A DNA stretch of 64,000 bases from Oscillospiraceae bacterium (GTDB lineage: Bacteria > Bacillota > Clostridia > Oscillospirales > Ruminococcaceae). The position numbers were made by a program, and so were the translations under genes. The stretch lies in assembly GCA_021199355.1 (NCBI GenBank), contig JAJQIF010000028.1:1-64000 (forward strand), in the 5' to 3' direction. The notes beneath the pieces were generated by a model, which searched no databases, was not told the origin of the DNA, and was given only the letters and a program-made list of their open reading frames with translations. Positions 1 to 64,000 of this stretch are shown in pieces (positions within the stretch are counted from its first letter, which is position 1; each line of letters starts with the position of its first letter).

Positions 1-274
1 TTTTGATGTCTCTGCCACGCAAAATGGGTCTTATAATTTCAGCAGATTTTGGGTCCTGGGCGATAAGCTCGTCTTTCTTGGCGCCGGAAATGATGAAGGC
101 TTCGTTTTTGCCGGTCTTTATGCCGTAGTTAATGCTGATATTCCAATCTCTTAGCGGCGTGCCGACTGCCTCTATTTTGCGCCTTATGCTTTGCTCGATG
201 GGGTTGAGGATAACCCAGCTTTCTTCATTGTTGAAAGAACAGCTTGCGCTGTTTTGCCTAACAAAAACGCTCCA
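1..274 (-). CDS. Headless target-recognition domain of a type IIG / PglX-like methyltransferase (partial)
   Basis: On the minus strand a frame runs leftwards off the window with strong similarity (from memory of the family) to the TaqI/Eco57I-like C-terminal specificity domain of combined restriction-modification or BREX PglX enzymes. Blocks seen are ESWVILNPIEQSI, IEAVGTPLRDW, YGIKTGKNEAFII and AEIIRPILRGRDIK. The frame is closed at its 5' end by a TAA at 277-275, and there is no ATG or GTG before the conserved region, so the methylase part is absent. The first residues correspond to the stretch just before the specificity domain in full-length enzymes, which is where cassette swaps occur. 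It is divergent from a Mpi-type invertase 24 bp away, so I read it as a silent cassette rather than random decay. The full-length partner is not in the window. Confidence 0.75.
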
Positions 275-294
275 TTAAAATGTAAAGGAGCGTT
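266..294. repeat. 8-bp inverted repeat in front of the invertase gene
   Basis: AACGCTCC (266-273) and GGAGCGTT (287-294) form a perfect inverted repeat with a 13-base loop. The right arm contains the ribosome-binding site (AAAGGAG) of the invertase that starts at 298, and the left arm lies at the broken end of the headless cassette. It could be a translational hairpin, an autoregulatory operator or part of a recombination site; the sequence alone does not decide. Confidence 0.5.
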
Positions 295-297
295 AAG

Positions 298-891
298 ATG
301 AATTACGGTTATATTCGTGTGAGCAGTGATAAGCAGACGGTCGAAAATCAGAGGTTTGAAATTCTGACTTTCTGCGAGAGAAATGAGCTTAAAATTGATG
401 GCTGGATTGAAGAAACGATAAGCGGAACCAAGAATTATGACGTACGGAAGCTCGGAAAATTGCTTGATAAGGTCAAAAAGGACGACCTAATTATCTGCTC
501 TGAGCTGTCGAGACTCGGAAGAAATCTGTTCATGATAATGGAGATTCTGAATCAGTGTATGATGAAAGAATGTCGGGTCTGGACGATAAAAGACGGATAT
601 AGATTGGGCGATGATATTCAAAGCAAGGTTCTGGCATTTGCGTTTGGACTGTCCGCGGAAATCGAAAGGAATCTAATCAGTCAGCGCACAACTGAAGCTC
701 TTAAAAGGAAGAGAGCCGAGGGAGTGGTTCTCGGAAGACCGAAAGGGAGCAAGTCGGGAAAGGTGAAGCTTTCCGGCAAAGAAGATATAATCCGTGACCT
801 CCGGGCACAAGGCGTCACAATAAGCGAAATTGCAAGGATATATAAGGTAAACCGTAATACGGTGAGCAAGTTTATTAGTGAGCGGTTATGA
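298..891 (+). CDS. Mpi-type serine site-specific recombinase (DNA invertase)
   Basis: A 197-residue small serine recombinase. The resolvase/invertase catalytic domain covers about residues 2-140: YIRVSSDKQT carries the nucleophile Ser9, SRLGRN supplies arginines, and the long E-helix motif is AFAFGLSAEIERNLISQRT. After GVVLGRPKGSK comes a C-terminal DNA-binding helix-turn-helix (about 160-197). The wording of these motifs closely follows Mpi, the master DNA invertase of Bacteroides fragilis, and its Firmicute relatives. The start at 298 has a good Shine-Dalgarno (AAAGGAG). It is divergent from the headless specificity cassette, which suggests it inverts DNA to swap target-recognition domains. 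That role is inference from context; family membership is clear. Confidence 0.9.
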   Translation: MNYGYIRVSSDKQTVENQRFEILTFCERNELKIDGWIEETISGTKNYDVRKLGKLLDKVKKDDLIICSELSRLGRNLFMIMEILNQCMMKECRVWTIKDGYRLGDDIQSKVLAFAFGLSAEIERNLISQRTTEALKRKRAEGVVLGRPKGSKSGKVKLSGKEDIIRDLRAQGVTISEIARIYKVNRNTVSKFISERL

Positions 892-995
892 AGTGTCAGC
901 ATTAGAATTTGTCGTGATCTTATTTCGCAAAGTACATCACCAAGTTATGATGTCTTAGATGATCCGGCTTTTGTGCGTTATAAAAAATACTTTGA

Positions 996-1024
996 TTGAA
1001 AACAGAAAGTGATTGTGATATAAT
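996..1024 (+). promoter_or_regulatory. Orphan sigma-A promoter
   Basis: TTGAAA (996-1001), 17-bp spacer, TATAAT (1019-1024). No intact gene follows. Downstream is a Shine-Dalgarno-like AAAAAGGAG and an ATG at 1106 that opens only 15 codons. A second frame (1070-1198) has protein-like text such as YWTYQGKTLRDIRTEMEEQG but no in-frame start. Positions 1199-1389 hold nothing I can assign. Confidence 0.5.
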
Positions 1025-1069
1025 ATATTTTGCAAGAAAGTTAGCACGATAACACAAAATCATAATTGA

Positions 1070-1198
1070 ATCTATAGTTGCAATACTCAGAAAAAGGAGC
1101 CCTCCCATGCCCTCGCCGGACCTGCGTATTGGACCTATCAGGGCAAGACCCTGAGGGATATACGGACCGAGATGGAGGAGCAGGGGAGTTATAAGTAG
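1070..1198 (+). pseudogene. Possible remnant of a small gene
   Basis: An open frame of 42 codons between TGA (1067) and TAG (1196) reads like real protein (AYWTYQGKTLRDIRTEMEEQG) but lacks an in-frame start codon. A Shine-Dalgarno and an ATG at 1106 sit in the +1-related frame, as if one small indel broke a short gene. I do not recognise the family. This may be chance. Confidence 0.25.
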
Positions 1199-1389
1199 GA
1201 TTAGATACAACAACCCCGTCGCCACCCCAATCGCCACCACGCGTGGCAAATCAGTCCTATTATTCACCGAAAACCCATGAATATGTGGGGAAAGCTCGCC
1301 TCCCTTCATCAAAATGCCAACAAAAATCCTTGCGTTGTTGTCTGGTTTTTATGCGTTCGCACGAAATTATTCACTTTTGAGTAAAAATG

Positions 1390-1418
1390 TTGACAAGAAC
1401 TTTTCGGTGTGCTAAAAT
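1390..1418 (+). promoter_or_regulatory. Promoter of the pilus operon
   Basis: TTGACA (1390-1395), 17 bp, TAAAAT (1413-1418). Transcription should begin near 1425, leaving a leader of about 275 bases before the pilin start codon. Confidence 0.7.
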
Positions 1419-1426
1419 TTAAGTAA

Positions 1427-1566
1427 TTCGAAGCAGGGCACTTACCTTACTGAACATGGCATTCAGTGTGGGGGGGTAGTGCTTCTCCACGTCGCCAATA
1501 TTTAACCTCCAAAAGCAAAGTGTGACACAATGATGTGTCCACGTGAGTTGCTCTGGAGGTTTTTTG
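1427..1566 (+). promoter_or_regulatory. Structured 5' leader with terminator-shaped hairpin (candidate attenuator)
   Basis: Directly after the promoter, GAAGCA (1430-1435) can pair with TGCTTC (1480-1485) and enclose a perfect hairpin ACTGAA/TTCAGT (1449-1467). Then AACCTCC (1504-1510) with GGAGGTT (1555-1561), reinforced by GCAA/TTGC and an inner GACACA/TGTGTC stem, forms a long hairpin followed by a run of T. The terminator shape lies 135 bases upstream of the pilin gene. I could not match it to a known riboswitch class by eye. Confidence 0.5.
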
Positions 1567-1700
1567 TCTCCTGAGCACAACAGATTTGAGTGCTTTGTGG
1601 GACTTTTTTATTTCCACGGCATCAGATTCGGACAAAATCAGTCTAACAAAAGGATTCTTCCTCCAGAGTCCTTGCAAGAGGAAAGGAGCCGAACATAAAT

Positions 1701-3425
1701 ATGTTCAGAAACAATTCAGAAAGGGTAATGCAAATGAAAACATTCAGAAAGCTTCTGGCTATGGTCATGGCTGTAGTAATGGTAATGCTCGTCACTGTCA
1801 GCGCAGCTGCAGGTAGCACAGATACATACACCATAACCGTTAACGGCGACAAAACCGGACATACTTATGAGGCTTATCAGATTTTTGCAGGTGAAGTTGA
1901 TAGCACCGGAAAGACATTGTCGGATATAACCTGGGGAGCAGGCGTAAACAGTTCGGCTTTGCTCGACGCTTTGAAAAATGATACTACTTATGGCTCTTTG
2001 TTCACCAGTTGCACCGAAGCTGCGGATGTAGCTAGGGTACTTGCTGGTGACCAGTCAAGTGATGAGCTTGTCAAGCAGTTTGCTCAGTTGGCAAGTGAGC
2101 ATCTGACAACAGTCGCTGGCACGAGCACCGAGACTTCTAATTGTGTCTACGAAATTAAAGTTACCGGTTCAGGTTACTATCTGATTAAGGATAAGGATAA
2201 CACAGTAGGCAACGATGACGCTTATACAGATATCATCCTCGAAGTAGTTGCTGACGTTAATGTTACTGCTAAGGCTGAATATCCTTCTGCTTCCAAGACT
2301 GTTGACGAGATTGACGCCAACATCGGCGACACGGTAACATACACCATTACCGGCTCCATCCCGGACGTCAGTGCGTATACAACATATACCTATATCTTCC
2401 ATGATACTCTTTCTTCGGGCTTGGATTACAACGATGATATGGTTGTTACGCTCTATACCGGCACACTTGGCTCAGTATTAGGTTCATTCACAACTGGTAC
2501 AGATTACTATACATTGGTTGACGGTAAGCTCGCAGAAGTTACTGACACAACTGGAACTCCGGACGCAAATACTTTGTACTACACTGAAACCAGAGATTTA
2601 GATTCTACTACTACGGAGTACACATTAACTAAGGGCACAGATACTGATGGCAACACAACATTAGATGTAACCATCAACGGCGCCAAGAGCTACAGCCAGT
2701 CCTGCCTGGTTATCACCTATACTGCTGATCTGAATGAAAAGGCTGTTAAGGGCGGTTCAGGAAACGACAATAAGGTTTATATCGAGTACACAAACAACCC
2801 GAATACCGGAGAAAACGGAAAGACCAACGAGCAGAAGGTTGTCACCTTCACCTTTGAGCTGGATGTAACCAAGGTTGACGGTACAGATAATGCTAAAGTG
2901 CTCGAGGGTGCACAGTTCATACTTTACAAAGAAGATGGTTCTGATACTTATTATGCAACTGCAACTGTAGATAATGGAGTTTATACTATAACCGGTTGGA
3001 CTGATGAGGATAACACAGGAACTTCTAACCCCGCCACTACTTTTGAATCTACAAGCGCCGGTACCTTCAATATCGTAGGTCTTGACCAGGGTACTTACTA
3101 CCTCAAGGAAGTCAAGGCTCCTGACGGATATAACACTCTGGATAATCCTATCACGATTATAATCACTGCTGAATATGAAGATACTGACGGTGATGGTATT
3201 GAGGATTCTATTAAGACGTTGACCGCAACAGCTGATACTAAGGATTTGACTACGGATAAGGATTCCGGTAAGATCACTTCTCAGGTTGAGAATAATGCTG
3301 GTTCCAAGATGCCTTCTACGGGTGGTATCGGTGTTGGGGTGTTCTTTGTCGGCGGCGTGGCGCTTATTGTGGTTGCGCTGGGGGCTTTGACTGTACTTAA
3401 GCTCAGAGGTAAGAAGACCAATTAA
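1701..3425 (+). CDS. Sortase-anchored backbone pilin (SpaH/EbpB type)
   Basis: A 574-residue surface protein with an N-terminal signal sequence (Lys/Arg at 13-17, hydrophobic 18-36). It has the pilin start YTITVNGDKTGHTYEAYQIF, a pilin-motif region YPSASKTVDE near 194-203 where Lys199 is the probable linking lysine, and a SpaA-type isopeptide domain with the E-box YYLKEVKAPDGYN near 465. The C-terminal sorting signal is MPSTGG at 537, then a membrane helix and RGKK. The motif begins with Met rather than Leu. Start 1701 has AAAGGAG 12 bases upstream; ATG at 1728 or 1734 are alternatives that shorten only the signal peptide. It is first in an operon with its sortase, signal peptidase and tip adhesin, so it is the likely shaft subunit. 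Confidence 0.88.
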   Translation: MFRNNSERVMQMKTFRKLLAMVMAVVMVMLVTVSAAAGSTDTYTITVNGDKTGHTYEAYQIFAGEVDSTGKTLSDITWGAGVNSSALLDALKNDTTYGSLFTSCTEAADVARVLAGDQSSDELVKQFAQLASEHLTTVAGTSTETSNCVYEIKVTGSGYYLIKDKDNTVGNDDAYTDIILEVVADVNVTAKAEYPSASKTVDEIDANIGDTVTYTITGSIPDVSAYTTYTYIFHDTLSSGLDYNDDMVVTLYTGTLGSVLGSFTTGTDYYTLVDGKLAEVTDTTGTPDANTLYYTETRDLDSTTTEYTLTKGTDTDGNTTLDVTINGAKSYSQSCLVITYTADLNEKAVKGGSGNDNKVYIEYTNNPNTGENGKTNEQKVVTFTFELDVTKVDGTDNAKVLEGAQFILYKEDGSDTYYATATVDNGVYTITGWTDEDNTGTSNPATTFESTSAGTFNIVGLDQGTYYLKEVKAPDGYNTLDNPITIIITAEYEDTDGDGIEDSIKTLTATADTKDLTTDKDSGKITSQVENNAGSKMPSTGGIGVGVFFVGGVALIVVALGALTVLKLRGKKTN

Positions 3426-3449
3426 TTCCTTGGCAAACAGGTTGGTGCG

Positions 3450-4298
3450 ATGAAAAAAGAGAAGTCTGTAAAACGCGATAAGCTCTCCACGTGGCTGTTG
3501 GTGGTGGCGCTCTTTGTGGGCTTGATAATACTCTTCTATCCGTCGGTGAGCAACTGGTGGAACGACAGGGTAAGCTCGAAGGCTGTCGCCACCTATGACG
3601 CGGCTGTCGCCAACCTTGATACAAGTGATTATTCAGCATATTTTGAAGCGGCTGAGGATTATAACGAAAGACTTTATGAAGTCGGCTCGGAAAGAGCACT
3701 TCTCAAGCCGGAGCTCGTGGGCGATGACTATTGGGACCTCCTGGACGTCACCGGGACGGGAGTTATGGGCTATATCACCATCGAAAAGATCGGCGTCCAG
3801 CTCCCCATTTATCACGGCACCGACAGCGGAACTCTCCAGACTGCCGCAGGGCATCTTGAGGGGACCAGTCTCCCCGTAGGAGGGGAATCGACCCACTGCG
3901 TCATCTCCGCCCACAGAGGTCTCCCGTCGGCGAAGCTCTTCACAGACCTTGACGACCTCGAGGTGGGGGACATATTCACGCTGACAATTCTGGGCGAGGT
4001 TCTCACGTATGAGGTCGATAAAATAAGCATCGTTCTCCCGACCGAGGAGGAATACCTCTATATCGAGGACGGCGAGGACTATGTGACGCTCATGACCTGC
4101 ACGCCCTATGGAGTGAATACCCACAGGCTTTTGGTGCGGGGGAAGAGAACTGACAACACCGAAAGCAGGATTATCTATGTCACGGCGGATGCATACAAGG
4201 TGGATTCGCTGATTGTGGCGCCGCTGATAGCCCTGCCGATACTTTTAGTGCTTCTGGTCGTACTTCTTGTCATGACCCGCAAGAAAAAGAGCAGATAG
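3450..4298 (+). CDS. Class C (pilin-polymerising) sortase
   Basis: A 282-residue transpeptidase expected to join pilin subunits through their sorting signals on the outer membrane face. Visible are an N-terminal membrane helix (14-31), the catalytic His155 (VISAHRG), Cys217 in TLMTCTPYGVNTH and Arg226 in HRLLVRGK, plus a second C-terminal helix (about 252-275). The TPYGVNTHRLLVRG wording and the two helices are typical of class C. An acidic and aromatic DDYWD segment before the domain (92-96) may be the lid. It lies 24 bp after the pilin gene and is followed 14 bp later by the coiled-coil gene. Confidence 0.93.
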   Translation: MKKEKSVKRDKLSTWLLVVALFVGLIILFYPSVSNWWNDRVSSKAVATYDAAVANLDTSDYSAYFEAAEDYNERLYEVGSERALLKPELVGDDYWDLLDVTGTGVMGYITIEKIGVQLPIYHGTDSGTLQTAAGHLEGTSLPVGGESTHCVISAHRGLPSAKLFTDLDDLEVGDIFTLTILGEVLTYEVDKISIVLPTEEEYLYIEDGEDYVTLMTCTPYGVNTHRLLVRGKRTDNTESRIIYVTADAYKVDSLIVAPLIALPILLVLLVVLLVMTRKKKSR

Positions 4299-4312
4299 GA
4301 AAGGCGTATAAA

Positions 4313-4705
4313 ATGGCGGATAAAGAACTTCGCAAGATGAATCGCACCGAGCTTATCGAGATCATCTATACCCTCAAGCAGAACGACACTCTTTTGCGCA
4401 AGGAAAACGATGAGCTGAAGGATCAGCTTGAAGACAAAACCATCCGCATTGATAACGCAGGATCTATCGCCGAAGCGGCTCTGAGCCTCAATCGAGTGTT
4501 TGAGGACGCCGAGAACGCCTCGAAGCAGTATCTTGAATCCGCAAAGTCCGAGGCGGACAGGATAATCGAGGACGCAAAGGCGCAGGCGGCGGGAATCCTT
4601 TCGGACACAGAGCAGAGAATTATAAACGTACTCAAAAAATATCCGGAGCTTGCCGAATATCTTGACCGTGAACAAAAAGGAGCGGCTGATGAGCGACAGG
4701 AGTGA
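4313..4705 (+). CDS. Small coiled-coil protein of the pilus operon
   Basis: A 130-residue, highly charged protein with no signal peptide or membrane segment, so it is probably cytoplasmic. Residues 5-50 (LRKENDELKDQLEDK) and 60-115 (SAKSEADRIIEDAKAQAAG) look like long coiled coils, reminiscent in composition of DivIVA-like or ATP-synthase b-like helices. I do not recognise a specific family. It sits between the sortase and the signal peptidase and overlaps the latter by 17 bp, which implies translational coupling and a role in pilus export or assembly. That role is inference only. Confidence 0.7.
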   Translation: MADKELRKMNRTELIEIIYTLKQNDTLLRKENDELKDQLEDKTIRIDNAGSIAEAALSLNRVFEDAENASKQYLESAKSEADRIIEDAKAQAAGILSDTEQRIINVLKKYPELAEYLDREQKGAADERQE

Positions 4706-5285
4706 TCTCATCGAAACTGCGTCTATTCCGAGCGATGAGGAAATAGACGCCGAGCGTGAACGACTTAAATACCGCAAGAAATATATGCACGCCCTCACAT
4801 CGACCGTGTATGTGCTCGTCATAGTGGCGGCGGTGTCGGTGCTCTTGGCGACAATTTTCCTCCCGGTTCTGCAGGTTTCGGGCACAAGCATGGAGCCGAC
4901 GCTCGAGGACGGGGACATCATCGTCCTTCTGAGCACAGGAGACTTCCAGACCGGCGATCTTGTAGGGTTCTATTATCAGAATAAGCTCCTCCTCAAGCGT
5001 GTCATAGGACAGCCGGGAGACATAATAAATATTGACGACGACGGAAACGTCTATGTAAACGACGTGCTCATTGATGAGCCGTATGTCACGGAAAAAGCCC
5101 TCGGAGAAACAGATATAACATATCCTTATCAGGTGCCGGAAAACAGATACTTTATCATGGGCGACAACAGAGCCACATCTGTGGATTCGCGTTCGAGCGC
5201 GATCGGATGCATCGAAGCCGAGCAGATAGTTGGCAAGGTAATCATGAGGATATATCCACTGAACAGAATCTCTTTGATAAGCTGA
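4689..5285 (+). CDS. lepB: Signal peptidase I dedicated to the pilus locus
   Basis: A 198-residue type I signal peptidase. It has an N-terminal cytoplasmic segment, one membrane helix (about 38-60), the nucleophile Ser67 in SGTSMEPTL, the general-base Lys103 in LLKRVIGQPGD, and the C-terminal box MGDNRATSVDSR (GDNR...S.DSR). It should remove signal peptides from exported pilins. The start at 4689 is chosen because AAAGGAG lies 7 bases upstream and the family alignment begins there; it overlaps the preceding gene. Pilus operons often carry their own signal peptidase, which agrees with the context. Confidence 0.93.
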   Translation: MSDRSDLIETASIPSDEEIDAERERLKYRKKYMHALTSTVYVLVIVAAVSVLLATIFLPVLQVSGTSMEPTLEDGDIIVLLSTGDFQTGDLVGFYYQNKLLLKRVIGQPGDIINIDDDGNVYVNDVLIDEPYVTEKALGETDITYPYQVPENRYFIMGDNRATSVDSRSSAIGCIEAEQIVGKVIMRIYPLNRISLIS

Positions 5286-5317
5286 CATCATAAGCGAGCA
5301 GGAAAGCGGGTGATGAC

Positions 5318-8300
5318 ATGCAGAATTTATTGATAGGTTGTATAGAAAAAATCAGAAGCGAAAGATCAGCCCGGCATAAGCTTGCGTGCATCATGCTGGT
5401 TCTTTCGCTTATTGTTGTTATATGCGTATATTGGCAGTTAAAGCTCACCGGCGTCGCCCTTGTGAATGAATATTATTGCGGTGTGGAGGAGCATGTCCAC
5501 ACCGATGAATGCTATGAATATGTACTCGCCTGTGGCTTGGAAGAGAGCGAAGCGAATGAAGAATCAGAGACAACAGAAATTACAGAAGCAAACGAAGAAG
5601 CTGATGGAACAGCCGAAAAAGTTGAAGCAGCAGAAGTAACCGGACATGTCCATACGGAAGAGTGCTATGAGTTGCAGCTCGTCTGTGGACTTGAAGAGCA
5701 CACACATTCTGTCGAATGCCTTATAGACCAATCAGCAGACCTTGAAACCGCTGAAATCTGGGAGGCAACACTTCCCTCCCTCACCGGAGTCTGGGATGAC
5801 GACCTTATCTTGGTTGCACGTAGTCAGATCGGTTATTCCGAATCCACCGACAATTACGTCATCTCCGAAGACGGCGTGACACTCAAGGGTTACACACGCT
5901 ACGGCGAATGGGCTGGCAATCCCTATGGCGACTGGGACGCAATGTTCGTGTCCTTCTGCCTGAACTATGCCGGAATATCAAGAGATGTCTTCCCTGAATC
6001 CACCGGCGCATATGCTTGGTCGGTTGAACTCAGGAACATGAAGCTCTATACCGATTCGAATGATGATTACATTCCCGAGCCCGGAAGCCTTGTCTTCTTT
6101 GACAAGGACTCTGACGGCAAGATTGACCATGTCGGAATTGTAAGCTTTTCGGACAGCTCGGTTGTAACCGTCATCGAGGGCAACTATAACGACGCCGTCT
6201 GGGAAAACACCTACGCCAGAGTTGGCAATGCTGCGATAATCGGTTATGGCATTCTGCCAAAGCAGTATGCTGCAGAAGAGATTTATGACGAAGCTTCTGA
6301 GGACGAAGTTACACTGGATGACGAAGAAAATGTCGGAATGACCGACGAATCGACCGACAATTCGGATGAAGAAACCGTCAGCGAAGCTGAAACAATTGCG
6401 CTTGTTATGCAGACACTGACTGTTCAGGCGGATGACGCCGTAATCACAGTGAGTGGTCTTCTGCCTGGGAACGCTGTTGTTACTGCGGTTCCTGTTGACG
6501 TTGAAATCGACGGCAAGGAAGTCCTCTTGGCGTTTGATATTTCCATCATGTATCCGGACGCAAGCGGCGAAATGGTCGTCTTTGAGCCGAATGACGGTGC
6601 AATAACTGTTACCATAGAATCCCCGGAAATCACCGGCGGCAGTGATGTTTACTATGTCCCGGACGAAGGAGAGCCGGAGAAGCTTGACAATGAATCGGAG
6701 GACGGCACCATCGCCTTCGACGCCGAGCACTTCTCTACCTACGCTGTCACCAGCTCTGACACCATAGTCGCCACAGGAACCATCGCCAACGGCGAGGGTG
6801 TAGAAGACGCCATCACCTGGACAATCTACGAAGACGACACCGGAGCGAGAACGCTGGTATTTTCCGGCACGGGATCAATTCCAGACTATGCAAGTGAAAA
6901 TGCCGGTCAGCCTTGGTATAGCTACCGTTCTACCATCGGCACGCTTGTCCTTGAAGAGGGCATCACACGTGTAGGAAAGCAGGCATTCCATGGCAACTAC
7001 TTTACAGACATCCAGTTTGCAAGTACCGTAACTTCTATTGGCTCGTATGCCTTCTCCTATAGCCAGAAGCTTGAGACAGTGACAATACCTGAGACAATCA
7101 CTACAATTGAGTCATATGCGTTTGCTTATTCATATCATATCTATGAGGTAAACCTGTCCGAAGGCTTAGAAACCATCGGAGACTCGGCTTTCGGCGGCAA
7201 CTGCGGCAGCAGTGAGGACTGCAGTGAAACTGTAATCACAATACCCTCAACGGTTACAAGCATCGGTCAGTATCCATTTGCGAATGCGGCGAGGTATGAA
7301 GTAGCTGACGGAAATACAACATTCTCAGTCGACGAAGACGGTGTTCTTTATAGCTACGATGGCTCTATACTTATAGACTACCCGAAACGCCGCGTGGCTG
7401 ATTCCTGGACTGTTCCGGACACGGTCACCACAATCAGGCAAGGTGCGCTCCAGAATGTAAAAAATACAAACAAGATATATGTCAATCACCAGGTGACTAT
7501 ACCCACACAGTGCTTCCGTGACTCGAACTACACCTATGTTTACATTGCGGACGATGTGACTATTCCGACAACCTCAAGCCTCCTGTTCTACAATGACCCG
7601 TATCTGACAGAAGTTTACCTCCCTGAGAATACTAAACTTGTTATCAACAATCAGTACTTCGATTCTGATTCCCAGCTTGCAAGCCTGAAAATTCCGGAGG
7701 GAACAACCACCATAAATAATCTGGCTTTCAGCGGCACGACTAACCTCAGTACGCTATGCTATGATGCTACACATGTGACAACCATAAATTCAGGTTTGTT
7801 CGGCACCAGTACCATGCCCATGTTTGACCTGACTATCGGGACGAATGTCGATTATCTGGTGGCTAATTTCTCTTATATTCTTGCCCATGCGAGCTCGGTG
7901 ACTATTGAGGGCCCGAACGCTTTTTATATTGAAGATGGGGCGTTTGACAATGCGCCTGCTCCCTATACCGGTCTCTCCGGCTGGATTTATGTTGATGAAA
8001 ACGGGGTTATCTATACTCTTGATACCACTACAAACGAAGCGACTCTTTATTATGTCCCCGAGGATGTTACCGAGCTGACTGTTCCTGCAACCATCACTGA
8101 CAAGCTGGATGGGGACACCGATGTCACATTCACCGTCACCACAGTTGCAAAGAATGCCCTCAAGGATGCTTCAAGCCTATCAAGCGTCGTGTTTGGGGAT
8201 GTCTCCAACATCACCACCCTTGAAGCATATGCCCTGGCGAATGCACCTATCGAAAGCATAACCGACCAGGCAACCGGCACAACTGTAGATTCCGAAACTG

Positions 8301-11300
8301 ACGCCGAGGCTCTCTTCACAAATGCAGGCGCAAGCATTGGCTACAATGCCTTCTACAACACGCTTTTAGTCGGTTCGACCCAGGCGGGGAATTTCTCGGA
8401 GAATATGGACGGATCTAAGACTCTTCAGGTCGGCGATATGACAATCAGCGTAATCAGCGGAAACACAACTGAGTGGGTGGAGTCAGCTTCAGATCCCGAC
8501 GCCGGTGGTTATCAGTCGCTGACAGGTGACGCTGTTCAGTTCAACTTCGCAATAAGCAATAATGCAGGTGCAGACAAGACTTACAGAGTGTATATTAAGG
8601 TAACCGATGACGACAGTACGCTTAGTTATACCGCAGGAAATACCTACAATATAAACGGAGTCGAAGTAACAGCAATTGCTACCAGCGACCCATACACCAT
8701 TTGCCTTGAATTTACCATATCGGATGGTGCAACGCAAGACTTTACAATAGATATGGTATATCCGAGCCCCACATCCGACGGCGGCGGGGCTACTGTATGG
8801 GGAACAGTTGTGGAAAATGGTCAGGAGAGTCAGAAAACGGGCAAAATCCAGGCTTGTTGGGTTACTCGGAGAGACAGCTATACTCTGAATAAGACAAACA
8901 ATAATCAGAGTTCTGTGGCTATTTCATCGAGCAATGGAACAGTCCGTCCCTCTGCTGATGTTAAATGGCAGATAACCCTTACTTCCGACGGGGATAATAG
9001 CAGCAATGGCGAAGATTACCTGAAGCTTGTAACCTATACAGACGTCATCACTTTGCCGGATGGCATGGAGTGGGATGAGGATATCTTAGCGGCTATCAAG
9101 GCAGGGACTGTGGCTTGCAGGAGCAATGTTCTCTATGCCGGAACCACAAAGATTGCAACACTGAGCCTTGGAAGCTCAACAAACCTCTCCCTAAGCGGAT
9201 TCAGTATAAGCTATGACGATTCAACTGACCAGGTTGTCATGACCTGGAAAGTCCGCAACACCGCATCCTCAACCACAAATATGTATACAAACACCCTGAG
9301 CCTGAGCATCCATCCGGATGCACTGACAGTGGATATGAATACATATGATACGAGTGCCACAAACGTAATCGAAAACACTGCAACGGCAACGCTCGAATAT
9401 ACCTATTCCAGTGAGCAAACTCAGGAAAAATCCGTTGAGAAAGCGGTGACCGGTGGCGAGGGAACCATAAAGATTTCAAAGACCGGTACAGATGTAACCT
9501 ATTTCGGCGAAGATCTCACCTATACCATCAGCGTCTATAACAACGGCGGTCTTCCGTATAACGGTGCAGATTCCGACACCTACACAGTTACAGACAGCCT
9601 TACATCCGACTTCTTCATCAGTCCTGACAACATGGAGAGGATGTTTGAGGAGGCAGCTGCCGACGGCACAGAGCTGGTTATAACTATAAGCAAAGCTACG
9701 CTCGCAATAGGCGAGGGCTCGTCTGTTACAAGCACAGACGGCACCGCTGATGCCGCATACACAAATACCGGCAACTCGGACCTTAGTAGCGAAACCGACG
9801 ACAACACCCTGGTCATTACCTATGACAGTGCGACAGGGAATTACACAGTCACTGTAAATGGAAACAGCTCCGACACATATATCGGCACCAGCCTTGAAGA
9901 GGTGCTTCAGAGCCTTGGCTATGGCGTAACTGCTTCGGTCACTTATTCCTGTGTATGGACTCTGCCGAATGAGGGCGCAAACGGTGAATTCACCCTGAAT
10001 GGCGGAGACGATTATACCTATAATATCTACTCAACAGTCAAGAGCACATTCCAGATGCTGAATGGCAGCGACTGGGCGGGCGAGTACCTCAAGACAAGTT
10101 CGAAGACCCTGACCAACAAGGCAACACTTGCCTATGGCAAAACAACGACAAGCGCGAATGCGACTAATGACACGGTCATGCGTGAGGCAATTATCGGCAA
10201 GAGCGTGGCACTTGACGGCAAAGACCTGGGCTCCGCTCCTGATGCGTCTGACGGCGATGTCCTCGACTATACACTCACGTTCAACCACTACGGCGACGGA
10301 AGCTATGATGACCTGCCAATGATCGATGATCTCTATGGAAGCCAGTATCTTCTTGTGCCGATTTCCGAGAACAGCGGTAATTCAAGCATTTTTTCGTCCA
10401 GTAACGTTACCAAATACGATGCGGACGACGACGGGATAGATGATTACTACATCCTTGGCGAGGGCGAATACACCGACATAGTCGTCTGCAAGGACACCGA
10501 CGGCAACTGGATGACTGCGGCTACAATAACCGTATCAGGCTCCAATTCCGAGGAGACATTCTACATCAACAGCGAATCCTACACCTGGAGCGGCGTTCAC
10601 ACCCAGATCAAGTGGTATTTCGATCACCTTGACGGTGGCAATTACACAATTGAACTCACCTATAAGGCACTGGTCGACACCTCAAATGAGGCTTCCTACA
10701 CGATAGGCAACATGGTCTGGATGAACGACAGAGTAGGCTCCCGTATCTATGCCGGTCTCTGGGGCGGCGGAACCATCATTGGCTTCGACAAGGACATTGT
10801 CGTGGATGCTTATTCTGATGGCGACGATAACGGCGACGGAATAGATGACGACCAGCATACCACCGTCAGTGCGGGCGAGACTGTAACATACCGCCTGACT
10901 CTTGAAAGCTCAGGCGACTCAGGCGCATTTATCCTGACCGGCGACAACATAGCCGACCAACTTCCTGCAACCTACGGCGTCTTCAACTGGAGCAAGGATA
11001 ATGTGGATATTGTAAACGTAGTAGTGGAAGGCTCTGGCGTTGTTACAAACGCTCAAAGCCTGATGGATGATAACAACTGGTCTATAGCAGACAGCTACAA
11101 CGGAATCAGCGGAACGGGAACCTGGTTTATAGTCTGGGATGACGATGTCAGTGTGTCGTTCTCGCAGAACACAAAGGTTTATGTATATGTTCAGCTCACA
11201 TATCCCGACAACACCGAAACGGTGGTGAACGGAAACGGCGAGACGGTCGGAATGTGGAACGAATATGCCGACCAGGCGCAGGGAGCTTCAATCTCGAACA

Positions 11301-14300
11301 CTTTCTTGGTCTACCGCAACCCCTCCAACGTAACCCATGTACTTGCAAGAGAGGGCGAAGTAACCCTCCAGAAAGGTGTATATGCACTTGCTCGAAGCGT
11401 AAGTAGCACGGGGATAGGCACTTCTTCCGGCACAACCTATTATTCTACCGGCACAAGCAGGCAGTTCTATAACAATCAGGATGCAAGCTACCGCTATGTG
11501 TTCTACTATGTGAGCATCTATAATGACGCCTCAACAAGACTCTATCTCAATGACCTCTATGATGACCTGCCTGAGGGATTTGTCTACGCTTCCCTGATTC
11601 CAAGTAGCTACAACATTGCCAACCTGACTGCTTCCAATGGAGCTTATCTAGCATGTACTCACAATGTTACAACAAAGAGCAGCAGTGACAGCTGGACCAG
11701 CTGGCTTATTCAGACTGATTCTGACATCACATATATGAGCGCATATGTCAATGCAACCGAGACCAGCGATGGAAATGTCACTTTCAGCTTCAGCTCCGGT
11801 TCCGGCACCTATGCCCTCAAGTATGACGACGAAATGGGGCAGTATTATCTTGACAAGGGCGAAGCGATAGTATTCGGTTATATCTGCAAGATAGGCGTGA
11901 CAGCCGACACTGAGAATCTGGCTACAAACACAATCGCGATGTCCTACACCGACTACACCGGAGCAGGCGTCACCGAATCTGACAAGACCTTTGAAGCCCG
12001 CAACTTCGAGCCCTATGGCAGCAGCGACAATGACGGAACAGTCAGTATCGAATCAAGCGATAAGGTCAAAAATGAATACGGCTTCGAGGATGCAACCGAG
12101 AACCAGAGATGGCTTGTCTCGTCAGTATCTTTGGAGAGAGGCGGAATCAGCCCGGGTGTTGAAAAGGACATCGTCAGCCATCAGGTGAGCACTTCAGCAA
12201 GCGCGGAACCCTACGAAGACTCTGTCGGTCCTACTGAGCTTGTAAACTGGAAAGTGACCCTGACCAACGCCGGCGACATGAGTATAATTGACTATGTCAT
12301 AACCGACACCATGCCGACCCCATATGTTTTCACAGGTCCTGTGTCATTTGTGACCTACGATGTAAACGGAAATACGCAGACCTCTGGAACGCTCTTCACA
12401 ATCAACACTTCTCCGGATAACCTCTCAAATCTCACTGAGCTCAATTCGACCACTCTTCCCTCGCTGTCTGTCACATACGGCAGCACAACCATTGATGTAA
12501 AGACAGATGGAACAGAGTATGCTCTGACTGTGGCAATAAGTAACCGCAATGTAAAGTTTAATCTGAGCTTCGACTTCGACACAAACGGCAACCTGGTCAT
12601 GAAGCTTGACATGGAGTCTGTTTACCTGTCAATCCCTGAGGGCGGAAAGATGGAGATAAGCTACACTTCATGGAACCCGACTACCACCCACGCGAGCACA
12701 ACCTATATAAACCAGGTAACCCTGACCCCGACCCAGCCGTTCACCCGGAGCGATATCCAGACCGGCTCAGCTGTGACAGATGATAATGGCAACCTGACCG
12801 GCGTCAGTGCTCTTTCTCCTGTTACCGTAGCCACCGGATATGCCACGACTGCGGACAAATACGTGACGGAGGGCAGTTCGACTGCCGAGTCCGACGGCTC
12901 CTCAAATAACAGCATCGCACTTGAGAGCCTGGACAGCGAATTTACATACACCTTGTCTGTCAGAAACACGAATGATGTTGCAATAGCTAACGTTGTCTTT
13001 ATTGATAATCTCCCGTTTGCCGGGGACACCCTTACCTATAATGACGTTATGTCAAGAGACAGTGAATTCAGCGTAATCCTTGCAAACACCGATTTTGTTG
13101 TGACGATCACCGATAAGCAGGGAAATGTCGAAACCTTCACAAACGGTACTGACTACACAGTTGAATACAGCAGTACTTTAACCGGCAATTTCTCAGTAGC
13201 AGACCGCAACGGCGAAGCTTCTTCCAACTGGGAGACTCTGACAAGCTCAACAAACCTGTCCGAGGTCAAGTCAATCCGAGTCATCGTCAAAAAAGAAATT
13301 CCCGCAGAGGCAACAGTGTCTGTAAGTTTTAAGGCTAAGGTGAGCGATCCCGACAGCGTCAATCCGGGAATGGTCGCATGGAACAGCTTCGGCTACCGAT
13401 ACCAGGTTCCAACAGCCAGTTATACGGAGATGGAGGCAACAACCCTTGCTGTCGGAGTAAAGGTGCCCTCTGCGCCAGAGCTGACAAAGGAGCTTATCGA
13501 TCTCGAAAGCGAAACCCATATAGCCGGGGAGGACGTCAGGTTCACATTCGTAGTCTACCAAGGCGAGGAGCTCAAGAATAACGGCGAGAGCTACGCCACT
13601 CAGGCTGAGCTGATTGCTGCACTTGAAGATGCTGGTATAGAGTACCGTATCGTTCATTCTGACGTCAGCGAGGGTGGCAACACATCTGATACCCTGATAT
13701 TCTACGGCGATAACGGACTGACCAGTCAGACCTGGTGGAACTGGGTCAATGGGGACAGTTACACAATAGCTGAGTTTACCGAGGACGGCAACTACGTCTT
13801 CAAGGAATGGTATGAGGGCAACACAAAGCTCACCGAGGGCAACTCCTACACGTTCGTCTATAATTCCGCAGTAACCCTCCGCCTGACCTGCAAGAACGCA
13901 TATGAGCCCTGGAATCTGAACCTGACAAAGGTCGAAATGGATGACCCAAGCGTCCTCCTGTCCGGAACGGTATTCGCACTCTATACAGATGACGAAGACC
14001 TCAAGATGACCGACGCTGATTATGACAATCTGCCAGAAAAGCCTGACAGAACTCTGACAGTCGGAACCGAGACATGGTATCTCTATGGCGTCGGGACTAC
14101 CGACGCTGACGGAACCCTCACCTGGTCAGACCTGACTGAGGACAGCTACTATCTCGTCGAGATAAAGGCACCTGACGGCTACAACATCAATTCCACACCT
14201 CAGCTTATTGAGCGCAACCAGAACTCGAACAATCTCTCTGTAACCGTCGAGAACAAGCCGGGCTATACAATGCCCTACTCCGGCGGCATGGGTTCACAAA

Positions 14301-14389
14301 CGGTCGTGGTTATAGGAATCATAGTCTTTGCGGCGTCGGTGGCTCTTCTGATATTGAAGTGGCAAAAGAAAACACAGACTCCGGCATAG
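5318..14389 (+). CDS. Giant (3023 aa) sortase-anchored adhesin, probable pilus tip protein
   Basis: Domains in order: membrane or signal helix (21-47); three His/Cys-rich units (EEHVHTDECYE at 57, TGHVHTEECYE at 108, EEHTHSVEC at 127); a CHAP/NlpC-like fold (about 165-312) with HVGIV (His271) and EGNY, but Asp207 where the catalytic Cys is expected (GDWDAMFVSFC); an acidic linker (315-365); a beta domain ending FSTYAVTS; BspA-type leucine-rich repeats (about 490-900, units like SIGSYAFSYSQKLETVTIP); many DUF11-like or isopeptide fimbrial modules (about 1170-2750); a SpaA-like domain with YYLVEIKAPDGYN near 2950; and the sorting motif MPYSGG at 2985 with helix and basic tail. It ends the pilus operon. 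Size and modules suit a tip adhesin that binds host or microbial surfaces. Confidence 0.85.
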   Translation: MQNLLIGCIEKIRSERSARHKLACIMLVLSLIVVICVYWQLKLTGVALVNEYYCGVEEHVHTDECYEYVLACGLEESEANEESETTEITEANEEADGTAEKVEAAEVTGHVHTEECYELQLVCGLEEHTHSVECLIDQSADLETAEIWEATLPSLTGVWDDDLILVARSQIGYSESTDNYVISEDGVTLKGYTRYGEWAGNPYGDWDAMFVSFCLNYAGISRDVFPESTGAYAWSVELRNMKLYTDSNDDYIPEPGSLVFFDKDSDGKIDHVGIVSFSDSSVVTVIEGNYNDAVWENTYARVGNAAIIGYGILPKQYAAEEIYDEASEDEVTLDDEENVGMTDESTDNSDEETVSEAETIALVMQTLTVQADDAVITVSGLLPGNAVVTAVPVDVEIDGKEVLLAFDISIMYPDASGEMVVFEPNDGAITVTIESPEITGGSDVYYVPDEGEPEKLDNESEDGTIAFDAEHFSTYAVTSSDTIVATGTIANGEGVEDAITWTIYEDDTGARTLVFSGTGSIPDYASENAGQPWYSYRSTIGTLVLEEGITRVGKQAFHGNYFTDIQFASTVTSIGSYAFSYSQKLETVTIPETITTIESYAFAYSYHIYEVNLSEGLETIGDSAFGGNCGSSEDCSETVITIPSTVTSIGQYPFANAARYEVADGNTTFSVDEDGVLYSYDGSILIDYPKRRVADSWTVPDTVTTIRQGALQNVKNTNKIYVNHQVTIPTQCFRDSNYTYVYIADDVTIPTTSSLLFYNDPYLTEVYLPENTKLVINNQYFDSDSQLASLKIPEGTTTINNLAFSGTTNLSTLCYDATHVTTINSGLFGTSTMPMFDLTIGTNVDYLVANFSYILAHASSVTIEGPNAFYIEDGAFDNAPAPYTGLSGWIYVDENGVIYTLDTTTNEATLYYVPEDVTELTVPATITDKLDGDTDVTFTVTTVAKNALKDASSLSSVVFGDVSNITTLEAYALANAPIESITDQATGTTVDSETDAEALFTNAGASIGYNAFYNTLLVGSTQAGNFSENMDGSKTLQVGDMTISVISGNTTEWVESASDPDAGGYQSLTGDAVQFNFAISNNAGADKTYRVYIKVTDDDSTLSYTAGNTYNINGVEVTAIATSDPYTICLEFTISDGATQDFTIDMVYPSPTSDGGGATVWGTVVENGQESQKTGKIQACWVTRRDSYTLNKTNNNQSSVAISSSNGTVRPSADVKWQITLTSDGDNSSNGEDYLKLVTYTDVITLPDGMEWDEDILAAIKAGTVACRSNVLYAGTTKIATLSLGSSTNLSLSGFSISYDDSTDQVVMTWKVRNTASSTTNMYTNTLSLSIHPDALTVDMNTYDTSATNVIENTATATLEYTYSSEQTQEKSVEKAVTGGEGTIKISKTGTDVTYFGEDLTYTISVYNNGGLPYNGADSDTYTVTDSLTSDFFISPDNMERMFEEAAADGTELVITISKATLAIGEGSSVTSTDGTADAAYTNTGNSDLSSETDDNTLVITYDSATGNYTVTVNGNSSDTYIGTSLEEVLQSLGYGVTASVTYSCVWTLPNEGANGEFTLNGGDDYTYNIYSTVKSTFQMLNGSDWAGEYLKTSSKTLTNKATLAYGKTTTSANATNDTVMREAIIGKSVALDGKDLGSAPDASDGDVLDYTLTFNHYGDGSYDDLPMIDDLYGSQYLLVPISENSGNSSIFSSSNVTKYDADDDGIDDYYILGEGEYTDIVVCKDTDGNWMTAATITVSGSNSEETFYINSESYTWSGVHTQIKWYFDHLDGGNYTIELTYKALVDTSNEASYTIGNMVWMNDRVGSRIYAGLWGGGTIIGFDKDIVVDAYSDGDDNGDGIDDDQHTTVSAGETVTYRLTLESSGDSGAFILTGDNIADQLPATYGVFNWSKDNVDIVNVVVEGSGVVTNAQSLMDDNNWSIADSYNGISGTGTWFIVWDDDVSVSFSQNTKVYVYVQLTYPDNTETVVNGNGETVGMWNEYADQAQGASISNTFLVYRNPSNVTHVLAREGEVTLQKGVYALARSVSSTGIGTSSGTTYYSTGTSRQFYNNQDASYRYVFYYVSIYNDASTRLYLNDLYDDLPEGFVYASLIPSSYNIANLTASNGAYLACTHNVTTKSSSDSWTSWLIQTDSDITYMSAYVNATETSDGNVTFSFSSGSGTYALKYDDEMGQYYLDKGEAIVFGYICKIGVTADTENLATNTIAMSYTDYTGAGVTESDKTFEARNFEPYGSSDNDGTVSIESSDKVKNEYGFEDATENQRWLVSSVSLERGGISPGVEKDIVSHQVSTSASAEPYEDSVGPTELVNWKVTLTNAGDMSIIDYVITDTMPTPYVFTGPVSFVTYDVNGNTQTSGTLFTINTSPDNLSNLTELNSTTLPSLSVTYGSTTIDVKTDGTEYALTVAISNRNVKFNLSFDFDTNGNLVMKLDMESVYLSIPEGGKMEISYTSWNPTTTHASTTYINQVTLTPTQPFTRSDIQTGSAVTDDNGNLTGVSALSPVTVATGYATTADKYVTEGSSTAESDGSSNNSIALESLDSEFTYTLSVRNTNDVAIANVVFIDNLPFAGDTLTYNDVMSRDSEFSVILANTDFVVTITDKQGNVETFTNGTDYTVEYSSTLTGNFSVADRNGEASSNWETLTSSTNLSEVKSIRVIVKKEIPAEATVSVSFKAKVSDPDSVNPGMVAWNSFGYRYQVPTASYTEMEATTLAVGVKVPSAPELTKELIDLESETHIAGEDVRFTFVVYQGEELKNNGESYATQAELIAALEDAGIEYRIVHSDVSEGGNTSDTLIFYGDNGLTSQTWWNWVNGDSYTIAEFTEDGNYVFKEWYEGNTKLTEGNSYTFVYNSAVTLRLTCKNAYEPWNLNLTKVEMDDPSVLLSGTVFALYTDDEDLKMTDADYDNLPEKPDRTLTVGTETWYLYGVGTTDADGTLTWSDLTEDSYYLVEIKAPDGYNINSTPQLIERNQNSNNLSVTVENKPGYTMPYSGGMGSQTVVVIGIIVFAASVALLILKWQKKTQTPA

Positions 14390-14492
14390 AAGCCGATATA
14401 AATGAGCGATGTGAATACCCATCAAGTCACTCGTCAAATTACAGAACAAGTCCTCAGTTATGTGTACTGTGTAAGAGTTGTTTCTTTATCAA

Positions 14493-14532
14493 AAATCCCG
14501 CCAGCCCTACTTACAGTAGACCGACGGGATTT
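14493..14532. terminator. Terminator between the adhesin and the minus-strand regulator remnant
   Basis: AAATCCCG (14493-14500) pairs with CGGGATTT (14525-14532). It lies 104 bp after the adhesin stop and 4 bp from the end of the minus-strand remnant, with T- and A-rich flanks, so it may serve both directions. Confidence 0.6.
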
Positions 14533-14535
14533 ATC

Positions 14536-14667
14536 TTAGTGTCCTACTCCCCTCGCCACCAATTCCAAATCCTTGGACAAAATCATATGAAAAGCCGCCG
14601 AGGGGTTCCGACTTAGCCTTATTATAACGTAATCGTCAATCCTCCGAACAATTCCTGTCGCTTTCAT
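14536..14667 (-). pseudogene. Truncated SpoVT/AbrB-type regulator
   Basis: A 43-codon frame with a good Shine-Dalgarno (AAAGGA) begins MKATGIVRRIDD, which matches the invariant N-terminus of SpoVT/AbrB swapped-hairpin regulators, normally followed by LGRVVIPKEIRR. Here the text changes to YVIIRLSRN and the frame stops after 43 residues, so the rest of the DNA-binding hairpin and any GAF domain are missing. The simplest reading is a regulator gene broken by deletion or frameshift. It lies between two surface-protein loci, which AbrB-like proteins often control. The identification rests on 12 residues. Confidence 0.5.
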
Positions 14668-14776
14668 GGAATCAGTCCTTTCGATAGTTTTCTGATTGCC
14701 ACGGGATGTGGCAATTAGTGCTATTATTTGCCGAATTGGCGGGAATATGCGGCATCCGACACGATTAAAAAACCTG

Positions 14777-14805
14777 TTGACAACATCCAAATAATATGAT
14801 ACAAT
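14777..14805 (+). promoter_or_regulatory. Promoter of the large transglutaminase-lectin gene
   Basis: TTGACA (14777-14782), 17 bp, TACAAT (14800-14805). The 20 bases that follow resemble those after the promoter at 22229 (AACATA, then a G-rich run). Confidence 0.75.
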
Positions 14806-14857
14806 TTCAACATAAAGTGGGGAGCCGTGTGGGTTGGTGTGTCATGTGTGTCTTTTG

Positions 14858-14889
14858 AATCTCTTTCGGTTCGCCGGAAGAGATTTTTT
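14858..14889 (+). promoter_or_regulatory. Leader hairpin with U-run (attenuator-like), copy 1
   Basis: AATCTCTTTCGG, loop TTCG, CCGGAAGAGATT, then a run of T: an intrinsic-terminator shape inside the 5' leader, 31 bp before the start codon. The same hairpin occurs at 22305-22335 before the paralogous gene. It is followed by an A-tract/T-tract (14893-14903) and the Shine-Dalgarno GGAAGGA. Confidence 0.65.
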
Positions 14890-14919
14890 CTGAAAAATTT
14901 TTTGGAAGGATGGAAAACC

Positions 14920-17900
14920 ATGAAGTTAAGAAAAGTTTTGTCCTTGCTCGTGGCACTCGCGATGATGCTTGAGGTTCTGCCTCTGTCGCTGTTTGCAAAC
15001 GACATGGAAAGCATGGCGGAGTACACTGTCAGCGAGTCTGTGACCGTTGACGCTTCGTCACTTGCCGACAACGATGAGTTGCTCGAAGGATACATAGAGC
15101 AACTGTTCGGCACCGGCAGTAACAGCGGAATCATGCTCGCCGCCACCTATACCGGCGAGGATGCGCTTGATGACGTAAATCTGGAGGTATACGCCGCTTT
15201 GAAGTCAGCGGTTGCGAACATCGCCTCCGGTGCGGAATCTTCGACAGTCATCACCGTGAATGTCACGCGCACTACGACAGACCTGGGCGTGGCAGAGATT
15301 ACCGATAGTGAAACGTTTGCAGCGGCAACGTCAGCCTTCGATGCGATTTTTGACAGTGACCTGGTGTTCAACTATCTCATGAACGACTGTCCCTATGAGC
15401 TCTATTGGTATGACAAATTAGAAAATACATATCTTGAGATGGGAGTTTCCGGCGGGGGAACAACTTTCATTGCCGAGATCCACATCACCATGCCCGTAGC
15501 ATCAGCTTATCAGGCGAGTGGTTCAACCACCACTGTTGATTCATCAAAAGTGACAGCCGCTCAGACTGCCGCTTCATATGCCCAGTCGCTTGTAAGCACC
15601 TACTCGGGCTACTCCGATGAAGAAAAGCTTGAAGCTTTCAAGGAAGCAATCTGCTCTTTGGTTTCGTATGAGACCGACTACGCAAGTGCCGACTTCGGCG
15701 ACATCTGGCAGCTCGTCTACGTCTTCGATCAGGACAGCGCCACAAACGTCGTCTGCGAGGGCTATTCCAAGGCGTTCCAGTATCTCTGCGATCTCGCGGG
15801 TCTTGAGTGCATCACCGTCACCGGCACGATGTCCGGCGGCACCGGTGCGGGCGAGCACATGTGGAACGTCGTCTACCTCGACGGTGTCAACTATCTTGTT
15901 GACGTCACCAACAGCGACACCGGCTCGGTCGGACAGGACGGCGGGCTCTTCATGGTCTGCGCTGATGATGCCGATGCAAGCGACGAGACCGGCTATACCT
16001 TCACTGTCAATAATCAGACCGTCAGCTATGTCTATGACAGCACGACCCTTGACTTGTATCCCGAGGATTATCTGATTTTGGGGACGGCAGGCGGAAGTGA
16101 GCTTGATTTGTCAGGGATTGTTGCAAGAGCAGAGCCGGTAACCTATAACGGTCACACCTATCAGATTCTTTATGCCGCTGATCTGACATGGGATGAAATG
16201 GAAGCATATTGCGAGGCACTTGGCGGCTATCTCGCATGTATAACCACAGCTGAGGAAGATGCTTTCCTGTTTGACTATGTGTCAACATATAATAGTGGCT
16301 ATAGCACGATGTTCGGATTCTCCGATGCCGCTGAAGAGGGCACATGGGTCTGGGTTTCTGGCGAAGAAACCAATTATACAAACTGGGGCTTGTCTGAGCC
16401 GAACGGCGGAGAGTCTGAGAATTATGCTGGTTACTACACCAACTATCCCGATGGCGAGTGGAACGACAGTGCAACCTTTGCTCAGCAGAACAATTTCCTT
16501 ATCGAGTGGGATGCTGAAAATGTGACCTCGGACCTGCCGATTGAACTTATCTATGAAGTATCAATTAATATCAATGGCTCCGCAACATATTCATACTCGG
16601 GAACAACACTCGGAGAGGGTGAGGAATTCACTATGTGGGTTGCTCCGAGCGACGAGAACTATGAGTGCGTTGCTACTGCTGTTGATGAAAACGGCAACGA
16701 AATCAAGATAACTTATAGTGGCACAAGTGAGGTTACATACTGGGAGCTTCAATTTGATGACGATTGGAATCTTTTGTATGATGATGACGGCAACCTTATT
16801 TTTGAAGAGGTAACGGCGACAGCCTACAATTATTCCTTCACTATGCCCGCTTCAAATGTAACTGTAACAATCGATTTCAACTTAAGCAAATACAGTATTA
16901 GCATATCTGATGTTGAAAACGGTACGGTAAAAGCTGATGTTACCTCAACAACTGAGGGCGAAACCGTTACAATCACCGTAACACCCGATTCAGGATATGA
17001 TATTTCTGAGTTATCTGTAACCGATTCCGACGGTAACGAAGTCATCGTCACTGAAGAAACCGATGGCACGTATACATTCATCATGCCTTCGAGTGATGTT
17101 ACGGTTTCGGCAACGTTTGAGGCGGAGGATACACATACTATCACCATAATTGCTGGTACTGGGTATGTTGATTATTTTACGGCTGTTCTTGATAAGACAG
17201 ATGCAGCTGAGGGCGAAACTGTTACGCTAACACTTACACTTGATGAAAATCTTCATGAATTAATCTTGATCATTAATTCTGTAACGTATATCGATGAAAA
17301 TTCATCTCGTTTGGAATGGGTAGATTATACTGACAACGGTGACGGCACTTATACTTTTACCATGCCTGATAAAGATGTTGATATATTTATCTCCGTCGGT
17401 AATTACTATATAACAGTAGCCAGCGATTGGGACTGGAGCTATGGTGATTGCGGTGACTGTGTTGGCTATACGGATAGCGAATCTGGCAAGTACATTTCAA
17501 AAAGTGAACTTTACGACGTGGGCGATCCTATACGTCTTACAGTAACTCTCTATCCAGATTATGCTGACTATGGAGTAGAACCTGTGGTCTTGGATGCAGA
17601 GGGCAATTCTATTGAGGTAACACTGATAGATTCACAAATTACGCAATGGTATGACGCTGACGATGAATATATAGGCGATGGTGTTTACTATACATACAGC
17701 TTCACCATGCCTGCAAGTGATGTTACCGTTTCGGCAATATTGACAGAGCCGAGCACGGCGGATGAGTATACAATCACTGTCCGTGATGACTTCAATGTTT
17801 CATATAGTGTACCGAGCTCAGCGAATGCAGGAGATGAAGTCACCATAACCTTTGCTACTGATGACTCCACCGACAAGGTATATGTTGACGTCGTTAGCGT

Positions 17901-20900
17901 GCTTGACTATGACAGCGACGGAAATTCCTGCTGGTGGGAGGACTACACTTCTGAGATGTTCGGCGGTGACTCGTCCTACTCATACACTTTCACCATGCCT
18001 GATTATGATGTTGAAATATACTTCGTGGTCGGTCAGTACACTTTGACAAATGTCGTAAATGATGCCGACGCTGGTACTGTAGCGAATGACTATCTCCTTG
18101 CCTATGGTGGTGAGACAGTCAACATTTGGGTACATACCAATGATGGGTACACCTTGTCTAGCCTGACTGCAACCGACGCAAGCGGTAATTCGCTTAGCAT
18201 CTCGTTTGTTGAGACTTACCTGTATGAGTACGAATACAGCGGAGAAAGTCGCTACTACGACATATACGAATTCACCATGCCGGCAAGTGATGTTACCATC
18301 ACAGGAGTGTTTGAAGAAATTCACACCCACACCCTCACCCACGTCGAAGCAACCGATGCCACCTGCACCGAGGACGGCAACACTGAGTATTGGTACTGCG
18401 ATGACTGCGGCAAGTACTTCAGCGATGAAGACGCAGAGAACGAAATCACCCTTGACGACACCGTCGTGGAAGCAACCGGTCATGACTATGGCTGTGATGA
18501 GGCTACATTTACACTTTCAGTTTCCGCTTATTCGCTCATGGGTTATCCGCAATCAGGCGATACGCTTGACATAACTCTTCCGTACAGCCTGAGCGCAAGC
18601 GACGATGTCGTTCTTCCTGTTTCCTATACACTGACCGTAAACGGCGTGACTGTAAGCCTCAAGGGCTCCGACGGAACGGGAAGCGGAACGTACACCCAGA
18701 CGGTTGATATCGGTTATGTGGCAATGAATTATTCCGAATCTGGCAACGCGATGATTCCGCAGTCCTCAACAGCCGTTTCAGGCGATATTGTTGTAACCGC
18801 AATCGTTGATTGCAGTGCATACGGAAGCGACTGCACAATAGATGTAAGTGATATTGGCAGTTGGGACTTTGAATTTGGATACGTTCAGGCAGGCGCAACT
18901 ACCGGTGCCGGAGTCAACGCTGACGGCATGACCATCACCAAGACCTATGAAAGCACAAACGTAAGCTGGACCTGGTCGGACGACTACAGCTCCGCAACCG
19001 CAACCTTCACCTGCCTTAATGATTCTTCACATACTATGGAGGTTGACGCGACGGTAACCTCCGAGACGACTGATGCTACTTGCACCGAGGTTGGAAAGAC
19101 AGTTTATACTGCAACTGCTACCTTGAATGGCGTCACCTACACAGACACCGTAACAGTCGCCATCGACATCATAGACCACACCTACGGCGAGCCCGAATGG
19201 ACTTGGGTCTGGTCTGAAACAGAGCAGACCTACACCGTAACCGCCAAGTTCACCTGCACGGTATGCGGCGGAACCGACACCGAAACAGCACTTGTCACTT
19301 CCGATACTACCAATGCAACCTGCACCGCAACCGGAAGCACCATCTACACCGCAGTTGTCGATATGGACGGCACTGCCTATAGCGGTACCAAGACCGTTGA
19401 GCTTCCGATGATTCCTCATACGGAAGGCGAAGCCGTCACCGAGAACGAAGTCGCGGCGACCTGCACGACCGATGGCTCTTACGACACCGTCGTTTACTGC
19501 TCAGTTTGTGGCGAGGAGCTATCGAGGGAGACTGTAACGGTTCCTGCAACCGGACTGCATAACTACGAACTGACCTATACCGACCCTGACACAGGTGACA
19601 AGACCTACACCTGCTCAGTCTGTGGTGAGACCAAGGTTGTCAAGGGCTCAAGCTCTCTGACTATCGACTGCACTAACTACGGCGTTTGCTGGTCAGAAGA
19701 TACATTGTTCTTCCATGCTGGCAGCTGGTCATCTTACGAAATAGATGGTGGCGACAGTTTCCTCAATGCTCTTGCTGTAGATGGAGCAATCCTTGCTATC
19801 ACAAGAAGCGACGAGAGCGGAGTTGTATACGATGGAGTTTCAAACTATGAGAATTTCATCCTGATCGACAGTTGGTACACGATAAGCCCCTATATCTGGC
19901 TCGGTACTGCCGGTCATACGTCTGCTGATGAACCAAGCAAGGGAATAATTGATTGCATTTCTGATGACGGTTACTTAGTTCTTTATGACGCCAACGAGGT
20001 TTACAATGCTTATGTTGCCGCCGGCGGACTTAAAGGCGGAGATCCGCTTCTCATAACCAACGCTTCAGGCTCATACGACGTAACAAACATAAAGGTTTAC
20101 TATCCCGAAAGTGTAACTCACACTTGGGATGACGGCGTTGTAACTACCGAAGCTACCTGCACGGAAGAAGGCGTTATGACCTACACCTGCACGGTTTGCG
20201 GAGAGACCAAGACCGAGGCTATTCCTGCAAAGGGACATTCTCTTGAGCATGTAGAAGCTACCGATGCTACTTGCACCACAGACGGTAATAAAGAATACTG
20301 GGTTTGCACCGCCTGCGGCGAACTCTTCAGCGACGAGAACGGTACAACGGCAATCAGCAAGGCAGACACAGTAGTTCCCGCAACCGGTCATACCGCTGAA
20401 ATCCAGAACGCCAAGGACGCCACCTGCACCGAGGACGGCTACACCGGCGACGAGGTTTGCACTGTTTGCGGTGAGACAGTAACTACCGGTTCTGTAATCC
20501 CGGCTACAGGTCACACCTATGAAGCTGTAGTAACAGATCCTACCTGCACCGAGGGTGGATATACAACTTATACCTGCACCGTCTGCGGCGACACCTACAC
20601 CGCTGACGAGACACCTGCCACCGGTCACACCACCGAAATCCGGAACGCAAAGGACGCCACCTGCACCGAGGACGGCTACACCGGCGACGAGGTCTGCACC
20701 GTTTGTGGTGAGACGGTAACCGTCGGCACTGTAATTCCTGCAACCGGGCATAGCTACGGCGAACCTACCTTTGAATGGGCAGAGGATTACAGCTCGGCAA
20801 CAGCTACATTCGTTTGCATGAATGATGAGACTCACGTTGAAACAGTTGACGCGACCGTAACCTCAAGCACTACCGATCCTACATGTGAAGCTGGGGGCTC

Positions 20901-22131
20901 TATCGTCTACACAGCGACAGCTGACTTCAACGGCTCTACCTACACTGACGAGAAGACAGAAACCACTCCGGCAACCGGACATGATTATGTTCTTTCAAGC
21001 TGGACTTGGGCAGCTGACTACTCATCTGCAACTGCAACGTTCGTCTGCGCAAACGACAGCACTCATGTTGAGGATATAGCCGCAACGCTGACAAGCGAGA
21101 CCACAGAGGCGACCGAATCCACATATGGCAAGACCGTCTACACGGCAAGCGTTACCGTGGATGGAGTAACCTACACATCCAGCCAGATCGACACCGACAA
21201 TTCAGTCGTGGTTGATGAAGACTGCAACGTATATGATGTTGAGGCAAGTGATACCGGCGATTCCGGAAAGTACTTCGAGAATGACAGTACCGCTTCTGTC
21301 GCAATTCAGGTTGATGGCGCTGCTATTGAGATCGAGTATGACACCGCTGTGGACAGCGAGATCGAAATCTCGATTACATCCGGCGGCGTAACCTACACGT
21401 TCAACATCACTGTAAGCGGTTCCAGAAAGTCCAGCATGATTTCTGTAGCTGATGTAATCGCGGAAGCCGAAGCAACCGGTATAACATTGAATCTAAGCAA
21501 TTTCGAGTATCTGACAGTCAGCAGTGCTGACACCAGCATTGGAGCGGTCAGCATTCTCAGCAGTACCGGCGCAACCGAGCACACCTACGAAACCGTAACG
21601 ATTGAACCTACCTGCTACTCTGAAGGATCAATAACTTATACCTGCACCGTTTGTGGTGACAATTACACCGAGACGCTCGAAAAGATTGCCCATACCGAAG
21701 GCGAACAGGTCATCGAGAACCGAGTCGAAGCTACACGCACAACCGATGGCTCTTATGACTTGGTAACCTACTGCTCAGTATGCGGCGAGGAAATCTCGAG
21801 AGAGACAGTTGTAATTCCCGCAACCGGCGGCGTTGACATGATGACTATCTGGTTGAGAACACCGGCTAATTACACCTCTGTCAACGAAGCCATCGCTAAG
21901 GCTAATGCTCTTAACCCCGATGACTATTCGAACTTTGCGGATGTCACAGCGGCGATAGACGCGATTAACTGGAACCTGAATATTCTATGTCAGTCTATAG
22001 TTGATGGCTATGCCAAGACGATTGAGACAGCGATTGCAAGTCTTGTCCCTGCCGGAATGACTACCGAAGAGGTTGTAGTTAATGAGCCGATTGAGGGTAC
22101 CAACACCGACACGGAAGATGATGTCTTCTGA
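14920..22131 (+). CDS. Secreted transglutaminase-like / C-type lectin / beta-repeat protein (2403 aa)
   Basis: Starts at 14920 (MKLRKVLSLLVALAMMLEV, a signal peptide) after GGAAGGA; upstream in-frame ATGs lie inside the leader hairpin region and are rejected. Domains: a transglutaminase-like fold (about 205-345) with Cys279 in NVVCEGYSKAF, His313 in EHMWN and Asp328 in YLVDVTNSD; a C-type lectin (about 408-532) with EPN at 493 and WND at 514, the signature of Ca-dependent mannose-type binding; repeated InlB-like beta modules (about 550-1160) ending FTMPASDVTV; Cys-rich units TCTEDG...CTVCG...ATGH (about 1160-2330); and a C-terminal helical stretch (2310-2380) resembling a FIVAR unit. No sorting signal or membrane anchor is seen, so it is probably released or held non-covalently. 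Confidence 0.82.
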   Translation: MKLRKVLSLLVALAMMLEVLPLSLFANDMESMAEYTVSESVTVDASSLADNDELLEGYIEQLFGTGSNSGIMLAATYTGEDALDDVNLEVYAALKSAVANIASGAESSTVITVNVTRTTTDLGVAEITDSETFAAATSAFDAIFDSDLVFNYLMNDCPYELYWYDKLENTYLEMGVSGGGTTFIAEIHITMPVASAYQASGSTTTVDSSKVTAAQTAASYAQSLVSTYSGYSDEEKLEAFKEAICSLVSYETDYASADFGDIWQLVYVFDQDSATNVVCEGYSKAFQYLCDLAGLECITVTGTMSGGTGAGEHMWNVVYLDGVNYLVDVTNSDTGSVGQDGGLFMVCADDADASDETGYTFTVNNQTVSYVYDSTTLDLYPEDYLILGTAGGSELDLSGIVARAEPVTYNGHTYQILYAADLTWDEMEAYCEALGGYLACITTAEEDAFLFDYVSTYNSGYSTMFGFSDAAEEGTWVWVSGEETNYTNWGLSEPNGGESENYAGYYTNYPDGEWNDSATFAQQNNFLIEWDAENVTSDLPIELIYEVSININGSATYSYSGTTLGEGEEFTMWVAPSDENYECVATAVDENGNEIKITYSGTSEVTYWELQFDDDWNLLYDDDGNLIFEEVTATAYNYSFTMPASNVTVTIDFNLSKYSISISDVENGTVKADVTSTTEGETVTITVTPDSGYDISELSVTDSDGNEVIVTEETDGTYTFIMPSSDVTVSATFEAEDTHTITIIAGTGYVDYFTAVLDKTDAAEGETVTLTLTLDENLHELILIINSVTYIDENSSRLEWVDYTDNGDGTYTFTMPDKDVDIFISVGNYYITVASDWDWSYGDCGDCVGYTDSESGKYISKSELYDVGDPIRLTVTLYPDYADYGVEPVVLDAEGNSIEVTLIDSQITQWYDADDEYIGDGVYYTYSFTMPASDVTVSAILTEPSTADEYTITVRDDFNVSYSVPSSANAGDEVTITFATDDSTDKVYVDVVSVLDYDSDGNSCWWEDYTSEMFGGDSSYSYTFTMPDYDVEIYFVVGQYTLTNVVNDADAGTVANDYLLAYGGETVNIWVHTNDGYTLSSLTATDASGNSLSISFVETYLYEYEYSGESRYYDIYEFTMPASDVTITGVFEEIHTHTLTHVEATDATCTEDGNTEYWYCDDCGKYFSDEDAENEITLDDTVVEATGHDYGCDEATFTLSVSAYSLMGYPQSGDTLDITLPYSLSASDDVVLPVSYTLTVNGVTVSLKGSDGTGSGTYTQTVDIGYVAMNYSESGNAMIPQSSTAVSGDIVVTAIVDCSAYGSDCTIDVSDIGSWDFEFGYVQAGATTGAGVNADGMTITKTYESTNVSWTWSDDYSSATATFTCLNDSSHTMEVDATVTSETTDATCTEVGKTVYTATATLNGVTYTDTVTVAIDIIDHTYGEPEWTWVWSETEQTYTVTAKFTCTVCGGTDTETALVTSDTTNATCTATGSTIYTAVVDMDGTAYSGTKTVELPMIPHTEGEAVTENEVAATCTTDGSYDTVVYCSVCGEELSRETVTVPATGLHNYELTYTDPDTGDKTYTCSVCGETKVVKGSSSLTIDCTNYGVCWSEDTLFFHAGSWSSYEIDGGDSFLNALAVDGAILAITRSDESGVVYDGVSNYENFILIDSWYTISPYIWLGTAGHTSADEPSKGIIDCISDDGYLVLYDANEVYNAYVAAGGLKGGDPLLITNASGSYDVTNIKVYYPESVTHTWDDGVVTTEATCTEEGVMTYTCTVCGETKTEAIPAKGHSLEHVEATDATCTTDGNKEYWVCTACGELFSDENGTTAISKADTVVPATGHTAEIQNAKDATCTEDGYTGDEVCTVCGETVTTGSVIPATGHTYEAVVTDPTCTEGGYTTYTCTVCGDTYTADETPATGHTTEIRNAKDATCTEDGYTGDEVCTVCGETVTVGTVIPATGHSYGEPTFEWAEDYSSATATFVCMNDETHVETVDATVTSSTTDPTCEAGGSIVYTATADFNGSTYTDEKTETTPATGHDYVLSSWTWAADYSSATATFVCANDSTHVEDIAATLTSETTEATESTYGKTVYTASVTVDGVTYTSSQIDTDNSVVVDEDCNVYDVEASDTGDSGKYFENDSTASVAIQVDGAAIEIEYDTAVDSEIEISITSGGVTYTFNITVSGSRKSSMISVADVIAEAEATGITLNLSNFEYLTVSSADTSIGAVSILSSTGATEHTYETVTIEPTCYSEGSITYTCTVCGDNYTETLEKIAHTEGEQVIENRVEATRTTDGSYDLVTYCSVCGEEISRETVVIPATGGVDMMTIWLRTPANYTSVNEAIAKANALNPDDYSNFADVTAAIDAINWNLNILCQSIVDGYAKTIETAIASLVPAGMTTEEVVVNEPIEGTNTDTEDDVF
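20380..20760 (+). repeat. Near-identical Cys-rich coding repeats
   Basis: Inside the lectin protein, two units of the form NAKDATCTEDGYTGDEVCTV (from about 20407 and 20647) are almost identical in DNA as well as protein and are spaced about 240 bp apart, with a diverged unit between them. Each carries TCT...C..CG, a possible metal-binding knuckle. Recent internal duplication is likely. Confidence 0.7.
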
Positions 22132-22156
22132 TATCGCGTTGAACTGAATAGACACA

Positions 22157-22195
22157 AAAGGCGACTGACTTTTTACGGTTGGTCGCCTTTGTTTT
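22157..22195 (+). terminator. Intrinsic terminator
   Basis: AAAGGCGAC (22157-22165) pairs with GTCGCCTTT (22182-22190), followed by GTTTTT, 26 bp after the stop of the lectin protein. Confidence 0.85.
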
Positions 22196-22228
22196 TCTCA
22201 TTTTCACTCTTCCTCACCCCAACCCCGG

Positions 22229-22257
22229 TTGACAATCCCGCCTTGATATGCTACAAT
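22229..22257 (+). promoter_or_regulatory. Promoter of the small transglutaminase-like paralogue
   Basis: TTGACA (22229-22234), 17 bp, TACAAT (22252-22257): the same boxes and spacer as the promoter at 14777. Confidence 0.75.
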
Positions 22258-22304
22258 CTTAACATACAGCAGGGGGACCGGATGGATTTGTGTGTTTATC
22301 TTGG

Positions 22305-22335
22305 AATCTCTTTCGGTTCGCCGGAAGAGATTTTT
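22305..22335 (+). promoter_or_regulatory. Leader hairpin with U-run (attenuator-like), copy 2
   Basis: The same stem-loop as at 14858 (AATCTCTTTCGG, TTCG, CCGGAAGAGATT, T-run), here 29 bp before the start codon at 22364. Between promoter and hairpin both leaders share only short patches, so the hairpin is the best preserved part. Confidence 0.65.
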
Positions 22336-22363
22336 GTTTTGCGAAAATTCAGGAAGAAAGACT

Positions 22364-23989
22364 ATGAAATCAAGGAAAATCTTATCTTTAATTATTGCGG
22401 TTGTAATGGCGGTTCAGCTCATGCCGGTGTCTCTGTCCGCAAGCTACACCGGTGAGGACGCTCTGAGCGGCGTCAATCTCGAGGCATACCGGAAGCTGAA
22501 GGCGGCGATAGAAAAAATTATCGACGGCACGGTGTCGTCGACCGTCATCACAATAGAGGTCAGTTGCAGTACGACCTCCTTGGGCGTGCCTGAGATTACC
22601 GACGACAGGACGATGGAGGTTGCGGCGAACGCCTTTGCGGAAAAGCTCGATCTGAACCTGGTGCTCAGCTATCTCATCTGTGATTGCCCCTATGAGCTCT
22701 GTTGGCTTGACAAGACCTCTGCGATCTATACGGAGCAGGAATATTCCGGCAGGGGAACGACTCTGATTGCCAGTGTTATGTTAGCCTTGCCGGTAGCGAC
22801 CGATTATCAGTCGGGCGGATCGTCCACCACCGTCGACTCTTCGAAGATTTCCGCGGCGCAGACAGCCGCAAAATATGCACAGTCGGTCGTAAAGAAATAT
22901 GCGAGCTACACCGACGAGGAAAAGCTCGAAGCGTTCAAGGACACAATCTGCTCTTTGGTCTCATACGACAGTGACCATTCGGACGCAGACTATGGCGACA
23001 TCTGGCAGCTCGTCTATGTCTTCGATCAGGACACCTCGACTAATGTCGTCAGTGAGGGCTATTCAAAGGCGTTCAAGTATCTCTGCGACCTTGCGGGCAT
23101 CGACTGCATCACGGTAAGCGGCACGGTGACGGGAGGCACCGGAGATGGAGAGCATATGTGGAATATCGTCTGCCTCGACGGTGTCAACTATCTTGTCGAT
23201 GTCACCAACAGCGACGCCGGCACTGTCGGTCAGAACGGCGGGCTCTTCATGGTCTGTGCAAGTGATGCCGACTCAAGCGATTCCTCCGGCTATACTTTCG
23301 TTACCAAATCAAAAACCGTCACCTATACCTACGACAGCGTGACATTGTCGCTGTACCCCAAGAGCTATCTGACTCTCGGGACCTCCAACAAGACTACCGA
23401 TGAGACAGTCAAGGAGGTGCACACTCATACTCTGAGCAAAACCAAGGCAAAAAGCGCCACATGCACAACGAAGGGCAACATCGACTATTGGTATTGCTCC
23501 GGCTGTGACACCTATTTCAGCGACGAGGACGCCACGACCGAAATTTCGCTCAGCGATACTGTTATAGAAGCGACCGGTCATAGCTATGAAGAGATTGTAA
23601 CAGAGCCTACCTGCACCGAAGGTGGGTACACAACCCATGTATGCTCCAACTGCGGCGACACCTACACCGACAGTGAGACGGAAGCCACCGGTCACAATTA
23701 TGGGGAAACCGTAACAGATCCGACCTGCACCGAAGGCGGATACACCGTTCATACCTGTTCAGTCTGCGGCGACAGCTACACCGACAGCGAGACGGAGGCT
23801 CTTGGGCACACATATTCCGGCAGTGTGCCTGTCTTAGTCGGGGCTGATAACTACAGAACCGCCACGGTTGTCACAGCCTGTCTGACCTGCGGCGAAGAGA
23901 CTTCCGTTCTTGCCTCTCAATATCTGGACGAGCCGCTGAGACTGATTATCCAAGCAGTTTTAAAGATGACGTCGGAGTTCCTGCTATAG
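22364..23989 (+). CDS. Secreted transglutaminase-like paralogue with Cys-to-Ser change (541 aa)
   Basis: The start at 22364 gives the signal peptide MKSRKILSLIIAVVMAVQLM after AGGAAG; upstream ATGs fall in the leader. Residues 27-300 align with the N-terminal part of the 2403-residue protein upstream (TGEDAL..VNLE, CPYEL, STTVDSSK, DIWQLVYVFDQD). The transglutaminase core keeps His264 (EHMWN) and Asp279 (YLVDVTNSD), but the nucleophile position is Ser230 (NVVSEGYSKAF). Three Cys-rich units follow (TCTTKG...CSGC...; TCTEGGYTTHVCSNCGD; TCTEGGYTVHTCSVCGD). There is no lectin domain and no anchor. It is probably a duplicate of the upstream gene that lost thiol catalysis and now binds rather than cuts or crosslinks. 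Confidence 0.82.
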   Translation: MKSRKILSLIIAVVMAVQLMPVSLSASYTGEDALSGVNLEAYRKLKAAIEKIIDGTVSSTVITIEVSCSTTSLGVPEITDDRTMEVAANAFAEKLDLNLVLSYLICDCPYELCWLDKTSAIYTEQEYSGRGTTLIASVMLALPVATDYQSGGSSTTVDSSKISAAQTAAKYAQSVVKKYASYTDEEKLEAFKDTICSLVSYDSDHSDADYGDIWQLVYVFDQDTSTNVVSEGYSKAFKYLCDLAGIDCITVSGTVTGGTGDGEHMWNIVCLDGVNYLVDVTNSDAGTVGQNGGLFMVCASDADSSDSSGYTFVTKSKTVTYTYDSVTLSLYPKSYLTLGTSNKTTDETVKEVHTHTLSKTKAKSATCTTKGNIDYWYCSGCDTYFSDEDATTEISLSDTVIEATGHSYEEIVTEPTCTEGGYTTHVCSNCGDTYTDSETEATGHNYGETVTDPTCTEGGYTVHTCSVCGDSYTDSETEALGHTYSGSVPVLVGADNYRTATVVTACLTCGEETSVLASQYLDEPLRLIIQAVLKMTSEFLL

Positions 23990-24065
23990 GACGTTCTCGC
24001 AGTAGGTGGCAATATTTGTCGCCTTCCATGCAGCTTTCGACAAATTCATGAATGCAAGTCGACAT

Positions 24066-24205
24066 TTGTACATAAAAGATTCATAATTTTCTCGTTCAAA
24101 ACGGTTGCATTTTTTTGTACAATCAGGTACAATATGAATAAACCCGAGTGGTGCCAAGTTGCTCCAAGGATTCGGGTAATAACGTGTTGTACAGCTTTTT
24201 GTACA
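24066..24205 (+). promoter_or_regulatory. Promoter with repeated TTGTACA boxes
   Basis: TTGCAT (24105-24110), 17 bp, TACAAT (24128-24133) is the likely promoter of the SDR gene. TTGTACA occurs at 24066, 24115, 24187 and 24199 and as GTACAAT at 24127, all within 140 bp. Two pairs are spaced 12 bp apart (24115/24127 and 24187/24199), and one pair overlaps the promoter. A hairpin ACCCGA/TCGGGT (24142-24177) lies in the leader. The boxes look like binding sites of an unknown dimeric regulator. Confidence 0.45.
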
Positions 24206-24235
24206 CTAAAATTCAAGAAAGGCATGGTGTATTAA

Positions 24236-25006
24236 ATGGATGCATTCAGAATGGACGGAAAAGTAGCATTGGTTGCAGGCGCTAGCTCAGGAATGGGTGC
24301 CGGCACAGCCAAGATTCTCGCTGAGGCAGGGGCAAAGGTCTTTATCCTTGCGAGACGGGAAAACAAACTGGCAAGTGTTCAGAAGGAAATAACGAGCAAT
24401 GGTGGCGTCTGCGAGTATATGGTTTGTGATACTTTCAGCGAAGAGAATTGCAAGAACGCTGTTGATGCGTGCGTAAAGGCTTTTGGTCGTGTGGACGCAT
24501 TGGTTTACTGTGCAGGCATAGAAGGAAGCTCAACACTGTATTCTCCTGTCGAGGAGCAATTTGAAGCTGACAATCTTCACAACGTTATGAGCGTTAATTT
24601 CGATGGAATCTACTATATGATAAAGTATGTTTATCCTGAGATGGTGAAAGTCGGCGGCGGTTCAATCGTTGATATTTCCTCTGTTGCGGCTATAAGATCA
24701 GGCATGAGCTCCGTAGCATATGCTTCTTCCAAGGGCGCAATGTGGAGCATGGTCAAGACCCTTGCCAGAATGGTTGGTCCCCAGAAGATTCGTGTCAACT
24801 CCATCCTGCCCGGAATGGTCGAGACAGAGATGACACAGGACTATGTCAAGGATCCGGCTTTCCTTGAGCAGTTTATTCCCACTATTGCCCTGCGTGATTC
24901 CGGAAAGGTTGAGGATATCGGAAACACTGTTCTGTTCCTTGTTTCTGACGCTTCCAGATACATTACAGGACAGGACATCGTCGTTGACGGCGGTATGACC
25001 TGCTGA
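24236..25006 (+). CDS. SDR-family NAD(P)-dependent oxidoreductase
   Basis: A 256-residue classical short-chain dehydrogenase/reductase. Seen are the dinucleotide motif GASSGMG (15-21), NAG-equivalent CAGIEGS (92-98), and the catalytic Ser149, Tyr162 and Lys166 (YASSK); the C-terminal DASRYITGQDIVVDGGMTC is typical. The substrate cannot be told: FabG-like, glucose dehydrogenase-like and steroid dehydrogenase-like members all share these features. It stands alone between its own promoter with TTGTACA boxes and a terminator, so it is probably separately regulated. Confidence 0.88.
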   Translation: MDAFRMDGKVALVAGASSGMGAGTAKILAEAGAKVFILARRENKLASVQKEITSNGGVCEYMVCDTFSEENCKNAVDACVKAFGRVDALVYCAGIEGSSTLYSPVEEQFEADNLHNVMSVNFDGIYYMIKYVYPEMVKVGGGSIVDISSVAAIRSGMSSVAYASSKGAMWSMVKTLARMVGPQKIRVNSILPGMVETEMTQDYVKDPAFLEQFIPTIALRDSGKVEDIGNTVLFLVSDASRYITGQDIVVDGGMTC

Positions 25007-25026
25007 ACAACTCCATATAATCACAC

Positions 25027-25066
25027 AAAAGCGACCTCACCCATCCCGGGTGAAGCCGCTTTTTAT
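25027..25066. terminator. Terminator between convergent genes
   Basis: AAAAGCG...TCACCC / GGGTGA...CGCTTTTT (25027-25065) forms a hairpin with A- and T-runs on both sides. It sits between the SDR gene and the convergent GH13 gene and can act on both strands. Confidence 0.8.
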
Positions 25067-25081
25067 TATGCCTGTTTTCGC

Positions 25082-26650
25082 TCAGACCTCGATAAACGCC
25101 GCCGTTTTTGCGGGGACGGCTATTTTTTTGCCCTGCTTCTGGACCTTCCCGCCGAAGGAGTAGACTTCCTCGCCGAGCGCATAGTCGCACTCAAAGTCGG
25201 TCTCCCTGTCCGCGGGGTTCAGGATGACTAAAATCTTCTCGTCGCCACTGCTTCGGAGGTAGGCGAGAGGATAGGCGCCCTTTTCGGCATAGACGAATTC
25301 GATTTCGCCCTTGTTCATAAGGGCGGGATGGGACTGGCGGATTTCTATCAGCCGCTTGATTTCGCTTCGTAGTGAGCTTTCGTCCGCCATCTGTGCCTTG
25401 GCGGTCGGGCGGTCTTTCGATTCGTCAAGCTTTATGTAGAGGCTTTCCTTCGGGGCGGAGCTGAAGCCGGCGTTGGTGGTGTCGTCCCATTGCATCGGGG
25501 AGCGGGAACCGGTTCTCGAGAAGCCGCCCTCAACGGACGTGAGCCCCTCGACATATCTCATCCCGATTTCGTCGCCGTAATAGATGAACGGCGCGCCGGG
25601 CATGGACAGGAGGAACGCAAATGCGATTTTCAGATTGTCGTCATGGATTGAGCGGGCGAGCCTGTCCATGTCGTGATTTCCGGATGGGATGCAGATAAGC
25701 CCCTTGCGCTCCGACTTCTCGTAGTTCTCTTTATACTTCGCAACAAATTCCGAGATGTCGCCCTTGCCTCTGTCCGAGAAGAACGGCTCCTCACAGCGGA
25801 AGAGGTCGTTATAGTGCGACGGTCCGAAGTGAAGAAGGAAGTCCATGTGGAAGCCGCCCTGCAGGCTCTTGTCCGGCTCTCCCCACTCGGAGACCATGGC
25901 GGCATCGGGAAATTCTTCGTCCAAGAATTCGCGGATATTCTGCCAGAGGGCGATTGTGCCCTTCGAATCCTCGTCCTGCTTGACGAGCGACCCCGCCATG
26001 TCGACGCGGAAGCCGTCGCACCCCATCCCGAGCCAGAAGCGCATGATGTCTTTGAGTGCTTCACGGGTTGCGATCGCCCCGGGGCTGTCTATACTCTGTT
26101 GCCAAGGGCGGTCGGGCTTGTAGTAGCCGTAGTTCAGAGCGGGCTGGTGCGTAAAGAAGTTGACGGCACAGCTTCCGTCGCGGTCGGAGATTCCCCGAAG
26201 CGAGCCGTAGCCGACGGGCTCCTCCCAGACGCTGTCAGTCCAGATATATCGGTCGGTGAATTCGTTTTTCTCCGCCTTCATCGACTCCTTGAACCACTTG
26301 TGCTCGACGGAGGTGTGCCCGGGGACGAGGTCAAGAAGAATGTGCATATCGCGTTTGTGAACCTCGCCGAAAAGTCGCTTCAGATCTTCGTTTGTGCCGT
26401 ATCTCGGTGCGGCTTTACAGTAGTCGGACACGTCATATCCCGCATCGCCGAAGGGCGACTCAAAGCAGGGGTTCATCCAGATTGCGTTGCACCCAAGCTC
26501 CTTGATATAGTCAAGCTTCGAGATGATTCCCTCAAAGTCCCCGATTCCGTCGCCGTTCGAGTCGCAGAAGGACTGAGGATAGATTTCATAAAAGATTGCG
26601 TTGTCGAGCCAACCCGGCTGGCGCCGGATAGGCTGGTTTTTGGTAGGCAT
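25082..26650 (-). CDS. GH13 alpha-glucosidase / alpha-amylase family enzyme
   Basis: A 522-residue intracellular glycoside hydrolase (no signal peptide). The GH13 conserved regions are all present: DLVPGHTS (near 107), GFRVDMAG with nucleophile Asp217, SEWGEP with acid/base Glu255, and SGNHD with His326-Asp327. The N-terminus (FYEIYPQSFCDSNGDGIGDF) resembles oligo-1,6-glucosidase, sucrase and trehalose-synthase subgroups, so it probably acts on short alpha-glucosides. The exact substrate is unresolved. It has a good Shine-Dalgarno (AAAGGAG) and lies 15 bp after the Fic-like gene, in one operon. Confidence 0.9.
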   Translation of the reverse strand: MPTKNQPIRRQPGWLDNAIFYEIYPQSFCDSNGDGIGDFEGIISKLDYIKELGCNAIWMNPCFESPFGDAGYDVSDYCKAAPRYGTNEDLKRLFGEVHKRDMHILLDLVPGHTSVEHKWFKESMKAEKNEFTDRYIWTDSVWEEPVGYGSLRGISDRDGSCAVNFFTHQPALNYGYYKPDRPWQQSIDSPGAIATREALKDIMRFWLGMGCDGFRVDMAGSLVKQDEDSKGTIALWQNIREFLDEEFPDAAMVSEWGEPDKSLQGGFHMDFLLHFGPSHYNDLFRCEEPFFSDRGKGDISEFVAKYKENYEKSERKGLICIPSGNHDMDRLARSIHDDNLKIAFAFLLSMPGAPFIYYGDEIGMRYVEGLTSVEGGFSRTGSRSPMQWDDTTNAGFSSAPKESLYIKLDESKDRPTAKAQMADESSLRSEIKRLIEIRQSHPALMNKGEIEFVYAEKGAYPLAYLRSSGDEKILVILNPADRETDFECDYALGEEVYSFGGKVQKQGKKIAVPAKTAAFIEV

Positions 26651-26665
26651 AGTTTGGTCTCCTTT

Positions 26666-27616
26666 CTACATTGTCTCCCAACAATTATTTCTCATAAACT
26701 CTGTAATCACTGCTTCATCCTCGCCTTCGTAGTAGCTGACGAGGAGCTTCTTGAACTCCGGGACTGCCTGCTCGGGAATCACGAGGAAGCCGCCGCCGTG
26801 GGCGATGAGATAGTGGTTTGCAAATATCACCGATGCCCGCTTGTTGCCGTCAAGGAAAATCTGCGTCTTCATGCAATATAGGCAGAGCCTGATTGCGGTA
26901 TTAACAGCTTCGCTGACGGCTTCGTTATTCTCTTCGACGATTTCACGGATTTTTTCTTTTACATCAAGCTCAATCGGCAGGGGCGGAACATAGGAACTGC
27001 CGCCGATTGTGACGGGAACACCTCTGATACGTCCCCCGTCCGCAAAGAAGCCCTCGTTGACAAGCCGGGCGATGTGACTGAGCATATAGTAGTCGGTCTT
27101 GCTCGCGATAACGTCCCGGTCAAGAATGAACTCCCAAGCGTGCTTGAGGTTCAGAATCTTCTGGACGTCGGTTGCGGTCATCCCGGAAACGATGCCGCCC
27201 TCGATGATTTCCTCCGTCTGCGGGAAGGAGGTCGCAACGCCCTCAAGAACGGCTTGGTCATAGATGTTTCTTTTCATGTTTGCACGGGCGAAGTCGATGT
27301 TTTTAACGACTTCGGCGGGAAGCTCATCCTCGGAATAGCCCGCCTCGGCAAGCTGTTTCTCGATTTTCCGAAGCTCCCGGCGGATTTCCCGGGCTTCCCT
27401 CGAATTTCGGAGAAGAAGGTTATAGAGCTCATCTGTGTACGAGCCGACATAGGTCGAGGTCTGCTTTCCGGCAACCCGCTTGCGGACATAAAGATACTTC
27501 CCGCCGTCACGCTCTTTGATTTCCGGCGTGCCGTCATAGGGCATGAGGTTGAGCCGAGCGTTCAGATCTGCTCGACTGTGAAGCAACTCCTGAATTTCAT
27601 CGTATTGCATTGCCAT
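26666..27616 (-). CDS. Fic/DOC-family protein with degenerate catalytic motif
   Basis: A 316-residue protein whose Fic core (about 150-290) has QIFLDGNKRASVIFANHYL where the consensus is HPFxDGNGR: the catalytic His is Gln252 and the second Gly is Lys259. Residues 30-60 (GKYLYVRKRVAGKQTSTYVG) form a basic region, and 60-100 is a coiled coil. Fic proteins usually transfer AMP to Ser, Thr or Tyr; without the His this one may do something else or only bind. The start at 27616 is chosen because AAAGGAG lies just upstream; an ATG 24 bases further up would swallow that site. An inverted repeat around its promoter suggests autoregulation. It leads an operon with the GH13 gene. Confidence 0.75.
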   Translation of the reverse strand: MAMQYDEIQELLHSRADLNARLNLMPYDGTPEIKERDGGKYLYVRKRVAGKQTSTYVGSYTDELYNLLLRNSREAREIRRELRKIEKQLAEAGYSEDELPAEVVKNIDFARANMKRNIYDQAVLEGVATSFPQTEEIIEGGIVSGMTATDVQKILNLKHAWEFILDRDVIASKTDYYMLSHIARLVNEGFFADGGRIRGVPVTIGGSSYVPPLPIELDVKEKIREIVEENNEAVSEAVNTAIRLCLYCMKTQIFLDGNKRASVIFANHYLIAHGGGFLVIPEQAVPEFKKLLVSYYEGEDEAVITEFMRNNCWETM

Positions 27617-27631
27617 GCTTTCTCCTTTTCT

Positions 27632-27680
27632 GGGGAACATTTTATGGATTTATGATAGCATATTGTTCCCCAAAAGTCAA
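27632..27680 (-). promoter_or_regulatory. Promoter and operator of the Fic-like/GH13 operon
   Basis: On the minus strand TTGACT (27680-27675), 17 bp, TATCAT (27657-27652). A perfect inverted repeat GGGGAACA (27632-27639) / TGTTCCCC (27664-27671) brackets the -10 box, with one arm inside the spacer: a clear operator candidate. Confidence 0.65.
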
Positions 27681-27723
27681 GAGGTAGTCTCCCATATATC
27701 CCACATTGTCCCCTCGACTGTCG

Positions 27724-27752
27724 TTGACTTTCTTTTTCCGTTGTGATAAAAT
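27724..27752 (+). promoter_or_regulatory. Promoter of the activase gene
   Basis: TTGACT (27724-27729), 17 bp, TAAAAT (27747-27752), 102 bp before the TTG start codon. Confidence 0.65.
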
Positions 27753-27793
27753 AGCCCTGAATATCGAAATTTGTCGATTGTGGTTAAATTATA

Positions 27794-27842
27794 CGACACT
27801 GATTCGGAAAGTGTCGGGTAACTGCCCGAAGGGGCATTTTTT
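27794..27842 (+). promoter_or_regulatory. Tandem leader hairpins, second terminator-shaped
   Basis: CGACACT (27794-27800) pairs with AGTGTCG (27810-27816). Then GCCC-GAAG-GGGC (27824-27834) is followed by seven T, directly in front of the Shine-Dalgarno GGAGGAG. CGGG at 27815-27818 could instead pair with CCCG at 27825-27828, which would prevent the terminator stem: an attenuator-like choice. Confidence 0.45.
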
Positions 27843-27854
27843 GGAGGAGTAAGG

Positions 27855-30800
27855 TTGACAGTTACAGTTTCAGTTGAGAAGATTGAAAAAGAGCTTCTTC
27901 TCGGCATCGATGTCGGGTCGACGACGGTCAAGGTCGTCGTGAAAAATCCCGATTCGGATGGGGTTTTGTTTTCAAGATACTTAAGACATAATGCAAGGCA
28001 ACGTGAGACGGCAATCGGGCTGTTAAGAGAAGTCTCGGAAAGATTTCCGGGCGTCAGGTTCCGCTCTGCCGTTTGCGGCTCTGGCGGAAAGCCGGTCGCG
28101 GAGGCGGCGGGGATTCAGTTTATACAGGAGGTCGTCGCGAACGCCGCGGCGGTCAAGAAGCTCTATCCTGACGTCCGCACGGCAATCGAGCTCGGCGGTC
28201 AGGACGCAAAGGTCGTCTTCTTCCACAAGGATGAGCACACCGGCGAACTGATGACCTCGGACATGCGAATGAACGGAAGCTGTGCCGGCGGCACGGGCGC
28301 ATTTATCGACGAGATTGCAAAGCTGTTGGGCGTCAAGACCGAGGAGTTCGAAGCGCTTGCCGAAAAGGGCACGACCGTTTTCGACATCTCGGGACGGTGC
28401 GGAGTTTTCGCAAAGACGGACATCCAGCCGCTACTGATACAAGGCGCAAAGCGTGAGGACATCGCGCTTTCCAGTTTCCACGCCATCGCGAAGCAGACCA
28501 TCGGCGGGCTTTCGCAGGGGCTCGAACTCAAAGCCCCGATAATCTTCGAGGGCGGACCGCTTACGTTCAACCCGACGCTCATAAAAGTTTTCGCCGAGAG
28601 GCTGAACCTTTCGGAATCGGATATAGTAATCCCCGAGCACCCGGAGACCATCGTCGCCTATGGCACGGCAATCGCCGCAGAAAGGCTTTCGGGCGACGAG
28701 GCATACACCGCCGACGAGCTTATCGCAAGGCTTGAAGCGGCTAAGGACGATGTAAACGGCAGTGAATCCGCGCCGCCGTTCTTTAAAGACGAATCAGACA
28801 GGGAAGAGTTTGAAGCAAGGCACATGGCGGAGCTTCGGGAACTCGAAGAGCCGATAACCGAGAACGGAGTTCTCCGGGTCTACATCGGCATCGACTCGGG
28901 AAGCACCACCTCGAAGCTTGTACTGATGGACGAGCACGAGCGAATCGTCGACCGGTTCTACTCGAACAACAACGGCGAGCCGCTTCGGGTCATCTGCAAG
29001 GGTCTTTCGGACCTTGAGGACAAATACGCCGAGCAGGGCATCAGGCTCGAAATCTTAGGCGTCGGCACCACCGGCTATGGCGAACAGCTCTTCGCAAGCG
29101 CATTCAATGCGGATTATCATATCGTCGAGACGGTCGCCCATTCTCAGGGGTGCCTCAAGTACTTCCCCGACACCGATTTCCTTCTTGACATCGGCGGTCA
29201 GGACATGAAGGCAATCTGGATGAAAAACGGCGTCATCACGAACATGACGCTCAACGAGGCATGCTCTTCCGGCTGTGGGTCGTTTTTGGAGAATTTCGCA
29301 TCATCTCTCGGCATCAAGGTCGAGGATATCGCCGAGTCGGCTTTCAGGTCTCAGCATCCTGCTCACCTCGGGAGCCGGTGCACCGTCTTTATGAACAGCA
29401 CCATCATCAACGAACAGCGCAACGGCAAGCTCCCCGACGATATCATGGCGGGGCTCTGCCGGTCGATAATTGAAAACGTATTTACAAAAGTAGTCCGAAT
29501 CTCGAACACGGATGAATTGGGAAGCCGAGTTGTCGTTCAGGGCGGCACTTTCCGGAATTTTGCGGTTCTGAAAGCCTTGGAAGACTATTTAGGCAAGAAC
29601 GTAACTCTTTCGCCCTATCCCGGCGAGATGGGAGCCGTCGGCGCGGCTATTCTGACACGACGCAAGATGAAAGGCAAGACCAAGTTCATAGGTCTCGATG
29701 CCGTCAGAAGCTTCGATTATACGACCGAGACGGGCGTAGCCTGCCCGCACTGTGCAAACCATTGCAAGCGCACTATCACCCGATTCTCATCAGGAAGAGC
29801 TTGGGTCACCGGCAATCGTTGCGAAAGGGGAGCCGAACTCGAAGGCTCAGAGCCCCTCGAAAAGCCGAAGAAGGCGCCGGATCTGTACATAGAGCGCGAA
29901 AAGCTACTCTTCAAAGACTACGACGTGACACCCGTCTGCGAAGAAAAGAACGTCACCGTCGGGCTCCCGAGAGTTCTCGAATTCTGGGACAGCATGCCCT
30001 TCTGGAGCACTTTCTTCAAAGCGCTCGGGTACAAAGTGAAATTTTCCTCGCCGAGCTCAAGGGGAATGTACGAAAGCGGCATCTCGTTCGTCGCATCGGA
30101 CACCATCTGCTTCCCGGCAAAGCTTGCACACGGGCACATCGCCGACCTCGCCAAGAAGGGCGTCGACAGAATCTTCATGCCGTATGTCATGCACATGCCG
30201 CCGGAAGGCGTCGATAAGCAGAGCCCATACGTCTGCTCGGTCGTTCAGGGCTACCCGATGGTCGTGAAGAATTCGCAGAACCCCGCCGAGCGCTATGGCG
30301 TGGTGTTCGACACGCCGATTTTCCACTGGTTCTCGGAGAAGAACCGCCACACGCAGATTTGCGAATATGCCGTGAAAGAACTCGGAGCTTCAGAAAAAGA
30401 AGCCGAGCAGGCTTTCACACAGGCTGAATCGGCGATAAAGCTCTTCAGAAAGACTCTTACCGACAGGGCTACAGAGATAATTGCGGACGTTAAAAAAGAG
30501 GGCAAGTTCGCCGTTGTTCTGGCGGGCAGACCCTACCACACCGACAGATTTATAAGCCACGACATCTCGAAGAAGTTCACCGAGAAGGGAGTTGCGGTTC
30601 TCACTGCGGACAGCCTCCCCGGCTTGAATGAAGTCGACCTGCACAATACAAGAGCCGAAATCACCAACGATTTCCACACCCGCATGCTCGCTTCGGCGGT
30701 CATTGCCGCCCGGGAGCCGGAGCTCGAATATGTCCAGCTCGTCAGCTTCGGTTGCGGGCACGACGCGATTCTCTCGGACGAAATTATCCGAATCATGACC

Positions 30801-32171
30801 ACCACGAGCGACAAGCCGCCGCTGATTCTTAAGATTGACGAGAGCGACGCCTCGGGCTCTCTCGGCATCAGAGTTCAGTCGTTCATCGAGACGGTCGAAA
30901 TCCGCAGGAATCTGGGGCTTGACAACCCGCCGAAGCCGCTCCCCGAGCCGAGCCCCGCAAAGTTCTATAAAAAGGACAAGAAAATCCGCACGCTCTTAAT
31001 CCCCAATATATCCGAAGAGGTCTCGATTTTGCTCCAAGCAATCTGCGAAAAAGAGGGCTTCATGGTCAAGACCATCCCCATCGGCGGACCAAATGAAATC
31101 GCCCTCGGCAAGAAGTATGTCCACAACGACATCTGCTTCCCCTGCCAGATGGTAATCGGCGAGCTCATCGGAGAGCTCCAGAAGGGCAACTACAAGCAGG
31201 ACGAGGTCGCAGTCGGCATGGTCAAGTTCCAGTGCGACTGCAGAATGTCCCACTATGCCGGGCTCCTGAGAAAGGGCTTGGACAGCGCAGGCTTCACCGA
31301 AGTGCCAATCCTGACGACCGACGGCGGCGACTCGAAGGACATGCACCCGGGAGTGTTCCTCCTTGGAGTAAGCGCAGTCCTCGAAGCCGTCTGGGTGTTC
31401 GAGATGATGGATATCCTCACGGACATTGCAAGAAAGATTCGCCCCTACGAGATTAATCCCGGCGAGACCGACAGGGTCTATATGGCTTGCATCAACAAGC
31501 TTGCCGACGGCATCAAAAAGAGCATAAAAGAGGCACGACGTGCCTTCTCCGAAACCATCGACGACATGGCGAAGATTCCCTATGACAGGACGAATCTTAA
31601 GCCGAGAGTATTCGTCACCGGCGAGCTCCTCGTTACATACCACCCCGGCTCGAACTTCCATATTGAGCGGTATCTCGAGTCGAACGGCATGGAAGCCGTC
31701 TTCCCGAGGGTCACCGACCAGTTAAGAAAGGACTTCCTCGCCACGATGAGCGAGATAAGCGACTACAAGGCGAACATCTTCCCCTATCCGTTTGCAGTCG
31801 ACTTCCTCTTCAACTATGTTCAGGACAAGCTCGAGAAGGTCGCCGTGAAGCACCCGCTTTACGAAAAAGTCCTCTCGCCGAACAAGCTCTATGATTCGGT
31901 AAGCGACATCATCCCCAAGACCCTCAGCTGCGGCGAAGGCTGGCTGATGGCGGCGGAGATTGATCACTACGCCGAGAAGGGCGTCAAGTCGTTCATAATC
32001 CTTCAGCCCTTCGGCTGTCTCCCGAACCACATCTGCGGCAGGGGCGTCATCAAGAGCCTGAAGGACAAGCACCCGGACATCTCCATTCTCCCGCTCGATT
32101 TGGACCCGGATACGAGCCTTGCGAATGTGGAGAATAGGTTGCAGATGCTCATAATGAACAACGCACAGTGA
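27855..32171 (+). CDS. Giant acyl-CoA dehydratase activase (2-hydroxyglutaryl-CoA dehydratase activator type)
   Basis: A 1438-residue fusion starting at TTG 27855 behind GGAGGAG. Two BadF/BadG-type ATPase domains follow each other: the first (about 14-280) has GIDVGSTTVK, GGQDAKV, NGSCAGGTG and GRCGVFAKTD; the second (about 325-600) has GIDSGSTTSK, GGQDMK, NEACSSGCGSF and SRCTVF. The Cys residues should hold a [4Fe-4S] cluster at a subunit interface. From about 670 on it matches the CoA-activase-associated region (DUF2229) and a dehydratase-subunit-like C-terminal part (CFPCQMVIGE, HICGRGVI). Such proteins use ATP to energise one electron for a dehydratase, yet no dehydratase gene is next door, so the partner is unknown. 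Probably monocistronic. Confidence 0.85.
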   Translation: MTVTVSVEKIEKELLLGIDVGSTTVKVVVKNPDSDGVLFSRYLRHNARQRETAIGLLREVSERFPGVRFRSAVCGSGGKPVAEAAGIQFIQEVVANAAAVKKLYPDVRTAIELGGQDAKVVFFHKDEHTGELMTSDMRMNGSCAGGTGAFIDEIAKLLGVKTEEFEALAEKGTTVFDISGRCGVFAKTDIQPLLIQGAKREDIALSSFHAIAKQTIGGLSQGLELKAPIIFEGGPLTFNPTLIKVFAERLNLSESDIVIPEHPETIVAYGTAIAAERLSGDEAYTADELIARLEAAKDDVNGSESAPPFFKDESDREEFEARHMAELRELEEPITENGVLRVYIGIDSGSTTSKLVLMDEHERIVDRFYSNNNGEPLRVICKGLSDLEDKYAEQGIRLEILGVGTTGYGEQLFASAFNADYHIVETVAHSQGCLKYFPDTDFLLDIGGQDMKAIWMKNGVITNMTLNEACSSGCGSFLENFASSLGIKVEDIAESAFRSQHPAHLGSRCTVFMNSTIINEQRNGKLPDDIMAGLCRSIIENVFTKVVRISNTDELGSRVVVQGGTFRNFAVLKALEDYLGKNVTLSPYPGEMGAVGAAILTRRKMKGKTKFIGLDAVRSFDYTTETGVACPHCANHCKRTITRFSSGRAWVTGNRCERGAELEGSEPLEKPKKAPDLYIEREKLLFKDYDVTPVCEEKNVTVGLPRVLEFWDSMPFWSTFFKALGYKVKFSSPSSRGMYESGISFVASDTICFPAKLAHGHIADLAKKGVDRIFMPYVMHMPPEGVDKQSPYVCSVVQGYPMVVKNSQNPAERYGVVFDTPIFHWFSEKNRHTQICEYAVKELGASEKEAEQAFTQAESAIKLFRKTLTDRATEIIADVKKEGKFAVVLAGRPYHTDRFISHDISKKFTEKGVAVLTADSLPGLNEVDLHNTRAEITNDFHTRMLASAVIAAREPELEYVQLVSFGCGHDAILSDEIIRIMTTTSDKPPLILKIDESDASGSLGIRVQSFIETVEIRRNLGLDNPPKPLPEPSPAKFYKKDKKIRTLLIPNISEEVSILLQAICEKEGFMVKTIPIGGPNEIALGKKYVHNDICFPCQMVIGELIGELQKGNYKQDEVAVGMVKFQCDCRMSHYAGLLRKGLDSAGFTEVPILTTDGGDSKDMHPGVFLLGVSAVLEAVWVFEMMDILTDIARKIRPYEINPGETDRVYMACINKLADGIKKSIKEARRAFSETIDDMAKIPYDRTNLKPRVFVTGELLVTYHPGSNFHIERYLESNGMEAVFPRVTDQLRKDFLATMSEISDYKANIFPYPFAVDFLFNYVQDKLEKVAVKHPLYEKVLSPNKLYDSVSDIIPKTLSCGEGWLMAAEIDHYAEKGVKSFIILQPFGCLPNHICGRGVIKSLKDKHPDISILPLDLDPDTSLANVENRLQMLIMNNAQ

Positions 32172-32205
32172 CTTTATAGCATAAATCTTTGTCCAAAATT
32201 CACCG

Positions 32206-32280
32206 TTGAAATTTTAGCTTTAGTGTGTTATTCTTAATACAGTGGCAAAGACGTCCAAGGTTTCTTGGGCGTCTTTTTGC
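32206..32280 (+). promoter_or_regulatory. Promoter plus leader hairpin of the ATP-grasp operon
   Basis: TTGAAA (32206-32211), 17 bp, TATTCT (32229-32234). Just 12 bp later AAAGACGTCCAAG (32247-32259) pairs with CTTGGGCGTCTTT (32264-32276) and is followed by T-rich sequence. The hairpin ends about 20 bases before the start codon, so it may attenuate or shield initiation. Confidence 0.55.
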
Positions 32281-32296
32281 ATTTTTTAGAATTGAG

Positions 32297-33625
32297 ATGA
32301 ATGCTATGAACACACCCGTTGCCAACACCCGCGAGATAAACGAGCTTCTTGCCCGGTATGGCGTCAAGTTCGGAATCTATAAAAACGGCGTCTTCAAGGA
32401 ACAGCTCTTCCCGTTCGACGCAATACCAAGAATCATTACAAAGTCCGACTTTTCTGACATGGAGAAGGGACTTATCCAACGTGTCGACGCTCTGAACCTC
32501 TTCCTGAAAGATATCTATTCGGAGAAGAAAATAATAAAAGACGGAGTAATCCCCGCAGACTTTGTCTACATATCAAAGGGCTATCTGCCGCAGTGCGAGG
32601 GAGTCACGCCGGCGCATGGCGTCTACAGTCATATTTCGGGAATCGATTTGGTGCAAGCCAAGGATGGCACTTGGTACATACTTGAGGACAATTTGCGTAT
32701 TCCTTCGGGTGCATCGTATCCGCTGATTGCGAGGGAGCTCTGCCGCATGACAAGCCCGGATGTCTTCCACGATGTGTCCGTAGTCGATAACAGAAATTAC
32801 GCCTCGCTCTTAAAAGACACGATGGACAGCGTCAACTGCGGCGGCATCAACGTTATTTTAACCCCCGGGCGCTATAACGCCGCCTATTTCGAGCATTCCT
32901 ATCTGGCGGAGAGAACCGGCGCAGTTCTGGTTCAGAACAGCGACCTGTTTGTTGAAAACAATATCCTCTATATGAGGGATTATCAGGGCGGAAGGACCCG
33001 TGTCGGAACGGTTTATCGCAGGATTTCTGATGAGTACCTCGACCCGATGACGTTTGTGCCGGAATCGCTTATCGGTGTGCCGCACATCATGGACGCCTAC
33101 AGAGCCGGAAACGTCGCCATCATGAACGCACCCGGCAACGGCGTTGCGGACGACAAGGGCATCTACTACTTCGTCCCGAAGATGATTAAATACTACCTCG
33201 GCGAGGAGCCGATTTTAAAGAACGCCCCGACCTATCTGCCGTATTACGAGGAGGACAGAAAGTACGTCCTCGACCATCTTGAGACTTTGGTTGTCAAAGA
33301 TGTCTCAGAAGCCGGTGGCTACGGAGTAGTGTTCGGGCGCGACATGACGAAGGAACAGCTCGCCGACTGGCGGACGCTGATTACAGAGCAGTCAAGGCGC
33401 TTCATAGCTCAGGAAGTCATCGACTTCATCGACCTCGACATCTTAAGCGACGACGGCACGACGGTTCCCCGTAAAGCAGACCTCAGAGCTTTCGTGCTTT
33501 CGGGCGAGACCACCAAGGTCTGGGCGAGCGGCTTGACGAGGTTCTCGCGCAATCCCGATTCGTTCGTCGTAAATTCATCTCAAGGAGGAGGCTTTAAAGA
33601 CACATGGGTACTATCACAAGATTAA
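32297..33625 (+). CDS. Circularly permuted ATP-grasp protein (DUF404/DUF407)
   Basis: A 442-residue member of the circularly permuted ATP-grasp type 2 family, which is predicted to form peptide-like amide bonds with ATP. Recognisable text: GIYKNGVFKEQLFPFDAIPR, FVYISKGYLPQCEGV, DGTWYILEDNLRIPSG, NCGGINVILTPG, FVPKMIKYYLGEEPIL, VKDVSEAGGYGVVFG and RADLRAFVLSG-like AFVLSGETTKVWASGLTRFS. The start is uncertain: ATG 32297 or 32306; no strong Shine-Dalgarno is seen and the upstream frame runs into the leader hairpin. It overlaps the alpha-E gene by 22 bp and leads a five-gene coupled operon. Confidence 0.88.
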   Translation: MNAMNTPVANTREINELLARYGVKFGIYKNGVFKEQLFPFDAIPRIITKSDFSDMEKGLIQRVDALNLFLKDIYSEKKIIKDGVIPADFVYISKGYLPQCEGVTPAHGVYSHISGIDLVQAKDGTWYILEDNLRIPSGASYPLIARELCRMTSPDVFHDVSVVDNRNYASLLKDTMDSVNCGGINVILTPGRYNAAYFEHSYLAERTGAVLVQNSDLFVENNILYMRDYQGGRTRVGTVYRRISDEYLDPMTFVPESLIGVPHIMDAYRAGNVAIMNAPGNGVADDKGIYYFVPKMIKYYLGEEPILKNAPTYLPYYEEDRKYVLDHLETLVVKDVSEAGGYGVVFGRDMTKEQLADWRTLITEQSRRFIAQEVIDFIDLDILSDDGTTVPRKADLRAFVLSGETTKVWASGLTRFSRNPDSFVVNSSQGGGFKDTWVLSQD

Positions 33626-34317
33626 ACGGCTCCAATTTATATTGGCTTGGAAGATACACCGAGCGTGTCTTCACAACCCTTAATTCGTTCTTCAACTATT
33701 TCGACCTGATGATAGATGTCGATAAGGAATCATACAAGAACTATCTCGAAAAAATCGGTGCGCCGAACATCTACACAGACGACAACGACTTTTTCGACAG
33801 GTATCTTTTCGACAAGACCGACCCGAACTCCCTCCGCTCGAATCTTGAGAGGGCTATGGATAACGGAATCGTTCTCCGTGAGGCTATCAAGTCTTCTTCG
33901 CTTTCCTATCTACAGCTTGCCTTGAACAAGTTCAAGTCCGTCAGGGGAACCCGCAAAGTGCGCTATGACCTTTTGCCTGTCAGAGACGATTTATACGCCT
34001 TCTGGGGAAGCGTCGAGGACAATATGGAGGACCTTGAGGGGCGGGACCTGATTTATATCGGCAAGGCGGTTGAGCGTCTCGATTTGTTTGTCAGATTGTC
34101 ATATAAGGACGAAGATATACGGAGAGTATTTGATTATCTCACGGGGCTCGTGCATCCCTATGAAAACGTCTATAACCCCGTTCTGAACGTCGAGGCATAC
34201 GCGAGCCTTGAAAAGCTCCTGACCCGTGGAAAGGGAATCGAGAGCTGCCGGCTCGAGGCACTGTCGCTCATTTCGAGACTTGTTGAGGTGAAAACTGATG
34301 AAGAAGCTGACATTTGA
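33604..34317 (+). CDS. Alpha-E domain protein (DUF403)
   Basis: A 237-residue all-helical protein starting MGTITRLNGSNLYWLGRYTER, the signature opening of the alpha-E family, with Shine-Dalgarno AAGGAGGAGG. In many bacteria this domain is encoded with, or fused to, the circularly permuted ATP-grasp and a transglutaminase; it has been proposed to help the ligase or to act on its product, but no activity is established that I know of. It overlaps both neighbours (22 bp upstream, 20 bp downstream), which argues for a stoichiometric complex. Confidence 0.9.
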   Translation: MGTITRLNGSNLYWLGRYTERVFTTLNSFFNYFDLMIDVDKESYKNYLEKIGAPNIYTDDNDFFDRYLFDKTDPNSLRSNLERAMDNGIVLREAIKSSSLSYLQLALNKFKSVRGTRKVRYDLLPVRDDLYAFWGSVEDNMEDLEGRDLIYIGKAVERLDLFVRLSYKDEDIRRVFDYLTGLVHPYENVYNPVLNVEAYASLEKLLTRGKGIESCRLEALSLISRLVEVKTDEEADI

Positions 34318-35071
34318 ATACAGCACCGAGTTTGATTTCGCAAGCCCGATAAGCGCCCACTGCTTCACGCTCCGTTGCCTGCCGCTTTCGGACGACCGCC
34401 AGATTATCAGCGAGCCGAAATATACTATTCAACCTGTCGGCGGAGTTATCTGGAACTCTCGCGACAGCTTCGGCAACTCGCTCCTCTGCGGCAGAATCGA
34501 AAAGCCGCACGACAAGTTCGCTTTCTCGGTCAAGGGCACGGCGTCCATCACCTCGAGCTACACCGTTTCCGGCAAGGCTCCCGTTATGTATGCCTATCAG
34601 TCGCCTTTGACGCATCCCGGGGAAGCTCTTACGGCGTTTTACGAAGCGCATCAGCCGACCGAGTCGAACGTGCTGTACAGGGCTCTGGCACTCGCCGACA
34701 GCCTTTATGAATACATGACTTATGAAAAGGGCGTCACCGATGTGCATACAACGGCAGAAGAAGCCTTAACTCTCGGAAAGGGCGTCTGTCAGGACTATGC
34801 CCACATCATGCTTGCGCTCTGCCGCATGGGAGGAATCCCGTGCCGCTACGTTGCCGGACTTGCCTGCGACGAGGGCGAAACCCACGCATGGGTCGAGGTC
34901 AACGACGGCTCCCGCTGGTACGGGCTCGACCCCGTCAACAACTGCCTCATCAGCACCCATTACCTCAAGCTCTGCCACGGCAGAGACTACGCCGACTGCC
35001 CGATCGAATCGGGGTGCTATGTGGGGATAACCGAGAGCACGCAGACGGTGAAATCACAAATAGTACAGTAG
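34298..35071 (+). CDS. Transglutaminase-like peptidase of the ATP-grasp operon
   Basis: A 257-residue cytoplasmic protein. The N-terminal half (MKKLTFEYSTEFDFASPISA onward) is the beta domain found before bacterial transglutaminase cores. The core has Cys164 (GVCQDYAHI), His196 (ETHAWVEV) and Asp211 (YGLDPVNN), so the triad is complete. In the known ATP-grasp/alpha-E/transglutaminase arrangement it is expected to hydrolyse or transfer peptide bonds. It overlaps the alpha-E gene by 20 bp and is followed after 16 bp by the first M14-type gene. Confidence 0.9.
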   Translation: MKKLTFEYSTEFDFASPISAHCFTLRCLPLSDDRQIISEPKYTIQPVGGVIWNSRDSFGNSLLCGRIEKPHDKFAFSVKGTASITSSYTVSGKAPVMYAYQSPLTHPGEALTAFYEAHQPTESNVLYRALALADSLYEYMTYEKGVTDVHTTAEEALTLGKGVCQDYAHIMLALCRMGGIPCRYVAGLACDEGETHAWVEVNDGSRWYGLDPVNNCLISTHYLKLCHGRDYADCPIESGCYVGITESTQTVKSQIVQ

Positions 35072-35087
35072 AAGGGAATAACAACCT

Positions 35088-36032
35088 ATGATAGAAACCA
35101 TCGCCCAGGCGGCGCTCAGCGTTAATGAAAACCTTGTTATCCGCAAAAATCGAATTTCGAATATGGCACGCTCCACGAAAAGGAAGAAGCGTGCTTGTAT
35201 TGTCACGGGAACCCACGGCGACGAGCTGGAGGGTCAGCTTGTCTGCGCCAGACTTGCCGACATATTGACAAAAGGCGCATCCAACCTTGAGGGCATTGTC
35301 GACATTTATCCGGCACTGAACCCCCTCGGCGTCGACTCCATCCAGAGAGGCATGCCGATGTTTGACCTCGATATGAACAGAATCTTCCCCGGCACCCCCG
35401 ATGGCACCATGGCGGAGCATATCGCCTATGACATCGTGAACGACATCAAGGGTGCCGACATCTGCATCGATATCCACGCAAGTAATATTTACTTGAGAGA
35501 GATACCGCAGGTGCGTATTAATGAGATTACGGCTGATGAATTAGTCCCGTATGCTGAAATGCTCGGGACGGACTTCATTTGGGTTCACAGCTCGGCGACC
35601 GTCCTTGAATCGACGCTTGCCTACAGCTTAAACTCAATCGGTACGAAAACCCTCGTTGTCGAGATGGGCGTCGGCATGAGAATCACAAAAGAATACTGCA
35701 ACCAGCTTGTTGCGGGAATTCTGAATTTACTCAAGAATATCGGCATCTGGACAGGCGAGACCGAGCCGGTCCGCAAGTCCATCCTCTCGACCGACCATGA
35801 GGTTTCTTTTGTCAACTCCTCCGCCGCCGGAATCTTCGTCCCCTGCGTCGAGCACTGGGTTGATATAAAGAAAGGCGACCATATCGGTGACGTCCTTGAC
35901 CCGACCACCGGACATGTTGAGGAATACGTCACATCTCCCTGCGACGGGCGAATCTTCACCCTCCGCGAATATCCCGTCGTCTACGGCGGCTCGCTCATTG
36001 CAAGAATTCTGGGAGGTGTTCACAATGCGTAA
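35088..36032 (+). CDS. M14 / succinylglutamate desuccinylase-aspartoacylase family protein (zinc site intact)
   Basis: A 314-residue zinc deacylase or carboxypeptidase. Zinc ligands are visible: His43 and Glu46 in GTHGDELEG, and His130 in CIDIHAS. The substrate-binding Arg98 lies in DLDMNRIFPG. The C-terminal part (HWVDIKKGDHIGDVLDPTTG) is a barrel-sandwich-like domain typical of the AspA/AstE group. Members remove acyl or amino-acid groups from amides. Within this operon it could trim the amide product made by the ATP-grasp enzyme; that is inference. Start 35088 follows AGAAGGGA. It overlaps the paralogue by 8 bp. Confidence 0.85.
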   Translation: MIETIAQAALSVNENLVIRKNRISNMARSTKRKKRACIVTGTHGDELEGQLVCARLADILTKGASNLEGIVDIYPALNPLGVDSIQRGMPMFDLDMNRIFPGTPDGTMAEHIAYDIVNDIKGADICIDIHASNIYLREIPQVRINEITADELVPYAEMLGTDFIWVHSSATVLESTLAYSLNSIGTKTLVVEMGVGMRITKEYCNQLVAGILNLLKNIGIWTGETEPVRKSILSTDHEVSFVNSSAAGIFVPCVEHWVDIKKGDHIGDVLDPTTGHVEEYVTSPCDGRIFTLREYPVVYGGSLIARILGGVHNA

Positions 36033-36951
36033 AGAGACAATCTATTCGATAACATCCCCTTATCGTGAGCCGATGGACATTATCGGCTACCGCTTCGGCG
36101 GCGGAGAGAAGGCGCTCTGCATTGTAGGCTCTATGCGTGGAAATGAAGTTCAGCAGATGTATGTCGCATCTCAGCTTGTGCAGAAGTTCAAGCGCCTCGA
36201 AAAAGAGGGCAAAATTGCCCCGAATCACGAGATTTTAATCATCCCTTGCGTCAACTACTATTCGATGAACATCGGCAAGCGGTTCTGGACGATGGACAAC
36301 ACCGACATCAACCGCATGTTCCCCGGCTACGACATGGGCGAAACCACCCAGAGAATCGCCGACGGGCTCTTCGAGGAGATCCAAGGGTATAAATTCGGCA
36401 TCCAGTTTGCAAGCTTCTATCAGCAGGGCGACTTCCTCTCGCACGTCAAGCTGATGGAGACCGGGTTTACCGACCACGGCTATATGACCGATTTCGGACT
36501 GCCTTATGCTTTCATCCGTACTCCGAGACCCTACGACACCACCACGCTCAACTATAACTGGCAGATTTGGGAGACCAAGGCGTTCTCACTCTACACCAAC
36601 GCCACAGACCAGATTGACCTGCCGTCGGCGAAGATTGCGATTGACGCGGTGCTTCGGTTTGCCAACAAGAACGGCATCACGACGCAGAAAATCCCCGGCG
36701 GAAGCCTGACCGAGATTATCTCGGAATCGGAGCTCATTCAGCTCCACTCGACCAAGGCGGGAATTTACAGACCGTATGTGGAAACGGGCGATAGCTTCGA
36801 GAGGGGACAGCTCCTCTGCGAAATCCTCGACCCGCTCGAGGGCAACGTAACGGAACGCATCACCGCTCCTTCGGACGGCATCGTGTTCTTTAGATATAAT
36901 CGCCCGCTGGTGTTCGCTGAGGCGGTTCTGTATAAAATTATCAAGGCTTGA
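36025..36951 (+). CDS. M14 / aspartoacylase-like paralogue lacking zinc ligands
   Basis: A 308-residue protein starting at 36025 behind GGGAGGTG. It has the same fold text as the preceding gene (DNTDINRMFPGYDMGETTQRIA; C-terminal TGDSFERGQLLCEILDPLEG) but the metal site is changed: GSMRGNE puts Arg38 at the first His position, and GIQFAS puts Phe128 at the last His position; only Glu41 remains. It is therefore predicted not to bind catalytic zinc and may be a partner or regulator of the intact enzyme. The alternative is a different active site. The last base pairs of this gene overlap the -35 box of the pyr promoter. Confidence 0.82.
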   Translation: MRKETIYSITSPYREPMDIIGYRFGGGEKALCIVGSMRGNEVQQMYVASQLVQKFKRLEKEGKIAPNHEILIIPCVNYYSMNIGKRFWTMDNTDINRMFPGYDMGETTQRIADGLFEEIQGYKFGIQFASFYQQGDFLSHVKLMETGFTDHGYMTDFGLPYAFIRTPRPYDTTTLNYNWQIWETKAFSLYTNATDQIDLPSAKIAIDAVLRFANKNGITTQKIPGGSLTEIISESELIQLHSTKAGIYRPYVETGDSFERGQLLCEILDPLEGNVTERITAPSDGIVFFRYNRPLVFAEAVLYKIIKA

Positions 36952-36976
36952 CTTTCGTCTTACAATCTGTTATACT
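36948..36976 (+). promoter_or_regulatory. Promoter of the pyr-pur gene run
   Basis: TTGACT (36948-36953, overlapping the upstream stop codon), 17 bp, TATACT (36971-36976). I found no PyrR-type attenuator before the first gene. Confidence 0.65.
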
Positions 36977-37011
36977 TGAAGTAACTTTCGGATTGAGGAG
37001 GAGTCGGCGTT

Positions 37012-38259
37012 ATGGGAGCTTCTTTAGGGGCAGTTGGAATAAAGTCTGTCTACCATCAGACCGTTGGTCTGAGTCAGACCGTTGGTCTGAGCGAGAAAGA
37101 GCGCCTTTTTGCCGAGGAGTATCTGTGTTCCTGCGGCTTTATGTCCGGCTCTATGTCGTCTTTTCCTGAAAACTATATAATCGTCCCGGGTCTTTGCGAT
37201 GTGCATGTGCATTTCAGAGAGCCGGGCTTTTCATATAAAGAAACAATTCGCTCCGGTTCATTGGCGGCAAAAAACGGGGGATATACGACCGTTTGCACCA
37301 TGCCGAACCTGAATCCCGTTCCCGACAGCCTCGGAAATCTTCGCGTTCAGCTTGATATCATAGAGAAGGACGCCGCAGTGCGTGTGATTCCCTACGGCGC
37401 TATTACAGTCGGCGAGCTTGGGAAAGAGCTTTCGGATATGGATTCGATGAGCCCCTATGTCTGCGCCTTTTCGGACGACGGGCATGGCGTACAGCATGAC
37501 GATATGATGGAAGCGGCTATGCTCAAGGCAAAATCTTTGGGCAAGATAATCGCCGCCCACTGCGAGGACAACTCGCTTCTTAACGGCGGCTACATACACG
37601 ACGGAGTTTACTGTAAAACCCACAACCATAGGGGCATTTCGAGTGCCAGCGAATATAAGCAGATTGAGCGGGACATAGCCCTCGCCGAGAAGACGGGCGC
37701 GAAATACCACGTCTGCCACATATCGACAAAAGAAAGCGTCGCCCTGATTCGTGACGCCAAGAAGCGCGGCGTCGACATCAGCTGTGAGACGGGACCGCAC
37801 TATCTCGTCCTCTGCGACGAAGATCTCGAGGAGGACGGCAGATTTAAGATGAACCCGCCGCTCCGTTCAAAAGCAGACCAAGAAGCGCTGATAGAGGGAA
37901 TCATAGACGGCACCATCGACATGATAGCGACCGACCACGCGCCGCATTCCCTCGAGGAGAAGTCCCGGGGGCTCGAAAAGAGCGCCATGGGCATAGTCGG
38001 TCTCGAGACTGCTTTCCCGGTTCTATATACCGAGCTTGTGAAGAAGGGCATCATCAGCCTTGAGAAGCTCGTCGAGCTGATGTCAATAAATCCAAGAAAA
38101 CGCTTCGGAATTGACGAAAATCCCGGCTTCGCGGTATTTGAGATTGCAACGCCCTACGCCATCAATCCCGATGAATTCAAAACAATGGGACGGGCTACGC
38201 CGTTTGCGGGGCGGACGGTTTACGGAAAATGTATAACAACTGAAAGGATAAAAATATGA
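37012..38259 (+). CDS. pyrC: Dihydroorotase
   Basis: Third step of UMP synthesis: cyclises carbamoyl-aspartate. 415 residues. Metal ligands: DVHVHFREPG (His-x-His), HCED, HVCHIST and the catalytic Asp of ATDHAPHS. The N-terminus is odd: the usual beta-sandwich lead-in is replaced by about 47 residues (GLSQTVGLSEKERLF) encoded over two tandem 18-bp palindromes (37057-37092), before MSSFPENYIIVPG. Start 37012 has a strong GAGGAGG; 37153 (Met48) is where short-form relatives would begin but lacks a good Shine-Dalgarno. It overlaps pyrK by 4 bp. Confidence 0.92.
   Translation: MGASLGAVGIKSVYHQTVGLSQTVGLSEKERLFAEEYLCSCGFMSGSMSSFPENYIIVPGLCDVHVHFREPGFSYKETIRSGSLAAKNGGYTTVCTMPNLNPVPDSLGNLRVQLDIIEKDAAVRVIPYGAITVGELGKELSDMDSMSPYVCAFSDDGHGVQHDDMMEAAMLKAKSLGKIIAAHCEDNSLLNGGYIHDGVYCKTHNHRGISSASEYKQIERDIALAEKTGAKYHVCHISTKESVALIRDAKKRGVDISCETGPHYLVLCDEDLEEDGRFKMNPPLRSKADQEALIEGIIDGTIDMIATDHAPHSLEEKSRGLEKSAMGIVGLETAFPVLYTELVKKGIISLEKLVELMSINPRKRFGIDENPGFAVFEIATPYAINPDEFKTMGRATPFAGRTVYGKCITTERIKI
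37057..37092 (+). repeat. Two tandem 18-bp palindromic units at the 5' end of pyrC
   Basis: CAGACCGTTGGTCTGAGT (37057-37074) is repeated at 37075-37092 with one base change. Each unit can fold as CAGACC/GGTCTG with a GTT loop, and the two can also cross-pair. They lie about 75-110 bases downstream of the expected transcription start, inside the first codons of the annotated frame. Confidence 0.8.
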
Positions 38260-38996
38260 CCGACAACATCTACAAAATTCTTGAAAACGAAAAGATTGCC
38301 AAGGGGACATACCGCATGATTCTCGGCGGCGACGTGAGCGGCATTAAAAACTGCGGGCAGTTCGTCAATATCAGGCTCGAGGGGTTCTACCTCCGCAGAC
38401 CGATCTCCGTCTGCGACTATGACGACAGCACCATGACCCTGATTTACAAGACCGTCGGAAACGGAACGGAATTCATGTCGACCCTTCCCGAGGGCTACGA
38501 GCTTGATATTCTCATTGGTTTGGGCAACGGCTTTGACTTGAGCAAGGGCGGCGAGACTCCGCTTTTGGTCGGCGGGGGAGTCGGCTTGCCGCCGATGTAT
38601 AACCTCTGCAAGAAGCTTGTAGCCGAGGGTAAGAAGCCGACTGTTCTCTTGGGCTTCAAGACTTCCGACGAAGTTTTCTATGAAGAGGAATTTGCGGCTC
38701 TCGGTGCGAATGTCGTTGTCGTCACAGAAGACGGCATGAAGGGCGAAAAGGGAATGGTTACCGACGTTATCCCGAGCCTTGATTACTCATATTTCTACGC
38801 CTGCGGACCGATGGCGATGCTGAAGGCTATGGCGGGGATTATGAAGACCGAGGGCGAATACAGCTTTGAGCAGAGGATGGGCTGCGGCTTCGGAGCGTGC
38901 ATGGGCTGCTCCTGCAAGACGAAGAACGGCTTCAAGAGAATCTGCCGCGAAGGACCCGTTCTTTCGAGCGAAGAAATCATCTGGGAGGAAATGTGA
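38256..38996 (+). CDS. pyrK: Dihydroorotate dehydrogenase electron-transfer subunit
   Basis: A 246-residue ferredoxin-reductase-like subunit that carries electrons from PyrD (type 1B) to NAD. The FAD site is RRPISVCDYD (near 48) and the NAD region GGGVGLPPMYNLCKKL. The [2Fe-2S] cysteines are in GCGFGACMGCSC plus the later CREGPV. It overlaps pyrC by 4 bp and pyrD by 1 bp (ATGTGATG). Confidence 0.95.
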   Translation: MTDNIYKILENEKIAKGTYRMILGGDVSGIKNCGQFVNIRLEGFYLRRPISVCDYDDSTMTLIYKTVGNGTEFMSTLPEGYELDILIGLGNGFDLSKGGETPLLVGGGVGLPPMYNLCKKLVAEGKKPTVLLGFKTSDEVFYEEEFAALGANVVVVTEDGMKGEKGMVTDVIPSLDYSYFYACGPMAMLKAMAGIMKTEGEYSFEQRMGCGFGACMGCSCKTKNGFKRICREGPVLSSEEIIWEEM

Positions 38997-39928
38997 TGGC
39001 TGATAATAGATTAAAAACGACACTCTGCGGGATCGAGCTTGACAACCCTGTCATCCCGACAAGCGGAACCTTCGGCTATGGCTGGGAGTTCGCAGAGCTC
39101 TACGATATAAACATGCTCGGAACGTTCTCGTTCAAGGGCACGACCATTGAAGAAAGATTCGGAAATCCTACTCCCCGAATTGCGGAGACCACCTCGGGAA
39201 TCGTCAACTCAATCGGGCTCCAGAACCCGGGCGTCGACAAGGTAATTTCCGAAGAGCTCCCGAAGCTCAGAAAGTGCTTCCACAAGAAGGTCATGGCGAA
39301 CGTCAGTGGCTTCTGTCTTGACGACTATGTCAAAGCAATCGAGAAGCTTGATAAATCCGAAATGAGTGACATGATAGGCTGGTTCGAGGTCAACATCAGT
39401 TGCCCGAACATCTCCTGCGGCGGCATGAGCATCGGCACCGACCCGAAGGCTTCCTATGAGACGATTAAAGCCGTCAGAGCGATTACAAATAAGCCGATTA
39501 TCGCGAAATTAACGCCGAATGTTACGGACATCGTCCCGATTGCAAAGGCTTGCGAAGAGGGCGGAGCGGACGGCTTGAGCCTTATAAACTGTCTCTTCGG
39601 CATGAGAATAGACCTAAGAACCAAGAAGCCAATTATCGCCAACAAGATGGGCGGCTATTCGGGACCGGCTACTTATCCGATAGCCCTTCGTCTCGTATAC
39701 CAGTGCTACGACGCCGTGAACATCCCGATTGTCGGAATCGGCGGAGTTGCAAGCGCAGACAACGTCATCGAAATGATGCTTGCCGGTGCAACTGCTGTCG
39801 GAGTAGGGGCGATGAACCTCGTCGACCCGATGATCTGCAAGAAGATTATCGAGGATTTGCCGGCAGCAATGGACAAGTACGGAATCGACAACTTATCTGA
39901 CATCATAGGAGGAGCACACAATGGGTAA
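38996..39928 (+). CDS. pyrD: Dihydroorotate dehydrogenase, class 1B catalytic subunit
   Basis: 310 residues from ATG 38996, which overlaps the pyrK stop. FMN-binding barrel with [37 protein letters not shown] and [19 protein letters not shown]. Being next to pyrK, it belongs to the NAD-linked class 1B. It oxidises dihydroorotate to orotate and overlaps pyrF by 8 bp. Confidence 0.95.
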
Positions 39929-40622
39929 GGACGTTATAATCGCCTGTGATTTCCCCTCAAAAGAGAAGACACTTGAATTTTTAGATAAATTCGAAGGGGA
40001 GAAGCCCTTCGTAAAAATCGGCATGGAGCTTTTCTATGCCGAGGGTCCTGACATCGTCCGTGAAATCAAGGCTCGTGGGCACAAGATTTTTTTAGACCTC
40101 AAGCTCCACGACATCCCTAATACAGTAAAATCGGCTATGAAAGTTCTTAGCTCGCTCGACGTCGATATGGTCAACGTCCATGCGGCGGGAACAAGCGCAA
40201 TGATGAAGGCGGCGCTCGAGGGCTTGACAAGAGCCGACGGCACAAGACCGAAGCTCATCGCCGTTACCCAGCTCACATCTACGGACGACAAAGCCCTTCA
40301 CGAGGAGCTTCTTATAGACAGACTGATGACCGAGACGGTTCTAAGCTATGCCGAAAACGCCAGAGACAGCGGCTTGGACGGAGTCGTCTGCTCGCCGCAT
40401 GAGGCGGGATTTATCCACAAGGCTCTCGGAAAAGACTTCCTGACCGTCACCCCGGGCGTCAGATTCGCCGACGGCTCGAACGACGACCAGAAGAGAGTTA
40501 TGACTCCTGCGCACGCCAAAGAGGTCGGAAGCGATTACATAGTGGTCGGCAGACCGATTACTCAGGCGGAGGACCCGGTGGCGGCATATCAGCGTTGCGT
40601 CAACGATTTCGTAGGAGATTAA
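39921..40622 (+). CDS. pyrF: Orotidine-5'-phosphate decarboxylase
   Basis: 233 residues. The catalytic Lys/Asp loop [11 protein letters not shown] is intact, with [11 protein letters not shown] at the phosphate site. Converts OMP to UMP. Length matches the bacterial short form. Starts inside the pyrD stop region (8-bp overlap); pyrE begins 1 bp after it. Confidence 0.95.
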
Positions 40623-40623
40623 C

Positions 40624-41280
40624 ATGGAACAATACAAACACGATTTTATAGAATTTCTGGAGTCCGCCGGAGTGCTCAAGTTCGGCGATTTCACCGCAAA
40701 GAGTGGCAGGAAGATTCCCTATTTCATCAACGCCGGAGAGATAAAGACCGGCGAGGAGATTTCGAAATTGGGCGAGTTCTATGCCAAGACCTATCTCGAG
40801 AAGCTAGGCGACAAGAAAACCGTCCTCTACGGTCCCGCATACAAGGGCATCCCGATTGCGGTTTCGGCTTCTGTGGCACTTGCGGGGAAGGGGCTTGATT
40901 TGCCGTTCTTCTTCAACCGTAAAGAAGCCAAGGATCACGGCGAGGGCGGAACCATTGTCGGCTATAAGCCACAGCCCGGCGAGGAAGTCGTCATCGTCGA
41001 GGACGTCATCACCGCAGGAACGGCGATAAGAGAGAGCATGGAGATTCTTTCGAAGATTGAGGGAATCAAAGTTGCGGCTGTCATAATCATGGTCGACAGA
41101 GGCGAGAAGGGCAAGACGGAAGCCTCGGCTATGTCCGAAATCGAGTCGGAATTCGGCTTCCCGGTCTATTCGGTCGTCGATGTCTACGATATCATCGAAT
41201 ATCTCGAAGAAAACCCCGAAAACACTGAAAACGTGGAGAGAATAAAGAACTATCTCAAGATTAACGGAGCGAAAAGATGA
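40624..41280 (+). CDS. pyrE: Orotate phosphoribosyltransferase
   Basis: 218 residues. The PRPP loop is [17 protein letters not shown], and [15 protein letters not shown] is the flexible catalytic loop. Makes OMP from orotate and PRPP. Overlaps pyrB by 4 bp (ATGA). Confidence 0.95.
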
Positions 41281-42365
41281 GGCATCTTATCAACATCCTT
41301 GACCTGTCAACAGGGGAAATCGACAAGCTCATAGAAGTAGCGGACGATATTATATTGCATCCTGCCGATTACGGCGACGTCTGCCACAGTAAAATCCTGG
41401 CGACCCTCTTCTATGAGCCTTCGACGAGGACAAGGCTGAGCTTTGAGTCGGCTATGCTGTCCCTCGGGGGCGAAGTCCTCGGCTTCTCGGAGCAGTCGTC
41501 GAGCTCTGCGGCAAAGGGCGAAAGCGTCGCCGACACCGCAGTGATGGTCAGCGGCTATTCGGATATAATCGCAATGCGGCACCCGAAGGAGGGCGCCCCG
41601 ATTGTCGCGGCTATGCACTCGTCAGTCCCGGTAATCAACGCCGGCGACGGCGGGCACTATCACCCGACGCAGACACTGACAGACCTCATGACCATCCGCC
41701 ACGAGATGGGGAGATTTGATAACCTGACTGTGGGCTTGTGCGGGGATTTGAGATTCGGAAGAACGGTGCACTCTTTGATATCCGCTATGTCGAGATACAT
41801 GGGCATAAAGTTCGTTCTCATATCGCCCGAAGAGCTTAGATTGCCGTACTTCGTCAAGGGCAAGTATATTATTGATAAAGGCTTGGAGATGTACGAAAGC
41901 AAGTCGCTCGAGGAAGTAATCGGCGAGTTAGATATCCTGTACATGACGAGAATACAAAAAGAGCGTTTTGTCAGCGAGGACGAGTATTTCCGGCTCAAGG
42001 ATTCGTATATTCTGACGCCCGAGAAGATGGCGCTTGCAAAGAAGGACATGATTGTCCTGCACCCGCTTCCGAGAGTAAACGAGATTTCGGTCGCCGTTGA
42101 CGACGACCCGAGAGCGTGCTACTTCAAGCAAGCCCGCAACGGCAGATACATCCGCATGGCGCTTATAATGAAGCTATTGGGGCTCATCGAGAACGACGTA
42201 AACGAGCCGCAGGAGCAGGGCGAGGAAATCATCACCGATAAATTCACCTGCCGCAACTCGAGGTGCATAACCTCAACCGAGCAGGAGCTCCCGCAAGCAT
42301 TCAAGCTGACGGATAAAGAGAACGGAATTTATAGATGCGTTTATTGTGAAACCCGGGCAGAATGA
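41277..42365 (+). CDS. pyrB: Aspartate carbamoyltransferase with PyrI-like zinc tail
   Basis: 362 residues. The first about 305 are a catalytic chain: carbamoyl-phosphate motif [13 protein letters not shown] (45-57), [19 protein letters not shown]. The remaining about 55 residues carry Cys325-x4-Cys330 and Cys354-x2-Cys357, the same cysteine spacing as the zinc domain of the regulatory chain PyrI (C-x4-C ... C-x2-C). The nucleotide-binding half of PyrI is absent. So this looks like a catalytic chain fused to only the zinc domain, which in E. coli forms the catalytic-regulatory contact. A palindromic repeat begins 1 bp after the stop. Confidence 0.93.
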
Positions 42366-42366
42366 C

Positions 42367-42391
42367 TGTAGGGGCGGATATTATCCGCCCG
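42367..42391 (+). repeat. Family A palindromic repeat (single arm)
   Basis: TGTAGGGGCGGATATTATCC followed by GCCCG; the core GGGCGGATA/TATCCGCCC is self-complementary. It starts one base after the pyrB stop codon. The same sequence recurs at 57021 and 62861. Confidence 0.85.
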
Positions 42392-42440
42392 AACCTACGG
42401 GTTGCCACCACAATGGATGAACAAAATAGGAGGTAAAGAG

Positions 42441-42938
42441 ATGAAAAAAGTTGCAATCATAATGGGCAGTGACAGCGATTTGCCGGTTGTTGAGAAGGCG
42501 GTTGCGGTCCTGAAAGAGTTGGATATACCTTACGAGGCGCATGTTTATTCGGCGCATCGTACGCCGGACGAGGCGAGGGAGTTTGCCATGAATGCCGAGA
42601 AGGACGGCTTCGGGGTTATCATTTCGGTTGCCGGAATGGCGGCGCACTTGGGAGGCGTCATCGCCGCAAACACCACTCTCCCGGTCATCGGTATCCCCTG
42701 CAAGTCGAGCGTTCTTGACGGCATGGATGCGCTTCTGTCGACGGTTATGATGCCTTCGGGAATCCCGGTTGCGACGGTTGCAATCGGCGGCGGAGCAAAT
42801 GCGGCGCTCTTAGCGGCTGAAATGCTGGCGCTTTCCGATGAGGAGCTCTCCGCAAAGCTTAAGGCAAAAAGAGAAGCCGACAGAAAGAAAGTACTTGAGA
42901 AAGACGAAAAAGTATCGCAGGAATTAGCGAACAGATAA
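42441..42938 (+). CDS. purE: N5-carboxyaminoimidazole ribonucleotide mutase
   Basis: 165 residues from ATG 42441 behind AGGAGGTAAAGAG; an upstream in-frame ATG lies in the intergenic repeat region and is rejected. Class I PurE signature: MGSDSDLPVV, HVYSAHRTPDEA and IPCKSSVLDGMDALLS. It normally works with PurK, which is not in the window. It opens the purine part of the run. Confidence 0.94.
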   Translation: MKKVAIIMGSDSDLPVVEKAVAVLKELDIPYEAHVYSAHRTPDEAREFAMNAEKDGFGVIISVAGMAAHLGGVIAANTTLPVIGIPCKSSVLDGMDALLSTVMMPSGIPVATVAIGGGANAALLAAEMLALSDEELSAKLKAKREADRKKVLEKDEKVSQELANR

Positions 42939-42962
42939 AATAAATACATACAGGAGGAACCT

Positions 42963-44387
42963 ATGGGCGGATTTTTCGGAGCTATAGGAAACGAGTACGC
43001 ACTTGAAGACGTGTTTTACGGAACCGACTACCACTCGCATCTTGGAACCAAGAGCGGAGGCATAGCGGCATATGACCAAGTAAAAGGTCTTCAGAGAAGC
43101 ATTCACCACATCGGGAATTCACCTTTTCGAACCAAGTTCGAGCATGTTTTCAGCGAGATGAAGGGCACATCGGCAATCGGTTGCATCAACGACAGCGACC
43201 CTCAGCCGCTTCTCATCCGCTCGAAGCTCGGGACTTATGCCATCTGCATCGTCGGAATCATCAACAACATCGACGACATCATGGACAAGTATTTCGACCA
43301 CACCGGTGGGCAGTTCAACGCCATGACCGGCGGCAAGATCAATTCAACCGAGCTGATTGCGGCTCTTATCAACCAGAAATCGAGTTTTGAAGAGGGCATC
43401 GCCTTCGCCCAGAGCGAAATCGAGGGAACGGCTTCGATACTTATCCTGAAGGACGGCGGCAATATAATCGCCGCAAGGGATAAATACGGCAGGTTGCCCG
43501 TCTCGATAGGGCAGAACCCACACGGCTTCTGCGTCTCTTTTGAAGATTTCGCCTATATGAAGCTCGGTTATACCAAAGTCCGTGAATTGGGCTCGGGCGA
43601 GATAGTAGAAATTACCCACGACGGTGTGAACGTCCTGAAGGCTCCCGAGAAGAAAAAGAGAATCTGTGCGTTTCTTTGGTCATACTACGGCTATCCGACA
43701 TCGTCCTATGAGGGCGTGAACGTCGAGGTCATGAGATACCGCAACGGCGAAATCATGGCGGATAACGACCGGGAAAGCGGCAAGCTCCCCAATATCGACT
43801 ATGTCGGAGGAGTCCCCGACTCTGGAACGCCGCACGCCATCGGCTATGCCCGTGAAAGCGGCGTGCCGTTCGCAAGACCGTTTATAAAATACACCCCGAC
43901 CTGGCCTCGTAGCTTCATGCCGGCGGAGCAGTCGGAGAGAAACACCGTCGCCAAGATGAAGCAGATTCCGGTTCACGAGCTTATAAGAGGCAAGGATCTC
44001 CTGTTCGTCGACGATTCGATTGTAAGAGGCACACAGCTCCGCGAAACGGTCGAATTCCTCTATGCCAACGGCGCCAAGAGCGTCCACATGCGCTCGGCTT
44101 GCCCGCCGATTATGTACGGGTGCAAGTATCTTGCGTTCTCCCGCTCCACAAGCGACATGGAGCTCATCACCCGCTCGACGATAATGGAGCTTGAAGGCGA
44201 GGAGGGCTTCAACCACCTCGAAGAATACAGCGACCCGACGACGGAAAGAGGCAAGAGCTTCCGCCAAGCCGTCTGCGACAAGCTTCACTTCTCAACGCTC
44301 GAGTTCCAGACCTTGGATGGGTTGTGTGAGGCTATAGGCATTCCGAGAGACGAAATTTGTACTTATTGCTGGGATGGCAAAGACTAA
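42963..44387 (+). CDS. purF: Amidophosphoribosyltransferase-like protein without the N-terminal Cys nucleophile
   Basis: 474 residues. The phosphoribosyltransferase part is intact: PRPP loop DLLFVDDSIVRGTQLRE, and DYVGGVPDSGTPHAIGYA. The Ntn glutaminase domain starts MGGFFGAIGNEY, so the position of the catalytic Cys (normally the first residue after processing, CGxFG) is Gly2. No Cys or cleavable propeptide is seen at the N-terminus. Glutamine-dependent activity is therefore not expected; it may use ammonia, or get it from another glutaminase. It sits between purE and purM, so a role in purine synthesis is likely. Similar Cys-less forms may exist in other gut anaerobes. Confidence 0.85.
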   Translation: MGGFFGAIGNEYALEDVFYGTDYHSHLGTKSGGIAAYDQVKGLQRSIHHIGNSPFRTKFEHVFSEMKGTSAIGCINDSDPQPLLIRSKLGTYAICIVGIINNIDDIMDKYFDHTGGQFNAMTGGKINSTELIAALINQKSSFEEGIAFAQSEIEGTASILILKDGGNIIAARDKYGRLPVSIGQNPHGFCVSFEDFAYMKLGYTKVRELGSGEIVEITHDGVNVLKAPEKKKRICAFLWSYYGYPTSSYEGVNVEVMRYRNGEIMADNDRESGKLPNIDYVGGVPDSGTPHAIGYARESGVPFARPFIKYTPTWPRSFMPAEQSERNTVAKMKQIPVHELIRGKDLLFVDDSIVRGTQLRETVEFLYANGAKSVHMRSACPPIMYGCKYLAFSRSTSDMELITRSTIMELEGEEGFNHLEEYSDPTTERGKSFRQAVCDKLHFSTLEFQTLDGLCEAIGIPRDEICTYCWDGKD

Positions 44388-44408
44388 TTAATAGAAGGAG
44401 ACAAAATT

Positions 44409-45452
44409 ATGAACGACTTATCACGTTCCGAAAGCTACGCCGCGGCAGGGGTTGACATTACCGCCGGTTACAAAGCTGTTGAGCTTATGAAAAAGCATAT
44501 CGCGAGAACCGTTACCGAGGGAGTTTGCTCCGGCATCGGCGACTTCGGTGGGCTCTTTGAACTCAATACCGAGGGGATGAAGCACCCGGTCTTGGTCAGC
44601 GGCACCGACGGCGTCGGCACAAAATTAAAGATTGCATTCCTTATGGACAAGCACGACACGGTCGGCATCGACTGCGTCGCGATGTGCGTCAACGACATCA
44701 TCTGCTGTGGCGCGAAGCCGCTCTTCTTCCTTGATTATATCGCCTGCGGCAAGAACTATCCCGAGAAGATTGCCGATATCGTAGGCGGCATCTGCGACGG
44801 CTGTGTCCAGTCGGATGCGGCTTTAATCGGCGGCGAAACCGCAGAGATGCCCGGGTTCTACAAGGCTTATGAATACGACCTTGCCGGCTTTGCGGTCGGA
44901 ATTGTCGACAAAGAGAAGATTATAGACCATTCGACGATGACCGAGGGCGACGTCATCATTGCTCTTCCCTCGAGCGGCGTTCATTCGAACGGCTTCTCAC
45001 TCGTAAGAAAGGTTCTCAACGTCGAGACCGCAGACATCAAGACCCCTCTTGAGGAGCTCGGCGGCAAGTCGATCGGCGAAACCCTTCTGACTCCCACAAA
45101 GATTTATGTCAAGCCGGTTCTCAAGCTTCTTGAGAGCGTCAAGGTCAAGGGTATTTCCCACATCACCGGCGGCGGCTTCTATGAAAATATCCCGAGGAGC
45201 ATCCCCGACGGCTACTGCGCCCTGATTGAAAAGTCGGCGGTCAAGGTGCCCCCGATATTCGACCTCATCGCCGAAAAGGGCAGAATCTCCGAGCGCGACA
45301 TGTTCAACACCTTCAACATGGGCGTCGGAATGAGCATTGTTGTAGCTAAAGAAGACGAGGGCGAAGCTCTCAGGATTCTCCACGCCGAGGGCGAGGAAGC
45401 CTATGTCATCGGAAAGATTGTCAAGTCCGACAGAAAGATTGAGGTAGTCTGA
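44409..45452 (+). CDS. purM: Phosphoribosylformylglycinamidine cyclo-ligase
   Basis: 347 residues, AIR synthetase. Motifs: [64 protein letters not shown] and [13 protein letters not shown]. Overlaps purN by 1 bp. Confidence 0.96.
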
Positions 45453-46063
45453 TGTCGGAGATAACGAAGATAGCGGTTTTGGTCTCCGGCGGAGGAACCA
45501 ACCTGCAGGCGCTTATCGACGCTCAAGGCTCTGTCATCAAGAGCGGCGAGATAGTAGTTGTAATCGCAAGCAACCGGGAGGCATATGCTCTCGAGCGGGC
45601 GAAGAAAGCCGGAATCCGTGGCGAAGCCGTCCCGAAAAAAGAGATGACTCAGGCTGAGTTTGAAGCAAAAATCATAGAGCTTCTTGACGAGACCGGAGCG
45701 GAGATTATAATCTTGGCGGGATTCCTGAGCATTCTGTCGGAGGATTTCACCAAGCGTTATCCCCGAAGAATCATCAACATCCATCCGTCGCTGATACCGT
45801 CATTCTGCGGGCAGGGCTACTATGGGCTGAAGGTTCACGAGGCGGCTCTTGCGCGAGGCGTCAAGGTCACGGGTGCCACCGTTCATTTTGTCAACGAGAT
45901 TCCCGACGGCGGGGAGATCATCCTCCAGAAAGCCGTTTATATAAACCCGGATGATACTCCGGAATCACTACAGCTTCGGGTCATGCAGGAAGCGGAGTGG
46001 AAGCTTCTCCCCGAGGCGGCTGAGCTTGTTTCAAAAGAGATTATGGATAGCAAGGAGTGCTGA
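45452..46063 (+). CDS. purN: Phosphoribosylglycinamide formyltransferase
   Basis: 203 residues, folate-dependent GAR transformylase. Catalytic residues Asn109 and His111 are in NIHPSLIPSF, and the third motif VTGATVHFVNEIPDGGEII is present. The phosphate loop is VSGGGTNLQALID. It lies directly between purM and the cyclohydrolase gene. Confidence 0.95.
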   Translation: MSEITKIAVLVSGGGTNLQALIDAQGSVIKSGEIVVVIASNREAYALERAKKAGIRGEAVPKKEMTQAEFEAKIIELLDETGAEIIILAGFLSILSEDFTKRYPRRIINIHPSLIPSFCGQGYYGLKVHEAALARGVKVTGATVHFVNEIPDGGEIILQKAVYINPDDTPESLQLRVMQEAEWKLLPEAAELVSKEIMDSKEC

Positions 46064-46067
46064 ATCA

Positions 46068-46787
46068 ATGGATATTTACGAAAAGAAGTCGATTTACGAC
46101 AGAATTAACGGCAACCCCTATGTCGGAAGAGGAATCTGCGTCGGGCTGACAGCAGACGGCAAGAACGCGGCTTATGCCTATTTCATCATGGGAAGAAGCA
46201 ATAACAGCCGTAACCGAGTTTTCACCCTCAAGGGCGACACGCTCTATACCGAGCCTTTCGACGCGTCCTTGGTCGAGGACCCGAGCCTCATTATTTATGC
46301 CGCAGTAAGAAGCATCGGAAATAACGTCATCGTCACGAACGGCGACCAGACCGACACCATCTATGATGGCTTGAAGGCTGGCAAGAGCTTTTCGGAAGCC
46401 CTCGAGTCAAGAGAATTCGAACCGGACGCCCCGAACTGGACGCCGCGAATCAGCGCAGTTCTCGAGTTTAATGAAAAATACACCTATCAGATGAGCATCC
46501 TCAAGAGCATCGACGCCGAGGGCTCGGGCTGTGCAAGATATACATATTCATATCCCGCCAAGCCGGGGCTCGGGCAATTCATCCACACCTACGTTACAGA
46601 CGGCAACCCGATTCCCACCTTCCAGGGCGAGCCGGAGAGAATCAGCGTGCCTGACAGCATCGACGAGTTTGCGGACAGCATCTGGGAAGGCTTGAACGAA
46701 GACAACAAGATTTCGCTATATGTTGAATATATCAACCTTGAGACCGGCAAGAGCGAGTATCGCCTGATTAACAAAAACGAGAAATAA
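46068..46787 (+). CDS. purO: PurO-type IMP cyclohydrolase
   Basis: 239 residues from ATG 46068, 4 bp after purN. The text (NPYVGRGICVGLTADGKNAAYAYFIMGRSNNSRNR) matches the PurO family first known from archaea, which closes the inosine ring of FAICAR. The next gene holds only the transformylase half of PurH, so this protein supplies the missing cyclohydrolase step. Assignment rests on family memory plus this complementary context. Confidence 0.85.
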   Translation: MDIYEKKSIYDRINGNPYVGRGICVGLTADGKNAAYAYFIMGRSNNSRNRVFTLKGDTLYTEPFDASLVEDPSLIIYAAVRSIGNNVIVTNGDQTDTIYDGLKAGKSFSEALESREFEPDAPNWTPRISAVLEFNEKYTYQMSILKSIDAEGSGCARYTYSYPAKPGLGQFIHTYVTDGNPIPTFQGEPERISVPDSIDEFADSIWEGLNEDNKISLYVEYINLETGKSEYRLINKNEK

Positions 46788-46804
46788 GAGAGGAGACCAA
46801 CATC

Positions 46805-47989
46805 ATGAAAGAATTTGAACTCAAATACGGTTGCAACCCGAATCAGAAGCCGTCGAAGATATTCATGCACGACGGGTCTGACCTGCCAATCGAAATCCTC
46901 AACGGCAGACCGGGATATATCAATTTCCTCGACGCATTCAATTCGTGGCAGTTAGTCAAAGAGCTCAAGGAAGCTCTCGAACTCCCTGCGGCGGCATCCT
47001 TCAAGCATGTCAGCCCGACAAGTGCGGCGGTAGGTCTTCCTCTCCCTGAAAAGCTCAAGAAGGCTTGCTTTGTAGACGACATCGAGGGCTTGGACGAGTC
47101 TCCGCTTGCTTGCGCCTATGCAAGAGCAAGAGGAACCGACAGAATGTGCTCATTTGGCGACTGGGTCGCACTTTCGGACGTATGCGACGTGAAGACCGCT
47201 TTGCTCGTGAAGCGCGAAGTCTCCGACGGAATCATCGCCCCCGGCTATGAAGACGAGGCTCTCGAGATTCTCAAGTCGAAGAAGAAGGGAAACTACAATA
47301 TCGTCAAGATCGACCCCGACTACGTTCCTGACCCGATTGAGCACAAGCAGGTCTTCGGAATTACATTCGAGCAGGGGAGAAACAACTTCGAAATCAATCG
47401 TGAACTCCTCTCGAACATCGTGACGGAAAACAAAGACCTCCCCGACGATGCCGCAAGAGACCTGATTATATCGCTAATTACACTTAAGTATACACAGTCG
47501 AACTCCGTCTGCTATGCTTATGACGGACAGGCTATCGGCGTCGGTGCCGGACAGCAGTCAAGAATCCACTGCACACGTCTTGCGGGCGGCAAGGCAGACA
47601 CATGGTTCCTCCGTCAGCACGATAAAGTACTTAATCTCCCGTTCAAGCCGACCCTCGGCAGACCCGACCGCGACAACGTTATCGACGGATATATCAACAA
47701 GAACGAGGAAGACGTCACCGCTGACGGCGTATGGGAAAGATACTTCACCGAGAAGCCCGAGCCTCTGACAGATGCCGAAGCAAGAGAATACCTCGATAGC
47801 ATCACCGGCGTAAGCTGTGGTTCCGACGCATTCTTCCCGTTTGATGACAACATCGAAAGAGCGCATCGTAGCGGCGCTATGTACGTCGCCGAGCCCGGCG
47901 GCTCCATCCGCGACGACGTCTGCATCGAGAGGTGCAATAAATATGGGATGGTTATGGCGTTTACGGGGATGAGACTTTTCCATCATTAA
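46805..47989 (+). CDS. Stand-alone AICAR transformylase (C-terminal half of PurH)
   Basis: 394 residues covering only the formyltransferase domain: ELKYGCNPNQKPS at the start, AAASFKHVSPTSAAVG with the catalytic Lys-His, IGVGAGQQSRIHCTRLAGGKAD, and near the end AYVAEPGGSIRDD-like YVAEPGGSIRDDVCIE. The N-terminal IMP cyclohydrolase domain of normal PurH is absent; PurO upstream replaces it. The TAA stop overlaps the end of a family B repeat. Confidence 0.9.
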   Translation: MKEFELKYGCNPNQKPSKIFMHDGSDLPIEILNGRPGYINFLDAFNSWQLVKELKEALELPAAASFKHVSPTSAAVGLPLPEKLKKACFVDDIEGLDESPLACAYARARGTDRMCSFGDWVALSDVCDVKTALLVKREVSDGIIAPGYEDEALEILKSKKKGNYNIVKIDPDYVPDPIEHKQVFGITFEQGRNNFEINRELLSNIVTENKDLPDDAARDLIISLITLKYTQSNSVCYAYDGQAIGVGAGQQSRIHCTRLAGGKADTWFLRQHDKVLNLPFKPTLGRPDRDNVIDGYINKNEEDVTADGVWERYFTEKPEPLTDAEAREYLDSITGVSCGSDAFFPFDDNIERAHRSGAMYVAEPGGSIRDDVCIERCNKYGMVMAFTGMRLFHH

Positions 47990-48133
47990 ACCCCTCCACC
48001 ACCGCCTTTGGCGGCGGTCCCCCTCCCCTTTCAGGGGAGGCTTTACCTGCGTCATGCAGGGCTTATGAGAGAATACAAATAGGCTCCCCTGAAAGGGGAG
48101 CTGGACGCACCGCAGGTGCGGACTGAGGGGTTT
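47988..48133. repeat. Family B palindromic element, copy 1
   Basis: Terminal inverted repeats AAACCCCTC (47988-47996) and GAGGGGTTT (48125-48133). Inside are stem-loops such as CTCCCCTTTCAGGGGAG and its inverse, and ACCGCAGGTGCGG. The left end overlaps the TAA of the transformylase gene; the right end lies 8 bp before the purD Shine-Dalgarno. MITE-like, with no coding capacity. Confidence 0.85.
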
Positions 48134-48151
48134 CCCCGAGGAGGAATTGTT

Positions 48152-49417
48152 ATGAAATTATTAGTCGTTGGCTCCGGTGGACGTGAGCATGCGGTTATCA
48201 AAAAGCTACTTGAAAATAAAGACGTCGAGAAGATTTACGCTTTGCCGGGTAACGGCGGGATTGCCAGAGACGCTGAATGCGTCAACATTTCGGCTACCGA
48301 TATCGACGGTATAGTTAAGTTTGCGACTGACAATAAGATTGATTACGCCGTTGTCACTCCCGACGACCCGCTTGTCCTCGGGTGCGTCGATGCGCTGAAC
48401 GAGGCGGGGATTCCCTGCTTCGGTCCCGCAAAGAACGCCGCCATTATCGAGGGCAGTAAGGTCTTTTCAAAGAATCTGATGAAGAAATACGGAATCCCGA
48501 CCGCAAAGTATGAAGTCTTCGACGATGCCGAAAAGGCTCTCGAGTACCTTGAGACCGCACCGATTCCGACGGTTGTAAAAGCCGACGGCTTGGCTCTCGG
48601 CAAGGGAGCGCTCGTCTGCATGACACGCGAGGAAGCAATCGACGCCGTCAAGACCATCATGGTCGACAAGAAGTTCGGCGCAAGTGGAAACGAAATCGTC
48701 GTTGAGGAGTTCCTGACGGGTCCCGAGGTCTCAGTTCTCTCGTTCACGGACGGCAAAGTCGTCAAGCCGATGGTTTCCTCTATGGACCACAAGCGCGCCG
48801 GCGACGGCGACACGGGACTCAACACCGGCGGCATGGGCACAATCGCCCCGAACCCGTATTATACCGAAGAAGTGGCGGCTGAGTGCATGGAGAAGATTTT
48901 CCTCCCGACTATCGACGCCATGAACAAAGAGGGGAGAACCTTCAAGGGCTGTCTCTACTTCGGACTGATGCTCACCCCGGACGGACCAAAAGTAATAGAG
49001 TACAACTGCCGCTTCGGCGACCCGGAGACTCAGGTCGTCCTGCCGCTCCTGAAGAGCGATCTTCTCACCATCATGCAGGCTTGCACAAACGGCACTCTTT
49101 CGGAGATCGAGGTCGAATTTTCTCAGGGAAGCGCCTGCTGTGTCGTAATGGCATCGAAGGGCTATCCCGTCGCATATGAAAAGGGCTATGAAATCACCAT
49201 CCCCGAGGACGTCGCCCCGAACGTGTATGTTGCCGGTGCCGCTCTTAAGGACGGCAAGCTCGTGACTTCGGGAGGAAGAGTCTTGGGAGTTACTGCGACA
49301 GCTGACACCCTTCCCGAGGCGATTGAAAAGGCATATGGGCTGACCGAAAAGATTCACTTTGACAATCAGTATATGAGGAAAGATATAGGAAAAAGAGCTT
49401 TGGAGGCAAGAAAGTAA
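48152..49417 (+). CDS. purD: Phosphoribosylamine-glycine ligase
   Basis: 421 residues from ATG 48152 behind GAGGAGGA; an upstream ATG in frame lies inside the repeat. GAR synthetase of the ATP-grasp superfamily: LLVVGSGGREHA, VVKADGLALGKGA, EEFLTGPEVSVLSF and EYNCRFGDPETQ. Its stop overlaps the purL start by 1 bp. Confidence 0.96.
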   Translation: MKLLVVGSGGREHAVIKKLLENKDVEKIYALPGNGGIARDAECVNISATDIDGIVKFATDNKIDYAVVTPDDPLVLGCVDALNEAGIPCFGPAKNAAIIEGSKVFSKNLMKKYGIPTAKYEVFDDAEKALEYLETAPIPTVVKADGLALGKGALVCMTREEAIDAVKTIMVDKKFGASGNEIVVEEFLTGPEVSVLSFTDGKVVKPMVSSMDHKRAGDGDTGLNTGGMGTIAPNPYYTEEVAAECMEKIFLPTIDAMNKEGRTFKGCLYFGLMLTPDGPKVIEYNCRFGDPETQVVLPLLKSDLLTIMQACTNGTLSEIEVEFSQGSACCVVMASKGYPVAYEKGYEITIPEDVAPNVYVAGAALKDGKLVTSGGRVLGVTATADTLPEAIEKAYGLTEKIHFDNQYMRKDIGKRALEARK

Positions 49418-52400
49418 TGGTATATCGTGTATATTCCGAAAAAAGAAAAGAGCTTGCGGCGGAGGCTAAGGGGATTCTTGACGAGGCGAGGACGCTTCTT
49501 GGCATAGAAGGTCTTCGGGACGTCCGGCTCATAAACCGCTATGACGCCGAGAACATCACGCCCGAGCTGTTTGAATACGCAAAGAAGACGGTCTTTTCTG
49601 AGCCTCAGCTTGATATCGTCTCGGATGAAATCGACACCGAGGGAGCTTACGTTTTTGCTGTCGAATACCTTCCCGGACAGTTCGACCAGAGAGCCGATTC
49701 CGCTTCGCAGTGCATCCAGATTATTTCCCAGGGCGAGCGCCCTCTCATCAGAACCGCAAAGATTTATTGCCTCTACGGCGATATTTCGGATGAAGATATT
49801 GCGAAAATCAAGAAATATGTTATAAACCCGGTTGAGGCGAGAGAGGCGAGCCTCGAGAAGCCCGAGACCCTCAACTTAAATTACGACATCCCGACCGAGG
49901 TCAAGACGCTCGTCGGCTTCAACGACCTCGACGAAAAGGGGCTCGACGAATTTGTAAAGAGCTACGGGCTCGCGATGGATGATGACGACATCGCCTTTTG
50001 TCAGAGCTATTTCCGCTCTGAAAAGCGCGACCCGACACTCACCGAAATCAGGATGATTGATACATATTGGTCTGACCATTGCCGTCACACTACGTTCCTG
50101 ACCGTTATCGACAACGTAAGCTTCGAAGATAAGCTTTTGCAGGACGCCTATGACGAGTACATAAAGACCCGTGAATTCCTCGGCAGAACCAAGCCGATTT
50201 GCCTTATGGACATCGCGACGCTTGCGGTCAAGTATTTAAGAAAAACCGGCAAGCTTACTCACTTGGATGAGTCAGAAGAAATCAACGCTTGCACCGTCAA
50301 GATGAATATCGACGTTGACGGAAAGAGCGAGCCTTGGCTTCTTCTCTTCAAGAACGAGACCCACAACCACCCGACCGAGATTGAGCCCTTCGGCGGTGCG
50401 GCAACCTGCATCGGCGGAGCTATCAGAGACCCGCTTTCGGGACGTGCTTATGTCTACGGCACTATGAGAGTCACCGGCGCCGCCGACCCGACCGTTCCCG
50501 TCAGCGAGACCATCAAGGGCAAGCTCCCTCAGCGTAAAATCGTCACCACTGCCGCCGCAGGATATTCGTCCTATGGCAACCAGATTGGCTTGGCGACCGG
50601 CATCGTCGACGAAATCTATCACCCCGGCTATGCCGCAAAGAGAATGGAAATCGGCGCAGTCATCGCCGCCACTCCCGAGGAGAACGTTCGGCGTGAAGTC
50701 CCCCAGCCGGGAGACATCGTAATACTTTTGGGAGGCAGTACCGGCAGAGACGGTTGCGGAGGCGCGACCGGCTCCTCGAAATCACATACACTCACTTCTC
50801 TTGAGACCTGCGGCGCGGAGGTCCAGAAGGGCAACGCCCCCGAGGAAAGAAAGCTCCAGAGACTCTTCAGAAACCGCGAAGCATCCCTCATGATTAAGAG
50901 GTGCAACGACTTCGGCGCAGGCGGCGTTTCGGTCGCAATCGGCGAGCTTGCCGACGGTCTGGAAATCGACCTGAATGCAGTTCCGAAGAAATATGAAGGA
51001 CTCGACGGAACAGAGCTTGCAATCAGCGAATCTCAGGAGAGAATGGCGGTTGTTATCGAACCGGAGAACCTTGAGAGATTCCTCGAGATTGCCCATTCCG
51101 AGAACCTGCAGGCTTGCAAGGTTGCGGAAGTAAAGGCTGAGCCGAGGCTCGTCATGAACTGGAACGGCAAGTCGATTGTCAACCTGAGCCGTGAGTTCCT
51201 CAACTCGAACGGCGCTGAGAAGCATATTGATGCCGCACCGGCGAAGCTTCAGGACTATAAGAAGACTGTCACCGGCGATTTCAGAGAGAACTATCTGAAG
51301 CTTGCGGGAGACCTCAACATCTGCTCGAAGCGTGGTCTTTCGGAAAGATTCGACTCGACCATCGGCGCAGGAACAGTTCTCATGCCGTTCGGCGGCAAGA
51401 ATCAGCTCACGCCTATTCAGGCAATGGTGCAAAAGGTCTCGGTTGAGAAGAAGCACACCGACGCTTGCTCGCTGATGGCATACGGCTACAACCCCTATAT
51501 CACCGAGAAGTCGCCATATCACGGAGCTTATCTCGCTGTTATCGAATCGGTTTCGAAGCTTGTTGCGACAGGCGCCAAGTTCGACGACGAAGAGGTTTAC
51601 CTCACTTTCCAAGAATATTTCGAGCATCCCAATAAAGATGCAAAGCGTTGGGGCAAGCCTCTGGCGGCACTGCTCGGCGCCTTCAAGGCACAGCTTGAGC
51701 TTAAAATCGGCGCAATCGGAGGCAAGGACTCGATGAGCGGAACCTTCGAGGACATCGACGTTCCCCCAACGCTCGTTTCGTTCGCAGTCACCACTTCGAC
51801 AACGGATAATATAATCAGCCCCGAATTTAAAGAAGCCGGGCATAAAGTATACTTCATCAAGCCCGACTATGACGAGAATAATCTGCCGGTAACGGCTTCG
51901 CTCCTCGAGGTTTACGCGAAAGTCACCGAATGGATGAGAGCAGGCAAGATTGTTGCGGCATACACCCCGACCGCCGGCGGCATCGCCGAAGCGATCTTCA
52001 AGATGGGCATCGGAAACGGAATCGGCTTCAAGTTCGCTTCGACCTCCGATATATTCGCCTATAACTACGGCGCATTTATCCTCGAAGCTACTGAGGACTT
52101 GGACGCCGAGCTCCTCGGTGAGACCACTGTTGATGAAATAATTACATATGGCGATGAAGTTATCACACTTACAGAGCTTCTGACGCCATACGAAAACAAA
52201 CTTGAATCCGTATACACTTGTAACATAGGAGACAAGAACACAACTACTGAGGCATTTACTTACAAAGTGGCTTCACATTCTCACTCTTCTTCCCCGGCAA
52301 AGCCCAAAGTTCTTATCCCCGCCTTCCCCGGCACCAACTGCGAGTGTGACAGTGCGAAAGCGTTTGCGGATGCGGGTGCTGAACCCGAAATCTTGGTTAT

Positions 52401-53103
52401 CAACAATCTTTCGGCGGAGGGCATAAGCCGCAGTGTTGAAACGTTTGCCGAAAAGCTCAAGTCGGCGCAGATGGTCTTCATCCCCGGAGGGTTCTCGGGC
52501 GGCGACGAGCCGGAGGGAAGCGGCAAGTTCATCACTGCATTCTTCCGTAACGCCGAAATCAAGGACGGCGTCCACGACCTGCTCGACAACCGCGGCGGAC
52601 TTATGGCGGGAATCTGCAACGGCTTCCAGGCATTAATCAAGCTCGGACTTCTGCCGTACGGCAAGATTATCGACACCGACGAGAACTGCCCGACGCTTAC
52701 CTTCAACGTCATCAACCGCCACCAGTCGAAGATTGTCAGAACCCGCATCGCTTCGAACAAGTCTCCGTGGCTTTCGCTCATGAACGTCGGCGACATCGTG
52801 AACGTCCCCATCTCCCACGGCGAGGGCAGATTCCTCGCAAGCGAGGAGCTGATAAGGGAGCTTGCCGCAAACGGTCAGATTGCAACGCAGTATGTAGACC
52901 TTGACGGAAACCCCTCGATGGATGTAAGATACAACCCGAACGGCTCGCTTTTTGCGGTCGAGGGCATCACCTCGCCCGACGGCAGGGTCTTCGGCAAGAT
53001 GGGACATTCGGAACGTGTCGGCTCCGGGCTCTACAAAAACGTCCCCGGCAACTACGACATCCGCATGTTCGAAGCCGCAGTGAACTATTTCAAGAAAAAC
53101 TGA
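49417..53103 (+). CDS. purL: Phosphoribosylformylglycinamidine synthase, single-chain
   Basis: 1228 residues, the large one-chain form with both synthetase and glutaminase. Synthetase motifs: DTYWSDHCRHTTFLTV, FKNETHNHPTEIEPFGGAAT and the second half KDSMSGTFEDIDVPPTLVSF. The glutaminase triad is in MAGICNGFQALI (Cys) and SHGEGRFLA (His, Glu). Gut Clostridia and Bacteroides often have this form. It ends the purine part. The ArgR boxes of the arg operon begin 2 bp after its stop. Confidence 0.95.
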   Translation: MVYRVYSEKRKELAAEAKGILDEARTLLGIEGLRDVRLINRYDAENITPELFEYAKKTVFSEPQLDIVSDEIDTEGAYVFAVEYLPGQFDQRADSASQCIQIISQGERPLIRTAKIYCLYGDISDEDIAKIKKYVINPVEAREASLEKPETLNLNYDIPTEVKTLVGFNDLDEKGLDEFVKSYGLAMDDDDIAFCQSYFRSEKRDPTLTEIRMIDTYWSDHCRHTTFLTVIDNVSFEDKLLQDAYDEYIKTREFLGRTKPICLMDIATLAVKYLRKTGKLTHLDESEEINACTVKMNIDVDGKSEPWLLLFKNETHNHPTEIEPFGGAATCIGGAIRDPLSGRAYVYGTMRVTGAADPTVPVSETIKGKLPQRKIVTTAAAGYSSYGNQIGLATGIVDEIYHPGYAAKRMEIGAVIAATPEENVRREVPQPGDIVILLGGSTGRDGCGGATGSSKSHTLTSLETCGAEVQKGNAPEERKLQRLFRNREASLMIKRCNDFGAGGVSVAIGELADGLEIDLNAVPKKYEGLDGTELAISESQERMAVVIEPENLERFLEIAHSENLQACKVAEVKAEPRLVMNWNGKSIVNLSREFLNSNGAEKHIDAAPAKLQDYKKTVTGDFRENYLKLAGDLNICSKRGLSERFDSTIGAGTVLMPFGGKNQLTPIQAMVQKVSVEKKHTDACSLMAYGYNPYITEKSPYHGAYLAVIESVSKLVATGAKFDDEEVYLTFQEYFEHPNKDAKRWGKPLAALLGAFKAQLELKIGAIGGKDSMSGTFEDIDVPPTLVSFAVTTSTTDNIISPEFKEAGHKVYFIKPDYDENNLPVTASLLEVYAKVTEWMRAGKIVAAYTPTAGGIAEAIFKMGIGNGIGFKFASTSDIFAYNYGAFILEATEDLDAELLGETTVDEIITYGDEVITLTELLTPYENKLESVYTCNIGDKNTTTEAFTYKVASHSHSSSPAKPKVLIPAFPGTNCECDSAKAFADAGAEPEILVINNLSAEGISRSVETFAEKLKSAQMVFIPGGFSGGDEPEGSGKFITAFFRNAEIKDGVHDLLDNRGGLMAGICNGFQALIKLGLLPYGKIIDTDENCPTLTFNVINRHQSKIVRTRIASNKSPWLSLMNVGDIVNVPISHGEGRFLASEELIRELAANGQIATQYVDLDGNPSMDVRYNPNGSLFAVEGITSPDGRVFGKMGHSERVGSGLYKNVPGNYDIRMFEAAVNYFKKN

Positions 53104-53104
53104 G

Positions 53105-53153
53105 TGAATTTTTATTCAAGGGTATTGCATAATTATTCACAATGTGCTATACT
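53105..53153 (+). promoter_or_regulatory. arg operon promoter with two ArgR boxes
   Basis: TTGCAT (53125-53130), 17 bp, TATACT (53148-53153). TGAATTTTTATTCA (53105-53118) and TGCATAATTATTCA (53126-53139) match the ARG box (TGAATWWWWATTCA) and lie 21 bp apart, the spacing used by ArgR/AhrC hexamers. The second box covers the -35 box, so arginine-bound ArgR should repress argG-H-F. Confidence 0.8.
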
Positions 53154-53159
53154 ATTCGG

Positions 53160-53293
53160 AAACCCCTCAGTCGCCTTCGGCGACAGCTCCCCTTTCAGGG
53201 GAGCCTAATGGCGGTTCTATACAAGTTTCTGATAGAACGGAAAAAGCCTCCCCTGAAAGGGGAGGGGGACCGGCGCAGCCGGTGGAGGGGTTT
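53160..53293. repeat. Family B palindromic element, copy 2, in the argG leader
   Basis: AAACCCCTC (53160-53168) and GAGGGGTTT (53285-53293) bracket stem-loops GTCGCCTTCGGCGAC, GCTCCCCTTTCAGGGGAGC, CTCCCCTGAAAGGGGAG and ACCGGCGCAGCCGGT. It lies between the -10 box and the argG start codon, so it must be part of the argG mRNA leader. Confidence 0.88.
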
Positions 53294-53316
53294 ACAATTT
53301 ACATGGAGGAGTTTAT

Positions 53317-54552
53317 ATGAGTATAAAAAAAGAAAACATCAAAAAAGTAGTCCTTGCCTATTCTGGCGGACTCGACACTTCAATCATCATCCCGTGGCTC
53401 AAGGAGAATTACAATAATCCCGAGATTATCGCTGTTTCGGCTAATGTCGGACAGGGCACCGAGCTCGACGGGCTCGAGGAGAAGGCTCTCAAGACCGGCG
53501 CTTCGAAGCTCTATATCGAGGATCTGACCGAAGAGTTCTTAACAGATTTCGTCTTCCCCTGCGTCCAGGCTGGTGCGAAGTATGAGGAATACCTCCTCGG
53601 CACCGCTTTTGCCCGTCCTCCGATAGCTCGCAGAATTGCCGAAATCGCTATCAAGGAAGGCGCTGACGCCATCTGCCACGGTTGCACCGGCAAGGGCAAC
53701 GACCAGGTTCGTTTCGAAGTCGCCATCAAGGCTTTCGCCCCCGACATCCCGATTATCGCTCCTTGGAGAGAGTGGGACATCAAGTCCCGCGACGAGGAAA
53801 TCGACTATGCCGAGGCGCACAACGTTCCCCTGAAGATTAACCGTGAGACCAATTACTCGAAAGATAAGAATCTCTGGCACCTTTCTCACGAGGGACTCGA
53901 TCTTGAAGACCCGGCAAACGAGCCGCAGTACAACAAGCCCGGATTCCTCGAGATGGGCGTTTCGCCCGAGATGGCTCCCGATGAGCCCACATATGTAAAG
54001 CTCCACTTCGAGCAGGGCGTTCCCACAGCTGTAAACGGCGTAGAGATGAACGCAACCGAGCTCGTATCGGAACTCAACAAGCTCGGCGGTGCGAACGGCA
54101 TCGGACTCCTTGACATCGTCGAGAACCGCCTTGTCGGTATGAAGAGCAGAGGCGTTTATGAGACCCCCGGCGGCGCTATCCTCTATCATGCTCATGAAAC
54201 CCTCGAGACTATCACCCTTGACAAAGAAACCGCTCACTACAAGTCTTTGGTAGCTCAGAAGCTTGCCGAGCTCGTATATAACGCACAGTGGTTCACTCCT
54301 CTTACCGAGGCAATTCTTGCGTTCGTAAAGTCGACACAGAAGACCGTCACCGGCGACGTAACCCTCAAGCTTTATAAGGGCAACATCATCAACGCAGGCG
54401 TAACCTCGCCCTACTCCCTCTACGACCCCGAAATCGCGACATTTGACGAGGATGAGGTCTACGACCAGAAGGACGCCGGCGGCTTCATCAACCTCTACGG
54501 TCTCCCGACCAAGGTTTACGCGAAGATGAAAGCGAAGAATGGGTTGAGGTAA
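53317..54552 (+). CDS. argG: Argininosuccinate synthase
   Basis: 411 residues. ATP pyrophosphatase loop [31 protein letters not shown] and [15 protein letters not shown]. Couples citrulline and aspartate. Shine-Dalgarno GGAGG 9 bases upstream. First gene of argG-H-F. Its TAA forms the edge of a family B half-element. Confidence 0.96.
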
Positions 54553-54602
54553 ACCTCTCAGTCGCCTACGGCGACAGCTCCCCTTATCAAGGGGAGCCTT
54601 TA
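54551..54602. repeat. Family B half-element, copy 3
   Basis: AAACCTCTCAGTCGCC then GCCTACGGC and GCTCCCCTTATCAAGGGGAGC: one arm of the element only. Its first A's are the last two bases of the argG stop codon. It fills most of the argG-argH gap. Confidence 0.78.
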
Positions 54603-54632
54603 CTTCTTCTACACAACTTTGGAGGTATAACT

Positions 54633-56033
54633 ATGGCAAAAATGTGGGCAGGTCGAACTAGCGGCGACACAAGCACTCTCGCCGACGACTTCAACTCGTC
54701 TATTCACTTTGACAGCCGGATGTATCGCGAGGATATAACCGGCAGTATGGCGCATGCTTCTATGCTCGGGGCGACGGGGATTATCTCGGAAGATGAAGCC
54801 TCAGAGCTTATCGACGGTCTCTCGGAGATTTTATCCGACCTTGACTCGGGGAAGCTCAAAATCAACCCCGATTGCGAGGATATCCACATGTTCGTCGAGG
54901 AGGTTCTCACGTCCCGGCTCGGCGATGTCGGAAAGAAGCTTCATACCGCCCGTAGCCGCAACGATCAGGTTGCTCTTGACACGAGGATGTACACGAGAAC
55001 GGAGATAGCTTCGATTCAGGAAAAGCTTCTTGATTTGTGCGACGCGGTCGTCGCAAAAGCCGAGGAATATAAAGACTATGTCATGCCCGGCTATACGCAT
55101 CTCCAGAGAGCACAGCCCATCACCTTTGGGCATCAGCTGATGTGCTATGTCGAGATGCTCGGGCGAGATGTTGACAGGCTTGAAGATGCGAAGAAGCGCG
55201 TTTCCGTATCTCCAATAGGCAGCTGTGCCTTGGCGGGTACTACATATCAGACCGACAGGGGATATGAAGCGAAAAAACTCGGCTTCGACTCGGTTTGCAG
55301 AAACAGCATCGACGGCGTTTCGGACAGAGATTTTGTCTGCGAGACTCTTTCGGACTTGTCCATCATCATGATGCACCTGTCGAGATTTTCCGAGGAAATA
55401 GTTCTCTGGTCGAGCTGGGAATTCAAATTTATTGAGCTTTCGGACAGCTTTACGACCGGCTCGTCAATCATGCCGCAAAAGAAAAACCCCGACATGGCGG
55501 AGTTGGTTCGGGGCAAGACCGGCAGGGTCTATGGCGACCTCATCACTATTTTAACCGTACTCAAGGGCTTGCCGCTTGCCTATAATAAAGATATGCAGGA
55601 GGACAAAGAATGCCTCTTCGACGGAATCGACACCGTCAAGATGTGCCTTGACGTCTTCACCGGAATGATTGAGACCATGAAGGCGAACCGCGAAAACATG
55701 ATGACTGCGGCGCAGAAGGGCTTTATCAACGCAACAGATCTGGCGGACTACCTCGTCAGAAAGGGCTTGCCGTTCAGAAGCGCATATAAGATAAGCGGCA
55801 GAATCGTCGCCCATTGCATCGAGACCGGAAAAGTACTTGAAACGATGGAGCTCTCGGAATACAAAGAGTTCAGCGAGCTTTTCGAAGACGATTTGTATCA
55901 GGAAATCGACCTCAAAACCTGCGTCGACAAGAGAATCAGCGAGGGCGGAACCTCGATAAGCTCCGTAGAAAAGCAGATTGCCGACGCAAAAGAAAGAATA
56001 AGTAATCTTAAGAAGGGATTTGAACAGAAATGA
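54633..56033 (+). CDS. argH: Argininosuccinate lyase
   Basis: 466 residues. Fumarase/aspartase superfamily: signature [16 protein letters not shown] with the catalytic Ser, [13 protein letters not shown] and [11 protein letters not shown]. Releases arginine and fumarate. Starts [11 protein letters not shown] behind GGAGGT and overlaps argF by 4 bp. Confidence 0.96.
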
Positions 56034-57019
56034 ATCTTTACGGACGGGATTTTCTGAAGCTTCTTGACTTCACTCCCGATGAAATAGAAGGGCTTATCGA
56101 GCTCGCGGCGACCCTCAAGGCAAAGAAAAAGGCGGGAGTCGCTCACAAGCTCTGCGAGGGCAAGAACGTCGCCCTCATCTTTGAGAAGACGAGCACCCGC
56201 ACCCGTTGCTCATTCGAGGTTGCCGCTCATGATTTGGGCATGGGTTGTACATACCTTGACCCGTCGGGCTCGCAGATTGGCAAAAAGGAAAGCATCGCCG
56301 ACACGGCAAGAGTACTCAGCTCAATGTTCGACGGCATCGAATACCGTGGCTACGGGCAGGAGATTGTCGAGGAGCTCGCCGAATATTCGAGCGTCCCTGT
56401 CTGGAATGGGCTCACAAACGAGTTCCACCCGACGCAGATTCTTGCCGACTTCCTCACAATAAAAGAGATTTACGGACGCCTGAAGGGCATCAACTTCCTC
56501 TACATGGGCGACGCCAGATACAACATGGGTAACTCGCTTATGGTCGGTTGCGCCAAGATGGGTCTTAACTTCACCGCATGTGCACCCGCAAAATACTTCC
56601 CGAACGCCGAGCTCGTTAAAACCTGCGAAGAGCTCGCACAAGAAAGCGGCGGAAGCATCACTCTGACCGAAGACCCCGCAGAGGCGGCTAAGGGACAGAA
56701 TGTCGTCTATACCGACGTGTGGGTTTCGATGGGCGAGCCGGACGAGGTCTGGGCAGAGAGAATCGCCGATTTGTCGCCTTATCAGGTAAACTCGAAGCTC
56801 ATGAACGCCACTGACAACGCCGTATTCATGCACTGCCTGCCGTCCTTCCATGACCTCAAGACCACCACCGGCAAGCTGATAAACGAGAAATTCGGCATCG
56901 ACTGCATGGAGGTCACCGACGAGGTCTTCGAAAGCCCGAAGTCCGCTGTCTTCCAGGAGGCGGAGAATCGGATGCACACGATTAAGGCGGTTATGGCTTC
57001 TACTTTGGCAAAAGTGTGA
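56030..57019 (+). CDS. argF: Ornithine carbamoyltransferase
   Basis: 329 residues. Carbamoyl-phosphate loop [13 protein letters not shown] (51-63), [24 protein letters not shown], and the ornithine/catalytic motif HCLPSFHD. The sequence order fits OTCase rather than ATCase (compare PyrB). Its placement with argG-H behind ArgR boxes indicates an anabolic role. A family A repeat starts 1 bp after the stop. Confidence 0.95.
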
Positions 57020-57020
57020 T

Positions 57021-57092
57021 TGTAGGGGCGGATATTATCCGCCCGTATCTAGGCTACATGTATTTTTCGGGCGGATGATATCCGCCCCTACA
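57021..57092. repeat. Family A palindromic element, full inverted pair
   Basis: TGTAGGGGCGGATATTATCC plus GCCCG (57021-57045) is followed after 22 bp by its inverse CGGGCGGATGATATCCGCCC plus CTACA (57068-57092). Each 25-bp arm is itself palindromic. MITE-like, no coding capacity; starts 1 bp after the argF stop. Confidence 0.88.
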
Positions 57093-57115
57093 TATGTTAA
57101 TTTTCGGAGAAAAAT

Positions 57116-57757
57116 ATGCGTGAATTCTTAATATCAATCTTCCGCAAGCCGCACATGGCTCGGCGGGTTATTCTCTGCGTCGTGGCGGTCACGATGATGG
57201 GCTTTTGCGTGTCGTGGCTGAACCTTCTTGCGTGGGGCACCGACCCTTGCTCGGTCGTGAATCTCGCCATGGCTGAAATCCTCGGCATGAGCTTCGGAAG
57301 CTGGCAGGCGCTCATCAACTGCGTTCTCTTCGTCTTCGTCTTCTGGAAGGGGAGGGAGAACATCGGCATCGGCACCGTCTGCAACATGTTCATCGTCGGC
57401 TATGCCTGCGATTTCATGACGTGGCTTCGGACGCTAATCTTGCCCGATTTTTCATTCACGACAATGCCCGAGAAGATTGTTGCCTGCGTTGTGATACTTT
57501 GTATATTTGTCTTCTCGGTCGCGGTCTACACCTCGGTCGGGCTCGGTGCGTCGCCCTATGATTCGATTCCCGAAATCATCTTCAAGGCGCAGAAAAAGCT
57601 CCCGTTCCGGGTCGTCAGAATCCTCTGGGACGGCGGCTATGCAGTCCTTGGCTATCTTATAGGCGGAACGGTCGGAATCGTGACGGTTCTTATGGCTCTC
57701 ACGATAGGACCCATGGCGGAAGCCGTCCGCAAGCGCATCGGCAGGTTTATTGAATAG
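57116..57757 (+). CDS. YczE/YitT-like integral membrane protein
   Basis: 213 residues with about five to six hydrophobic segments (near 18-42, 57-80, 85-108, 123-145, 168-200). GTDPCSVVNLAM and GLGASPYDSIPEII are internally repeated GxxP motifs seen in the YczE/YyaS group. The substrate is unknown; relatives are often annotated only as membrane proteins. Shine-Dalgarno CGGAGAA. Its end overlaps the convergent DUF2508 gene by 11 bp. Confidence 0.75.
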   Translation: MREFLISIFRKPHMARRVILCVVAVTMMGFCVSWLNLLAWGTDPCSVVNLAMAEILGMSFGSWQALINCVLFVFVFWKGRENIGIGTVCNMFIVGYACDFMTWLRTLILPDFSFTTMPEKIVACVVILCIFVFSVAVYTSVGLGASPYDSIPEIIFKAQKKLPFRVVRILWDGGYAVLGYLIGGTVGIVTVLMALTIGPMAEAVRKRIGRFIE

Positions 57758-57965
57758 TGCTTTCCAACGACTTGAGCTCTCTTATTAAGTAGTTGTAACG
57801 TGACTCAAGAGCCGCACGGTCATAGATAAGCGCATCCACAAGGTCGCTGTCGGTCGTCTCGTTAAAACAGCTCTCCGTAATTTCCATAGCATCAGAAATC
57901 TCCTTGATATCGGCTTCGATAGCAAGGAGTTTTTGTTTTCGGAGCTTATTTTGCGAACGGGTCAT
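57747..57965 (-). CDS. DUF2508-family small protein
   Basis: 72 residues, two helices rich in charged residues (KLLAIEADIKEISDAM ... DLVDALIYDRAALESRYNYL). The spacing of SCFNETTDSDLVDALIY resembles DUF2508/YaaL proteins, usually small cytosolic proteins of unknown function. Start 57965 is chosen for the GAGAGGA Shine-Dalgarno; a longer frame would begin inside the repeat at 58024. Upstream lies an inverted repeat ATATGCT/AGCATAT (57983-58001). Confidence 0.65.
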   Translation of the reverse strand: MTRSQNKLRKQKLLAIEADIKEISDAMEITESCFNETTDSDLVDALIYDRAALESRYNYLIRELKSLESTIQ

Positions 57966-58023
57966 AACAAACATCCTCTCGTATATGCTGTTAAAGCATA
58001 TGCGGGAGGAAAGTGCTTCATGC

Positions 58024-58207
58024 AAACCCCTCAGTCGCCCTTCTGGGCGAAGAAGTTTGACTATGCCAAACTTCCGAAGTTCGCAAAGCGAACTTCTGCG
58101 CTCACCCTTTCAGGGGAGCCTTTTTGTATTCTGCACAAACTTTTGCGAGAGCAAAAAAAGCCTCCCCTGAAAGGGGAGGGGGACCGGCGAAGCCGGTGGA
58201 GGGGTTT
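58024..58207. repeat. Family B palindromic element, copy 4
   Basis: AAACCCCTC (58024-58032) and GAGGGGTTT (58199-58207). Compared with copy 2 it carries extra hairpins in the left arm (GAAGTTTG...CAAACTTC and GAAGTTCGCAAAGCGAACTTC). The right end lies 1 bp beyond the galM stop codon (TGA then TAAACCCC on the minus strand). Confidence 0.85.
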
Positions 58208-58208
58208 A

Positions 58209-59252
58209 TCAAACGCTGAACTTATAAACCGTAACGTGATGATACTTCTCGCCAGCTTTCAAAATCGGCTTCTCGAAGTTGTCGAACTTCATGGCGTTCG
58301 GATAGAACTGGGTTTCGAGGCAGAGACCGTCGCGCTTCTCAATCGGCTTGCCGTTCTTGCCGTAGGGTGCTGTGCCGTCGAGGAAGTTGCCCGAATAGAA
58401 CTGCATGCCGAGGGTGTCGGACCATACCTCCATCGTGCGTCCGGTGTTAGCCGCCTTGAGGGTTGCCATATGGCGGAAGCCCTCGCCGTCCGGGCACCAG
58501 TTGTGGTCATAGCCGCCGGCAAAGACGAGCTGCTCGTGCTTTTGGTTGATTCTCTCGCCGATAACGTGGAAGTCGGTGAAGTCGAGCGGCGTGCCCTCAA
58601 CCTTAGCGACATAGCCGGTGGGGAGGCACTCGGAATTGCCGACAGTGAAGTGAGTAGCGTTGATCTTGAGGGAGTGGTTCTCGATGGAGCCGGTTCCCTG
58701 ACCGTCAAGGTTAAAGTAGCAGTGGTTCGTCAGATTGCAGATGGTGTCGCTCTCGGCTACCGCGTTGTAGTCAATCTTGAGAGCGCAGTCGTCATCGAAG
58801 GAGTACTTGACGGTGACGTGAAGTGTTCCCGGGAAGCCCTCTTCGCCGTCGGGGGAGGTGTAGTTGAGGACGAGCTTCTCGCCGTCAACGCTGGCGTCCC
58901 AGATTTTCTTGTTGAAGCCTTCGAAGCCGCCGTGGAGGTTGTTTCTGCCGTCGTTCTTGCCGAGGGTATAGGTCTTTCTGCCGAGCTTGAACTTTGCGTC
59001 CTCGATTCTGTTGCCGTGGCGACCGATGAGTGCGCCGATATACTTGTCCTGGTTCTCATAGCCGGAAATGTCGTCATATCCGAGAGCTACGTCGGCGATA
59101 TAGCCGTTCTTGTCCGGGACGTTTATCGAGCGGATAGCTCCGCCATAAGTGATGATTTCGACATACGCGCCGATTGAGTTTTTGAGCTCATAGAGCGAGA
59201 TAGGCTCGCCGGTCGAGAGGCATCCGAAGTCTCTTCTTGTTACAGTTGTCAT
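58209..59252 (-). CDS. galM: Aldose 1-epimerase (mutarotase)
   Basis: 347 residues. Interconverts alpha and beta anomers of galactose or glucose. Motifs: GRHGNRI (sugar binding), catalytic His in TNHCYFNLDG, DHNW, and the catalytic Glu region near the end CLETQFYPNA. The Shine-Dalgarno GAAAGGA lies 10 bases upstream. It is single, with its own promoter and no galactose genes next to it. Confidence 0.94.
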   Translation of the reverse strand: MTTVTRRDFGCLSTGEPISLYELKNSIGAYVEIITYGGAIRSINVPDKNGYIADVALGYDDISGYENQDKYIGALIGRHGNRIEDAKFKLGRKTYTLGKNDGRNNLHGGFEGFNKKIWDASVDGEKLVLNYTSPDGEEGFPGTLHVTVKYSFDDDCALKIDYNAVAESDTICNLTNHCYFNLDGQGTGSIENHSLKINATHFTVGNSECLPTGYVAKVEGTPLDFTDFHVIGERINQKHEQLVFAGGYDHNWCPDGEGFRHMATLKAANTGRTMEVWSDTLGMQFYSGNFLDGTAPYGKNGKPIEKRDGLCLETQFYPNAMKFDNFEKPILKAGEKYHHVTVYKFSV

Positions 59253-59298
59253 AGGTTTTCAAGTCCTTTCAAAAAAATTCTCAAAAAATATTTTTCTC

Positions 59299-59362
59299 GC
59301 ATGCAATAATTGCGTGCCCTGATTTGTATTATAAGTGTAACACCTTTTCAGACGAATTGCAA
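59299..59362 (-). promoter_or_regulatory. galM promoter region with palindrome
   Basis: On the minus strand TTGCAA (59362-59357), 17 bp, TACACT (59339-59334); a TATAAT directly after it (59333-59328) is an alternative -10. A near-perfect palindrome GCATGCAATAATTGCGTGC (59299-59317) lies just downstream and could be an operator or leader hairpin. Confidence 0.45.
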
Positions 59363-59426
59363 CCTCGGAAATGTGATTCCGGGTCGAAAAATTAATTTTC
59401 TCCCTGTGAAAATTAATAATTCGGGG

Positions 59427-59455
59427 TTTACAACGGGACAAAAAGATGTTATAAT
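59427..59455 (+). promoter_or_regulatory. Promoter of the serine-rich secreted protein
   Basis: TTTACA (59427-59432), 17 bp, TATAAT (59450-59455). Confidence 0.7.
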
Positions 59456-59470
59456 GTACTCGGTAACCTG

Positions 59471-59526
59471 TGAGAAATAGATGAACTTCGTTCATCTAGT
59501 CTCAAGGGGGAATCTAAAAAATTTTT
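59471..59526 (+). promoter_or_regulatory. Leader hairpin and A/T-tract
   Basis: TGAGA-TAGATGAAC / GTTCATCTA-TCTCA (59471-59504) is a strong hairpin with a TTC loop, followed by CTAAAAAATTTTTG (59514-59527) and the Shine-Dalgarno AAAGGAG. The layout matches the leaders at 14858 and 62104. Confidence 0.55.
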
Positions 59527-59549
59527 GAAAAAAAGGAGTGTCATAAAAA

Positions 59550-61961
59550 ATGACTAAAAGACTTTTAGCATTGGCAACCGCCCTCATTCTGGCAGTCTCC
59601 ATGCTCAATCTCTCGGTGTTTGCGGATACTGGCTCTGCTACTATTACAAACACAGGAAGTAACACAGTCAAGATCGAATGGTCTTATACTGCTGATGACA
59701 GTAGCAGTGCTGTTACTTACACCTACAAATTGGAAAACAAGACCACGGGTTCAACTCTTGCGTCCGGAACAAAGAAGAGCGTCACAAGTGTAAGTAATAT
59801 ATCTTACAGCGCTTCTGGAACTTTGGCACTTACTGTTGATGTTTATGTTGATGGCACATATGCTACCACCTACAGCGACAGTTTGGCAGTAACCTACACT
59901 TCAACAAGCACCAAGAATGGCATCACCGTAACTCAGTCGGGTGATAGTGCCGTTACCGTAACTTGGACAGAGTCATCTTCATATGCAAGCTATACCGCTA
60001 CATATAAGACATCGAGCTCAAGCTCATCCGTTTCTATGGGCGTCGTATCGAGCGGCTTTTCTATCGGCAAGGCTTACTCTTCGCTCTACTCTGTAACCGT
60101 TATCGGTTGGAGTGGTTCAGGCGGAACCGGAACTTCGACCACCATTGGTACTTGGACTAACAGCTCAAGCTCTTCGAGCTCTTCTGTAACAACCACCGGC
60201 ACAGTAAGCTATACCTATAATGGTGTTACCTCATCCGGTTATTACAGTTACACTCTTAAGTGGACTGCTGTATCAGGTGCTTCGTACTATACGGTCGCTG
60301 TTTCAGCGGAAAGCCAGTCCGCTACCTATATGACGAAGTCTAATTCGTACACCATCAATCTTCTTCCCGGCTATACTTACACCTTTGTAGTCACTGCTTA
60401 TAACTCTTCGGCTGCATATCTGTCGCTTCCGGGAACCGCAACCATTGTATCCGGTACTTCGTCAAGTTCTTCCTCTTCGTCGTCATCGGGCTTGACCTAT
60501 ACGACTACCGGCTTGACTAACGGTTATTATTACTACACCTTCTCATGGAGCAAGTATAATAGTGAAACAGCTTACTATATCTACATCAACGGTACCGCTA
60601 TTCCTGTTACCGGTACTTCCTACTCAACCTATCTGACAAGCGGTCAGTATTATACCGTTACCGTCACCACTTTGAGTGGAACTACGGTTGGCTCTGCTTA
60701 CTTCTATGCGGGTGCTTCTTCATCGAGTTCGAGCTCGTCGTCCTATACAACGACTTCGGGCACTAACTGCACCGTTTACTCGTACACCAGTTCCAAGACT
60801 GTATCGTGGACTGCTTACTCGGGAGCAAGTAGCTATATTGTTTACTACGTTGTCGGCTCCAACTCGACCGGTTCTACAACTACAACTTCTTCCACAAGTG
60901 TTACTATTCCTGTAGCTAACACTTATGCCGTTACGGTCTACATCATCCCTTTGGATTCGACGGGCACTGCGCTTACAAGCGGTTACTGGGCTTCAGCAAC
61001 TGTTGCAGCTACAAGCAGTTCTTCTAGCTCGTCTTCGAGCTCTTCAACCGTAACTTCAACCGTTATGAAGAATGTCTCGATTTCTTCGAGCACTACGTTG
61101 ACAACCACCCTTACATGGGATGCTGTAAGCGGCGCTTCCTATTACTACATTTCCTACGGTACACTCGGAACTTCTGCCGGATCCACCACTACTTCTCTGA
61201 CCAACAGTGCAAGCATTCCTTTCGGCAAGAGCTCTTCGTTTGAGGCATATGTATATGCTGTTTCATCGAGTGGTAGCACCTCTGTAGTTGGCTACATTCA
61301 GTATGTCCCCGGAACAACCGCGACCGTTATCGGCTCTACCGGTTCTTCCTCCGGCTCCAGCTCCTCTTCCGACAGTGACGCTTCCGTCTACCCGACTTCC
61401 TTCAAGGCTACTTCGGGCAACAGCGGAAAGATCACCCTTTCCTGGACTGCGGCTGACGATGCTACTTCCTACACCGTTTACTGGAAGCGCTCTTCCAACT
61501 CAACCTGGAAGAAGGCAGGAACCGTCAAGAAGACCGCTGTTACAATCTCGGGTCTTAACGACGGCACAAGCTATGACTTCTATGTAGTAGCTAATACCAA
61601 CTACAGCTCCGGCACAGTTACCATCACCTGCTCGACAAAGACCTCTACCGTCACCGCTACAGACCCCGTAGCGAGCACGGCAACTCTTTCGAGCCTGACA
61701 TCCGTAACAAGCTCTTCGAGCGGTTCGATAACCGTTTCATGGACCGCCGTTTCCGGCGCAACCAGCTATAAGGTCTATGTTGCCGAGGGCTCAAGCTCCA
61801 CCTACAAGTGCAAGGCTACCGTAACAAGCGGCACCTCGACCACAATCACTGGTCTCACATCCGGCACAACCTACAAGGTAAGAGTTGTAGCAGTTCCTTA
61901 TCAGACTGACCTTTCAACCGACCTCAAGGCTTGCAGCTACATGTCTGTTACCGTCAAGTAA
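59550..61961 (+). CDS. Secreted Ser/Thr/Tyr-rich fibronectin type III repeat protein
   Basis: 803 residues. Signal peptide MTKRLLALATALILAVSML, cut after VFA. About seven FN3-like beta modules carry W-TAVSGASYYTVAV-type strands; the last two (about 612-700 and 715-803) are clear FN3 (ITLSWTAADDATSYTVYW, ITVSWTAVSGATSYKVYV). Poly-serine linkers separate modules (near 208-218, 308-318, 392-400, 490-500, 600-612). Ser codons are mixed, so the tracts are not simple slippage runs. No sorting signal, membrane helix or catalytic domain is visible. Probably a secreted, possibly glycosylated, spacer or binding protein. Confidence 0.8.
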   Translation: MTKRLLALATALILAVSMLNLSVFADTGSATITNTGSNTVKIEWSYTADDSSSAVTYTYKLENKTTGSTLASGTKKSVTSVSNISYSASGTLALTVDVYVDGTYATTYSDSLAVTYTSTSTKNGITVTQSGDSAVTVTWTESSSYASYTATYKTSSSSSSVSMGVVSSGFSIGKAYSSLYSVTVIGWSGSGGTGTSTTIGTWTNSSSSSSSSVTTTGTVSYTYNGVTSSGYYSYTLKWTAVSGASYYTVAVSAESQSATYMTKSNSYTINLLPGYTYTFVVTAYNSSAAYLSLPGTATIVSGTSSSSSSSSSSGLTYTTTGLTNGYYYYTFSWSKYNSETAYYIYINGTAIPVTGTSYSTYLTSGQYYTVTVTTLSGTTVGSAYFYAGASSSSSSSSSYTTTSGTNCTVYSYTSSKTVSWTAYSGASSYIVYYVVGSNSTGSTTTTSSTSVTIPVANTYAVTVYIIPLDSTGTALTSGYWASATVAATSSSSSSSSSSSTVTSTVMKNVSISSSTTLTTTLTWDAVSGASYYYISYGTLGTSAGSTTTSLTNSASIPFGKSSSFEAYVYAVSSSGSTSVVGYIQYVPGTTATVIGSTGSSSGSSSSSDSDASVYPTSFKATSGNSGKITLSWTAADDATSYTVYWKRSSNSTWKKAGTVKKTAVTISGLNDGTSYDFYVVANTNYSSGTVTITCSTKTSTVTATDPVASTATLSSLTSVTSSSSGSITVSWTAVSGATSYKVYVAEGSSSTYKCKATVTSGTSTTITGLTSGTTYKVRVVAVPYQTDLSTDLKACSYMSVTVK

Positions 61962-61993
61962 ACAGTTACGCGCAATCAATTAAAATAGGGGAG

Positions 61994-62018
61994 AGCCGGC
62001 TTCGTGCCGGCTTTTCTC
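61994..62018 (+). terminator. Intrinsic terminator
   Basis: AGCCGGC (61994-62000), TTCGT, GCCGGCT (62006-62012), then TTTCTCTT; 32 bp after the stop of the serine-rich protein. Confidence 0.85.
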
Positions 62019-62072
62019 TTGACAGCCCGCATGAAAACGCTTGTAGAAAATGATGATTTTTGTCAGAGTGTC

Positions 62073-62101
62073 TTGTAATCGGGGATGAATTCGTGTATAA
62101 T
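62073..62101 (+). promoter_or_regulatory. Promoter upstream of the sigma factor gene
   Basis: TTGTAA (62073-62078), 17 bp, TATAAT (62096-62101). The leader to the sigma gene is about 205 bases. A second, weaker AT-rich stretch (TAATATAATATC near 62274) could hold another start site. Confidence 0.55.
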
Positions 62102-62103
62102 AA

Positions 62104-62193
62104 CAGGAATGAGCGATGCTCATTCCTGCGGAAGATTTGCCTTCGGCAAACTTCCACCCTGACCCATCCGGAGGGGTTTCAAAAAAATTTTTT
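62104..62193 (+). promoter_or_regulatory. Tandem leader hairpins and A/T-tract before the sigma factor
   Basis: CAGGAATGAGC / GCTCATTCCTG (62104-62128) is an 11-bp perfect stem with a GAT loop right at the expected transcript start. GGAAG-A-TTTGCC / GGCAAA-CTTCC (62130-62155) follows with a TTC loop, then GGAGGGGTTTC and a run of A then T (62181-62193). The GGAGGGGTTT end resembles the end of family B repeats. Positions 62194-62300 hold nothing else I can assign. Confidence 0.5.
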
Positions 62194-62314
62194 AATTTCG
62201 GTTGAAACAAAATCGGGTTTTTCGGACACTATTTATACAGAAGCACTTCGATGAAGAGGCTGTGTGGATAGTGGTAATATAATATCTTACAGCGAATCGA
62301 GGTGAGACTGATAT

Positions 62315-62860
62315 ATGAAATCCGACTTCAAGGAGCTTGTGACCCGTGCAAGGCGGGGCGATGCTTCTGCGTTCGGCGAGCTTTATTCCGCAATCTATAA
62401 AGACCTTTATTACTACGCACTGTGTAACCTTAACAATGCGGACGATGCGGCGGATGCCGTGAGCGACGCTGTCTTGGATGCCTTCACGGGGATTAAGAAT
62501 CTCAAAAACGAAGAGGCTTTCCAAGGGTGGATGGTCAAAATCCTGACCGCCAAAATCAAGCGAAAACAGGCGGAATATATCAGTCAGCGCGAGAACCTGA
62601 GCTCCACCACCTCGGACTATGAAGACGCCGAGGAAGGCGAGATGAACGACATCCCCGTCAATGAAGCAAAGTACGAGGGAATCGAGCTACTCGAGCACAT
62701 CGAGGGACTGAGTCACAACGAAAAGATTTGCTTCACGCTGAATGCAATCTATGGCTACACGAGCGACGAGGTGAGCAAAATCACCGAGATAAACAACGCC
62801 ACCGTGCGAACGTATATAGCGAGAGCGAAGCAGAAGCTGCGAAAAGCACTATCTGATTAG
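62315..62860 (+). CDS. Sigma-70 family (ECF-type) RNA polymerase sigma factor
   Basis: 181 residues. Region 2 (about 10-75) with GDASAFGELYSAIYKDLYYY and NNADDAADAVSDAVLDAF; region 4 (about 125-180) with LSHNEKICFTLNAIYGYTSD and NATVRTYIARAKQKLRKAL, an HTH. Regions 1 and 3 are absent, as in group 4 sigma factors. It is followed after 73 bp by a single-pass membrane protein that is probably its partner or anti-sigma. Shine-Dalgarno GAGGTGAG. A family A repeat starts right after the TAG. Confidence 0.88.
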   Translation: MKSDFKELVTRARRGDASAFGELYSAIYKDLYYYALCNLNNADDAADAVSDAVLDAFTGIKNLKNEEAFQGWMVKILTAKIKRKQAEYISQRENLSSTTSDYEDAEEGEMNDIPVNEAKYEGIELLEHIEGLSHNEKICFTLNAIYGYTSDEVSKITEINNATVRTYIARAKQKLRKALSD

Positions 62861-62885
62861 TGTAGGGGCGGATATTATCCGCCCG
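62861..62885 (+). repeat. Family A palindromic repeat (single arm)
   Basis: The same 25 bp as at 42367 and 57021, beginning at the base after the sigma factor stop codon and lying between sigma and anti-sigma-like genes. Confidence 0.85.
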
Positions 62886-62933
62886 TCAAATAGAAATCGC
62901 ACAAAATTAATTTCAATAGAAAGGAGTGTCGGG

Positions 62934-64000
62934 ATGGCTAATAAGAACAGTGTTTACTGGGAAATGATGCAGAATATTTCCGTGCCGGAGAGACTTGAGC
63001 CGGACAATATCGTCGCGTTTCTGGAAGCTCATCAGATGGAAGCCGCAAAGAGCACAATGCAGGCTGAAGAGTTGCGGTCCGAGATAACCGTTACCACAAA
63101 CGAAGTCCCGACCTCTGTCGACTCTATCGACTCTGTCGATACAGCTACAACCGAAAAGGCAAATAAGAAGCCTGAAAAGAAGAGGATTTCCGTCAGCTCC
63201 AGTGCCAAGCGCACAAGAATCTATCGCACCGTCGCATCGCTTGCGGCATGTGCGGCGCTCGTCCTTGGGTGCGTGAGATACTTTGACCTCGGCGAGGTCG
63301 AGACTATCGAGACCGACTCAAAGGGCTCAACCTATGCTTCCGACTATGACGAAATCCACAAGACTTTCAAGAAGTACTATGCCGACGACGAGGATAAAGT
63401 AACCCTTGATTCCGCAATCGCCGAGATTGAAAATTCTTACAACGAGAACGGCTCCGAGAGCACAAGCGACTCGGACAGCACCGTTAATACCGACGCCGAG
63501 ACCGACGCTTCCGTAACCACGGCTACCGAGCCGGAGGCTACAAGCCCGACCGAGGAGGAAGCCTCCGAGAGCGTCGAAACAACCGACACCGAGCCGGACG
63601 TAACCCTGAGCGAGGGAGTAAGGCTCCCGACAATCGCCGAGGGCGAGCTCAGTGACAACTATCTTATCTGCAACGACATTATTTACATCAGGGACGGAAG
63701 CACCGTCAAGGTCATCCTTTCCGACTGCGGCACACTTGAGTACATCGGCGACGCCGTCCCCGAGAACGGTCTTTTCGAGACGAGAGTGCTCGAGGAAATC
63801 TATGCCGTCGATTCAAGACTCATCGCGGTCTACTCGGTAACGACCGAGGAGCCGGTCTCCATTCAGGCGAATGCGACGACCGAAGAATCGCTTGTTGAGG
63901 GCATCCTGAGCTCGGTTTATTCGGACGACGGGAACACCGTCACGAGCTACTCAGCCGAGGTTGTTGTCTATGACATCTCGACCGACGGAAGCATCACGAC
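62934..64000 (+). CDS. Membrane-anchored sigma partner with probable C-terminal beta-propeller (partial)
   Basis: At least 355 residues, open at the right edge. Start 62934 follows AAAGGAG. The cytoplasmic N-terminus (MANKNSVYWEMMQNISVPERL, LEPDNIVAFLEAH) has the short amphipathic look of anti-sigma segments; one membrane helix lies at about 97-116 (TVASLAACAALVLGCV); then an acidic Ser/Thr/Glu linker (about 160-215); then beta text (SDNYLICNDIIYIRD, TVKVILSDC, IYAVDSRLIAVYSV, EVVVYDIS) like the beginning of the secreted beta-propeller domain often encoded next to Firmicute ECF sigma factors. It likely senses an outside signal and holds the sigma factor. The function is inferred. Confidence 0.65.
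   Translation, partial: MANKNSVYWEMMQNISVPERLEPDNIVAFLEAHQMEAAKSTMQAEELRSEITVTTNEVPTSVDSIDSVDTATTEKANKKPEKKRISVSSSAKRTRIYRTVASLAACAALVLGCVRYFDLGEVETIETDSKGSTYASDYDEIHKTFKKYYADDEDKVTLDSAIAEIENSYNENGSESTSDSDSTVNTDAETDASVTTATEPEATSPTEEEASESVETTDTEPDVTLSEGVRLPTIAEGELSDNYLICNDIIYIRDGSTVKVILSDCGTLEYIGDAVPENGLFETRVLEEIYAVDSRLIAVYSVTTEEPVSIQANATTEESLVEGILSSVYSDDGNTVTSYSAEVVVYDISTDGSIT

Follow-up and report, generated by a model that had tools for sequence, protein, structure and literature searches.

Combinatorial specificity in restriction-modification is usually described for HsdS of type I systems. Interchangeable C-terminal cassettes are also found in the R64 shufflon, which holds several of them, as does the locus described here, but which differs in its tyrosine recombinase and in its target, a pilus tip gene. 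For type II systems, Milman, Yelin and Kishony (NAR 2023) are said to have described gene-altering programmed inversions, in which a restriction-modification gene has an inverted partial copy and the DNA between inverted repeats flips, a picture that long reads are said to support.

Inversion among hsdS genes is well known, as stated in the accessible part of PMC5903667. For single-chain enzymes, the available portions of a paper on Prevotella intermedia 17F (PMC5608340) describe a full type IIG gene, Pin17FIII (3354 bp, 22231-25584), with an SNF2 helicase upstream and with ORF9595 (918 bp, 25608-26525 complement) 23 bp after it. The layout of these three genes is the layout that we find here. 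The motifs of strain 17F are GGNYAG, CCNYAG and GGYGAB; of these, the cloned full gene yields GGYGAB alone, with no contribution from the second gene (PMC5608340). In the same portions of the text the word 'recombinase' has no occurrence and inversion is not proposed for Pin17FIII. The authors name the system of Rikenella microfusus DSM 15922 as a relative of Pin17FIII (PMC5608340, available portions). This strain is represented in our survey (L086), with both an invertase and an inverted repeat.

The contig end and its missing methylase head

The window (the whole stretch of DNA analysed, 64,000 nucleotides) begins at the first base of contig C9 in the 1.86-Mb, 30-contig genome of a gut bacterium. 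We consider it very probable, from its sequence and that of its relatives, that positions 1-891 form the right-hand end of an island with a phase-variable type IIG restriction-modification system. The following features are found at this end.

1..274, minus strand: first part of the headless specificity cassette; arm of the inverted repeat on the invertase side and start of the target-recognition region (SVFVRQNSASC...RPILRGRDIK); ends at the contig end, base 1
237..272, minus strand: 36-bp exact repeat, present again as bases 1-36 of contig C12 and there closing a 944-aa methylase head; frame shared
255..272, minus strand: putative outer recombination site of the invertase, GAGCGTTTTTGTTAGGCA; partner at C12:19-36
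275..277, minus strand (read 277-275): stop codon TAA directly before the cassette, by frame reading
298..891, plus strand: Mpi-family serine DNA invertase, intact, 197 aa; amino-acid identical in congener L014

The minus-strand frame 274-1 is open over 91 amino acids, and its similarity is to the C-terminal region of type IIG enzymes (E 2.8e-27 with PADLOC REase_MTase_IIG, at positions 856-931 of this 1148-position profile). The methylase part is absent; the match lies only downstream of the type IIG methylase region. The sequence-only reading had described this frame as a type IIG specificity part without its methylase, closed by a stop at 277-275 and adjoined by an Mpi-family invertase, and all of these points hold. 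The invertase scores above the cut-off of its family (NCBIfam NF009949, 326.2 bits, cut-off 272; resolvase domain E 2e-32) and is separated from the cassette by 23 bp between positions 274 and 298. Since a stop precedes the cassette and no ATG, GTG or TTG ORF of at least 60 codons is listed in its frame, we take it as silent in the window arrangement. The sequence-only reading had also called the cassette truncated; the head is indeed absent from the frame, but the cut at base 1 is a contig end rather than biology.

The motif AAAGGAG at 284..290 on the plus strand is presumably the ribosome-binding site of the invertase. A dyad, AACGCTCC/GGAGCGTT, spans window positions 266-293 and is a candidate operator. 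A promoter scan was uninformative (4 found vs 2.0 expected). The palindrome AACAGC-TTGC-GCTGTT in the window arm was considered as a crossover site and dropped, as it is not kept in other loci, unlike the GAGCG site. Further along the window, positions 1701-14389 form a run of surface-protein genes, named by eye from their translations: pilin-like and ending in MPSTG (1701-3425), sortase-like (3450-4298), signal-peptidase-like (4650-5285) and, with 3023 aa, adhesin-like (5318-14389).

The missing head lies on another contig of the same genome. Window positions 237-272 match C12:1-36 exactly over 36 bp and match nothing else in the own genome. On C12 a minus-strand frame of 944 amino acids runs through the same 36 bases in the same reading frame and is open to the contig end. 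It has an Eco57I methylase domain (143.4 bits) with the GNPPY motif and is preceded by a PLD/SNF2 helicase; all Pfam matches of this head fall at residues 544-920, none in its N-terminal part. Because the head reaches the contig end through the same bases and in the same frame, the break in the gene is most likely an assembly break at the repeat. A search of the own genome with the inner segment of the complete locus L014 recovered only 27 bases of the known arm and a 17-base chance match, and the inner DNA is absent from the assembly. The sequence-only reading had predicted a full-length gene with a match to 200-275, which is now accounted for by the head on C12, with its exact repeat at 237-272, and by the whole locus in L014. 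Two large serine recombinases lie a few kilobases from the helicase on C12 (L003 8890-12363), and the flanks differ between congeners; because of both, the sequences suggest that the locus is a mobile island.

A complete locus and its relatives

The locus is unbroken in a congener (L014, genome G011), where the invertase is followed by 25 bp, a headless cassette, and then on the opposite strand a 1237-aa methylase and the helicase. The C-terminal target-recognition domain belongs to the same chain as the methylase in L014, whereas the own genome has head and tail on two contigs. Inverted repeats in L014 (303 bp, 99% identity between the cassettes) bound two alternative tails, one of them headless; of these the own genome shows one arm and the junction only.

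The two arms of L014 are identical to each other at 270/272 positions, whereas the window arm matches either of them at 245/272. The neighbouring regions are better conserved between the two genomes (invertase and spacer 605/619, methylase head 2685/2801). The arms are thus kept alike within a genome but differ more between genomes than their neighbours do, and therefore appear to evolve in concert, as expected if they exchange. A methylase search of 295 genomes of the order at E 1e-80 was positive in the own genome only (1/295), and for this reason the order provides no vertical control set.

We scanned for related loci with the invertase and analysed the best 80 of at least 552 candidates. 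By their record titles, which can err for metagenome bins, these best 80 come from Clostridia, Bacteroidales, Coriobacteriales, Kiritimatiellae and Longilinea, among others; we take Longilinea to belong to the Chloroflexota. Among the best 80, a headless tail lies within 400 bp of the invertase in 51 (19 upstream, 32 downstream), the outer site alone is present in 13, and 16 have neither tail nor site. Because a tail or its site adjoins the invertase in 64 of these 80 loci, we judge from the sequences that the pairing of invertase and cassette exceeds chance. Tail and head occur on one contig in 22 of the best 80, and inverted arms of at least 290 bp are likewise found in 22. The invertase reads into the cassette in the Bacteroidales examples inspected and away from it in the Clostridia ones.

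Among the best 80 loci, 32 contig ends lie no further than 420 bp from the invertase: 26 on the cassette side, one on the other side and five unclassified. We regard the cassette-side ends, from their position, as the same assembly break as in the window, and metagenome contigs can be expected to end often at such switches.

The loci L045, L048 and L051 have neither tail nor site despite 10 kb on both sides. Because such loci occur among the 16, some close relatives may have other targets.

In Prevotella nigrescens (L098 9001-17131) an Mpi relative (67%) precedes two truncated Eco57I genes, and a full N-6 methylase lies opposite to them. The inverted repeats there measure 18 bp and 47 bp. Since the 47-bp repeat sits at the NPPY catalytic motif, the swap in this locus may start inside the methylase domain.

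Two candidate sites and the proposed switch

Arms of at least 290 bp were aligned in 23 loci, L014 included, and inner repeats were compared in these loci only. Homology begins at or very near an 18-bp site, GAGCGWTTWYGTKMAGCA, which codes for (L/M)S.(F/Y)V in most loci. In loci whose arms share only 64-68% identity (L025, L026, L034, L038), the outermost identity is concentrated in this outer site, over about 12-18 bp whose distance from the invertase hardly varies. A pattern for the site was written after the arm alignment. It occurs once near and once far from the invertase in 21 of 81 loci (L014 included), on opposite strands in 21/21. Scored by this pattern, the best 80 of at least 552 loci comprise 20 with a near-far pair, 22 with the near site only, one with the far site only and 37 with neither, cut contigs and variants included. 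The near and far copies are identical within a locus in 16/21 pairs, compared with 1.4% of between-locus pairings, and 0/10000 shuffles reach this. The two copies differ at 2/18 positions in L034 and L038 and at 3/18 in L101, and therefore the shared part in L101 is the first 12 bases. Synonymous codon bias is found at residues 932-934, 936 and 937 and is absent at 935 and 938-941; these outer counts lean towards the site because the methylases were chosen by its pattern (plus L014, L100 and L101), and the codon test ignores shared ancestry.

We propose the following switch. The order would be helicase (PLD and SNF2), methylase head, outer site and active tail (TRD1, inner site, TRD2); beyond the active tail would lie a second, inverted tail ending in a second outer site, and then the invertase. 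Recombination between the two inverted outer sites by the invertase would join the silent tail in frame to the head and silence the other tail, and after the flip the enzyme would recognise, methylate and presumably cut a different sequence. Inside the tails, two further sites of similar sequence and equal codon phase would allow the TRD2 halves to be exchanged on their own. Two cassettes with two exchangeable halves each would give up to four specificities. The whole-tail swap at the outer sites is the most likely step, and the second-half swap at the inner sites is probable. We infer that the invertase acts on both sites, that the organism of the window switches, that specificity is altered and that the enzyme cuts. 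The sequence-only reading had already proposed a switch in which the cassette exchanges with a full-length gene; the head on C12, the inverted repeat of L014 and the TRD1 orientations in Lactococcus described below support it, and the second, internal site goes beyond what it predicted.

The inner site has the DNA consensus GGA(C/G)GATTTTTCTAAGC(A/C), is similar to the outer site, shares its codon phase and lies inside the specificity region. It is possible, though we favour it less, that switching takes place at the outer sites only, that the inner stretch is a protein motif (DDFSKQKI) and that half-domain mosaics arise from rare homologous recombination or transfer. The stretch does code for a conserved peptide in most loci. 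However, synonymous codons are constrained there in methylases not chosen by this site: GAC is used in 12/12 cases vs 4.4 expected, TCT in 12/14 vs 3.1 and AAG in 14/16 vs 7.0, with bias at residues 1103-1108 that fades alongside (weak at 1101 and 1109, none at 1110-1113). The DNA also stays constant while the residue changes between S, Y and D, encoded as TCT, TAT and GAT. In the 23 loci where the motif matches, with no more than four mismatches, exactly twice and on opposite strands, the inner pairs are identical over 23 bases in 12/23 within a locus compared with 17/506 between loci, and the preceding codon agrees in 3/23. This comparison leaves out L039, with three matches, and the single-match loci L028, L060, L064, L074, L080, L100 and L101.

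An inner inverted repeat coincides with the motif in 20 of the 23 long-arm loci, weakly in L080 (E 0.66) and L032 (E 0.013). In favour of switching at the outer sites only, the repeat of L025 lies elsewhere and L074 and L086 have none. We also checked whether L086 could speak for a loss of homology at the inner site and dropped it, as its arms fall to 50-66% before reaching this site. Similarly, Bacteroides finegoldii L105 and the Lactococcus plasmid L103 keep the sites, the inner stretch included, with no invertase detected (plasmid invertase search at E 1e-40). L103 and L104, both Lactococcus plasmids, encode the same methylase protein without invertase and silent cassette, and these two and L105 look like locked derivatives of the switch. 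In four cyanobacterial homologues without a detected invertase both sites are absent.

Two free-standing second-half cassettes start at the inner site; they lie on the minus strand of L059 (11519-11920) and of L039 (7580-7999). They were found by reading the ORF lists of two loci and are no census; the motif scan caught L039 and missed L059. Such half-cassettes would make little sense without recombination at the inner site, and the specificity region appears to consist of two exchangeable half-domains. Contigs L020 and L029 begin exactly 48 bases before the inner motif, where the assembly may branch. The active methylase frame of L039 is broken at about 7129, shortly before the inner site.

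Two Lactococcus plasmids, pJM1F (L100) and pUCCL629A (L101), encode the same invertase protein and are nearly identical outside the tails (589/600 before the outer site, 600/600 on the invertase side). After the outer site the two active tails are 70-72% alike for 300 bp and then lower. The active tail of L100 matches the silent tail of L101 at 100, 97, 100, 100 and 95% per 100 bp, and the silent tail of L100 matches the active tail of L101 at 89, 79, 93, 85 and 81%. Because these cross matches exceed the match between the active tails, the first 500 bp of the tails (TRD1) are in opposite positions in L100 and L101. Both orientations are thus found between the two plasmids, for the TRD1 part only. 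About 490 bp into the tails, at GGAC|GATTTT within the inner motif, identity breaks off sharply with no homology beyond it, which argues against switching at the outer sites only. The TRD2 halves of the two plasmids are all different, and the pair therefore displays the TRD1 orientation and the inner breakpoint rather than a clean whole flip. The TRD2 halves of five Lactococcus cassettes all differ, as slow exchange would also give.

The repeat region occurs in two recurring types, INYGIKTG and I(Y/N)RG(I/V)LTG. In L100, L101, L039 and L059 they are split one per cassette. Both cassettes of L014 are of the I(Y/N)RG(I/V)LTG type, and the window cassette is of the INYGIKTG type.

A switch driven by the invertase at both sites is our preferred reading. 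We think it unlikely that only homologous recombination between the arms of about 300 bp is at work, with the invertase a bystander or serving other targets as the classical Mpi does in Bacteroides. The arms in L014, L032 and L052 are long and alike enough for this, 16 of the best 80 of at least 552 loci lack tail and site, and none of the 12 annotated genes in the stretch around a Parabacteroides Mpi relative (55%) is a restriction gene. The Mpi of B. fragilis acts at no fewer than thirteen scattered regions, by the accessible part of PMC5903667. However, homologous recombination would not lead one to expect that, in arms 64-68% alike, outer identity is confined mainly to about 12-18 bp at a near-fixed distance from the invertase, nor that codons are constrained at the outer site, in genes selected by that site. 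The recurrence of the pairing in 64 of the best 80 of at least 552 loci, in several phyla by record title, argues against a bystander.

It is very improbable that the window holds a decaying, functionless remnant beside an unrelated recombinase: only 91 codons are present there and the broken active gene of L039 illustrates that such loci can decay, but the truncation is a contig end, neither frame nor site nor invertase is damaged, and the C12 head stays open as far as the junction. The phase-variable BREX (PglX) locus that the sequence-only reading allowed for can be set aside with near certainty, for although the model of the methylase tail has PglX as one of its structural matches, PglZ (PF08665) has no match in the assembled part of the own genome (control positive in 2/14 genomes), BREX PglX models give the L014 methylase 57.9 bits vs a cut-off of 500, and the partner gene is a PLD/SNF2 helicase.

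DISARM was likewise rejected, as the L014 helicase reaches 158.9 bits vs a DrmD cut-off of 610. The tail model, made for L034, has a mean pLDDT of 66.5, with residues 546-554 at the inner site below 50. Its PDB matches include CamA, M.BseCI, PglX, MmeI, TaqI and BpuSI, with rmsd >12 and TM-scores of at most 0.41 in the rows shown, and the model lends weak fold support only.

Relation to known systems

We lean towards a reading in which two pairs of sites within a type IIG coding sequence serve a single Mpi-type invertase, which shuffles the half domains independently, giving up to four specificities from two cassettes, or more with free-standing second-half cassettes, in a mobile island found across several phyla. 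The motifs of P. intermedia 17F would then be three of the four products. As given in the available portions of PMC5608340, they can be factored as GG or CC combined with NYAG or YGAB, which is what two half-domains might yield. The motifs of R. microfusus (CCGACY, CCRGAG and SCCAAB; PMC5608340, same portions) factor less neatly. In the portions of the open-licence literature that were available, the enzyme and motif names occur in one other paper only, where Pin17FIII merely stands in a table, and a search of open-licence papers, as far as their text was accessible, found no description of type IIG enzymes that carry invertase sites in two pairs.

If this reading is correct, single-chain restriction enzymes can be combinatorial, with a dedicated serine invertase and a defined, testable site. 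It would offer an explanation for multi-motif methylomes such as that of P. intermedia 17F and perhaps that of R. microfusus, and it predicts a fourth motif for strain 17F, CCYGAB. Sister cells could mark and cut different DNA, which bears on phage defence and on mixed methylation within one strain.

Inversion of type II systems has reportedly been published already, and the two-site design is the new part: compared with what Milman, Yelin and Kishony reportedly described, the half-domain exchange at two sites and the free-standing second-half cassettes are added here. The closest likeness in type I systems is the shuffling of hsdS, for example in pneumococcal SpnIII, which shares inverted repeats in specificity genes, the exchange of half recognition domains and several methylomes in a clone. 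It differs in that the specificity region here lies within a single-chain type IIG enzyme, with an Mpi-family serine invertase as the recombinase. The master invertase Mpi of Bacteroides fragilis belongs to the same NCBI serine invertase family as the window invertase. However, it flips regions scattered over the genome (PMC5903667, accessible part), whereas the invertase described here adjoins one coding target and its putative site lies inside the coding sequence.
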